Part shown: positions 1 through 35,073 of the stretch, in pieces
How positions within the stretch are numbered: the stretch's first letter is position 1
Layout of the letters: each line of letters opens with the position of its first letter
Assembly (NCBI GenBank): GCA_024684115.1
Contig: JAIKXP010000132.1
Location: forward strand, 1 to 35,073
Direction: 5' to 3'
DNA: 35,073 nucleotides
Source of the DNA: Sphaerochaetaceae bacterium
GTDB taxonomy: Bacteria > Spirochaetota > Spirochaetia > Sphaerochaetales > Sphaerochaetaceae
Made by a program: the position numbers and the translations under genes
Notes under the pieces: model-generated
Databases searched by the model: none
The model's input: the letters and a program-made list of their open reading frames with translations, nothing else
What the model was told of the DNA's origin: nothing

Positions 1-59
1 GTTTCAGAAAACTGGCAAGCGAAGGCCAGATTCCTGGCGTAACCAAATCTAGTTGGTAA
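1..59 (+). CDS. rpsN: 30S ribosomal protein S14, 3' end only
   Basis: Only the last 18 codons and the stop are in the window. The reading frame begins at base 3 and ends at a TAA at 57-59. The visible tail ([18 protein letters not shown]) matches the conserved C-terminus of S14, which sits in the head of the 30S subunit near the decoding region. Its position directly before rpsH is the standard spc-operon order. The zinc-ribbon portion that would show whether it is the short zinc-binding type lies outside the window. Confidence 0.9.
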
Positions 60-70
60 GGAGAAGCAAA

Positions 71-469
71 ATGGCAGTAAGTGATCCTGTTGCTGATATG
101 CTGACTAAGATTAGAAATGCTAGTCAGGCAAAGCATGAAAAAGTTGATGTTTCCAATTCAAAGCTCAAGCTCCAGATCGTAAAGATTCTGAAGAACGAAG
201 GCTTTGTTAAGAATTTCAAGAAAGTTACAAAGGACGGCGCAACCTATCTGCGCGTATTCCTTAAGTATGATGAAGAACAGAATCCGGTCATCCACGGAAT
301 TGAGAGACTCTCAACACCTGGTAGACGTGTTTATTCAGGATACAAGGATATGCCGCGTGTTTATAACGGATATGGCGTTGTTATCGTTTCCACCTCTTGC
401 GGTGTCATCACAGGCAAGAAGGCTTCTGAGCAGTTAGTCGGCGGCGAGCTGATTTGCTCTATTTGGTAA
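71..469 (+). CDS. rpsH: 30S ribosomal protein S8
   Basis: S8 is a primary 16S rRNA binding protein of the small subunit platform and, in E. coli, the translational repressor of the spc operon. The 132-residue product has the usual length, the start [17 protein letters not shown] and the conserved C-terminal segment [12 protein letters not shown] before the terminal GGELICSIW. The ATG at 71 is chosen over an in-frame TTG at 53 because AAGGAG at 58-63 lies just upstream and family members begin at this residue. It follows rpsN by 11 bases. Confidence 0.97.
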
Positions 470-481
470 TAAGGAGTAAAT

Positions 482-1021
482 ATGTCACGTATAGGTAAAT
501 TACCAATTGATCTGCCTAAGACGGTCAAAGCTTCTGTAAAAGACGGAGTAGTATTCGTTGAAGGACCAAAGGGCAAGCTTTGTCAGGCTGTTATTGCCGG
601 CACAGCAGTAGACGTTCAGGAGAATCAGGTAGTTGTTACAAGAGCTAACGATGAGAAGGCAGTCAAGGCTGCACACGGTCTCATGAGACAGCTGGTCCGC
701 AACATGATTGTTGGTGTATCAGACGGTTACAAGACAGTTCTTACAATTATCGGAGTCGGTTATAAGGCTGAAGTTTCTGGAAAGAATCTTGTTCTTTCAC
801 TTGGCTATACAAACGACATTGAGTATGTCATTCCAGAGGGTATCAAGATTACCTGTGAGACTCCTACCAGAGTCAACATTGAAGGAATTGATAAACAGCT
901 TGTCGGACAGACAGCCGCTGAAATCCGCAGTCTGAGAAAGCCTGAACCTTACAAGGGTAAGGGTGTCAGATATGAGAACGAATATGTACGTTCTAAGAGC
1001 GGTAAGGCCGGTAGGGCTTAA
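482..1021 (+). CDS. rplF: 50S ribosomal protein L6
   Basis: L6 binds 23S rRNA near the sarcin-ricin loop and the factor-binding site of the large subunit. The protein has 179 residues, the normal length, beginning MSRIGKLPIDLP. It shows the duplicated L6 fold, with the C-terminal signature (KPEPYKGKGVRY) near residue 155. AAGGAG at 471-476 precedes the ATG. The gene follows rpsH by 12 bases in the spc-operon order. Confidence 0.97.
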   Translation: MSRIGKLPIDLPKTVKASVKDGVVFVEGPKGKLCQAVIAGTAVDVQENQVVVTRANDEKAVKAAHGLMRQLVRNMIVGVSDGYKTVLTIIGVGYKAEVSGKNLVLSLGYTNDIEYVIPEGIKITCETPTRVNIEGIDKQLVGQTAAEIRSLRKPEPYKGKGVRYENEYVRSKSGKAGRA

Positions 1022-1034
1022 GGGGATTTGAGAT

Positions 1035-1394
1035 ATGAACAGAATTGCAGATAAAAACAGAAAATATGCCAGAAGAAAGGTCCATATCAGAAAGTCCATT
1101 TCCGGAACAGCTGCAAGACCAAGAATGACTGTTTTCAGAAGTAACCTTCACATGTATGTCCAGGTTATTGATGACACAACAGGCACAACACTTGTTAGTG
1201 CAGGAACAACCGAGAAAGAACTGTCAGCACTTAAGAACAACACTGAAGGTGCAGCAAAGCTCGGCGAAGCAGTCGGAAAGAGATGCATAGACAAGGGTGT
1301 TCAGACAGTTGTTTTTGATAGAAACGGCTACCTGTATCATGGTGTTGTCAAGGCTATCGCAGACGGCGCAAGAAAAGCCGGTGTGAAGTTCTAA
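1035..1394 (+). CDS. rplR: 50S ribosomal protein L18
   Basis: L18 binds 5S rRNA and helps attach it to the large subunit central protuberance. The 119-residue product has the basic N-terminus ([22 protein letters not shown]) and the C-terminal segment [26 protein letters not shown] typical of bacterial L18. It lies 13 bases after rplF, with a G-rich ribosome-binding site in between. Confidence 0.97.
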
Positions 1395-1404
1395 GGTGGT
1401 GGAT

Positions 1405-1926
1405 ATGGAAAGAAATAGAGATAGAAGAGATAGAGAGCAGAAGCGCGAATCTGAGTTCATGGAGAAACTCATCAAGCTCAATCGTGTTTCCAAGACAGTT
1501 AAGGGCGGACGCCGTATGTCTTTCTCAGCTCTTGTTGTTGTAGGTGACCAGAAGGGTAAGGTCGGTTACGGAATGGGTAAGGCCAATGATGTTACAGATG
1601 CTATCCGCAAGGCTACCGAGGCTGCAAGAAAAGCCATGTTTGCGGTAAACCTCAAGGGAACAACAATTCCTCACGAGATTATCGGAAACTTCAAGAGTGC
1701 AAGTGTTGTTCTCAGACCTGCTGTTCCTGGTACCGGAGTTATTGCCGGCGGCGCAGTTCGTGCTGTCTGTGATGCATGTGGAATCAAGGACATCCAGTCA
1801 AAGTCACTTGGATCCAAGAACACAATCAACACTGTTAAGGCTACTTTTGATGGTCTTGAGAATCTGTTCTCAGCTAAGAAAGTTGCTTCAGACAGAGGCA
1901 AGAGTATTAAGGATATGTGGGGGTAA
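1405..1926 (+). CDS. rpsE: 30S ribosomal protein S5
   Basis: S5 contributes to decoding accuracy and to mRNA unwinding at the 30S entry channel. The protein has 173 residues from the ATG at 1405, preceded by AAGGTGG at 1393-1399. GTG codons at 1396 and 1399 are in frame but lie inside that ribosome-binding site. The double-stranded RNA-binding domain (about residues 18-82) and the C-terminal domain with the PGTGVIAGGAVR motif are both present. The N-terminal extension is highly charged (Arg/Asp/Glu-rich). Confidence 0.96.
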   Translation: MERNRDRRDREQKRESEFMEKLIKLNRVSKTVKGGRRMSFSALVVVGDQKGKVGYGMGKANDVTDAIRKATEAARKAMFAVNLKGTTIPHEIIGNFKSASVVLRPAVPGTGVIAGGAVRAVCDACGIKDIQSKSLGSKNTINTVKATFDGLENLFSAKKVASDRGKSIKDMWG

Positions 1927-1929
1927 TAT

Positions 1930-2127
1930 ATGGCTAAGAAGAAAACACCTCAGGTTCGCATTGAACTTGTAAAAAGTCTTGCCGGATGCCTCCCGAAGCA
2001 GAGGGCAACTGTCAAGGCTCTTGGTCTCGGAAAGATCAACAGCTATGTTGTCAAGGATGCAACTCCTGTCACTATGGGCATGATCCGTGTGGTTGAGCAC
2101 ATGGTAAAGGTTACAGAGGAGAAATAA
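1930..2127 (+). CDS. rpmD: 50S ribosomal protein L30
   Basis: The 65-residue protein is a typical bacterial L30, with the motif VRIELVKSLAGCLPKQRATVKALGLGK near the N-terminus and a C-terminal MIRVVEHMVKV segment. It starts 3 bases after the S5 stop, so translation is probably coupled to rpsE. The spc-operon order S5-L30-L15 is kept. Confidence 0.96.
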   Translation: MAKKKTPQVRIELVKSLAGCLPKQRATVKALGLGKINSYVVKDATPVTMGMIRVVEHMVKVTEEK

Positions 2128-2128
2128 T

Positions 2129-2560
2129 ATGGCACAGTTGCATGCACCAAACGGCGCAAATACTAAAAAGACAATAGTAGGTCGTGGAGCTTCTTCCAAG
2201 GGTAGAACCTGTGGAAGAGGTGCCAACGGACAGAATTCTCGTTCAGGCGGCGGAGTTCGCCCGGGCTTTGAAGGAGGTCAGATGCCTCTCTACAGGCGTG
2301 TAGCCAGAAGAGGTTTCTCTAACTATCCTTTTAAGAAAGAGTATGCTGTCGTATCTCTTGATGCTATTAACGAAGCATTTAAGGACGGTGAAACAGTCAA
2401 CCTTCAGGCTCTGAAGGATCTGTGCATTGTCAAGGGTGTCAATACTGACGCTAAGATTTTGGCTAATGGCGAACTTACAAAGAAAGTCACAGTCGAAGGA
2501 TTGAAGGTATCCGCAGCAGCAGCTGAGAAGATCAAGGCTGCAGGCGGAGATGTAAAATAA
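2129..2560 (+). CDS. rplO: 50S ribosomal protein L15
   Basis: L15 is a late-assembly 23S rRNA binding protein. The 143-residue product has the Gly/Arg/Ser-rich N-terminal half (residues about 13-50, including GRGANGQNSRSGGGVRPGFEGG) and a globular C-terminal part ending in AAGGDVK. The start is one base after the rpmD stop, with GAGGAG upstream inside the rpmD end. Confidence 0.96.
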   Translation: MAQLHAPNGANTKKTIVGRGASSKGRTCGRGANGQNSRSGGGVRPGFEGGQMPLYRRVARRGFSNYPFKKEYAVVSLDAINEAFKDGETVNLQALKDLCIVKGVNTDAKILANGELTKKVTVEGLKVSAAAAEKIKAAGGDVK

Positions 2561-2575
2561 GCAGGGGATTAACCT

Positions 2576-3907
2576 ATGTCAAATACACTTTCTGATGTGT
2601 TCAAAATAGAGGAGCTGAAGAAGAAAATCCTTTTCACAGTCATGATTCTTGCAATCACAAGAATCGGAACGGTCATTCCCGTACCGGGAATTGACCCTGT
2701 GGCTCTGAAGGATTATTTCCTTGTTCAGTCCCAGTCCTCAAATATTGGACTTACAGAATATCTCAACTTTTTCTCTGGTGGAGCTTTTTCAAACTTCTCC
2801 CTGTTCACATTGGGTGTAATGCCTTACATCTCAATGCAGATTATCATTCAGCTTCTTATGCTCGTCATTCCTAAACTTAAGGAATGGGGACAGGACGCTG
2901 AGGGCAGAAAGAAGATCCAGAAGGTCACCAGATATGGAACAATTGTAGTGTGTCTGCTGCAGTCATTCGTCGTTACAGTTTATGCCAGAAGCATTCAGAG
3001 CTATGGCTTCCCTGTAATTACCATGAACCTGCTTCCGTTCACACTCATTTCTATGCTTACAGTAACCACCGGTACTATGATTCTTGTCTGGCTGGGTGAG
3101 AAGATCACACAGAAAGGAATCGGTAATGGTATTTCCCTCCTGATTTTTGCAGGTATTGTCGCAAGATTCCCGTCAGCAGTTTCAACACTTATTGCAGGAA
3201 TCAGCGCAGGCACAATCAGTTGGGTTGCAACAATAGTGGTTGTTGTCATGTTCATAATTGTTGTTGCACTCGTAGTCTGCGAGCAGGAAGGTGAAAGAAA
3301 GATTCCTGTTAACTACGCAAAGCGTGTTGTCGGCAGAAAGATGTATGGTGCTCAGAGCTCATACATTCCTTTCAAGATCAACCCGAGCGGAGTTATTCCT
3401 GTAATCTTTGCTTCAGCCGTCCTTTCATTCCCTCTGCAGATTGCCGGTACACTCGGAGCAAACGTAAGATGGCTGCAGAATGTTGCAGACTGGCTTAATC
3501 CTCAAGGTGCCCCTTATATCATTATTTACACCATCTTGATTATAGCCTTTGCGTTCTTCTATACCCAGGTTTCTCTTAATCCGGTTGAAATGGCCAAGCA
3601 GATCAGAGACAACGGCGGAAGTGTTCCGGGAGTAAGAAGCGAGAAGCTTGAAGAGTACCTCACAAAGGTTCTCAACAGAATTATCCTTCCCGGTTCCCTC
3701 TTCCTGGCATTTATTGCACTTATTCCGACTTTTGTTCAGCTTATATTTGCCTTCCCGTCTTCCGTGGCTATGCTGTTCGGTGGAACTTCACTCATCATCC
3801 TGGTCGGTTGTGAGCTCGATATGATGAAGCAGGTCGAAAGCGTAATGAAGATGCATCACCATGATGGATTCATGGGCGTAAAGAAGATAAAAACCAAGAA
3901 TTTGTAA
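2576..3907 (+). CDS. secY: Preprotein translocase subunit SecY
   Basis: SecY is the channel subunit of the SecYEG protein-export complex in the inner membrane. The protein has 443 residues, with ten hydrophobic segments expected and visible as alternating hydrophobic stretches. Family landmarks include the plug region near FFSGGAFSNFSLFTLGVMPYIS (about 65-87) and the conserved cytoplasmic loop QEGERKIPVNYAKR (about 237-250). It follows rplO by 15 bases. The genes adk, map and infA, which follow secY in many bacteria, are absent here; rpmJ comes next. Confidence 0.97.
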   Translation: MSNTLSDVFKIEELKKKILFTVMILAITRIGTVIPVPGIDPVALKDYFLVQSQSSNIGLTEYLNFFSGGAFSNFSLFTLGVMPYISMQIIIQLLMLVIPKLKEWGQDAEGRKKIQKVTRYGTIVVCLLQSFVVTVYARSIQSYGFPVITMNLLPFTLISMLTVTTGTMILVWLGEKITQKGIGNGISLLIFAGIVARFPSAVSTLIAGISAGTISWVATIVVVVMFIIVVALVVCEQEGERKIPVNYAKRVVGRKMYGAQSSYIPFKINPSGVIPVIFASAVLSFPLQIAGTLGANVRWLQNVADWLNPQGAPYIIIYTILIIAFAFFYTQVSLNPVEMAKQIRDNGGSVPGVRSEKLEEYLTKVLNRIILPGSLFLAFIALIPTFVQLIFAFPSSVAMLFGGTSLIILVGCELDMMKQVESVMKMHHHDGFMGVKKIKTKNL

Positions 3908-3920
3908 TTAGGAGCTGATT

Positions 3921-4034
3921 ATGAAAGTAAGAGCAAGTGTTAAACCTATGTGTGATAAATGCAAGGTTATCAGAAGAGCTGGAGTTGTACGCATAGTCTG
4001 CGACAATCCTAAGCACAAACAGAGACAGAAATAA
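3921..4034 (+). CDS. rpmJ: 50S ribosomal protein L36
   Basis: This is a short 37-residue gene beginning [19 protein letters not shown] and ending in HKQRQK. The zinc-binding set of bacterial L36 is intact: Cys11, Cys14, Cys27 and His32. It lies 13 bases after secY, with TTAGGAG as ribosome-binding site, and 15 bases before rpsM. Confidence 0.97.
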
Positions 4035-4049
4035 TTCAGGAGGCCTTTA

Positions 4050-4418
4050 ATGGCAAGAATTGCAGGTGTAGATTTACCTAACAAAGCTACCAAGATTGCT
4101 TTGACATACATCTATGGAATCGGAAGAACTTCAGCAGTAGAGATCTGTGAGAAGTGTAAGGTTGATCCGGATGTCCGTATCAACACACTCAGTGCAGACG
4201 TTCTTGCTGAACTCCGTAAGGTTATTGAAAATGACTATGTCGTTGAAGGAAGACTTCGCACACAGACACAGCTCAACATCAAGAGACTTATGGATATTGG
4301 CTGCTACCGCGGCCTCAGACACAGAAAGGGCCTTCCGGTACGTGGTCAGAGAACAAAGACCAATGCCCGCACACGCAAGGGTAAGAAGAAGACCATTGCA
4401 GGTAAGAAGAAGGCATAA
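4050..4418 (+). CDS. rpsM: 30S ribosomal protein S13
   Basis: S13 is in the 30S head and contacts the P-site tRNA and L5 across the subunit bridge. The 122-residue protein has the expected [11 protein letters not shown] start, the helix-two-turn-helix core ([11 protein letters not shown]) and the basic tail [24 protein letters not shown] precedes the ATG. Confidence 0.97.
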
Positions 4419-4434
4419 GGGAGAATAGATCAGT

Positions 4435-4818
4435 ATGGCAAACGCAAAACGTAAAGTAAAAGTCAAGAAGACTGTATTTGAAGGCAATGTCTATATTCAG
4501 GCCACTTTCAATAATACTATTGTTACAATTACCGATCTGAACGGAAATGCACTTTCCTGGTCAAGCGCTGGCGGACTCGGATTCCGCGGTGCAAAGAAGT
4601 CTACTCCGTATGCTGCACAGACAACATGTGAGACAGCTGCGAAGAAGGCTCTCGACTACGGTCTTAACGAAGTACACGTATACGTTAAGGGACCTGGTCA
4701 GGGACGTGAATCAGCTATCCGTGCTCTCGGAACACTCGGTCTTAAGGTTAAATCCATTCGTGACGTAACACCAATTCCTCACAACGGATGCAGACCAAGA
4801 AAGACCAGAAGAATATGA
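4435..4818 (+). CDS. rpsK: 30S ribosomal protein S11
   Basis: S11 lines the 30S platform next to the E-site mRNA. The 127-residue protein contains [28 protein letters not shown] (about 25-52) and the C-terminal signature [18 protein letters not shown], both diagnostic. It follows rpsM by 16 bases. Confidence 0.97.
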
Positions 4819-4835
4819 TTAGGAGATAGTAGAAG

Positions 4836-5477
4836 ATGGCTAGATATACAGGACCAAAATGTAGATATTGCAGAGCAGAGAGAGCTAAGCTTTTCCTCAA
4901 GGGTGCAAGATGTATGTCTGCAAAATGCCCTATGAATAATCCGGCAGAATGCGGACTTCCAGGAAAGAGCCCTAAGGCTCGTGCAAAGAAGCCTACAGAC
5001 TACGCATTGATGCTTCGTGCAAAGCAGAAGCTCAAGAGAATTTACTGCATGCTTGAAAAGCAGTTCAAACTCACATTTGAAGATGCTTCAAGAATGCCGG
5101 GAAAGACTGGTGACAACCTCATTTCTCTTCTCGAGCGCAGACTGGACAATGTCGTTTTCAGAATGCATTTCGCTTGCAGCCGTTCACAGGCTTCACAGCT
5201 TGTAGGACATGGTCATGTCTTTGTAAACGGCAAGCGTGTTGATGTTCCTTCTTACAGAGTAAAGCCGGGCGACACAGTAGAGATTGCTCCAAACAGCAAG
5301 AACATGCTCGTTGTCAAGGAAAACCTCGCAGAAGTAGGAAAGAGTGGTGTAATGCCATGGCTCACAGTTGATCCGGATAACATGAAGGGTCAGTTTGTAG
5401 CAGTTCCTAAGAGAGAGGAAGTAAAGGAGCTTGAAGGAGTCAACGAACAGCTGGTCGTTGAGTTGTATTCCAGATAA
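4836..5477 (+). CDS. rpsD: 30S ribosomal protein S4, zinc-binding form
   Basis: S4 nucleates 30S assembly on the 5' domain of 16S rRNA. The product has 213 residues, slightly longer than the common 200-209. The N-terminus carries a Cys set (C9, C12, C26, C31 in PKCRYCRAERAK...RCMSAKCP) as in zinc-binding S4 proteins. The S4 RNA-binding domain lies at about residues 100-165 (LERRLDNVVFRMHFACSRSQASQLVGHGHVFVNGKRV). In E. coli S4 represses its own operon. A small hairpin sits between this gene and rpoA. Confidence 0.96.
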   Translation: MARYTGPKCRYCRAERAKLFLKGARCMSAKCPMNNPAECGLPGKSPKARAKKPTDYALMLRAKQKLKRIYCMLEKQFKLTFEDASRMPGKTGDNLISLLERRLDNVVFRMHFACSRSQASQLVGHGHVFVNGKRVDVPSYRVKPGDTVEIAPNSKNMLVVKENLAEVGKSGVMPWLTVDPDNMKGQFVAVPKREEVKELEGVNEQLVVELYSR

Positions 5478-5484
5478 ACGGTAA

Positions 5485-5502
5485 AGCCGGGTAAAACCGG
5501 CT
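5485..5502 (+). other. Small hairpin in the rpsD-rpoA gap
   Basis: AGCCGG at 5485-5490 and CCGGCT at 5497-5502 form a perfect 6-bp stem around the loop GTAAAA. It lies 8 bases after the rpsD stop and 7 bases before the rpoA ribosome-binding site (5510-5515). There is no T-run after it, so it does not look like a terminator. An RNA-processing or translational-control role is only inference. Confidence 0.4.
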
Positions 5503-5520
5503 GACTGCCAAGGAGTGAAA

Positions 5521-6582
5521 ATGGCAAGAAAAAACCTTATGAAGGGTTTTAAGATCCCTAAACCAACCTCAATGGAGCATACAAAGATTGAAGATAATCA
5601 CGATGTATTCGTAGCTTATCCATTTGAACGCGGTTTCGGTACAACAATTGGTAATACTCTGAGAAGAGTTCTTCTCTCTTCAATTCAGGGTTATGCCATT
5701 ACTGCTGTATGGTTCCGTTACAGAGATGATTCCGGCGAGCATATTATCAGCAATGAATTTGAGGCAATCCCCGGCGTAAAGCAGGATATCTGCGAGATTA
5801 TTGCCAGAATGAAGAAGCTCAGATTCAGACTTCCTGATGAAGTTGAGTCAACAACAATTGACATTGAAGCCAAGGGACTGAAGACCCTCACCGGCGCAGA
5901 CTTCGAGAAGGATAGAGTTGAAGTAGTAAACAAGGATCTTGAGATCTTTGACATGATGGAAGATACAGATGTCACTATCACTGTTCAGATTGACTTCAAC
6001 AGAGGTTATGTACCTTCAGACGTAATTCAGGACATGATTGACAAGGAAGATGACAAGAACCCGGGAATCCTTCCGGTAGACGCCATCTTCTCACCGGTCA
6101 CAAGAGTCAAGTATTCAATCGAGCCGACAAGAGTCGGTCAGAGAAACGACTATGACAAGCTTGTCCTTGAAATCTGGACTGACGGTACAATCTCTCCTGA
6201 AGATGCTCTTGCAGAAGCTGCAAAGATTGCAAAGGATCACTTCACAATCTTCATCAACTTCGATGAGAGCATGGTTTCCTCAACTGATGAGGTAGACGAG
6301 GAGCAGAAGCGCATTGATGAGATTCTCAACAAGTCCGTTGAGGAACTTGAGCTTACAGTAAGATCAAGCAACTGTCTCAAAAATGCAAATATCCGCACAC
6401 TCAGAGATCTGACAAAGATGACAGAAGAAGAAATTGCCAAGACAAGAAACTTTGGTAAGAAATCTCTGTCAGAGATTAAAGATAAGCTCAAGGAATGGAA
6501 TCTTGGGCTTGGAATGACTGATTACACTGTCCTTAGAACCGCCAGGGTTCCGGACAACAAGGATGAGAACAATGAGGCATAA
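5521..6582 (+). CDS. rpoA: DNA-directed RNA polymerase subunit alpha
   Basis: The alpha subunit scaffolds RNA polymerase assembly and contacts promoter UP elements and activators. It has 353 residues from the ATG at 5521, with AAGGAG at 5510-5515; an in-frame GTG at 5515 overlaps that site and is rejected. The N-terminal assembly domain contains [24 protein letters not shown] (about 35-58). The C-terminal domain contains the helix-hairpin-helix region ([35 protein letters not shown]). The N-terminal stretch [15 protein letters not shown] resembles spirochaete alpha subunits as I remember them. It overlaps rplQ by 11 bases. Confidence 0.97.
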
Positions 6583-6979
6583 ATACGGTTTCAACGCTCT
6601 TAGCAGAAATTCAGCAGAGCGCAAGGCTCTCAAGAGGAATCTGGTTACAAGCCTTTTCCGTTTCGAAAGAATTGAGACAACAAAGGCTAAGGCTAAAGAA
6701 GTCCAGCGCCTTGCTGAAAAGATGATTACAAGAGCAAAGGTTGACAGCGTTCATAACCGCAGACTCACATCTGCAGTACTTTTTGATGAAGCAGTAGTCA
6801 ACAAACTGTTCACCGAGATTGCTCCGCTTTATGCAGACGTTCACGGTGGATACACACGCATTATCAAGACAGCTAACCGTCTTGGAGATGCAGCAGACAT
6901 GGCAATTCTTGAGCTGACAAAGAAGCCAGAGAAGAAAGATGCAAAGTCTGACAAGAAGGATGACAAGAAGTCAAAGTAA
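6572..6979 (+). CDS. rplQ: 50S ribosomal protein L17
   Basis: The ATG at 6572 gives the canonical start [20 protein letters not shown]; an upstream in-frame ATG at 6563 is not favoured. The 135-residue protein ends in a 19-residue Lys/Asp-rich tail ([19 protein letters not shown]) beyond the conserved L17 core. The gene overlaps the 3' end of rpoA, so translation is likely coupled. It is the last gene of the ribosomal cluster. Confidence 0.96.
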
Positions 6980-6998
6980 GCCTTCTGAAAAACATGTG

Positions 6999-7024
6999 CC
7001 GGAGCAGTGCTCCGGTATTTTTTT
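6999..7024 (+). terminator. Intrinsic terminator after rplQ
   Basis: CCGGAGC at 6999-7005 pairs perfectly with GCTCCGG at 7009-7015 around an AGT loop. TATTTTTTT follows. This is a textbook rho-independent terminator 20 bases after the rplQ stop, and it closes the ribosomal protein cluster. Confidence 0.93.
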
Positions 7025-7037
7025 GCCCTTATCTGCA

Positions 7038-7066
7038 TTGAGCTTAGTCAACTCCTGTTGTATCCT
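7038..7066 (+). promoter_or_regulatory. Predicted promoter of the GerMN gene, leaderless
   Basis: TTGAGC at 7038-7043, a 17-base spacer, and TATCCT at 7061-7066 resemble a housekeeping sigma promoter. The -10 ends 6 bases before the ATG at 7073, so the predicted transcription start falls on the start codon. No Shine-Dalgarno-like sequence precedes that ATG. Confidence 0.55.
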
Positions 7067-7072
7067 TATTCC

Positions 7073-7636
7073 ATGATAGAAGATTTGCAGGATGAATTTT
7101 CCAGTTACTCGAAACCCAGGAAACAGGCCTCTCCAAAGACGGTGCTCTTCATCATGGTTTTTGTGCTGTGGGCCATCTTCTCCGCTGTCTATATCTTCAT
7201 ATCCCTTCCGAAAATACGTTCTGCACTGCAGGAAACAAATGCAGTAGAAATAATTAAAAACGCAAGAACCTACAAGATTTCAGCAGAATCAAGCCCGTAC
7301 GAACTGTACTTCGTAAACCCCGCAAACGGTTACGTTCAGCCCTTTACTGCAAACGTGATCTACTCAGGTTCAGATGAGTACCATGATGCACTTGAAGGTC
7401 TTCTCCTCGGCCCGACTGACCAGGCTCTTTCCCGGGGCTATCTAAGCTATATTGCAAAGGGAACAAGACTCATAGGTGTTACGGTCTCCGGTAAGTATGC
7501 CTTCATAAACTTTTCTTCAGAGTTTGCAGATTCATCAAACATGGAAATGGCTAAGACACAGATCCTGCTTACCCTTCAGAAGCTTAATTCAAACATAAGA
7601 AACCTTGTAATCCTTGTTAACGGAACCGAACTGTGA
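7073..7636 (+). CDS. GerMN domain-containing membrane-anchored protein
   Basis: The 187-residue product has a charged N-terminus, one transmembrane helix (about 23-46, KTVLFIMVFVLWAIFSAVYI) and an extracytoplasmic GerMN domain (about 75-187). The domain shows the family pattern: LYFVNP, ALEGLLLGPTDQAL, GTRLIGVTVSGKYAFINFSSEF, and a final VNGTEL. GerMN domains occur in GerM of spore formers and in many lipoproteins of non-spore-formers, and their ligand is not established. The ATG at 7073 is preferred because the upstream extension to 7007 would start inside the rplQ terminator. No ribosome-binding site is visible. Its stop overlaps the start of the next gene. Confidence 0.85.
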   Translation: MIEDLQDEFSSYSKPRKQASPKTVLFIMVFVLWAIFSAVYIFISLPKIRSALQETNAVEIIKNARTYKISAESSPYELYFVNPANGYVQPFTANVIYSGSDEYHDALEGLLLGPTDQALSRGYLSYIAKGTRLIGVTVSGKYAFINFSSEFADSSNMEMAKTQILLTLQKLNSNIRNLVILVNGTEL

Positions 7637-8028
7637 AAAATAAAAAGCCCTACATAATAATTGTCGCTGTCATTATCTGCCTCATCTGGTTTCAGTCCTT
7701 TCTTCCGCCCGACCTCTCTTCAGAGGAGAGCTCATGGCTGACTGAAAAGATCATCAATCCGGTGATGAGGTTTTTTGGCCTTAATAACCCTGGAGAAGGG
7801 GTTGTAAGAAAAATGGCCCACGCATTTGAATTTGCAGTGCTTGGCTTTTTCTCCTGCCGTCTTCTGGGCTTTAAATCCATGGCCCTGTGCTTTGTGGTAG
7901 CCTTCCTTGATGAGACAATCCAGATATTTACCGGAAGGGGACCCATGATACAGGATGTGTGGATTGATCTCTCCGGTGCACTCATAGGAACACTTATAGG
8001 ATTTGTGGCTAAGCGGTCTGAAAAATAG
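7633..8028 (+). CDS. VanZ-like family membrane protein
   Basis: The 131-residue product starts at a GTG whose last bases form the stop of the GerMN gene (GTGA overlap). It is hydrophobic, with several predicted membrane spans. It carries the VanZ-family pattern RKMAHAFEFAVLGFF (about 59-73) followed by DETIQIFTGRGPMIQDVWIDLSGALIG (about 92-118). VanZ gives low-level teicoplanin resistance in enterococci, but most family members have no known role. A cell-envelope function alongside the GerMN protein is inference. Confidence 0.85.
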   Translation: MKNKKPYIIIVAVIICLIWFQSFLPPDLSSEESSWLTEKIINPVMRFFGLNNPGEGVVRKMAHAFEFAVLGFFSCRLLGFKSMALCFVVAFLDETIQIFTGRGPMIQDVWIDLSGALIGTLIGFVAKRSEK

Positions 8029-8034
8029 TATACT
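8029..8034 (+). promoter_or_regulatory. Predicted -10 element of dnaE, leaderless
   Basis: TATACT at 8029-8034 ends 6 bases before the dnaE ATG at 8041, and the preceding gene stops at 8028. No good -35 is visible (TGGCTA at 8006-8011 at 17-base spacing is a poor match). There is no Shine-Dalgarno sequence, so initiation on a leaderless mRNA is predicted. Confidence 0.45.
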
Positions 8035-8040
8035 TGTACC

Positions 8041-11000
8041 ATGACCGAATTTGTACATTTACATAACCATACAGACTTTTCTCTTCTTGACGGAGCAGCT
8101 CCGATCAAAAAGTACATGTCAAGGGCAAAAGAGCTGGGAATGAAGGCTCTTGCCATAACCGACCATGGAAATATGTTCGGTGTCATGGATTTTTATAACG
8201 CCTGTAAAGCTAATGAAATACAGCCTATAATCGGTTGTGAGTTCTACATAAGTCCCGCCGGAAGAAAGGACAGGGACCCGAACAACAAGTACTACCACCT
8301 CATACTCCTCGCCTGCAGTGACAGGGGCTACCACAACCTTATGGAACTCAACAGCATAGGCTGGACAGAGGGTCTGTACTACTCAAAACCCCGTATAGAC
8401 AAGGAAAGCCTTTTTGAGCACCAGGAAGGCCTTATCTGCTGCTCAGCCTGTCTTGCAGGAGAGGTGCCGCAGAAGCTTCTCTCCGCAAATCCGCAGGAAG
8501 CCTATGAAGTTGCAAAACAGTACAAAGAAGTCTTCGGAGACAGATACTACATTGAGATCCAGAACCACGGAATTGAAGATGAGATAACGGTGTTGCCAAA
8601 GCTTGCAGAGCTTGCAAGAACACTGGACATACCCCTTGTTGCTACAAATGACATACACTACATAAACAAGGATGACGCAAGGGCTCATGAAGTACTGCTG
8701 TGCATAGGAACCGGCGCAAGAATTTCAGATGAAAGACACATGAAGTTCGAAACCGAGGAGTTCTACATGAAGAGCCCGGACGAGATGGCCGAGCTTTTCA
8801 AGGACTACCCTGAAGCAATAGAAAACACGGTAAAAATAGCAGAGAGATGTAAGTTTGACATACAGTTCCCCGGACCGCTTCTTCCTGAAGTAACTGTTCC
8901 GGAGGGCTACAAGGACACTGTTGACTTCATCTCCCGTCTTGCCTGGACAGGCCTTGAAAGAAGGTACCCCGGCTACAGGGACAACCCGGAGCAGAAGGAA
9001 GTACTGGAAAAGAGGCTTAACTACGAGCTTGGCGTCATAATCAAGATGCATTTTGACTCTTACTTCCTGATTGTCCGTGACTACATAAGATGGGCCAAGG
9101 ACCACCAGATTCCGGTAGGTGCCGGAAGAGGAAGCGGAGCCGGAAGTCTTGTTGCCTACTGTATAGACATAACAAACGTTGACCCTATAAGCCATGACCT
9201 TCTGTTCGAGAGGTTCCTTAACCCTGACAGAATAAGCCTGCCTGATTTTGACGTAGACTTCTGCTACGAAGGAAGACAGGATGTAATTGATTATGTTACC
9301 GAAAAATACGGAAAAGACAGGGTGGGCCAGATAGCCACCTTCGGAACACTTAAGGCAAAGGCCGTAGTAAAGGACGTGGCTAGGGTTCTTGATATTCCGT
9401 TTGATGAAGCAAACCACATAACAAAACTCATCCCGGATGTAATACAGGTAGGAGAAGAGAACAAAAAGGTCAGCCTGCCTCTGGCTCTGGAATACATACC
9501 GGAGCTCAGGGCCTACAGGGACAGGGGAGGAGTCTATGAAGAGCTCTTTGACATCTCATCAAGACTTGAAAACCTCTCCCGCCATGTAAGTACACACGCC
9601 TGCGGAGTTGTCATAGGAAGAACACCGCTGAAGGATTATGTGCCTCTGTGTATGGACCAGAAGACCGGCGCCATTTCAACCCAGTACACCATGACATATC
9701 TTGAGGACTGCGGACTGGTAAAGATGGACTTCCTGGGACTCAAGACCCTGACGCTGATAAAGAACACACAGAGAATGATAAGGAAGAAGGAACCTTCCTT
9801 TGACATAGAGAAAATTCCTGACAACGACAGACAGACTTTTGAAATGATGAGTCAGGGAAAGAGCAAGATGGTCTTCCAGTTTGAAAGTCCGGGCATGCAG
9901 AAGAACCTCAAGCTTCTGGCCCCTGAGCGCTTTGAAGAGCTTGACGCCATGACCAGTCTTTACAGACCGGGCCCCATGCAGTTCATACCCAAATACATTG
10001 ACTCCAAACACGGAAGACAGCCGATTGTCTATCCGGACCCGAGCCTTAAGGAACTGCTGGAACCGACCTACGGAGTCATAGTCTACCAGGAGCAGGTTAT
10101 GAAGGTAGCCCAGATCTATGCGGGCTTCACCCTTGGCCAGGCAGATATCCTGAGAAAGATCATGGGTAAGAAAAAGAAGCACCTTCTTCCGGAACAGGAG
10201 AAGAAGTTCATAGAAGGAGCAGTCAAAAACGGACACACGGAGCAGGAAGCAAAGGACATCTTTGACATGCTTGCCCCGTTTGCAGGCTACGGATTCAACA
10301 AGAGTCACAGTGTGTGTTACACGGTTTTAAGCTACCGCACCGCATACCTTAAGGCCCACTATCCTGCCGAGTTCTATGCAGCAAACCTTACAAATGAAAT
10401 CTCAAGCGGAGACAAGTTCAAGGAGTACCTGGATTACGTAAGAAGCGAGGGAATCAAAATCCTCAGCCCGGATATAAACAAGTCCGAAATGTACTTCAAC
10501 GTTGACGGACAGAACATTGTCTACGGACTTGCAGGAATAAAGGGCATGGGCAGTGCAACAGTTGAACTCATACTCTCTGAAAGGGAGAAGAACGGACCGT
10601 ACAAGGACTTTTTAGACTTTGTAAGACGCTCGGATAACAGGGTTCTCGGCTCAGCCACCATGGAAGGACTCATTGAAAGCGGAGCCTTTGACAGCTTCGG
10701 CTACAACCGTCCGACCCTCATTGCAAACTACAATGACGCCATAGCCAGCGTAAAGGAAGACCGCGAAAGCGCAGCCATAGGCCAGAATTTCCTCTTCGGA
10801 GCAGAAGAGGAGGCCATGTCCAGCTTCAAGATGAGGACTGTTTCCGACTACGAATTCATCCAGAAACTTGAAACGGAGAAGAAGTACCTCGGTCTCTACT
10901 TAAGCGGACACCCTCTGGACGTTTACAAAAACAACTGGGAAGAGTGCGTAAGACTGGACCTCTCAAAGCCTGAGCGCATAAAACCGGGAGTAAAATACGA

Positions 11001-11511
11001 CTTTATAGGCATGATTACCGACTTCAGGGCCATAACCGCCAAAAGCGGCTCCCGCATGGGCTACGTGACCATAGAAGACTACAACGGCCACCTTGAAATC
11101 ACCTTCTTTCCCAAGCAGTGGTCCCTCTACGAAGCTGTAATTGACCACGGCAAGGTCTTCGGCTTCCGCGGAAGCTTCAAGGAGTACAATAACCGCATGA
11201 GTTTCTCATGCGATGCCCTGATTGCCGATCCGTCCTCCATGAAACCTTCCAAACCTGTCAGAACCTACATAGGTCTTGATGCTTCTGAAGGAGACAGGCA
11301 GGCCGTAATCGAGCTCAGGAACATATGCAAGAAGTATCCTGGCAGTGCAGAGCTTGAACTTCAGGTTTACTCTGCACCGGATGAAGACGGAAACTACAGC
11401 TCAAAACCGAGGCGCATACTTGCAGATGCCAGGTACTGCGTAGACGGCTCTTCAGCCCTCTCTGAAGAACTCATGGGCTGCACCGGTGTCCACTATGTCT
11501 ACTCTGAATGA
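8041..11511 (+). CDS. dnaE: DNA polymerase III subunit alpha (DnaE type)
   Basis: This is the replicative polymerase catalytic subunit, 1156 residues, as expected for DnaE1. The PHP domain comes first: HLHNHTDFSLLDG at 6-18, TDHGNMFG near 40, and NDIHYINKDD near 204. Its metal-binding histidines and acidic residues look intact, so PHP exonuclease activity is possible. The palm carries PDFDVDF (401-407, catalytic Asp402 and Asp404) and KMDFLGLKTL with the third Asp at about 563. A tandem HhH region and an OB-fold (about 990-1070) follow. The short C-terminus is consistent with a beta-clamp binding tail, which I did not pinpoint. It overlaps recG by 17 bases. Confidence 0.97.
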   Translation: MTEFVHLHNHTDFSLLDGAAPIKKYMSRAKELGMKALAITDHGNMFGVMDFYNACKANEIQPIIGCEFYISPAGRKDRDPNNKYYHLILLACSDRGYHNLMELNSIGWTEGLYYSKPRIDKESLFEHQEGLICCSACLAGEVPQKLLSANPQEAYEVAKQYKEVFGDRYYIEIQNHGIEDEITVLPKLAELARTLDIPLVATNDIHYINKDDARAHEVLLCIGTGARISDERHMKFETEEFYMKSPDEMAELFKDYPEAIENTVKIAERCKFDIQFPGPLLPEVTVPEGYKDTVDFISRLAWTGLERRYPGYRDNPEQKEVLEKRLNYELGVIIKMHFDSYFLIVRDYIRWAKDHQIPVGAGRGSGAGSLVAYCIDITNVDPISHDLLFERFLNPDRISLPDFDVDFCYEGRQDVIDYVTEKYGKDRVGQIATFGTLKAKAVVKDVARVLDIPFDEANHITKLIPDVIQVGEENKKVSLPLALEYIPELRAYRDRGGVYEELFDISSRLENLSRHVSTHACGVVIGRTPLKDYVPLCMDQKTGAISTQYTMTYLEDCGLVKMDFLGLKTLTLIKNTQRMIRKKEPSFDIEKIPDNDRQTFEMMSQGKSKMVFQFESPGMQKNLKLLAPERFEELDAMTSLYRPGPMQFIPKYIDSKHGRQPIVYPDPSLKELLEPTYGVIVYQEQVMKVAQIYAGFTLGQADILRKIMGKKKKHLLPEQEKKFIEGAVKNGHTEQEAKDIFDMLAPFAGYGFNKSHSVCYTVLSYRTAYLKAHYPAEFYAANLTNEISSGDKFKEYLDYVRSEGIKILSPDINKSEMYFNVDGQNIVYGLAGIKGMGSATVELILSEREKNGPYKDFLDFVRRSDNRVLGSATMEGLIESGAFDSFGYNRPTLIANYNDAIASVKEDRESAAIGQNFLFGAEEEAMSSFKMRTVSDYEFIQKLETEKKYLGLYLSGHPLDVYKNNWEECVRLDLSKPERIKPGVKYDFIGMITDFRAITAKSGSRMGYVTIEDYNGHLEITFFPKQWSLYEAVIDHGKVFGFRGSFKEYNNRMSFSCDALIADPSSMKPSKPVRTYIGLDASEGDRQAVIELRNICKKYPGSAELELQVYSAPDEDGNYSSKPRRILADARYCVDGSSALSEELMGCTGVHYVYSE

Positions 11512-13573
11512 TCTGAGGAAGATTCCCCTCTCAAGTGCCGCAGGAAACGGAAAGAAAACACTCTCCTCCTATCAGGCACTGGGGGTGGAGAACCTCTATG
11601 ATCTTATTAACCTCAGACCAAGAACCTACGAAGACAGAACTGGCAGGGTCTGCATAGGCGAGCAGGTTCCCGGAGGAGCCTGGACAAACACAATAGTACA
11701 GGCCCAGTCAAAGAGCTTTTTTGGAAAGGGACTTAAGAACGTAAAGATAAGTGTCAGGGACACACAGAGCGCGGTGCGCGGAGAGCTTCTGGGCTTCAAC
11801 CGTCCATACCTTGATAAGATGGTAGTAACGGGGAACTTCTACAGACTCTATGCAAACCAGCTCCCCGAGGGCTACAGGTACCCCCAGTTTTCAAAATTTG
11901 AACTCACGGCGCTAAACGACTTCACAGATGAAGAGAAGGCCGTATCCGGAGGACTTCTGGCCGTCTATCCGCTAAGCGGAAACCTGACCCAGAACATGAT
12001 TAGAAAGCACATGAGGGCAGCTTTCTCCCGGATTTCTGAGATAGAAAACGACCTTCCTGAGACCATGTACAGCAAGTTCAGGCTGATTAACACGGACAGA
12101 TCCTACAGAAACCTCCATTTCCCCAGAACAGCGGAAGATATAAAGCAGGCCCTCCGCACCCTTGGTTTCTCTGAAATCTTCTACATGCAGCTTCTTGCAA
12201 AAAGACGCTCTTCTTCTCCTGACGGATCTTTCAGGCGCTCCGTGACTCCAAGAATATATGAGAAAGAGAAAAAGCTCATAGAAGGCCTTCCTTTCTCACT
12301 CACGGATGACCAGCTTAAGGTCCTTAAGGAAATCAGGGAAGACATGTCTTCAGGAAAGAGCATGAACAGGCTTCTTCAGGGAGATGTCGGAAGCGGGAAA
12401 ACCCTCGTGGCCCTGATAGCTGCAGTTCACTGCATACAGGAGGGCCGTCAGGTTGCCTTCATGGCACCGACAGAGCTTCTTGCCCGCCAACATGCCATGA
12501 ACGCTGCAAAGCTCTTTGAGAAACTTGATATAAACACAGCCTTCCTGGACGGAAGCGTAACAGGAAAGGCCAGAAGCCTTCTGCTTAAGAACCTCGCTTC
12601 AAAGAACATTGACCTCATAATAGGAACCCATGCGCTTTTCTCTAAGGACGTAGAGTATGCGGACCTTGGGTTTGTAATAGTTGATGAGCAGCACCGCTTC
12701 GGTGTCGAGCAGAGGCGTGCCCTTTTCTCAAAAGGCCAGAACCCTGATGTGCTCATGATGACTGCAACCCCAATCCCCAGAACCCTGGCCCTTACCATAT
12801 ACGGAGACCTCAACGTTTCAACCATAAAGACCATGCCTGCCGGAAGGCTTCCGGTAAAGACCTTTGTGGTGGGCCCGTCCCGCAGGGAAGACATGTACAA
12901 TGCAGTGGGTGTTGAGCTTCAGCGCGGCCACCAGGCCTATTTCATCTACCCCAGAATCGGAGATGACACGGATGAAGAGCACGAGAGCGAACTCAAGGAT
13001 GTTACCACCATGTACTCCTTCCTCTCCGAAAAGTACAGCGGCTTCAGGGGTGAGCTCATACACAGCCGCCTTCCTGACGAGCAGAAGATTGAAATACTGA
13101 ATGATTTCAACACGGGAAAAATAAGTTTCCTCGTTTCAACAAGCGTTGTAGAAGTCGGAATTGACGTGCCCAACGCAACCTGTATGGTCATAGAACACGC
13201 AGACTTCTTCGGTCTCTCGGCCCTGCACCAGCTGCGCGGAAGGGTAGGAAGAGGAAAACTCCAGTCCTGGTGTTTCCTGTCCCCGGGGGACAATGTTTCA
13301 AAGGACGGCTTAAAGCGTCTTGAGGTGCTTAGAAACTCAAACGACGGCTTTGTAATAGCAGAGCAGGACCTCCTCCTGCGCGGTCCCGGAGAAATCTCAG
13401 GACTGAGGCAGAGCGGATTTACAAACCTCAGATTCGTTTCCCTGGACAAGGACCTGGACATGATTGCAGCAGCAAGACAGGAAGTTACAGAGCTTCTTGA
13501 AAGAGACCCCGGACTTCTTGAGGCAGATCACGCAGTAATAAGAAGAGCTCTGTTGGAATTACAGTCATTCTGA
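11495..13573 (+). CDS. recG: ATP-dependent DNA helicase RecG
   Basis: RecG regresses stalled replication forks and branch-migrates Holliday junctions. The 692-residue product has an N-terminal wedge/OB domain (about 20-200). Helicase motifs follow: QGDVGSGKT (295-303, Walker A), DEQHRFG (397-403, Walker B) and MTATPIPRTLALTIYGDL (about 415-432). The C-terminal helicase half contains VVEVGIDVPNATCMVIEHA and QLRGRVGRG. The ATG at 11495 is chosen; an in-frame GTG lies at 11486. Neither has a good ribosome-binding site, and the start lies inside the end of dnaE, so translational coupling is likely. Confidence 0.96.
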   Translation: MSTLNDLRKIPLSSAAGNGKKTLSSYQALGVENLYDLINLRPRTYEDRTGRVCIGEQVPGGAWTNTIVQAQSKSFFGKGLKNVKISVRDTQSAVRGELLGFNRPYLDKMVVTGNFYRLYANQLPEGYRYPQFSKFELTALNDFTDEEKAVSGGLLAVYPLSGNLTQNMIRKHMRAAFSRISEIENDLPETMYSKFRLINTDRSYRNLHFPRTAEDIKQALRTLGFSEIFYMQLLAKRRSSSPDGSFRRSVTPRIYEKEKKLIEGLPFSLTDDQLKVLKEIREDMSSGKSMNRLLQGDVGSGKTLVALIAAVHCIQEGRQVAFMAPTELLARQHAMNAAKLFEKLDINTAFLDGSVTGKARSLLLKNLASKNIDLIIGTHALFSKDVEYADLGFVIVDEQHRFGVEQRRALFSKGQNPDVLMMTATPIPRTLALTIYGDLNVSTIKTMPAGRLPVKTFVVGPSRREDMYNAVGVELQRGHQAYFIYPRIGDDTDEEHESELKDVTTMYSFLSEKYSGFRGELIHSRLPDEQKIEILNDFNTGKISFLVSTSVVEVGIDVPNATCMVIEHADFFGLSALHQLRGRVGRGKLQSWCFLSPGDNVSKDGLKRLEVLRNSNDGFVIAEQDLLLRGPGEISGLRQSGFTNLRFVSLDKDLDMIAAARQEVTELLERDPGLLEADHAVIRRALLELQSF

Positions 13574-13581
13574 TATAATAT
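13553..13581 (+). promoter_or_regulatory. Predicted promoter of the xanthine-dehydrogenase-like operon
   Basis: TTGGAA at 13553-13558, 17 bases, then TAATAT at 13576-13581 end 6 bases before the ATG at 13588. An overlapping TATAAT at 13574-13579 would place the start about two bases earlier. Either way the leader is 0-3 bases. No Shine-Dalgarno sequence is present. Confidence 0.5.
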
Positions 13582-13587
13582 TCAGCT

Positions 13588-15633
13588 ATGACCGACATAT
13601 CTCAGATATTTAAAAATGCACAGTCATTTCTCGTTGGAAGTTTTGTACTGTCAAAAAAGACGGGACGCTTTGAAAGCTCTCCGGTCAACACAAATGAAAA
13701 CCTCACCATAATAGGCGGAGGAGATTTTGACAGGGGAATCTGCATATTGGGAGATGAAGTTCCTGTTTTCCCTCTGGAAGAATCAACCTATCCGGGACAG
13801 CCTCTTTATGCTGTATTCGGAGACACCTATGAAGATGTAGAGGTATTCTGCAACAACTTCAAGATAAACTACATCAAGGGTAAGGTTTCCTCCTTTCCTG
13901 AAGAAGAAAATGACGACCTGTGCTGGGAGTTCTCAGATGTTTCTGCCTACGAAGATGACGTAGAGAAGAAGGGTTACAAGGTAATAAAATCCAGATTCAG
14001 GATTGATAAGTACAAGAGCCAGTCTTTAAGTGACAGAACGGTCTATGCCTTCATGGATTCTGATGTGCTGAGGATTAAGCTGGCCACCCAGTGGCCCCTC
14101 ATGGTCAAGAAGGAAGTTGCAAGAATCCTCGGACTGGACAGCAGAAAGGTAATAATTTACCCGCAGGACTACTATGCTCCCTATGACCAGCTTCTCATAA
14201 AACCGGTTTTTGCTGCAGTAACTGCTGCAAAGGCTGCAATCAAGACAGGTTCTGCCGTCTCCCTTACAGCCGAGATGTCTTCATACCAGCCGGAGATTAC
14301 TGCAGACATAGAATCCATACTTGATAAGGACAATAAAAACCTGGCCTACACGGTAAATGCTTCCATAGATGTCGGAGCCTTCTCCAACTTCTCATCGGAA
14401 CTCTGTCTGGGTCTTCTTTCAGGTCTTGTTCCGCCGTATGAAACGGAGAGCATGAAGATAAATATAAAGATAGTGAAGAGCAACACTCCTCCTGCAAGCA
14501 TGTTCTCAGACTCGGGTTACTCTACAGGCATGTGCTTCTCCGAAGCTCACTTCGGAAAGGTGACAAAGCTCTGCGGCGTGACACCTGACATATGGAAACT
14601 GGAGAACATAAAGAAAACAGAGCTGCATGACTGCATCAAGGTCTCATCCCAGTTTGACAGGATAAAGGACACCATAAAGGAAGTAACCAGCTCAAGCTGG
14701 TATTCACGCCAGTATGCGGTAAACAACCAGCCGGGAGTAAAGCACAGCAAGATAAACCCGTTCATTGACTATTCAAGAGGAATAGGGCTCTCCACCGGAG
14801 AGGGAACACAGGGCTTCTCCCTGTGCTTTGACTATCTCTCCGAGTACAGCACATCTGTAACTCTTGATGAGAAGAGGCAGGTTACCATAAGCTGCGGAAC
14901 CTCCCAGAACACAAACATGATGAGGCTCTGGAGCCTTATCGTAAGCCGTGTTCTCGGAGTCAGCCCGTCAGATGTATTCTTCAAGGACATAAATGCAGAA
15001 GGTGTTCAGGATGTAGGGCCGTCTGCTCTTTCAAGAAACGTAAGGTACATTTCCAACTGGATACTGCGTGCCTGTGAGGAAATAGCCCAGGCCATGAGGG
15101 ACGGCGAACAGATGCCCATTACCAGGGTTTCAAGAATCATTCCTTCCGACAGACCGATTGCCGACCATCCGCTTGAAAAACGCAGCGGAAAGGTTTTTGA
15201 GGTCTCCGGTTCCAGAGGCGTTATAACAGGAGCAGATGCTTCTGGAAGTGCCGTAATTGCCCTTTCAATAGATCCTGTTCTTCTTACCCCGGTTATAGAA
15301 AGGGTCTGGCTTGTAATCTCCATAGGAAACCTCATAAACAGACCTGTGTTCTTAAGAAGTGTCCGCCAGACTGCATCAAACGTCATTTCCGAAGTCTGTC
15401 CGTCTGCTGATATTAACTGCAAGATAGAGCTTGATGTTCTTGAGGAGCCGAAGGGAAGGTACGGCTCAGCCACATCACTGGTCAGAGGTCTTGTCTCATC
15501 GGCACTGCTCAGTGCCCTCAGTCAGGCTCTTTCAAAATCTGTTACAAGAATACCGGTAAGTGTTTCTGATATTGCTTCAGTTCTTGAAGCTTCACCAAAG
15601 GAGGATTCAGATGCTGATAAAGTGCACGATTGA
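13588..15633 (+). CDS. Xanthine-dehydrogenase-like large (Mo-type) subunit, motif-degenerate
   Basis: The 681-residue protein follows the layout of the molybdopterin-binding subunit of the xanthine dehydrogenase family but is shorter than the usual 750-800. Recognisable landmarks are an N-terminal hammerhead-like part (about 10-100), QWP at 168-170, SNTPPAS at 298-304, a GIGLSTGEGTQG segment at 398-409 and LSR at 481-483. The cofactor motifs are altered. GGxFG-type residues are missing after QWP (DYYAPYD at 194-200). The AFRGFG position reads MFSDSG (305-310). GQG reads SQN (439-441). The C-terminal catalytic Glu region reads GSATS (626-630). It is probably inactive as a Mo hydroxylase. It overlaps the 2Fe-2S gene by 23 bases. 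I recall a similar gene annotated as quinoline 2-oxidoreductase in Treponema pallidum, unverified. Confidence 0.8.
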   Translation: MTDISQIFKNAQSFLVGSFVLSKKTGRFESSPVNTNENLTIIGGGDFDRGICILGDEVPVFPLEESTYPGQPLYAVFGDTYEDVEVFCNNFKINYIKGKVSSFPEEENDDLCWEFSDVSAYEDDVEKKGYKVIKSRFRIDKYKSQSLSDRTVYAFMDSDVLRIKLATQWPLMVKKEVARILGLDSRKVIIYPQDYYAPYDQLLIKPVFAAVTAAKAAIKTGSAVSLTAEMSSYQPEITADIESILDKDNKNLAYTVNASIDVGAFSNFSSELCLGLLSGLVPPYETESMKINIKIVKSNTPPASMFSDSGYSTGMCFSEAHFGKVTKLCGVTPDIWKLENIKKTELHDCIKVSSQFDRIKDTIKEVTSSSWYSRQYAVNNQPGVKHSKINPFIDYSRGIGLSTGEGTQGFSLCFDYLSEYSTSVTLDEKRQVTISCGTSQNTNMMRLWSLIVSRVLGVSPSDVFFKDINAEGVQDVGPSALSRNVRYISNWILRACEEIAQAMRDGEQMPITRVSRIIPSDRPIADHPLEKRSGKVFEVSGSRGVITGADASGSAVIALSIDPVLLTPVIERVWLVISIGNLINRPVFLRSVRQTASNVISEVCPSADINCKIELDVLEEPKGRYGSATSLVRGLVSSALLSALSQALSKSVTRIPVSVSDIASVLEASPKEDSDADKVHD

Positions 15634-16111
15634 CGGAGTTTCACAGCTTCTGTCGGTAAATGCGGACAAACCTCTTAACAAGATTCTTCAGGAACGGCTG
15701 GATACGTTTTCTTCCAACAGCGCCTGCCGCGGTGCCGGCTGCGGAAACTGCGTGGTTCTCATAGACGGGCAGAGTGTACTCTCCTGTCTTGTTCCTGCTT
15801 TCCGCTTAAACAACACATCAATAATGACCATAGAGGGCTTCAAGTGTACCCGCCCGTTCCATGATATAGAGAGGGCTTACAGGGAAACCGGAATCATGCC
15901 CTGCGAACAGTGCTATGCATCAAAGACCCTTCTGATTGAAGGCCTTATGAACAAGCTGGATATAAACAAACCGGTTGGAGCCTCCCTTGATACCGTCTTC
16001 ATAGAAAGAGAGATGAGCATGAACAGCTGCAGGTGTCTTGAGATGAGACAGATTGAAATGGTAATAAGGGTTGCCATGATAAACAGGAGGAACAGAATTG
16101 TCAGAAAATAA
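15611..16111 (+). CDS. Xanthine-dehydrogenase-like 2Fe-2S subunit
   Basis: This is the small iron-sulfur electron-transfer subunit of a xanthine-dehydrogenase-type complex, 166 residues. The plant-ferredoxin-like cluster ligands are all present (Cys39, Cys44, Cys47, Cys59 in SACRGAGCGNC...LSC). The second cluster also keeps four cysteines (Cys98 and Cys101 in PCEQC, Cys140 and Cys142 in SCRC). The usual residues around the second cluster (QCGxCxPG, CRCTGY) have drifted. AAAGGAGG at 15597-15604 fixes the ATG at 15611; the longer upstream frame to 15560 is rejected. It overlaps both neighbours, so the three subunits are likely made together. Confidence 0.88.
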   Translation: MLIKCTIDGVSQLLSVNADKPLNKILQERLDTFSSNSACRGAGCGNCVVLIDGQSVLSCLVPAFRLNNTSIMTIEGFKCTRPFHDIERAYRETGIMPCEQCYASKTLLIEGLMNKLDINKPVGASLDTVFIEREMSMNSCRCLEMRQIEMVIRVAMINRRNRIVRK

Positions 16112-17009
16112 TTCCTCCGGAGTCGGAGTTGCAACAATCTATTCACCTAAGAGCACAAATGAACTCATAGGAATCCTCGCAAAGGAGAAAAACACGGTTA
16201 TCTTCGGCGGCGGAACCTACCTCATGTCAAGAAAGAGTTTCTATCCGCATCCGGACTTGAGAAACGTAGTCCTTACTTCAAGCGTGCCTGAACTTTGCAG
16301 GGTTTACCACTCTGAAAGCTATATTGAGGCCGGCTGTGCAGTAACGCTTCAGCAGCTGTTGAATACGGGAGCCTACATTTTAAGCAGACCTCTTGATAAG
16401 GCCCTCAACGCCCTTGGATCGAGCATGCTTCGCAGCCAGATGACCCTAGGTGGTGCCTTATGTACAAGGGATACGGTTTTCTCCCTCCCATGCTACCTCT
16501 CTGCAATAAACGCAGAGGTTGAAATCAAGATTTTCTCCATAAAGGGAAAGGGAAAGAGGGTTTCAACCAGATCAAGATGGTACTCAATAACAAAGCTCTA
16601 TTCAGTAGAAGGAAAACTTGAGATCCCTGAGAACTCGGTTATGACAAGAATCCGTATTCCTTCACAGGAAGGACTGAGACAGATTTACAAAACACTCGGC
16701 TCTCCCATGTCGGACCCGGAGTCTGCAGTTGTCTTTGCCCTGTCCTACAAGGATGGAAAGACCATGACTGAGGCTTCAATGAGACTGGCTCTTCCAAAGG
16801 CAGGTTTTTTTGCAAGCACCGACTTTGACACCTTCCTTTCAGGTTTTTCCTTCCCGCTTTCAATTGAAAAGATAAAGAAGATTTCAGAAGTTCTGGTTGC
16901 CAACATAGAGGCAACCCTGCCGGACGCAACACGCATCCAGCTTGAGAGGGCAAAGCGTCAGCTTCAGACCGTACTCTTTGAAATAAATACCCGCTATCTG
17001 CAGCACTGA
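16098..17009 (+). CDS. Xanthine-dehydrogenase-like FAD-type subunit
   Basis: The 303-residue protein has the FAD-binding PCMH fold pattern of the medium subunit: VIFGGGTYLM (34-43), YIEAGCAVTLQQLL (75-88) and LGSSMLRSQMTLGGALCTRDTVFSLPCYL (106-134). The last corresponds to the QIRNxGTIGGN...LP region. The start is a TTG at 16098, with AGGAGG at 16085-16090 at normal spacing. It overlaps the 2Fe-2S gene by 14 bases. FAD binding is plausible but untested, because several conserved positions differ from catalytic relatives (Asn after GG replaced by Ala). Confidence 0.85.
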   Translation: MSENNSSGVGVATIYSPKSTNELIGILAKEKNTVIFGGGTYLMSRKSFYPHPDLRNVVLTSSVPELCRVYHSESYIEAGCAVTLQQLLNTGAYILSRPLDKALNALGSSMLRSQMTLGGALCTRDTVFSLPCYLSAINAEVEIKIFSIKGKGKRVSTRSRWYSITKLYSVEGKLEIPENSVMTRIRIPSQEGLRQIYKTLGSPMSDPESAVVFALSYKDGKTMTEASMRLALPKAGFFASTDFDTFLSGFSFPLSIEKIKKISEVLVANIEATLPDATRIQLERAKRQLQTVLFEINTRYLQH

Positions 17010-17020
17010 CGGAGATAAAT

Positions 17021-17596
17021 ATGCTGAAAATGAGAATTACAGGCGGAAAATACTGTAACCGCAGGGTAATAATCCCCGAAGGAGATATGGAAATAAGACC
17101 CGCCATGGACAGGATGAGGGAATCTCTGTTCAGTATACTCGGACCTCTTGACGGATACAGTTTCTGTGATCTTTTCTCAGGCAGCGCCTGCGTGGGTCTT
17201 GAGGCCGCTTCCCGCGGTGCAAAAACAGTTCACTGTGTTGAAATGGACAGGAAAAAGCGTCAGATCATGGAGCAGAACATAAGTTTTGCAAAGGATGAGT
17301 GTGACATAAAGCTCTTCTTCTCCGACGTTCTTGTCTACATTCCGGCCTGCAAGACTAAGTATGATATAGTCTATGCCGACCCTCCGTTCCCCATGGAAAA
17401 CAAGACAAAGATTGCATATCTTGTAAACCGCCGTCAGATGGTTCTCCCGGGAGGCCTTTTCATAATCCACATTCCGGCAACGGAAGAGGATCAGTGGCAG
17501 GAGAAGATGGGGGACCTTGTTCTTGAAGACACCCGCAGGTACGGAAGGAACATGATAAAGTTCTACAGAGCACCCGAAAATGCCATTATTTATTGA
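17021..17596 (+). CDS. rsmD: 16S rRNA (guanine(966)-N2)-methyltransferase RsmD
   Basis: RsmD methylates G966 of 16S rRNA, using S-adenosylmethionine. The 191-residue protein has the family start MRITGGKYCNRRV. It has the substrate-region motif RPAMDRMRESLFSIL (26-40), the SAM-binding DLFSGSACVGLEAASRGA (50-67), and the catalytic ADPPF (119-123). GGAGA lies before the ATG. It follows the FAD-type subunit by 11 bases and is probably co-transcribed with it, although the functions are unrelated. Confidence 0.93.
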   Translation: MLKMRITGGKYCNRRVIIPEGDMEIRPAMDRMRESLFSILGPLDGYSFCDLFSGSACVGLEAASRGAKTVHCVEMDRKKRQIMEQNISFAKDECDIKLFFSDVLVYIPACKTKYDIVYADPPFPMENKTKIAYLVNRRQMVLPGGLFIIHIPATEEDQWQEKMGDLVLEDTRRYGRNMIKFYRAPENAIIY

Positions 17597-17621
17597 AGAA
17601 ATAATGGAATAAGACTATCAT
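17593..17621 (+). promoter_or_regulatory. Predicted promoter of ligA, leaderless
   Basis: TTGAAG at 17593-17598, a 17-base spacer and TATCAT at 17616-17621 form a good housekeeping-type promoter. The ligA ATG at 17628 begins 6 bases after the -10. There is no Shine-Dalgarno sequence. The -35 overlaps the end of rsmD. Confidence 0.6.
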
Positions 17622-17627
17622 TTAAAT

Positions 17628-19730
17628 ATGAAAATGGAAGATATACAGGAAAGGGCCCTGCAACTCAGGACCCTCCTTCTGAGATACCAGCACTCTTACT
17701 ACGTTACCGGAAAGGCGGAAGTCTCCGACCTTGAGTACGACAGGCTTTTTGATGAACTCTCTTCCATTGAAGAGAAGTACCCTGAACTTAAAACTCCTGA
17801 TTCACCTACGCAGAGGGTGGGAAGTGACCTTACCTCTGATTTCCCTGAAGTGCAGCACAGCATTCCTGTCCTGAGCCTGGATAAGGCCTACAGCGCCCAG
17901 GAGGTACTCTCCTTCATGGAAAGGTGCACGAAAAACGCATCCAGCGAAAAACTCAGCTTTGTTCTTGAAGAAAAGATAGACGGTTTTTCAATTGTTCTTT
18001 ACTACCGTGACGGGGTGCTGGAGAGGGCAGTTACCAGAGGAAACGGATATGTCGGAAATGACGTTACTGCAAACGTGAAGACCATTCAGGCTGTGCCTCT
18101 GAGGCTTACAAAGCCTGAGACTCTGGCAGTAAGGGGAGAAGTATTTCTTCCAAAAGAGGACTTTGAAAGAATAAACCTTGCTCTGGACGAGCCCTATGCA
18201 AACCCCAGAAACCTGGCCGCCGGAACAATCAGAAGAATAAAGAGTTCTGATACTGCAAGGGTGCCTCTCTCGGTTTTCTGCTATGAAGGATTCTGGGAAA
18301 ACTCCACCCCGTTCTACGACCACCTTCACATTTTGAGGGAACTTAAGGACCTGGGGTTCAAGGTAGACAGCCACTTAAGCTGCTTCTGCCGCACACGAGA
18401 AGAGGCTGAAGAAAAACTCAGGGACGCAGGGCTTGAGGGCTTTGCCGGAAGTTTTGAAGACCTCGCTGAAGACATAAAGAAGAGAAGCTCAGACAGACCG
18501 CACCTGCCTTATGAAATAGACGGACTTGTACTTAAGGTAAACGAGATCGGTCAGAGAGAGCTCATGGGCTGGACTGAACACCACCCAAAGTGGGCCATGG
18601 CCTACAAGTTTGAGGCTCCACAGGCTGAGGCTATAGTACAGGATATAGATGTACAGGTCGGCAGAACCGGCAGGATTACACCAATGGCCAGAATCTCTGC
18701 CACCGAGCTTTCGGGCTCGGTAATAAGAAATATTACCCTTCACAACCAGGATTATGTAGATGAACTTGAGCTTGCCATAGGAGACACAGTTTCCATCAGC
18801 AAGAGGGGAGATGTAATTCCTGCGGTTGAAAACGTAACTGAGAAAAACAGCAGGGGAAACACCACATGGCAGATGCCATCCCTATGTCCCGTCTGCTCCT
18901 CTCCGTTAATCAGAAAGGGTGCCCACCATTTCTGCAGCAATCCTTCCTGTCCGGCAAGGGAAAAGGGAAGGCTTGAGTTCTTCTGCGCAAAGAAGCAGAT
19001 GGATATAGAAGGCCTTGGAAGCAAAACCATTGAACTGCTGTACGACAGGGGCTACATAAAAACCATACAGGATATTTTTACCTTTAACTGGACCTCCCTC
19101 ATAGACAGGGAGGAGGGCTTCGGGCTCAAGAAGACAGAGGCCATAGAAAAGGCCGTAAAGGAAGCGGTTAAGGCTCCTTTCCGCCGCGTTCTTGTATCTC
19201 TCGGGATTCCTGAATTCGGAAAGAAGGCCGTGGATCTTGTCGTAGAGAACGGCTTTGACAGTATGGACAGGCTTTTAAATGAGGCTACTGTCGAAAAGCT
19301 CTCGGCAATAGGCGGAATAGGACCTGTTACGGCAAAGTACATAGTAGATTCGCTTCATGAGGAAGAGACTCTCAACCTCATCTCTGATTTAAGGCTCTTC
19401 GGTCTTAACATGAGTGAGAAAGAGAAGGAAGAGAACACGGAAGATCAGATTTTTGCCGGTCAGAGCTGGTGTGTTACGGGAACGTTCGAACACTTCAAGC
19501 CCAGAGACAAGGCAATGGAAGAGATAAAGAAAAGGGGTGGAACGGAGGTCAGTTCTGTCTCCTCTAAGACCAGCTGTCTGCTGGCCGGAGAGAACGCCGG
19601 AAGCAAGCTGCAGAAGGCAATCAGCCTTGGGGTTAAGGTTGTAAGTGAAGAGGAGTTTCTGAAGATGACCGGTCTATTCAGGAAAGAAGAGAGCACTGGC
19701 GGTGAGAGCCAGCCGGATCTTTTCGGGTAA
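17628..19730 (+). CDS. ligA: NAD-dependent DNA ligase
   Basis: LigA seals nicks in replication and repair, using NAD+ as the adenylate donor. The 700-residue protein has the Ia domain with YDRLFDEL (about 37-44). The adenylation motif is EEKIDGFS, with nucleophile Lys116. An OB-fold (about 320-400) follows, then a four-cysteine zinc finger (about 420-444), helix-hairpin-helix repeats (about 450-590) and a C-terminal BRCT domain (about 610-685). The ATG at 17628 fits a leaderless mRNA; a second in-frame ATG at 17634 cannot be excluded. It is probably the first gene of a unit continuing into the ModE-type gene. Confidence 0.96.
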   Translation: MKMEDIQERALQLRTLLLRYQHSYYVTGKAEVSDLEYDRLFDELSSIEEKYPELKTPDSPTQRVGSDLTSDFPEVQHSIPVLSLDKAYSAQEVLSFMERCTKNASSEKLSFVLEEKIDGFSIVLYYRDGVLERAVTRGNGYVGNDVTANVKTIQAVPLRLTKPETLAVRGEVFLPKEDFERINLALDEPYANPRNLAAGTIRRIKSSDTARVPLSVFCYEGFWENSTPFYDHLHILRELKDLGFKVDSHLSCFCRTREEAEEKLRDAGLEGFAGSFEDLAEDIKKRSSDRPHLPYEIDGLVLKVNEIGQRELMGWTEHHPKWAMAYKFEAPQAEAIVQDIDVQVGRTGRITPMARISATELSGSVIRNITLHNQDYVDELELAIGDTVSISKRGDVIPAVENVTEKNSRGNTTWQMPSLCPVCSSPLIRKGAHHFCSNPSCPAREKGRLEFFCAKKQMDIEGLGSKTIELLYDRGYIKTIQDIFTFNWTSLIDREEGFGLKKTEAIEKAVKEAVKAPFRRVLVSLGIPEFGKKAVDLVVENGFDSMDRLLNEATVEKLSAIGGIGPVTAKYIVDSLHEEETLNLISDLRLFGLNMSEKEKEENTEDQIFAGQSWCVTGTFEHFKPRDKAMEEIKKRGGTEVSSVSSKTSCLLAGENAGSKLQKAISLGVKVVSEEEFLKMTGLFRKEESTGGESQPDLFG

Positions 19731-19740
19731 GGAGGTTCTT

Positions 19741-20106
19741 ATGAAACTGAAGACCAAAATCTATCTTGAAGATGATAACGGTAAATTCATGGGTATAGGT
19801 GTGCTGTGGCTTTTAAACAGCATTCAGAGGCTCGGTTCCTTAAGGGCCGCAGCTGCAGACCTGGGTATTTCCTACTCAAAGGCCTATTCCATGGTTGAAA
19901 ACCTTGAAAATGCCCTGGAACACAGGATAATAGAGCGTAAGAGGGGTGGAAAAGACAGGGTCGGAGCCTGCCTTACTCCTTTTGCAACTTCATTTCTAGA
20001 AATATATGACGACTTTCAGAAGAAGTGTAAGGTTCTTCTTGAGAAGCCTTTTGATGAATTCATGGAAGAATACGTGAAACTGGAATCAGACGGAGAAAAA
20101 CAATGA
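19741..20106 (+). CDS. ModE-type winged-helix DNA-binding protein, no ligand domain
   Basis: The 121-residue protein corresponds to the N-terminal DNA-binding domain of the molybdate regulator ModE. The pattern is GIGVLWLLNSIQRLGSLRAAAADLGISYSKAYSMVENLE (about 18-56), then RKRGGKDRVGACLTPFA (about 66-82). The molybdate-binding TOBE domains of full-length ModE are missing, as in many short family members. AAGGAGG at 19729-19735 fixes the ATG at 19741. It sits 10 bases after ligA and overlaps the phosphofructokinase start by 4 bases (ATGA). Its effector and targets are unknown. A paralogue begins at 34826. Confidence 0.85.
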   Translation: MKLKTKIYLEDDNGKFMGIGVLWLLNSIQRLGSLRAAAADLGISYSKAYSMVENLENALEHRIIERKRGGKDRVGACLTPFATSFLEIYDDFQKKCKVLLEKPFDEFMEEYVKLESDGEKQ

Positions 20107-21422
20107 GCGGGAAACACGATTTTTCAATTAACAAGCTGGGAGAAGCAAAGATTCTTTCACCCATGATTGCAAATATGGGAAGGGACAGCTTCTCGGATTT
20201 CATTGAAGACGAAGACAGGGTTGTATTCAACCTTGAAACAAAAGTAGAAGACGGAAGGAGGGTTTCCGTTTCAGAAGACACCCTCGAGGTGGCCGGAGCC
20301 AGAAGGAAGATCTACTTCAACCCGGCCCATGTTCACGCCGCAATTGCTACCTGCGGAGGAATCTGCCCGGGACTTAACAACGTAATCAGGTCCGTAGTGC
20401 GCTGCCTCTGGTACAGCTACGGGGTGCACAGAATCTCAGGAATCCCCTACGGCTACCAGGGTCTTCTTCCTGAAAGCAGATATCCTATCATTGAACTTAA
20501 CCCGTCCCTTGTGGACGATATTCAGGAGAAGGGAGGCACCATTCTCGGTTCAGCCAGAGGTGGCGGAGACCGCACCTCTGAGATAGTAGACACTCTTGAG
20601 CAGCTGAATATAAACATTCTCTTCACAGTCGGTGGAGACGGTACCCTCAGAGGCGCCTATGATATTGCCCAGGAGGTAAAGAAGAGGGGGCTGAAGATAG
20701 CTGTTGTCGGTATTCCAAAGACCATAGACAACGACCTTGCCTTTATCCAGACTTCCTTCGGTTTTGATACAGCCGTATCTCTTGCCGTTCCGGTAATAAG
20801 AGGGGCACACGTTGAGGCCAAGAATGCAATCAACGGTGTCGGACTTGTAAAGGTTATGGGAAGGGGAAGCGGTTTTATTGCTGCCCACGCCAGCCTGGCC
20901 CAGAGCGATGTCAACTTCTGCCTTATCCCGGAAAACCCTTTTGACCTTGACGGACCGAACGGACTGCTGTCCCATCTCAAGAGGCGTCTTGAGGACAGAG
21001 ACCACGCTGTCATACTGGTGGCGGAAGGTGCCGGTCAGGACATTGTCCCTGCCACGGGACTTAAAGATGCCAGCGGAAACACCAGGTTCACTGATATAGG
21101 AGTCTTCCTCAAGGAAAAGATAGAGGAGTACTTCAAGAAAGAGGGACTTGAGGTTAACGTGAAGTATATAGACCCGTCTTACACCATCAGGAGCGCACCG
21201 GCAGACAGCTATGACAGTATCTACTGCGCAAGACTCGGTGCAAATGCAGTTCATGCGGCCATGGCAGGAAAGACGGAGCTTCTGGTAAGTATGATAAACA
21301 ACTGTTTCATACACATGCCTATCAAGGAAGCTGTTTCCAGGAGAAACAGAATTAATACTGAGAGTGCATTCTGGCGAGATGTACTTGAGAATACAAGACA
21401 GCCTGAATCAATGAAAAACTAA
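20103..21422 (+). CDS. 6-phosphofructokinase, plant/trypanosome-like long form
   Basis: This enzyme phosphorylates fructose 6-phosphate in glycolysis. The 439-residue protein is longer than the 320-residue E. coli PfkA, with an N-terminal extension of about 75 residues before the core (ATCGGICPGLNNVIR, 82-96). The donor-site motif is GGDGT (177-181); Gly at its fourth position favours ATP, whereas PPi-dependent enzymes have Asp there. The catalytic loop is PKTIDND (205-211), with Lys where bacterial ATP enzymes have Gly, as in the ATP-dependent plant/trypanosome subgroup. ATP use is therefore predicted, though many spirochaete homologues are annotated as PPi-dependent. It is coupled to the preceding regulator gene. 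Confidence 0.9.
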   Translation: MSGKHDFSINKLGEAKILSPMIANMGRDSFSDFIEDEDRVVFNLETKVEDGRRVSVSEDTLEVAGARRKIYFNPAHVHAAIATCGGICPGLNNVIRSVVRCLWYSYGVHRISGIPYGYQGLLPESRYPIIELNPSLVDDIQEKGGTILGSARGGGDRTSEIVDTLEQLNINILFTVGGDGTLRGAYDIAQEVKKRGLKIAVVGIPKTIDNDLAFIQTSFGFDTAVSLAVPVIRGAHVEAKNAINGVGLVKVMGRGSGFIAAHASLAQSDVNFCLIPENPFDLDGPNGLLSHLKRRLEDRDHAVILVAEGAGQDIVPATGLKDASGNTRFTDIGVFLKEKIEEYFKKEGLEVNVKYIDPSYTIRSAPADSYDSIYCARLGANAVHAAMAGKTELLVSMINNCFIHMPIKEAVSRRNRINTESAFWRDVLENTRQPESMKN

Positions 21423-21432
21423 GGAAGGGTTT

Positions 21433-23247
21433 ATGCTGAGGAAAGGAAAGGTTATCCACCTTGCACTGATGGATACCTGTTGTATTGCTATTGCAAATAT
21501 ATTGGGACACTGGCTTGTTACGGGAAACATTCATGACTTTAATCCCAAAATACTTATCGGTGTTGTTTTACTGTATGAGGCTTCCCTTCTTGTTTCAGGG
21601 TTCTACAGAATAAGGATTGCAAACAGCTCAATAGAACTTGTAAGGAAGGCTGTAATCTACCTTGTACCGGTAACGCTTCTAGCCTTCTTTGTCTGCGGCA
21701 TGCTTTACGGGTTCACGGGAAATCTGTGCAGGAGCGTACTGGCCGGCGGAATTCTGTCATTTATGGCTGTAATTGCCATGCGTACCCTATACAGAATGAT
21801 GCTCATGAGGGCAAGTCTTGAGAAGAACGGCAACCTGCCCACAGCCCTAGTCTACGGAGCCGGTGAGCTCGGTTCAGCCATGGCAAGGCTTTCCGGAAAG
21901 GGAAAGTTTCCGTACAGGGTTACAGGTTTTATTGATGATGACCCGAAGCTTCACGGAGAGTACCAGTTTGATGTGCCCGTCCTGGGATCCATAAAGGATT
22001 TAAAATCAATCTTCTCTTCCCGAAAGTTCAACTACCTCATAATAGCCGTAACCGGTATTTCTCCGGATAAGGTTCATAAGGCTGCAACTGAAGCGAAAAA
22101 TGCAGGAGTGGAAGTAAAGATAGTTCCGGCCCTGTTCGAGGCAAAGGGAAGGGCAGATGTGTCTGTCAGAGATATTGACTACGCAGACCTTCTGGGCAGA
22201 AAACTCTACACAATAGACAAAGAGCCCCTGTTTGACATGCTCGACGGCAAGACTGTTCTGGTAACAGGAGCCGGCGGCTCAATCGGAAGTGAAATCTGCA
22301 GACAGATTCTTAACTACAACCCCAGGCGCCTGATTCTTCTTGATATTGATGAAACAGAGCTTCATGACGGAGCCCTGAGGCTCTTGGGTTATGAGGGTGA
22401 GTGGTCTGATACGGTTGTACCGGTTGTATGTGACATAAGAAACGCTGAGAAGGTTCAGAGGATACTGGACCAGTACAAACCGGACCTTATCTTCCACGCT
22501 GCTGCCTACAAGCATGTTCCGCTTATGGAGAAATTTCCTGAAGAAGCAGTTACTACGAATATCTGCGGAAGCTACAATGTCTTCTCTGCTGCAAAGAAGA
22601 GCGGGGTCAAGAAGGTTGTAGTAATCTCAACCGACAAGGCTGTAAACCCGACAAACGTAATGGGCTGCACCAAGAGGGTTGTAGAGATGATGGCTTCTGC
22701 CTTAAACAGCCCGAAGACGGAGTTCTGCTGCGTGAGGTTCGGAAACGTAATAGGCTCAAGAGGCTCCATGCTTCCGCTGTTCCTTGAAGAGATTAAGGCA
22801 GGCCACCCGATTACGGTCACCGACCGCAGAATCATAAGGTACTTCATGGCCATTCCTGAAGCAGTATCTCTCGTATTCAGGGCTGCTACAATTGCAAAGG
22901 GCGGAGAAGTCATGGTTCTTGATATGGGTGAGCCGGTTAAGATATATGACTTTGCACAGCACCTGATAGATGTCTTCGGTGACGGAAGGTCCTCCATTAA
23001 GGTCATAGGACTGAGACCGGGAGAGAAACTGTACGAGGAGCTTCTTGCAGACAAGGATAACACCATTCCGACTGAGGCGGACAAGATCTTCAAGGCAAGG
23101 GTTTTGAAATCTGCCTTTGAGGAGGACACTCTTAAAGACTTTATTGACGGAATAAAGAACATAAAGCCTCAAGAGGTTGAACCGCTTCTGAGGTCCCTTG
23201 TTCCTGAGTTTGACCACCATCTGAACAAAAACGGTGAGAGCGGCTGA
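21433..23247 (+). CDS. Membrane nucleotide-sugar 4,6-dehydratase (WbpM/PglF/CapD family)
   Basis: The 604-residue protein has an N-terminal membrane part of four hydrophobic segments (about 8-115). Next is a CoA-binding-like Rossmann domain (GAGELGSAMARL, about 141-152). The C-terminal short-chain dehydrogenase domain has VTGAGGSIGSE at 277-287 and STDKAVNPTNVMGCTK at 399-414. Met410 replaces the usual catalytic Tyr and Lys414 is kept, the pattern of UDP-GlcNAc C4,C6-dehydratases that start bacillosamine or QuiNAc synthesis for surface glycans or glycoproteins. AAGGAAGG precedes the ATG. The exact substrate is not determined by sequence. Confidence 0.9.
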   Translation: MLRKGKVIHLALMDTCCIAIANILGHWLVTGNIHDFNPKILIGVVLLYEASLLVSGFYRIRIANSSIELVRKAVIYLVPVTLLAFFVCGMLYGFTGNLCRSVLAGGILSFMAVIAMRTLYRMMLMRASLEKNGNLPTALVYGAGELGSAMARLSGKGKFPYRVTGFIDDDPKLHGEYQFDVPVLGSIKDLKSIFSSRKFNYLIIAVTGISPDKVHKAATEAKNAGVEVKIVPALFEAKGRADVSVRDIDYADLLGRKLYTIDKEPLFDMLDGKTVLVTGAGGSIGSEICRQILNYNPRRLILLDIDETELHDGALRLLGYEGEWSDTVVPVVCDIRNAEKVQRILDQYKPDLIFHAAAYKHVPLMEKFPEEAVTTNICGSYNVFSAAKKSGVKKVVVISTDKAVNPTNVMGCTKRVVEMMASALNSPKTEFCCVRFGNVIGSRGSMLPLFLEEIKAGHPITVTDRRIIRYFMAIPEAVSLVFRAATIAKGGEVMVLDMGEPVKIYDFAQHLIDVFGDGRSSIKVIGLRPGEKLYEELLADKDNTIPTEADKIFKARVLKSAFEEDTLKDFIDGIKNIKPQEVEPLLRSLVPEFDHHLNKNGESG

Positions 23248-23298
23248 GCGCAGGTGTTCAGGATTTAAATTTTAGAAGCATTATCTGGTTTTTTATGT

Positions 23299-23304
23299 TA
23301 TCAT
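23299..23304 (+). promoter_or_regulatory. Possible -10 element of argR
   Basis: TATCAT at 23299-23304 lies 31 bases before the argR GTG. It would give a start near 23311 and a leader that contains the ribosome-binding site. The -35 at 17-base spacing (AAGCAT, 23276-23281) is weak. No convincing ARG-box palindrome was found nearby, so autoregulation is not supported by sight. Confidence 0.3.
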
Positions 23305-23335
23305 TGCCATTAGTGCATAAGGATGAGGAGAAAAA

Positions 23336-23803
23336 GTGAAACAGAGACACGACAGACTTGAAGTATTAAAGAGCATTATCAAGAAGAATAAGATAGACAG
23401 CCAGGATTCATTACTGCAGATGCTTAAGGCAGAGGGTTTTGATGTAACTCAGGCAACATTATCAAGAGACCTTAAGATGCTGAAGGTAGGAAAGATTTCC
23501 GACGGCTGGAACGGATACTATTATTCCCTTCCTGAAAATGAGCTTGTTGCCGAGAGTGAGAAGAGTTATATCCAGGACGTAAGAAGGGGTATACTCTCAA
23601 TTGAGTTCTCTGGAAACATTGGAGTCATCAAGACAAGAAGCGGCCATGCAAACAGTGTATGTGTAGCTCTTGATGTTCTCGGACTGCCTGAAATCCTCGG
23701 TACTGTTGCCGGAGATGACACAATTTTCGTAATTCTCCGCGAAGGAATGACAAAAGAGGACCTCAGAGAGGATTTTAAGGTAAGAATTCCTGAAATAGAC
23801 TAG
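23336..23803 (+). CDS. argR: Arginine repressor ArgR
   Basis: ArgR is a hexameric arginine-responsive transcription regulator of arginine synthesis and catabolism. The 155-residue protein has the N-terminal winged helix (RLEVLKSIIKKNKIDSQDSLLQMLKAEGFDVTQATLSRDLKML, about 7-49). The C-terminal oligomerisation and arginine-binding domain has the signature GTVAGDDTIFVI (about 122-133). The start is a GTG with GGATGAGGAG upstream. It appears monocistronic, and no arginine pathway gene is next to it in the window. Confidence 0.93.
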   Translation: MKQRHDRLEVLKSIIKKNKIDSQDSLLQMLKAEGFDVTQATLSRDLKMLKVGKISDGWNGYYYSLPENELVAESEKSYIQDVRRGILSIEFSGNIGVIKTRSGHANSVCVALDVLGLPEILGTVAGDDTIFVILREGMTKEDLREDFKVRIPEID

Positions 23804-23811
23804 TTTTTTTC

Positions 23812-23840
23812 TTAACACTTTGTGTCATAAGTCATACAAT
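23812..23840 (+). promoter_or_regulatory. Predicted promoter in the argR-MATE gap
   Basis: TTAACA at 23812-23817, a 17-base spacer and TACAAT at 23835-23840 make a good housekeeping-type promoter. The predicted start, near 23847, falls inside the left arm of the following hairpin terminator. It is the only promoter candidate seen for the MATE gene. Confidence 0.5.
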
Positions 23841-23843
23841 CAC

Positions 23844-23871
23844 CACGGACCTGGAGGGTCCGTGTTTTTTT
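23844..23871 (+). terminator. Intrinsic terminator after argR
   Basis: CACGGACC at 23844-23851 pairs perfectly with GGTCCGTG at 23857-23864 around the loop TGGAG, followed by seven Ts (23865-23871). It lies 40 bases after the argR stop and touches the MATE ATG at 23872. Confidence 0.88.
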
Positions 23872-25242
23872 ATGGCGGCTATATCTTTAATCAGGAAAAA
23901 TGAAACAGACATGACTCAGGGTAATATCTTTACCCATATTGTTGCTTTTGCAATTCCTCTTCTTATGGGGAACCTGTTTCAGCAGCTCTACAATACTGTA
24001 GATACCTGGGTCGTAGGAAACTACGTTGGAAAGGTTGCCTTCTCAGCCGTCGGGCAGGTAAGCCCGGTTACAAATACGGTCATAGGTTTCTTCTCCGGTT
24101 TCTCAAGCGGTGCCAGTGTAGTTATTTCAAGATACTTTGGAGCCCATGACAGGGAAAACGTATCAAAAGCTGTCCATACCTATGTTACAGCCACCCTCAT
24201 ACTCTGTGTTGTGTTCACAATCCTCGGAACCCTGATTGTTCCGCTCATGATAGACATACTGGATTCCCACGCAGAAGTTGCCGCAGAGCAGGCCATATAT
24301 CTGAGAATCTACTTTGCAGGTGTTTCAGGTCTAATGATTTACAACATGGGATCTGCCATACTCAGGGCCATAGGAAACTCAACCTTTCCGTTCTTATTCC
24401 TGCTTGTTTCAACCGTTGTGAACATTGTCCTGGACCTCATTTTCGTAATTAAGTTCAACATGGGAACTCAGGGAGTTGCCACCGCAACCGTTCTGGCTCA
24501 GCTAGTCTCTGCGGTACTGGTAGTAATTGTTCTTCTGAGGACGGAAACTGTTGTCAGGGTTAATCTGAGAAATCTCAGAATAAATGGTGAAATCCTTAAG
24601 AGCGAGATTCGCATAGGTTTCCCCAGTGCCATACAGATGTCGATTACGGCATTTTCAAACGTATTTGTCTACAGCTACATAAACTTCTTCGGAACAGATA
24701 TAACCGGAGGCTGGACGGCTTACAACAAGATAGACCAGCTGTTCTTCCTGCCCATGCAGAGCATATCCATGGCAACTACAACATTTGTAGGTCAGAACCT
24801 GGGAGCGGGGGATATAAAGAGGGCAAGAAGGGGAGTCGGAACGGCCCTCATGATGGCCTTTGCTTCAACGCTGTGTCTTGTAATACCGGTCATGATTTTT
24901 GCTCCTCATATTGTGTCTCTCTTTATTGATGACAGTGAAGCCGGAGTCATTAATTACGGCACCATGTTCCTGCGTATGAACGGACTCTTCTTCCTGGCTG
25001 CCTGTGTGAACCAGGTTCTCGGAGCTGCCATGAGAGGATGCGGAAAGAGCGAGATGGCCATGATTGCCATGCTGTTCTCCTTTGTTCTTTTCAGGCAGGT
25101 TTACCTTTTTGTCGTAACACGATATATTGCAAATACACCACAGACAGTTGGTATCTCATTTCCGGTAGGCTGGACAGTCTGCAGCATAATCATAGGGATC
25201 TTCTATCTCGTGGCATTTCCAAAGGAAAGGTCAAATAAATAA
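23872..25242 (+). CDS. MATE family efflux transporter
   Basis: This is a cation-coupled multidrug or metabolite exporter, 456 residues with about 12 membrane helices. Family hallmarks are MTQGNIFTHIVAFAIPLLMGNLFQQLYNTVDTWVVGNYVG (from residue 14) and the repeat in the second half (SAIQMSITAFSNVFVYSYINFFG, about 244-266; TTFVGQNLGAG, about 302-312). The start is uncertain. ATG 23872 directly follows a terminator T-run, ATG 23911 begins at MTQGNI, and neither has a ribosome-binding site. Related proteins often carry about ten residues before the MTxGxI motif, which favours 23872. The substrate cannot be predicted. Confidence 0.88.
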   Translation: MAAISLIRKNETDMTQGNIFTHIVAFAIPLLMGNLFQQLYNTVDTWVVGNYVGKVAFSAVGQVSPVTNTVIGFFSGFSSGASVVISRYFGAHDRENVSKAVHTYVTATLILCVVFTILGTLIVPLMIDILDSHAEVAAEQAIYLRIYFAGVSGLMIYNMGSAILRAIGNSTFPFLFLLVSTVVNIVLDLIFVIKFNMGTQGVATATVLAQLVSAVLVVIVLLRTETVVRVNLRNLRINGEILKSEIRIGFPSAIQMSITAFSNVFVYSYINFFGTDITGGWTAYNKIDQLFFLPMQSISMATTTFVGQNLGAGDIKRARRGVGTALMMAFASTLCLVIPVMIFAPHIVSLFIDDSEAGVINYGTMFLRMNGLFFLAACVNQVLGAAMRGCGKSEMAMIAMLFSFVLFRQVYLFVVTRYIANTPQTVGISFPVGWTVCSIIIGIFYLVAFPKERSNK

Positions 25243-25245
25243 GAT

Positions 25246-26550
25246 ATGACAACAACATTAATACACATTGCTTTTGCGCTTGCCGCTGGTCTTCTCATGA
25301 CCCGTGTGTTCAAGGCGCTCCATCTCAATTTTCCTGATGTAACAGTTTATCTGATCACAGGACTTCTTATCGGACCGTACGGGCTCGGACGCTTAAATCT
25401 CCCCGGTTTCGGCTTCTCCTCCCTTGAGGCAGTCAAGGCTCTGGAAGTAATCTCAACGGTTGCCCTTGGCTTCATTGCCTTTTCAATAGGAAACGAATTC
25501 AAGCTTTCCCAGCTTAAAGGCATAGGAAAGCAGGCAACTGTAATCGGTATTCTTCAGGCCGTAACTGCAACCGTTATAGTTGATATAGTTTTGCTTCTTG
25601 TAGCAATACTCAGCGGTGGAAAGCTTTCAACTCCTGCAGCCATTACCCTTGGAGCAATTGCTGCAGCTACAGCCCCGGCTGCAACCCTTATGGTTGTAAA
25701 GCAGTACAAGGCACACGGAAAGCTTACAAGCCTCCTCCTGCCGATTGTTGCTCTTGATGACGCTGTAGGTCTTGTTATCTTTGCGGTGAGCTTCGGTGTT
25801 GCACAGGCTCTTATTGCCGGTTCTGTGAGTGTGGTAGCTCTTGTTGTAAACCCGCTTATTGAAATAGCTGCATCCATTATCCTGGGTTCTGTCCTCGGAT
25901 GGGTCCTTACAAAGCTTGAAGAGCTCTTCTTCTCAAACACAAACCGTCTGAGCCTTACAATTGCATTTGTCTTTGTAACGATTGCAATCAGCCAGTTAAG
26001 CTTCAACATAGGGCCGGTAAAGGTTTCATTCTCATCCCTTCTTGTATGTATGATGCTCGGAACGGTTCTGTGCAACCTCTGCCCGCGTTCAGGAGACATA
26101 ATGCACCGTGCAGACGGCTGGACAGCTCCAATTAACGTTCTGTTCTTTGTTTTAAGCGGTGCCGAGCTTGACCTGGGAGTCATGTCAAATGTCTTTGTAG
26201 TAGGAGTAGGTTTACTCTACATAATTGCAAGATCATTCGGTAAATACTTCGGTGCACGCTTCAGTTCAAAGATGACAGGCTGTGATGATAACACCTGCAG
26301 ATACCTCGGTTTTACCCTTCTTCCTCAGGCCGGTGTTGCTCTTGGAATGAGTGCTCAGGCTGTAAGTCTCGGAAGTACTGACGGAATCATAGTAAGAAAC
26401 ATAATTCTGTTCTCAGTTCTTATCTATGAACTTGCAGGTCCTTCAATTACCAGATGGGCTCTTACAAAGACCGGAGACATTATTTCTGTTCCTAAGGAGA
26501 AAACAAGCCACGAGCGTTTTGATACTCCTAAAGAACACAGGAAAAAATAA
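25246..26550 (+). CDS. Cation:proton antiporter, CPA2 family
   Basis: This is a sodium or potassium/proton exchanger of the Na+/H+ exchanger family, 434 residues and about 12 membrane helices. Supporting features are ITGLLIGPYGLGR (about 37-49), AATAPAATLMVVKQYKAHGKLT (about 145-166), and the ion-binding pair Asp171-Asp172 in VALDDAVGL. The C-terminal half has FVLSGAELDLG. The short polar tail lacks the NAD-binding TrkA-N domain found in KefB/C. It starts 3 bases after the MATE stop, with only a weak GGAAAGG 15 bases upstream, so translation may depend on the upstream gene. Confidence 0.88.
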   Translation: MTTTLIHIAFALAAGLLMTRVFKALHLNFPDVTVYLITGLLIGPYGLGRLNLPGFGFSSLEAVKALEVISTVALGFIAFSIGNEFKLSQLKGIGKQATVIGILQAVTATVIVDIVLLLVAILSGGKLSTPAAITLGAIAAATAPAATLMVVKQYKAHGKLTSLLLPIVALDDAVGLVIFAVSFGVAQALIAGSVSVVALVVNPLIEIAASIILGSVLGWVLTKLEELFFSNTNRLSLTIAFVFVTIAISQLSFNIGPVKVSFSSLLVCMMLGTVLCNLCPRSGDIMHRADGWTAPINVLFFVLSGAELDLGVMSNVFVVGVGLLYIIARSFGKYFGARFSSKMTGCDDNTCRYLGFTLLPQAGVALGMSAQAVSLGSTDGIIVRNIILFSVLIYELAGPSITRWALTKTGDIISVPKEKTSHERFDTPKEHRKK

Positions 26551-26585
26551 CGATTCTTTTTATGTATCTTTTATGCATTAGGGAT

Positions 26586-26591
26586 TATATT
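26586..26591 (+). promoter_or_regulatory. Predicted -10 element of pgi, leaderless
   Basis: TATATT at 26586-26591 ends 6 bases before the pgi ATG at 26598. The -35 region is poor (TGTATC at 26563-26568). The only purine-rich stretch, AGGGA at 26579-26583, is too far from the ATG to act as a ribosome-binding site. Confidence 0.45.
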
Positions 26592-26597
26592 TGATAT

Positions 26598-28175
26598 ATG
26601 AAGTACACAGATTTAGACAAGACAAAGGCATTCAGGTTTCTTAAGGCTCTTGCTCCTTATGATGTAAGAAAGATCACTGCAGAGAGAATTAAGAAGTATT
26701 ACGTGAAAGAGGCCGGTTCTCTTTCATTCAACTACGCAGCTCTTCCTCTTGATGACATGATAATTGATCAGCTTCAGGAGCTTGCAGACGAGCAGGAAGT
26801 TGTCGGAAAGTACAGGGAACTTCTTGGCGGAGCCGTTGCAAACCCGGGAGAAAAGAGACTTGTTCTTCACCATCTCACACGCGGCAGGGTTCTGGATAAG
26901 GAAGTCTGGGCTGACGGTGTAGAGAAGGGTGCTTTCTACGCTCAGGAGCTTGGTAAGATCAAGAAATTCTCCGAGGCAGTAAGAAAGGGAGAAGTAAAGG
27001 GTTCAACCGGAAAGGCTTTTGAACATGTAGTACAGATAGGAATAGGTGGAAGTGATCTGGGTCCGAGAGCCCTCTGTTACGCACTCAGCCTGATTCCTCT
27101 CGAGAACGGAGAGAAGAAGCTTGATGCACGCTTTATCAGTAACGTTGACCCTGATGATGCATGCGGAGTCCTTGCCGGTCTTGATCTTGAAACAACCCTG
27201 TTCATCCTTGTTTCAAAGAGTGGAACCACACTTGAAACACTGACAAACAGAGACCTTGTATTCAAGGTTATGAAGAGTGCAGGAATTACAGCTCCGGAAA
27301 GACACATGGTTGCAGTAACTTCAAACTCAAGTCCTCTTGCAAGTACACCGGGTCTTCAGGCAGTGTTCTTCATGGATGACTATATTGGAGGCAGATACTC
27401 AGCCACCAGCGCTGTTGGAGGAGTCATTCTTTCCCTTACCTACGGATTTAATGTATTCAAGTCAATTCTTGAAGGTGCACACGAAGAAGATGTATGCGCC
27501 CTTGAACCGGATTTGAGAAAGAACGGAGCCCTTATGGACGCCATGGCCGGTGTCTATCTCAGAAATATAATGGGTTATCCGTACAGTGCAGTTCTTCCTT
27601 ATTCTCAGGCCCTCCACCGCCTTCCTGCCCACTTCCAGCAGCTGGATATGGAGTCAAACGGAAAGCATGTAAACAGGTTCGGAGAGAAGATAGACTACGA
27701 GACAGGTCCGGTAATCTTCGGTGAGCCGGGAACAAACGGACAGCACAGCTTCTATCAGCTTCTCCATCAGGGAACTGATGTAGTTCCTATGCAGTTCATA
27801 GGTTTCAGACATTCACAGGGAAATCTTGATGCTGAAGTTGAAGGCTCAACAAGCCAGCAGAAGCTCAACGCAAACCTGGTAGCCCAGATTGTTGCCTTTG
27901 CCTGCGGAAAAGAAGACAGGGTAAATGCAAACAAGGACTTTGAGGGCGGCAGATACTCATCACTGCTTGCTGCAGACCGCCTTACTCCGTTCTCACTTGG
28001 AGCCATCCTTGCCCACTTTGAGAACAAGGTCATGTTCCAGGGATTTATATGGAACATAAACAGCTTTGACCAGGAGGGCGTACAGCTCGGAAAGGTTCTG
28101 GCAGGTAAGGTTCTCAGAGGCTGTGAGGGAGATGAAAAGCTCGCCGCATATGCCCGCATTATGGGTCTTGTCTGA
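26598..28175 (+). CDS. pgi: Glucose-6-phosphate isomerase
   Basis: Pgi interconverts glucose 6-phosphate and fructose 6-phosphate, supplying substrate to the phosphofructokinase encoded upstream. The 525-residue protein carries the sugar-phosphate-isomerase motifs: IGIGGSDLGPRALCYAL (about 147-163), VSKSGTTLETL (about 204-214), GGRYSATSAVG (about 263-273), MESNGK (about 351) and GTNGQHSFYQLLHQGTD (about 379-395). It appears to be transcribed alone, with no ribosome-binding site at the ATG. Confidence 0.96.
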   Translation: MKYTDLDKTKAFRFLKALAPYDVRKITAERIKKYYVKEAGSLSFNYAALPLDDMIIDQLQELADEQEVVGKYRELLGGAVANPGEKRLVLHHLTRGRVLDKEVWADGVEKGAFYAQELGKIKKFSEAVRKGEVKGSTGKAFEHVVQIGIGGSDLGPRALCYALSLIPLENGEKKLDARFISNVDPDDACGVLAGLDLETTLFILVSKSGTTLETLTNRDLVFKVMKSAGITAPERHMVAVTSNSSPLASTPGLQAVFFMDDYIGGRYSATSAVGGVILSLTYGFNVFKSILEGAHEEDVCALEPDLRKNGALMDAMAGVYLRNIMGYPYSAVLPYSQALHRLPAHFQQLDMESNGKHVNRFGEKIDYETGPVIFGEPGTNGQHSFYQLLHQGTDVVPMQFIGFRHSQGNLDAEVEGSTSQQKLNANLVAQIVAFACGKEDRVNANKDFEGGRYSSLLAADRLTPFSLGAILAHFENKVMFQGFIWNINSFDQEGVQLGKVLAGKVLRGCEGDEKLAAYARIMGLV

Positions 28176-28179
28176 CCAC

Positions 28180-28185
28180 TATAAT
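28180..28185 (+). promoter_or_regulatory. Predicted -10 element of lemA
   Basis: A perfect TATAAT at 28180-28185 lies 59 bases before the lemA ATG and just after the pgi stop. The -35 is weak (CATTAT at 28157-28162). The leader from about 28192 would contain the GC-rich hairpin at 28204-28221 and a good ribosome-binding site. Confidence 0.5.
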
Positions 28186-28203
28186 TTAATAAAAATACAG
28201 CCG

Positions 28204-28221
28204 GCCCGGGGATTCCCGGGC
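28204..28221 (+). other. GC-rich hairpin in the lemA leader
   Basis: GCCCGGG at 28204-28210 pairs perfectly with CCCGGGC at 28215-28221 around GATT. No T-run follows. It could trim or end pgi transcripts, or stabilise the lemA mRNA 5' end. The sequence does not decide between these. Confidence 0.45.
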
Positions 28222-28244
28222 TATGGTGTTAATGGAGGTGAAAA

Positions 28245-28799
28245 ATGGCTTTTCTCATCGTTGTTGCAATAGTTGCTTTTCTTCTTATTTTTGTTACATC
28301 CAAATACAATGCATTTGTTAAGCTCAATAACCAGGCTGAAGAGGCATATGCTCAGATAGATGCCCACCTCAAGCAGCGCTACGACCTTGTACCGAACCTT
28401 GTTGAAACGGTAAAGGGATATGCAAAGCACGAGGAAAAGACCCTCACTGCCGTAATTGAAGCCAGAAACAAGGCCATGAACGCTACGACAGTTGAAGACA
28501 GGGATAAGGCAGACAATGCCTTTGCCGGCACACTGAAGACCCTCTTTGCCTTAAGTGAGGCCTATCCGGAGCTCAAGGCAAACACAAACTTTACAGAGCT
28601 TCAGAAAAAGCTCTCCGACCTTGAATCTGAAATTCTTCAGGCAAGAAAGTACTACAACGCAGTCGTAAAGACTTTCAACACAGCCATAGAGAGCTTCCCG
28701 GGCAACCTCATTGCCGGTATGTTCTGCGGAAAGTTCAAGAAGCTTGCCTATCTGCAGGTTGCTGAAGCAGAAAGACAGAACGTAAAGGTTCAGTTTTGA
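28245..28799 (+). CDS. lemA: LemA family protein
   Basis: The 184-residue protein has one N-terminal membrane helix (residues 2-17). A long alpha-helical domain follows, with the family signature YNAFVKLNNQAEEAYAQIDAHLKQRYDLVPNLVETVKGYAKHEEKTL (about 21-67) and a C-terminal NLIAGMF segment. LemA proteins are anchored in the inner membrane facing outward, and their role is not established. GGAGGTG at 28234-28240 precedes the ATG. The pairing with a DUF2207 protein directly downstream is common across bacteria. Confidence 0.93.
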   Translation: MAFLIVVAIVAFLLIFVTSKYNAFVKLNNQAEEAYAQIDAHLKQRYDLVPNLVETVKGYAKHEEKTLTAVIEARNKAMNATTVEDRDKADNAFAGTLKTLFALSEAYPELKANTNFTELQKKLSDLESEILQARKYYNAVVKTFNTAIESFPGNLIAGMFCGKFKKLAYLQVAEAERQNVKVQF

Positions 28800-30682
28800 T
28801 GAATAAAAGATCCTCTTTAAAAGGTCTTCTGATTCTCTTTCTTTTAATACTATCCCTTTCTCCGCTTTATGCGTCTTCCGGCGTATATGTGGTAAGGGAG
28901 CTTGATATGAACGTTGAGGTGGGCAGAAATGCCGTTCACCACGTTCAGGAAGACTACAGCATGTATTTCCTCCAGCCGTCACACGGCTTCTACAGGGATA
29001 TTCCGGTGGACTACTCCGACTCTGAAATACATGCCTATGTCAACAATCTCAAATGTTCAGACCCGTTTGTCAGTGCCTATGACGGCGGTTATCTGACCAT
29101 GAAGATCGGGCAGTCAGATGTAATTGTAAGAGGAAACAAGGACTACACCATAGTCTACGATTATGACCTCGGGGCCGATAATAATGAGGGCTATGATGAG
29201 TTCTACTTTAACCTAGTAGGACCGGGCTGGGATGCCCGCTTTGAAACCGTAAACTTCACCGTTACAGTTCCGTACACGGGTAGTGACCTTAAATACTACC
29301 TTACAAGCGGAAGATACGGAAATACGGTCTACAGCGGGACAGTCAGTGCCACGGTCTCGGGGGATAATACAATCATTCAGGGCAGCATAAATGACCTTGA
29401 TGCAGGAGATTCTCTTACTGTCAGGGTAGAACTGCCGGATAACTGGTACCAGGGAGCAAGAGTTGCCTGGGATCACAGGGATGTGTGGATTTACACAACT
29501 TACGGAATCTGCCTTGTTCTTGTAGTTCTCGCCGTTCTTGTATGGAGAAAGTACGGTAAGGACAGGACTCTTATCGTTACTGCCCGTTTCAAGGCTCCTG
29601 ATGGATTTACTCCTCTTGCTGCCGGCTATGTTGCCGACGGAAATGTGGATAACAAGGACATTACGTCCATGATCTATTACTGGGCCGACAGGGGGCTGCT
29701 CAGAATTGAAGAGCCCAGGAAGAACAGTTTTGAATTTGTACGCCTTAAGGATATAGGGGAGGATTCTCCTGAGTATGAGAAGCGTCTTTTCAGGGCATTC
29801 TTCAGAAGAATGGATGAAGAGGGAAGGGTTACCTTCAAGGACCTGAGGAATTCAGGTTTCTCTTCTGCCATGGCTTCGGCTGCATCAGATACAAAGAGTT
29901 ACTTCTCCAATGAGAGAAAGCTTACAGACACCCGGTCTTCTGTTTTTGAGGGAATCTTTACTTTTGTTTCCCTTATTCCCGGATTCCTGGGCATGATTTC
30001 ACTTACAAGAAGTGAGTTCGCTCCCGATTCTGCATTCTCACTTGTTGTGGGAGCTTTTCTTCTCCCGCTTGTTCTCGGATTTCTGTTCAGGGTTCTTTTC
30101 AGCAAGTGGTATTTAAGGAAGACAAATGTTCCTTTCATCATATTTATGGGAATAATTGTCGTTATTGATGTTTTTATCAGAACCTTCATCATGACGGCAG
30201 TTTATGAGAGGTGCCCCGTCTCCTATCCGGGAGTAATTGTATTGAGTACTGCAGCAATTTCCCTCTTTGCTGCAATAATGCCAAGAAAGAGTGAGTACGG
30301 CCATAAGGTTACCGAGGAGCTTCTGGGATTCAGGGAATTCATTGATAAGGTTGAAGTTGAAAAGCTCAAGACCATGATTGATTCAGACCCGAAGCTTTAC
30401 TACCGCGTTCTGTGTTATGCCATAGTCTTCGGTCTTGAAAACAAGTGGGCTTCCAAGTTCAGCGGTCTTCAGATGCAGGAGCCCGGATGGTACTCAGGCA
30501 TAAGCCCGTTTGATGTAATGATGTTTGCCCACCTTAATGCAAGACTCAGAAACTCAATGATGAACAGCATAGCTCCTTCTTCCGGTCCGTCAGGCGGCAT
30601 GCCGAGGGTAGGCGGAGGCGGTTTCCACAGTTCAGGTTTCTCGGGAGGCGGTTTCGGAGGAGGAGGCGGTCGTGCATGGTGA
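28799..30682 (+). CDS. DUF2207 domain-containing membrane protein
   Basis: The 627-residue product begins at ATG 28799, overlapping the lemA stop by one base (TGATG). It has a signal peptide (about 1-26), then an exported DUF2207 beta-rich domain (about 30-215). A membrane helix follows (about 228-248), then a cytoplasmic stretch and a second cluster of hydrophobic segments (about 388-495). The C-terminus is Gly/Ser-rich (about 600-627, SSGFSGGGFGGGGGRAW), as is typical of the family. The partnership with LemA suggests an envelope complex, but no biochemical function is known. The codons of the Gly-rich tail also form the next gene's ribosome-binding site. Confidence 0.88.
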   Translation: MNKRSSLKGLLILFLLILSLSPLYASSGVYVVRELDMNVEVGRNAVHHVQEDYSMYFLQPSHGFYRDIPVDYSDSEIHAYVNNLKCSDPFVSAYDGGYLTMKIGQSDVIVRGNKDYTIVYDYDLGADNNEGYDEFYFNLVGPGWDARFETVNFTVTVPYTGSDLKYYLTSGRYGNTVYSGTVSATVSGDNTIIQGSINDLDAGDSLTVRVELPDNWYQGARVAWDHRDVWIYTTYGICLVLVVLAVLVWRKYGKDRTLIVTARFKAPDGFTPLAAGYVADGNVDNKDITSMIYYWADRGLLRIEEPRKNSFEFVRLKDIGEDSPEYEKRLFRAFFRRMDEEGRVTFKDLRNSGFSSAMASAASDTKSYFSNERKLTDTRSSVFEGIFTFVSLIPGFLGMISLTRSEFAPDSAFSLVVGAFLLPLVLGFLFRVLFSKWYLRKTNVPFIIFMGIIVVIDVFIRTFIMTAVYERCPVSYPGVIVLSTAAISLFAAIMPRKSEYGHKVTEELLGFREFIDKVEVEKLKTMIDSDPKLYYRVLCYAIVFGLENKWASKFSGLQMQEPGWYSGISPFDVMMFAHLNARLRNSMMNSIAPSSGPSGGMPRVGGGGFHSSGFSGGGFGGGGGRAW

Positions 30683-31319
30683 TCTGAAGGGTCTTCTCTA
30701 TACTCTTCTCCTAATCGGTTCATGCGGCCTTGTTTCCCTCTTCATTGAGAAGAAAAACCTCTTCGGGAATATGAGCAGTGAAATCTCCAGAAAGGTTGTA
30801 CACATAGGGGTCAGTAACTGGTTCTTTATCTGGAGGGATATTTTTGTCTCTCCTTATATTCCTGTAGCAGGTCTTCTTGCCTTTGCAGTAATCAACACAT
30901 TTGTAACCATAAGAAACGGAAATAAAAGGTGGGGTCTTACCTACTATCCCATTGCCATCATGCTTATAATCTGTGCCCGTTCTTTCCTCGGTTTCGGAAC
31001 GGATTCTTCAGTTGGAACGGCCATACTCGGTATGGGATACGGAGATGGACTTGCTGCCATCTGCGGCATACTCTTTTCAAGACACCGTGTGGGCTTCCTC
31101 GGGGAAAAACTGCCTGGAACAGAAAAGAAGACGGCAGGCGGAAGTCTTGTTTTCATCATCTGCGTCTTTACAATCTCGAAACTCTTCGGAGCATCTGCAG
31201 CGCTTTCAATTCTTCTTGCCCTGTGCGGAGCCTTTGTTGAAGCCTATACACCTTACGGGCTTGATAATTTCACCGTTCCCGGTGTACTTTTTCTCGTAAG
31301 TTCACTGGCAGGTGTTTAA
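30672..31319 (+). CDS. Polyprenol/phytol kinase-like membrane protein (VTE5/SEC59/CDS superfamily)
   Basis: The 215-residue hydrophobic protein has about six or seven membrane spans. It shows SRKVVHIGVSNWFF (about 39-52) and LGMGYGDGLAAICG (about 118-131), then EKKTAGGSLVF (about 153-163). These fit the CTP-dependent lipid-alcohol kinases (phytol, farnesol or dolichol kinase) related to phosphatidate cytidylyltransferase. The start is a GTG, with GGAGGAGGAGG at 30656-30666 inside the preceding coding region, giving an 11-base overlap. Its neighbour is a VTE6-like protein, so the two may act in sequence on a prenyl alcohol. Confidence 0.75.
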   Translation: MHGDLKGLLYTLLLIGSCGLVSLFIEKKNLFGNMSSEISRKVVHIGVSNWFFIWRDIFVSPYIPVAGLLAFAVINTFVTIRNGNKRWGLTYYPIAIMLIICARSFLGFGTDSSVGTAILGMGYGDGLAAICGILFSRHRVGFLGEKLPGTEKKTAGGSLVFIICVFTISKLFGASAALSILLALCGAFVEAYTPYGLDNFTVPGVLFLVSSLAGV

Positions 31320-32161
31320 TGGAACTGATAAACATACTTAACTCCTATATTTTCTCTATCCCAGTTCATTTCCTTCTCCCGGCTATGGTTCTCTTCATGG
31401 GTGCGGTTGGATTTGCTGCCTGGAAAAAGAAGACTCTTACGGCAGACGGTGCGCTGGCTGCTGTTGTATGCGGAGTTGTCGTTCTTTACTGCCTCAGGCT
31501 GGAAGGATTTATCCTGTTTCTGTTTTTCTTCCTCTCCTGCAACCTGATCGGGAAAATATCCGGGAAAAAAACCGGACCGGAAGGTGGTTTTGAAAAGAAG
31601 GGAAGCTGCCGCGACTGGGTTCAGGTTGCTGCCAACGGACTTATGGCAGTTGTTTCAGCACTGTGGTGGCTTTCTTCAAGGGATTTCTCCGCCGTAATCA
31701 TGTTCGGTGCTGCAATTGCGGAGAGTACAAGTGATACGTTTGCCGGAGAGATTGGCAGGATGAGCCGGATAAACCCCATTTCCATCAGAAACATGAAGCC
31801 CGTAGAGAAGGGTATGAGCGGAGGAGTAACCCCGCTCGGGTTCGCTGGCGGAGTGCTGGGAGCCCTTGCCATTGCCGTTCTCTGGTTCTTCCTCTTCCCG
31901 GTTGTAAAGGGTGTTTCATATGCACTGATAATCTGTGTAAGTGCTGTTTTCGGCTGTGTGGCGGACAGTTTTCTAGGAGCAACAGCCCAGGCTCTTTACT
32001 TTGACAGAGAAAGCGGGAAGTTCACTGAGAGGGATACTGACAGAAACGGGCAGCCCCTGGAACTGTGCCGCGGGGTGAAGTGGCTTGATAATGACATGGT
32101 AAACCTTTCCTGTAATATACTTGCTGCAGTTCTCTCCGTAACACTTACAAAGATCGTCTGA
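31319..32161 (+). CDS. DUF92 / VTE6-like (phytyl-phosphate kinase family) membrane protein
   Basis: The 280-residue protein has several membrane spans. It matches the DUF92/TMEM19 family pattern: KKTLTADGALAAVVCGVVV (about 37-55), RDWVQVAANGLMAV (about 97-110), IAESTSDTFAGEIGRMS (about 133-149), VEKGMSGGVTPLGFAGGVLGA (about 161-181) and CVADSFLGATAQALY (about 213-227). The plant and cyanobacterial member VTE6 phosphorylates phytyl phosphate to the diphosphate. The start overlaps the previous stop by one base (TAATG). The substrate in this organism is unknown. Undecaprenol, farnesol or geranylgeraniol phosphates are possible. Confidence 0.8.
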   Translation: MELINILNSYIFSIPVHFLLPAMVLFMGAVGFAAWKKKTLTADGALAAVVCGVVVLYCLRLEGFILFLFFFLSCNLIGKISGKKTGPEGGFEKKGSCRDWVQVAANGLMAVVSALWWLSSRDFSAVIMFGAAIAESTSDTFAGEIGRMSRINPISIRNMKPVEKGMSGGVTPLGFAGGVLGALAIAVLWFFLFPVVKGVSYALIICVSAVFGCVADSFLGATAQALYFDRESGKFTERDTDRNGQPLELCRGVKWLDNDMVNLSCNILAAVLSVTLTKIV

Positions 32162-32190
32162 ACGAAAAACTACAAATAGTATAAATCCCA

Positions 32191-32219
32191 TTGTATTTAC
32201 GAATAGCTAATGGTATTAT
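32191..32219 (+). promoter_or_regulatory. Predicted promoter of the selenium module
   Basis: TTGTAT at 32191-32196, 17 bases, and TATTAT at 32214-32219 give a predicted start near 32226. The leader is about 26 bases and contains GGGAGA before the yedE-like ATG. No convincing ModE-type palindrome was recognised here. Confidence 0.5.
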
Positions 32220-32251
32220 TGGGTTAAACGTAAACTTTTGGGAGAGATTTT

Positions 32252-33313
32252 ATGTCTAAAGAAAAAAGAAATCTCATTATTGCGGGAGTATTAATCGGAG
32301 CCATTTCTGTAGCTCTTGTCGCTTTTGGAAACCCTAAGAACATGGGATTCTGCATTGCCTGTTTTATCAGGGATATGGCAGGTGCTGCAAAGATGCACAG
32401 TGCAGGTGTTGTTCAGTATGTCAGACCTGAAATAATCGGCCTTGTTCTCGGAGCTTTCATAATCAGCAAGGCCACCGGAGAGTTCAAGAGCCGCGGCGGT
32501 TCAAGCCCCATGCTCAGATTCTTAATCGGTGCATTTGTAATGATCGGAGCACTCATATTCCTCGGCTGTCCGTTCAGGATGATTCTCCGTCTTGCCGGAG
32601 GAGACCTTAATGCACTTGTTGCCCTTGCAGGATTTATCTGCGGTATTGCAGTAGCATGTTTCTTCCTTGCCCGCGGATTCTCACTTGGAAAGTACTACTT
32701 CCAGAACAATATTGAAGGAACTTCCCTCAGTGCTGTAAACGCACTGCTTCTTGTTCTTCTCATCTTTGTTCCTTCAGTATTTGCATTTTCCGAGAAGGGA
32801 CCGGGTTCCATGCATGCTGCCATTATTATTTCTCTTGCCGCAGGCCTTATAGTCGGCGTTCTTGCTCAGAGAACAAGACTCTGCATGGTTGGTGGAATCA
32901 GAGACATAATTCTGGTCAGGGATTACACACTGATTGTCGGATTTGTTGCAATTTTTGTTGCAGCTCTTGCCGGAAACCTCATAACCGGCAACTTTAAGCT
33001 CGGTTTTGAAGGCCAGCCTGTTGCACACACAGCCCATGTCTGGAACTTCCTCGGCATGTTTGTTGTAGGACTTGGCTCAGCCATGCTCGGCGGCTGCCCG
33101 TTAAGACAGCTCATTCTTGCAGGTGAAGGAAACTCAGACAGTGCACTTTCTGTTGCAGGTATGTTCGTTGGTGCTGCAGTTGCCCATAACTTCAAGCTTG
33201 TCGGTAATGCAACAGAGAATGGACCTAACACATACGGAAAGGTTGCCCTGGTTTTAATCATTGTAATTCTTCTCTGCATTGCATCTGTAAGAACGTTTGC
33301 AAAGAAAAAGTGA
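32252..33313 (+). CDS. yedE: YedE-type putative selenium transporter
   Basis: The 353-residue membrane protein consists of two YeeE/YedE-type repeats, with about nine or ten helices. Conserved Cys-containing motifs are GFCIACFIRD (32-41), GCPFRM (105-110), RTRLCMVGGIRD (about 208-219) and GGCPLRQ (about 285-291). YeeE/YedE proteins import thiosulfate or other sulfur species; the subgroup next to selD is proposed, from gene neighbourhood, to handle selenium. Position upstream of tusA-, DUF3343- and selD-like genes supports the selenium assignment. Seven bases separate it from the next gene. Confidence 0.88.
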   Translation: MSKEKRNLIIAGVLIGAISVALVAFGNPKNMGFCIACFIRDMAGAAKMHSAGVVQYVRPEIIGLVLGAFIISKATGEFKSRGGSSPMLRFLIGAFVMIGALIFLGCPFRMILRLAGGDLNALVALAGFICGIAVACFFLARGFSLGKYYFQNNIEGTSLSAVNALLLVLLIFVPSVFAFSEKGPGSMHAAIIISLAAGLIVGVLAQRTRLCMVGGIRDIILVRDYTLIVGFVAIFVAALAGNLITGNFKLGFEGQPVAHTAHVWNFLGMFVVGLGSAMLGGCPLRQLILAGEGNSDSALSVAGMFVGAAVAHNFKLVGNATENGPNTYGKVALVLIIVILLCIASVRTFAKKK

Positions 33314-33320
33314 GGTAGAT

Positions 33321-33527
33321 ATGAAAGAAATTGACTGTTTCGGCTTAAGCTGTCCTATTCCTGTAGTCAACACTAAAAAAGCCCTTAAAGATAATCCGAA
33401 GGAACTTGCAGTTCTCGTTGATAACGTTGCTGCAAAGGAAAACGTTTCACGTTTCGGTAAGGCTATGGGTTATAATGTTGAAGTACTGGAGATAGACGGC
33501 GGATGGAAAATTCAGCTGAAAAAATAA
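33321..33527 (+). CDS. TusA/YedF N-terminal-like sulfur/selenium carrier protein
   Basis: The 68-residue protein has the TusA-family motif CFGLSCPIPVVNTKKAL (6-22), with the active cysteine Cys11 in CPxP. TusA relays persulfide sulfur; the version in selD neighbourhoods is thought to pass selenium or sulfur. The ATG at 33321 with GAGG upstream is preferred to the longer frame starting inside yedE. In many bacteria this domain is fused to a DsrE-like domain as YedF, whereas here it stands alone. Confidence 0.85.
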   Translation: MKEIDCFGLSCPIPVVNTKKALKDNPKELAVLVDNVAAKENVSRFGKAMGYNVEVLEIDGGWKIQLKK

Positions 33528-33754
33528 TAGTAGCAACATTTTATAACCACTATGGAGCCATGATGCTCAAAAAGGCCCTGGGAAAAAACGCAGTTCTGCG
33601 CCCCGTACCCAGGGCTCTTTCTTCTTCCTGCGGAACATGTGTGTTTATCACTGACGCAGACGAAAATGCCGTAAGAGATGCCTCTGATGAAAATATTGAG
33701 GCTATCTACAGAAAAAACGGCGACAGTTATACAGAAATCTGGAAGGCCCTCTAA
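33503..33754 (+). CDS. DUF3343 protein, putative Se/S carrier-like
   Basis: The 83-residue product overlaps the tusA-like gene by 25 bases in another frame and ends one base into the selD start codon. It matches DUF3343, with IIVATFYNHYGAMMLKKAL (8-26), VPRALSSSCGTCVFIT (35-50) and a C-terminal YRKNGDSYTEIW. Cys43 and Cys46 form a CxxC-like pair that could carry a chalcogen. The family is known mainly from gene neighbourhoods with selD and tusA-like genes, and its function is unproven. Confidence 0.82.
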   Translation: MENSAEKIIVATFYNHYGAMMLKKALGKNAVLRPVPRALSSSCGTCVFITDADENAVRDASDENIEAIYRKNGDSYTEIWKAL

Positions 33755-34818
33755 TGTCCACAGCTCAATATGATTCAAACGGAAAAATAAAACTCACCTC
33801 AATGGTTAAGACAAGCGGATGCGCTGCAAAGCTTCCGCCTGCAAAGCTGCACTCGGTAATAGACAACCTGCCGCTGATGAGCAGTGAAAACCTTATTGAG
33901 GGTTTTGAAAGCGCTGATGATGCGCTTGTATACCGTGTGACGGATGATATTGTCAGCGTTCAGACCGTAGACTTCTTTCCTCCAATGGTAGATGATCCCT
34001 ATACCTTCGGTCAGGTTGCCGCAGCTAACGCCCTTTCAGATGTATATGCAATGGGAGGAACTCCCTCTGTTGCCATGAACCTCATGTGTTTTCCTTCCTG
34101 CCTTGACCTGGACGTAATGAAGGAAATCCTTACAGGCGGAATAGACAAGGTCAGGGAGGCCGGGGCGGTCATTGCCGGAGGCCATACCATAGAAGATCCC
34201 ACCCCGAAGTACGGTCTCTGTGTAACAGGGTTCATGAAGGTAACTGACGTCTGGAGTAACAAGGGAGCGCGTGAGGGAGATGCCATAGTTCTTACCAAGG
34301 CTCTGGGCTGCGGAATAATAAATACCGCCGTGAAGGCAGAGATGGCTGAAGAGGAGAGCTGCAGAGCCTGTGTGGATTCCATGACAAGACTTAACAGAAA
34401 GGCCAGGGACCTTGCCGTAAACTACACAATCCATGCTGCAACAGATGTAACCGGCTTCTCCCTTGCCGGTCACGGAAGTGAGGTAGCTCAGGCCTCAGGT
34501 CTTACGGTTGAAATTGAAACTGACAGACTCCCGGTTCTTCCCGGAGCTCTCCAATATGCAAGATACGGTCTTCTTCCTGCGGGCCGCTACACAAATGAAG
34601 ACTTTCTCTTCGGAAAGGTAAGCTTTGATGAGAAGATTTCCCAGGAAATGAAGGATCTTGTTTTTGATCCTCAGACAAGTGGAGGACTCCTTCTGTTCAT
34701 GCCTGAGAAAGAGGCAGAAGAATATGTTGAAAAATACATGGAGCAGACAGGCCTCGACTGTTGTAAAATAATAGGCAGATGCAAGGAGAAAGGAGACTTT
34801 CTCATAAAGTTTGTCTGA
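33754..34818 (+). CDS. selD: Selenide, water dikinase (selenophosphate synthetase)
   Basis: SelD makes selenophosphate from selenide and ATP, the selenium donor for selenocysteine, selenouridine tRNA and labile-selenium molybdenum enzymes. The 354-residue protein has the N-terminal catalytic motif SGCAAKLPP, with Cys23 and Lys26 equivalent to E. coli Cys17 and Lys20. The usual second Cys (GCGCK) is replaced by Ala. Further motifs are VQTVDFFPPMVDDPYTFGQVAAANALSDVYAMGG (about 69-102), AGGHTIEDPTPKYGL (about 141-155) and DPQTSGGLL (about 307-315). The active-site residue is an ordinary Cys codon, not UGA. Its start overlaps the DUF3343 stop by one base. Confidence 0.95.
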   Translation: MSTAQYDSNGKIKLTSMVKTSGCAAKLPPAKLHSVIDNLPLMSSENLIEGFESADDALVYRVTDDIVSVQTVDFFPPMVDDPYTFGQVAAANALSDVYAMGGTPSVAMNLMCFPSCLDLDVMKEILTGGIDKVREAGAVIAGGHTIEDPTPKYGLCVTGFMKVTDVWSNKGAREGDAIVLTKALGCGIINTAVKAEMAEEESCRACVDSMTRLNRKARDLAVNYTIHAATDVTGFSLAGHGSEVAQASGLTVEIETDRLPVLPGALQYARYGLLPAGRYTNEDFLFGKVSFDEKISQEMKDLVFDPQTSGGLLLFMPEKEAEEYVEKYMEQTGLDCCKIIGRCKEKGDFLIKFV

Positions 34819-34825
34819 GGTTCTG

Positions 34826-35073
34826 ATGGAAATTAAAGCGGAAGTGAAAGTTGTAATAAAGAACGGCTCATTATTCATGATGGGTCCAGGTGTCTTTTCC
34901 CTTCTATGCGCTATAAGGGACAGCTCCTCCGTTTCCGAAGCTGCCAGAACACTCGAAATCTCTTACTCAAAAGCCTGGAAGATGATAAGGGAAGCTGAAA
35001 AAGGCTCGGGGGAATCGCTCGTAATCAGAAGTTCAGGCGGAAAGGGAGGAGGAAAGGCCTCCCTCACACCCAC
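34826..35073 (+). CDS. ModE-type DNA-binding protein, 5' part
   Basis: About 82 codons are visible before the window ends. The N-terminus resembles ModE DNA-binding domains closely: FMMGPGVFSLLCAIRDSSSVSEAARTLEISYSKAWKMIREAE (about 17-58), then RSSGGKGGGKASLTPT (about 68-83). Whether molybdate-binding domains follow cannot be seen. The ATG at 34826 is 7 bases after selD, with GAGG upstream, so it is probably co-transcribed with the selenium genes and may regulate them. It is closer to canonical ModE than the one at 19741. Confidence 0.85.
   Translation, partial: MEIKAEVKVVIKNGSLFMMGPGVFSLLCAIRDSSSVSEAARTLEISYSKAWKMIREAEKGSGESLVIRSSGGKGGGKASLTP

Follow-up and report, generated by a model that had tools for sequence, protein, structure and literature searches.

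What does a complex built like xanthine dehydrogenase (XDH) do once its large subunit no longer has the residues for holding and using molybdenum? The question is raised by an operon in the window, by which we mean the whole 35,073-nucleotide stretch of Sphaerochaetaceae DNA analysed here; all genes named in this paragraph lie on its forward strand. The gene for the large subunit (positions 13588–15633, 681 residues), which has an XDH fold with a destroyed molybdopterin site, is followed by that for a subunit with two [2Fe-2S] clusters (15611–16111, 166 residues) and by that for an FAD subunit with the CO dehydrogenase medium-subunit fold, in which the GGT and TxGG loops are kept (16098–17009, 303 residues). 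The start codons of the latter two genes, ATG at 15611 and TTG at 16098, were picked by means of orthologues and Shine-Dalgarno sequences, with GGAGG upstream of each. The large and FeS genes overlap by 23 bp and the FeS and FAD genes by 14 bp, as a preliminary description of this DNA had claimed for all three genes, and the eight cluster cysteines that it had credited to the FeS subunit could all be located (C39, C44, C47, C59, C98, C101, C140 and C142). Upstream lie dnaE and recG (8041–13573), the operon's syntenic neighbours across much of the class Spirochaetia. Downstream, rsmD, ligA and the genes for a ModE-N-like regulator and phosphofructokinase (17021–21422) form a neighbourhood that is conserved in the family, an instance of conserved synteny without a demonstrated functional tie. 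The next gene encodes a CapD-type nucleotide-sugar 4,6-dehydratase (21433–23247), a homologue of which is the first gene of the operon in other families.

The preliminary description had aligned the large subunit by eye along the Mo-hydroxylase scaffold and had reported the GGxFG, AFRGFG, GQG and catalytic Glu motifs as replaced. Its motif positions proved exact, and alignment with intact XDHs from the organism's own genome and from the phylum led to the same assignments. DYYAPYD (residues 194–200, codons 14167–14187) replaces the GGxFGGK molybdopterin loop, MFSDSG (305–310, codons 14500–14517) replaces AFRGFG with loss of the active-site Arg, and GSATS (626–630, codons 15463–15477) replaces the GxGE loop bearing the catalytic Glu. 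In the intact proteins, GGAFGGK aligns on the YYAPYDQL region, AFRGFG on MFSDSG, EMGQG on the region of SQN (439) and GAKGMGE on the YGSATSL region. The remaining scaffold motifs start at residues 298 (SNTPPAS), 404 (GEGTQG) and 481 (LSR). Gln168 of QWP (168–170, codons 14089–14097) is retained; its counterpart in true XDHs is a Gln that contacts Moco, which we take to be at the bovine Gln767 position.

The equivalents of GGxFG and of bovine Gln767, Arg912, Gln1040 and Glu1261 are kept in all ten true XDHs compared, whereas among 73 degenerate representatives the Arg is kept in 2, the Gln of GQG in 5, the Glu of GxGE in 20 and the Glu802 equivalent in a single one. The Gln at the Gln767 position persists in 60 of the 73 and the Ser of the DxGPxxLSR loop, which also survives in the window, in 55. 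Nearly all of the degenerate proteins are without GGxFGGK, GQG and the Arg of AFRGFG, one lineage that still has GQG being represented by locus L094, and the Glu of GxGE persists in some lineages, though not in that of the window. Read from the motifs, the pattern looks like the graded erosion of a true enzyme.

The relationship to XDH itself is clear. Pfam searches with the operon proteins matched MoCoBD_1 (E 3e-19), FAD_binding_5 (E 1e-16) and the Fer2 domains. A profile alignment with XDH structures had been proposed as a check of the preliminary description, and the profile of 29 family orthologues matched PDB entries for aldehyde oxidase and xanthine oxidase, including AOX3 at E 3e-32, which places the homology beyond chance. 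The AlphaFold2 model of the large subunit (pLDDT 86.7, pTM 0.88) retrieved xanthine oxidase with Foldseek at 1e-38 and TM scores of 0.76–0.78, so that, as modelled, the fold is that of the XDH large subunit. The sequence match of the profile to known structures ends near profile position 505. From the limits of the PDB-profile alignment we estimate that the C-terminal part falls short of that of bovine xanthine oxidase by about 75 residues.

The proposed search for spirochaete orthologues found the large subunit in 134 of 139 Sphaerochaetaceae genomes (threshold E < 1e-9), with the order large-FeS-FAD at every family locus that was read to its end; these loci mostly adjoin ligA, dnaE, recG or rsmD. 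The same triad occurs at loci read directly from about 23 families of the class. A scan of genome contigs with the window protein as the sole query gave no match, and an alignment of closer relatives worked. In a tree of 83 sequences, built by a quick method and unrooted, a single branch (SH-aLRT 99) separates 73 degenerate proteins from 10 true XDHs. No degenerate member was detected outside the class, the phylum matches that were inspected being intact XDHs. Five phylum loci (L163–L166 and L175) and one class locus (L176), considered as degenerate members, were rejected as true XDHs with intact motifs. A small-genome family, presumably the Borreliaceae, is without the complex. A class-wide profile also picks up true XDHs, including that of the organism itself at 502 bits; since it cannot separate the two kinds of protein, its counts were not used as counts of presence, and a separate figure of 259 of 297 genomes is only an upper bound because it mixes the two kinds as well. 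The loss of the motifs is ancient and shared across the class, and no quirk of a single genome. Taken together, sequence, structure model, tree and synteny show that the operon encodes a Mo-free complex descended, by vertical inheritance, from a heterotrimer of the XDH family, although we infer rather than observe the absence of Mo and the assembly of the trimer.

Such a descendant could have been retained or could be in decay. In close pairs from several genera, all drawn from lineages that keep their cysteines, dN/dS of the large, FeS and FAD genes is 0.009–0.18, and ligA of the same pairs gives similar values; loss of the motifs throughout the class is thus combined with low dN/dS. Within a genus, identity is about 54% for the large, 71% for the FeS and 56% for the FAD subunit, compared with 87–90% for dnaE and 90–95% for the subunits of true XDH. 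Reading frames are intact over 22 genera of Sphaerochaetaceae and in other families, including a complete Treponemataceae genome of only 1.14 Mb (locus L161). The claim that the complex is maintained is upheld by these values and by its presence in nearly the whole family, and the complex very probably has a selected function.

That function is almost certainly not Mo hydroxylation in the window. MoaA, MoaC and MoeA, the search for which had likewise been proposed, were not detected in the organism's genome (92.9% complete). MoaC is missing from 128 of 139 Sphaerochaetaceae genomes, MoaA from most of those searched, and MoeA_N from every one of the 32 family genomes that were tested and from 47 of 52 overall; Pfam controls were positive in 11 of 14 reference genomes. 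The same genome encodes a second, intact XDH on another contig (C99, locus L076; GGAFGGK, AFRGFG, EMGQG and GAKGMGE), and scavenging of Moco may exist in the family because this enzyme is intact in a genome without detectable MoaA, MoaC or MoeA. The gene for this true XDH sits in a selenium-type purine cluster. In the family genome G077 (single contig, 99% complete), the complex is present and no other MoCoBD_2 protein, MoaA, MoaC or MoeA was detected. With the site residues lost throughout the lineage and the synthesis genes undetected, the view already taken in the preliminary description stands, namely that the complex is very unlikely, judging from its sequence, to act as a Mo hydroxylase. 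With the Mo site destroyed and the operon still under selection, the body of the enzyme must therefore have a job other than that of its namesake.

The redox sites of the two smaller subunits bear on what this job might be. Class-wide, 116 of 129 loci have a full set of eight FeS cysteines, and about 118 of 125 have the FAD loops; in 26 family members the GGT and TxGG loops are invariant. Because these cysteines and loops mostly persist, the relay is under selection in most lineages, including that of the window. There are exceptions, however. In the complete genome G077 (locus L045), the FeS subunit has none of the eight ligands, the lone cysteine counted being an alignment neighbour, yet the protein can otherwise still be recognised (124 bits against the family model); its predicted structure, computed from an alignment that included relatives, has a pLDDT of 84, and its top Foldseek matches in the PDB are all small subunits of Mo hydroxylases. 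At most one ligand is left at L156 and L168, the latter in the complete genome G164 with at least seven lost. The 1.14-Mb Treponemataceae genome retains four of the eight cysteines, having lost the four of the ferredoxin-type cluster, and Treponema vincentii (L137) retains six, with two of the four ferredoxin-type ligands gone. In another family (f11; L086 and L149), the GGT loop of the FAD subunit has disappeared. Assembly error was rejected as the cause of cysteine loss, as L045, L168 and L161 come from single-contig genomes with intact reading frames. Parsimony on the tree requires four changes to the cysteine-loss state, and the three genes of the operon are still intact in the lineages with lost FeS or FAD sites, so each redox site is dispensable somewhere. 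The suggestion that the complex is an electron carrier therefore survives in part: it suits the majority of lineages, which retain FeS cysteines and FAD loops, but it fails as a function common to all, given that lineages without one or both clusters or without the FAD loop keep the operon.

Overall, we give about an even chance to a Mo-free, redox-modulated scaffold or sensor, and slightly less than that to the narrower statement that the complex acts as a scaffold or sensor and not as a Mo-free enzyme. A true XDH would have been duplicated or repurposed early in the class Spirochaetia, and the Moco-binding and Moco-using residues of its large subunit would then have disappeared, in the simplest case through a single loss, the complex having since been retained under purifying selection. 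The proteins of the window organism are expected still to bind FAD and two [2Fe-2S] clusters, and electrons could pass between the flavin and the cluster that faces the former Moco pocket. The large subunit may bind a ligand or a partner protein through the altered pocket or its surface; the FAD/FeS relay would tune this binding in most lineages, and lineages without the relay would keep the binding function alone. On the other hand, since 90% of loci conserve the full set of eight cysteines, it can be argued that most lineages are selected for redox activity itself, and "scaffold" may then fit the exceptions only. The fast divergence of the complex and the strongly conserved replacement motif of the Sphaerochaetaceae described below also tell against this reading. 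More tentatively still, a three-subunit redox enzyme may have turned into a pseudo-complex across nearly the whole class, its body being selected for binding, scaffolding or sensing and the loss of Moco, most simply a single event, being followed by independent shedding of the ferredoxin-type cluster, of both clusters or of the FAD site. As in pseudoenzymes, an enzyme fold is under selection (dN/dS 0.009–0.18) and its catalytic residues are lost class-wide.

The main rival, which we consider unlikely, is a Mo-free oxidoreductase, in which FAD would take electrons from NAD(P)H or flavodoxin and both [2Fe-2S] clusters would pass them to or from a substrate in the altered pocket, ancestrally perhaps a nucleotide sugar of CapD and DegT. 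Apart from the Sphaerochaetaceae and a few relatives, families of the class usually have the genes in the order CapD-type 4,6-dehydratase, DegT aminotransferase, large, FeS and FAD subunit, often followed by dnaE and recG; a single transcript is suggested because the genes abut or overlap, and the ancestral operon probably also held the dehydratase and the aminotransferase. This tight operon in most of these families speaks for such an enzyme, as do the widespread retention of cysteines and FAD loops and the conserved motifs FFGDLGY, APxDE and DSGPxVLS, which are specific to the Sphaerochaetaceae. However, the relay is broken at about four places in the tree where the operon is still intact. 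DegT, moreover, is missing from the complex-bearing Sphaerochaetaceae, the window organism's genome having no match at E 1e-30, and is present in two genomes (G149 and G151) in which the complex was not detected, and an obligate partnership with DegT was accordingly rejected. The DegT sequences of the operon, by reading, keep the aminotransferase lysine motif SFYxxK...GEGG, so the known [2Fe-2S]/FAD pairing for sugar deoxygenation, in which the DegT-fold partner has its active-site Lys replaced and carries a [2Fe-2S] site of its own, is not indicated. We regard the tie to nucleotide-sugar chemistry as a lead and not as a result.

A non-redox enzyme, or one with another cofactor in the former Moco pocket, is decidedly improbable. 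Conservation specific to the family is strong around the old Mo site: D200, E271 and R374 are invariant among 29 family sequences, and the nearly invariant replacement motif FFGDLGYS of the Sphaerochaetaceae could mark a new active site. Yet the replacement motifs at the old Mo site vary among the families of the class, and the residues of the large subunit conserved class-wide are chiefly structural Gly and Pro, with no obvious new site. A decaying relic without function would fit the fast divergence and the loss, one after another and in different lineages, of the Mo, FeS and FAD sites, but it is highly improbable in view of dN/dS far below 1, the eight cysteines in most loci and the reading frames that are intact even in the 1.14-Mb genome. 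Finally, a working Mo hydroxylase with scavenged Moco and a rewired site, at which the intact C99 enzyme and the partly kept Gln767 position and DSGPxxLSR loop might hint, is scarcely credible given the loss of the active-site Arg, GGxFGGK, GQG and, in the window, the catalytic Glu, and given that G077 has the complex without any detected Moco gene or other MoCoBD_2 protein.

The lineages with lost cofactor sites are ready-made natural mutants, and the complex offers an experimental entry to what the scaffold of a redox enzyme can do without redox centres. As a rule, a pseudoenzyme is a single protein; in this case an entire molybdo-flavo-iron-sulphur complex has apparently been retained after loss of the catalytic metal in much of the class, including Treponema. 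Automatic labels such as "xanthine dehydrogenase" and "quinoline 2-oxidoreductase" for genes of this complex, and the Mo-enzyme roles derived from them, are probably wrong. The L161 protein may be Treponema pallidum TP0080, a "quinoline 2-oxidoreductase" whose position near 87–89 kb and CapD and DegT neighbours would fit; the name would mislead because the motifs exclude an ordinary Mo oxidoreductase. A limited search of open-licence papers, covering TP0080, Mo-hydroxylase pseudoenzymes and Sphaerochaeta XDH, found no earlier description of this complex.

Among known systems, the xanthine oxidase family (XDH, aldehyde oxidase, CO dehydrogenase and 4-hydroxybenzoyl-CoA reductase) shares with the degenerate complex its three subunits, all of their folds, the FeS cysteines and FAD loops of most members and one Moco-contacting Gln. 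In the degenerate complex, by contrast, the molybdopterin loops and the active-site Arg are lost, as is the catalytic Glu in the window; its C-terminal part is shorter, and most of the genomes that carry it lack Moco synthesis. The true XDH of the same genome likewise belongs to the superfamily and has three subunits, but its Mo motifs are intact, and within a genus such enzymes are far better conserved (90–95% identity) than the degenerate large subunit (about 54%). A further parallel is the Moco-free form of Hydrogenophaga CO dehydrogenase (PDB 1ffu, going by its PDB title), according to which the scaffold of the family can assemble without the Mo-pyranopterin. There, however, an otherwise normal enzyme lacks its cofactor, whereas in the degenerate complex the binding residues themselves are gone.

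The genome that contains the window (G000) also carries, on contig G000:C99 (positions 1-13300), a purine/selenium-type cluster that encodes an intact xanthine dehydrogenase (XDH) of 748 aa. The same cluster (L076) encodes an XDH-like protein of 960 aa (L076:4-2886, minus strand), which has a ferredoxin-like domain without the cluster cysteines at its N terminus (FAVRDSDDNEGFCGSD...). None of the Moco biosynthesis markers MoaA, MoaC and MoeA was detectable in G000, despite the intact XDH. Across the family, MoCoBD_2 proteins were found in 138 of the 139 genomes, but MoaC in only 11. MoaA and MoaC are both present in G080, G093, G094 and G017, where MoeA_N was not detectable; the Moco pathway of these four genomes is incomplete. 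G094 encodes an additional true XDH with all motifs intact (L060:7010-9127); at 228 bits it matches the Sphaerochaetaceae profile better than any other true XDH does.

Among the degenerate complexes, those of L056 and L057 (genus g22) lie on a very long branch of 2.8 changes per site, and neither usual neighbour, ligA or dnaE, was found beside them within the retrieved stretch. In L172, L174 and their relatives (Treponemataceae g79), CxC of the second cluster is replaced by CC (SPCCT), which is a changed [2Fe-2S] ligand spacing.

In the window, a ModE-N-like regulator gene (19741-20106, plus strand; TIGR00637, E 3e-17, below the cut-off) overlaps a phosphofructokinase gene, and its synteny holds across the family although Moco synthesis is missing from most genomes. 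The window also encodes a YedE-type selenium transporter and SelD (32252-34818, plus strand), as would fit a selenoprotein trait or a Mo hydroxylase that depends on selenium.

Follow-up and report, generated by a model that had tools for sequence, protein, structure and literature searches.

Two overlapping genes in a bacterium of the family Sphaerochaetaceae encode what are probably two successive kinases, and we put at about 0.5 the probability that in this spirochaete they supply UppS with its allylic diphosphate primer by activating a scavenged prenol. The pair belongs to the core gene set of the family, is linked with carotenoid genes elsewhere, and occurs here in a genome in which no PF00348 match was found, all of which goes beyond the first-pass annotation of this DNA. 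The source bacterium and most of the sampled members of its family may live on scavenged isoprenoid alcohols.

The window, meaning the whole stretch of 35,073 nucleotides that was analysed, carries the pair (here K1 and K2) in the following block:

28245..28799, forward strand: LemA family protein (PF04011, E 4.1e-56), which overlaps the DUF2207 gene and opens the block
28796..30682, forward strand: DUF2207 membrane protein (PF20990/PF09972), its end overlapping the start of K1
30672..31319, forward strand: K1, start GTG, 215 aa, predicted CTP-dependent prenol kinase, VTE5/dolichol-kinase-like
31319..32161, forward strand: K2, start ATG, 280 aa, DUF92/COG1836, predicted prenyl-phosphate kinase, VTE6-like

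The start of K1 sits 11 bases within the 3' end of the DUF2207 gene, and the two are likely on one transcript. K1 and K2 overlap by one base (TAATG), as expected from the first-pass annotation, whose quoted motifs we place at residues 121 (MGYGDG) and 152 (KKTAGG) of K1 and 138 (SDTFAGEIG) and 216 (DSFLGATAQ) of K2. Because relatives are 26-59% identical to the window proteins (26-54% for K1; 28-59% for K2 in an alignment of 30 relatives) and both predicted models are confident (pLDDT 94.9 for K1, with eight long helices, and 93.5 for K2), neither is a chance ORF. A search of the window against Rfam found no family.

K1 appears to be VTE5/dolichol-kinase-like, a likeness drawn from motifs and published descriptions; a Pfam and NCBIfam profile search with K1 returned nothing significant. 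An RKxxH clamp, GDG, K-T..G and E..TP.GLDN are all present, and R40, K41, H44, D125, K153, E190, D198 and N199 are invariant in an alignment of 29 relatives. By pattern, RKxxH is found in all 80 named relatives, K[TS]..G in 79, E..TP.G.DN in 76 and an MGYGDG-like motif in 75. We take GDG and GLDN, seen here as conserved, to be motifs of the VTE5/dolichol-kinase family (COG0170). The R-K-x-x-H clamp is reported in a Plasmodium prenol kinase (PMC10849223), and mutating K470/K471/T472 (K-K-T) impairs human dolichol kinase (PMC4281381).

For K2 the family is plainer. The DUF92/VTE6 pattern already recognised in it by eye is matched by the Pfam profile PF01940 with a score of 208.5 bits, where the curated cut-off is 27.5 (E 1.4e-61), and PF01940/COG1836 is the VTE6 family (PMC9782597, PMC5898192). 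The same profile picked out Synechococcus elongatus and three archaea among 14 control genomes. The K2 motifs are not universal, since by strict pattern the SDT-type motif occurs in 53, DND..N in 49 and DS..GA..Q in 38 of 77 named relatives. Among solved structures the K1 model is closest to CdsA (4q2g_B, Z 8.3, rmsd 4.4, 157 aligned), a score to be read knowing that helical membrane proteins reach middling Z by chance. The K2 model is closest to the TRIC channel 5wuc (Z 7.2, rmsd 3.7, 119 aligned), followed by CarS 5guf (Z 6.6, rmsd 3.9, 123 aligned) and CdsA 4q2e_B (Z 5.4, rmsd 3.7, 129 aligned). Foldseek matches to both models were weak, the sensible one being CdsA in each case (E 0.48 and 0.09); profile searches of solved-structure sequences gave no match for one protein and a best E of 0.12, to a potassium channel, for the other. 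Profile comparison detected no homology between K1 and K2 (hhalign probability 2%).

Taken together, family, motifs and fold make it probable that these are kinases acting in series: K1 would convert a free long-chain prenol and CTP to the monophosphate, and K2 would convert the monophosphate to an allylic diphosphate. The two-step route proposed in the first-pass annotation is thus still the best reading of K1's motifs and K2's family, but nothing singles out phytol as its substrate.

The source genome clusters with Sphaerochaetaceae MAGs, and the named relatives closest to it are MAGs of Sphaerochaetaceae/Spirochaetales, several of which come from rumen or faeces; the spirochaete suggested in the first-pass annotation is thereby confirmed. 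K2 is carried by 34 of 37 Sphaerochaetaceae genomes, compared with 1 of 24 from other families of the class, and K1 adjoins it in 34 of the 35 K2-bearing relatives. The adjacency noticed in this one locus is general: K2 lies within 350 bases of K1, or is fused to it, in 76 of 80 named loci, with four single ORFs. Transfer of the pair from one lineage to another also occurs, as one family genome (G021) is placed among the outgroup in the K1+K2 tree. Searches of phages and plasmids with tblastn found no K1; for K2 there was one plasmid match, from Thermomicrobium roseum, at 31%. LemA-DUF2207 is the conserved context of the pair in the Sphaerochaetaceae group. Within 6 kb of K1, profiles run over all 80 named loci counted LemA at 52, DUF2207 at 52 and crtI with crtM at 10, these four profiles having been made from neighbour clusters that they recover by construction.

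The crtI and crtM enzymes use C15/C20 diphosphates. Among spirochaetes outside the family, SQS_PSY occurs in 11 of 13 K2-bearing genomes, a count that includes one fragment below the cut-off (G381), versus 57 of 343 without K2 (Fisher p 3e-7, uncorrected for kinship). At L093 (Tenericutes) and L109 (Acholeplasmatales) crtI-crtM-K1-K2 is present and PF00348 was not found in the genomes; overall PF00348 is present in 8 of the 10 genomes with a carotenoid-linked pair, which means that those genomes do not depend on the pair alone. In Clostridia, Tenericutes, Athalassotoga, Mesoaciditoga and other spirochaetes, the pair probably supplies squalene/phytoene synthase in carotenoid operons. We set aside a carotenoid role in the source genome, as SQS_PSY was not found in it or in its genus (0/4), and is found in 5 of 37 genomes of the family.

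The PF00348 profile found no trans-prenyl diphosphate synthase in the source genome or its genus (0/4). It matched in 11 of 37 Sphaerochaetaceae genomes (26 without), 22 of 24 from other families and 14 of 14 controls, the absences resting on this one profile, which a diverged or unrelated synthase could escape. Within the K1+K2 tree, the clade that includes the window has 0 matches in 13, with a chance of about 3e-15 assuming independent gaps. Nor was PF00348 found in the genome of Bullifex porci, a slow grower helped by rumen fluid (PMC7738495). The source genome does hold the MEP markers IspG and DXR; an MVA pathway was set aside, as a search for HMG-CoA reductase found none. Its UppS is full-length and aligns end to end with a solved UppS, and every UppS-bearing genome has a single PF01255 match.

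Across the family, 23 genomes have UppS without PF00348, and 22 of these carry the pair. The exception, G029, is 96% complete in 210 contigs. Two further family genomes (G016 and G032) have neither UppS, PF00348 nor the pair, but they are small, so this co-loss is weak evidence. Two incomplete genomes from other families (G037 and G038) have UppS with neither PF00348 nor K2. All 11 family genomes that retain PF00348 also hold the pair, which is therefore not tied to synthase loss. A comparison of the UppS Y.FSTEN motif at 31 loci (30 matching the pattern), among them 10 family loci, 7 without and 3 with PF00348, looked for a change that could account for self-priming and found no feature special to PF00348-less genomes.

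That no PF00348 was found gives the pair a likely role. Since the genome has MEP and UppS but no detected PF00348, we propose that the K1-K2 product stands in for synthase-made farnesyl diphosphate as the UppS primer, with the prenol coming from outside. UppS and IPP would then extend this primer to the polyprenyl carrier lipid; candidates for the external prenol are farnesol and geranylgeraniol, with phytol as a further one in a gut setting. Possession of a salvage pair may have permitted the later loss of the synthase. More tentatively, most of the family may have abandoned the usual enzymatic route to prenyl diphosphates beyond C5 and may now prime its carrier lipid with environmental prenols via K1-K2; in the rumen the primer might be phytol from chlorophyll, yielding a carrier with a saturated tail.

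Alternatively, UppS or another unrecognised enzyme could make its own primer from DMAPP, with K1-K2 merely recycling prenols or capturing them opportunistically. G029, where UppS occurs in the absence of both PF00348 and the pair, would be explained in this way, as would the retention of the pair where PF00348 exists too. Staphylococcus aureus can still live when both of its known trans-prenyl synthases are missing, and where the farnesyl diphosphate for its UppS then comes from is left open in the sections available (PMC12345219). However, DMAPP is not used by UppS studied in other species, according to the same source, and the single PF01255 match per genome and the end-to-end alignment of the source UppS also count against it. 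We regard self-priming as somewhat unlikely.

It is decidedly less probable that the pair recycles long polyprenols, K1 returning undecaprenol or another polyprenol to the phosphate and K2 taking it on to the diphosphate. The dolichol-kinase-like motif of K1 and the conserved uppS context of archaeal COG1836 genes (PMC5898192) would suit such a role, but a second, diphosphate-making kinase would presumably undo the form the cell needs, the pair associates with crtI/crtM, and a search for UppS came up empty in two genomes that retain the pair (G030, 72% complete, and G008, 86%).

A literal VTE5/VTE6 role, in which phytol is salvaged as in plants for tocopherol or phylloquinone, is very improbable: the family names suggest it, and Tocopherol_cycl-type genes lie within 6 kb of the pair at L093, L095, L103 and L109, and also at L108 (the PF14249 profile was tested in L095 and L109), yet no such neighbour is among the window genes tested and the group's context is LemA-DUF2207. 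We give almost no weight to K1 being a CDP-DAG synthase-type cytidylyltransferase beside an unrelated DUF92 protein, for although its best fold match is CdsA, its profile weakly touches the genome's own CdsA (16.7 bits, bias 7.1, two-sequence set) and CTP_transf_1 (PF01148) touches 2 of 29 aligned K1 relatives (best E 0.002), PF01148 has one match in the whole genome, the separate CdsA gene beside uppS, and does not match the K1 of the window even with E allowed to reach 1, and the CdsA C-terminal signature GG..D..D occurs by pattern in 0 of 80 K1 relatives, while that CdsA has a CdsA-type pattern. The signature count and the separate CdsA gene speak against the grouping of K1 with phosphatidate cytidylyltransferases that the first-pass annotation named as a refutation.

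In a family that seemingly lacks the synthase and has both members of a candidate salvage pair, the origin of the UppS primer becomes directly testable. If scavenged prenols do prime UppS through K1-K2, envelope growth in gut spirochaetes would hinge on dietary or microbial prenols, a dependence that could bear on poor growth without rumen fluid. In that case the bacterial pair and its fusions could also serve as tractable models of two-step prenol salvage, a process whose enzymes are reported as not yet identified in animals or pathogens (PMC9782597).

Both the kind of kinase and the fused archaeal form are already published. In the portions of the literature available, our search found no report of the pair in spirochaetes or of priming via prenol salvage where the synthase is missing, and the text of a preprint on spirochaete evolution (PMC12236494) does not contain 'isoprenoid', 'terpenoid' or 'farnesyl'. 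The nearest precedents in those portions are a sentence on Soehngenia (PMC7763609), the archaeal fusion (PMC5898192) and a COG1836 prediction (PMC3223725). In Soehngenia longivitae 1933P (locus L102), crtI, crtB and a 'phytol kinase VTE5' are listed as lycopene biosynthesis genes; that account, in the part available, leaves K2 unmentioned and proposes no salvage role. Methanosarcina Mbar_A3310 fuses a COG0170-like domain to COG1836, with the same domains in the same order as here and in the bacterial fusions we found, and is predicted to act at a kinase step of isoprenoid synthesis (PMC5898192). The window genes are separate, the archaeal context is uppS as opposed to LemA-DUF2207, and all four archaeal control genomes have PF00348, whereas none was detected in the source genome.

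VTE5/VTE6 of plants and cyanobacteria likewise comprise two serial kinases, with K2 in the VTE6 family and K1 bearing CTP-kinase motifs. Compared by description (PMC9782597, PMC3223725), the spirochaete genes differ in overlapping within a LemA-DUF2207 block and in their proposed use, UppS priming. PolK of Plasmodium falciparum shares the RKxxH clamp and a proposed salvage of farnesol/geranylgeraniol, but the available part of its account describes the first kinase only (PMC10849223), and the parasite's FPP and GGPP come from its own MEP pathway. Rickettsia parkeri also lacks FPP synthase, retains downstream carrier synthesis and is proposed to scavenge (PMC6854040). It has lost the upstream MEP genes too and is thought to import diphosphates, whereas the spirochaete keeps its MEP markers and would draw on free prenols.

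The overlapping VTE5-like and VTE6-like genes that the first-pass annotation had read as a two-step prenyl-alcohol salvage route are real, and they form the tail of a block ordered LemA-DUF2207-K1-K2.

Features of the window (nucleotide positions)
28245-30682, LemA and DUF2207 genes, neighbours of the pair in 52 of the 80 named loci (best 80 of 227)
30672-31319, K1, predicted prenol kinase
31319-32161, K2, predicted prenyl-phosphate kinase
32252-34818, selenium cluster following K2: YedE-type selenium transporter (TIGR04112), Se_S_carrier (PF11823) and selD
34811, partial LysR-type HTH gene after the selenium cluster

K2 is a strong match to Pfam DUF92, as the annotation had anticipated, and K1 has no significant match among Pfam and NCBIfam profiles; predicted structure models of both are confident. 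The window, contig C126, belongs to a genome of 1.58 Mb in 142 contigs (completeness 92.9%), whose near relatives with names are Sphaerochaetaceae and Spirochaetales MAGs.

The closest solved fold to the K1 model is CTP-using CdsA (Z 8.3, rmsd 4.4, 157 aligned), a likeness that, for a helical membrane protein, is no more than suggestive. K1 is probably not a CDP-DAG synthase, a candidate we disfavour because the genome has a separate CdsA gene, beside uppS and dxr, and because none of the 80 K1 relatives shows the CdsA signature pattern. Invariant across 29 aligned K1 sequences are R40, K41, H44, G88, M121, D125, G132, K153, G157, E190, P194, D198, N199 and P203. The RKxxH of K1 matches the clamp described for a Plasmodium prenol kinase (PMC10849223), and its KKT matches residues reported as required for dolichol kinase activity (PMC4281381).

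Within the family Sphaerochaetaceae, K2 occurs in 34 of 37 genomes, versus 1 of 24 from other families of the class, and K1 (E < 1e-30) occurs in those same 35. Of 30 fetched loci, 29 have the two side by side (widest gap 347 bases, L030), and by coordinates five further genomes do so too, for a total of 34/35; in G030 they are on different contigs. Among the named loci (best 80 of 227 relatives from the K1 query), K2 is present in 77 and beside or fused to K1 in 76, lying 2.4 kb away in L108; no K2 was found at L042 (a contig end), L097 or L104. Four loci carry single-ORF fusions (Saccharibacteria L077, Anaeromonas L085, Athalassotoga L095, Mesoaciditoga L103), and K1 is adjacent or fused in 9 of 10 examined loci of K2-bearing spirochaetes outside the family, G052 included, L125 being the exception. 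Adjacency and fusion therefore recur; an archaeal fusion was already published in 2015 (PMC5898192).

The K2 match at G035:C15:22213-23089 is split in two, which may reflect a frameshift or an error of assembly. Sphaerochaeta halotolerans carries another K1 at L097:9905-10612, a 20-kb locus in which no K2, carotenoid gene, DUF2207 or LemA was found. A remote paralogue of K1 (E 3e-6 to 1e-22) is present in most of the 24 other-family genomes (G037-G060); for the 37 genomes of the family, the matches listed include no second, weak one.

The trans-prenyl diphosphate synthase profile PF00348 matches 0/4 genomes of the window's genus and 11/37 of the family, versus 22/24 from other families (G037 and G038 have no match) and 14/14 controls, each absence call being made with one profile per family and many of the genomes being drafts. 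The match is found in 8 of 28 family genomes at least 90% complete, and not in the single-contig G024. In a tree built from the joined K1 and K2 sequences (34 genomes plus six outgroup rows, the family row G021 falling among the outgroup), the PF00348 label requires three changes, and the window's clade has it in 0 of 13 genomes; the chance that incompleteness hides it in all 13 is about 3e-15 if gaps are independent. Nine of 27 genomes behind named loci (completeness not given) likewise have no match: Bullifex porci L072, Aphodenecus L073, Sphaerochaetaceae MAGs L032 and L035, Acholeplasmatales L109, Izemoplasmatales L104, Tenericutes L093, Christensenellaceae L068 and Mycoplasmatota zrk7 L105, titled a complete genome. 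L075 makes a tenth, its sole match being a fragment that scores below cut-off. The pair occurs also in genomes that keep PF00348.

The window's genome has the MEP markers ispG and dxr and a full-length UppS, and UppS is found in 33 of 37 family genomes. Where UppS is present and PF00348 is not, the pair occurs in 22 of 23 (exception G029). Neither UppS, PF00348 nor the pair was found in G016 and G032, 1.2-Mb genomes of one genus which keep ispG. We propose that K1 and K2 would act in order as kinases on a prenol, assumed to enter the cell by diffusion, and that their product would serve as primer for UppS.

Phytoene desaturase (crtI) and squalene/phytoene synthase (crtM) genes lie within 6 kb of K1 in 10 of the 80 named loci, the best 80 of 227 (L084, L091, L093, L095, L101, L102, L103, L106, L108, L109), and the crtM and K1 frames meet in five of the ten. 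Library tests of gene identity covered L095, L101 and L108, all above cut-off for the phytoene desaturase family TIGR02734; L101 and L095 match SQS_PSY PF00494, and L095 also Caroten_synth PF04240 and CrtO PF18927. Identities at the remaining loci rest on sequence clusters and profiles made from them. In G052, from another family, crtI-crtM-cruF is convergent with K2-K1. Across the phylum sample (392 genomes, 356 outside the family), SQS_PSY occurs outside the family in 11/13 K2-bearing genomes, one of them (G381) scoring below cut-off, versus 57/343 others, uncorrected for kinship. This association connects K1-K2 with C15/C20 prenyl diphosphates. The pair as sole source at these loci is disfavoured because PF00348 is present in 8 of the 10 genomes; L093 and L109 have crtM with no PF00348 match, so the pair could feed CrtM directly there. 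Tocopherol-cyclase-type genes lie near the carotenoid and K1-K2 genes in L095 and L109 (tested with PF14249) and in L093, L103 and L108 (called by cluster or profile), as does, in L091, L093 and L108, a gene resembling DNA photolyase (cluster 60, a name given by eye).

A paper on Soehngenia (L102) already grouped crtI, crtB and a 'phytol kinase VTE5' (PMC7763609). Bullifex porci grows slowly and is improved by rumen fluid (PMC7738495), which fits prenol salvage but proves nothing. Staphylococcus aureus without both known trans-prenyl synthases is reported to stay alive, its FPP source unknown, and the same source says that DMAPP is not used by UppS in other species (PMC12345219). Rickettsia is described as missing both FPP synthase and the MEP genes upstream of it, and as acquiring isoprenoids from the host (PMC6854040).
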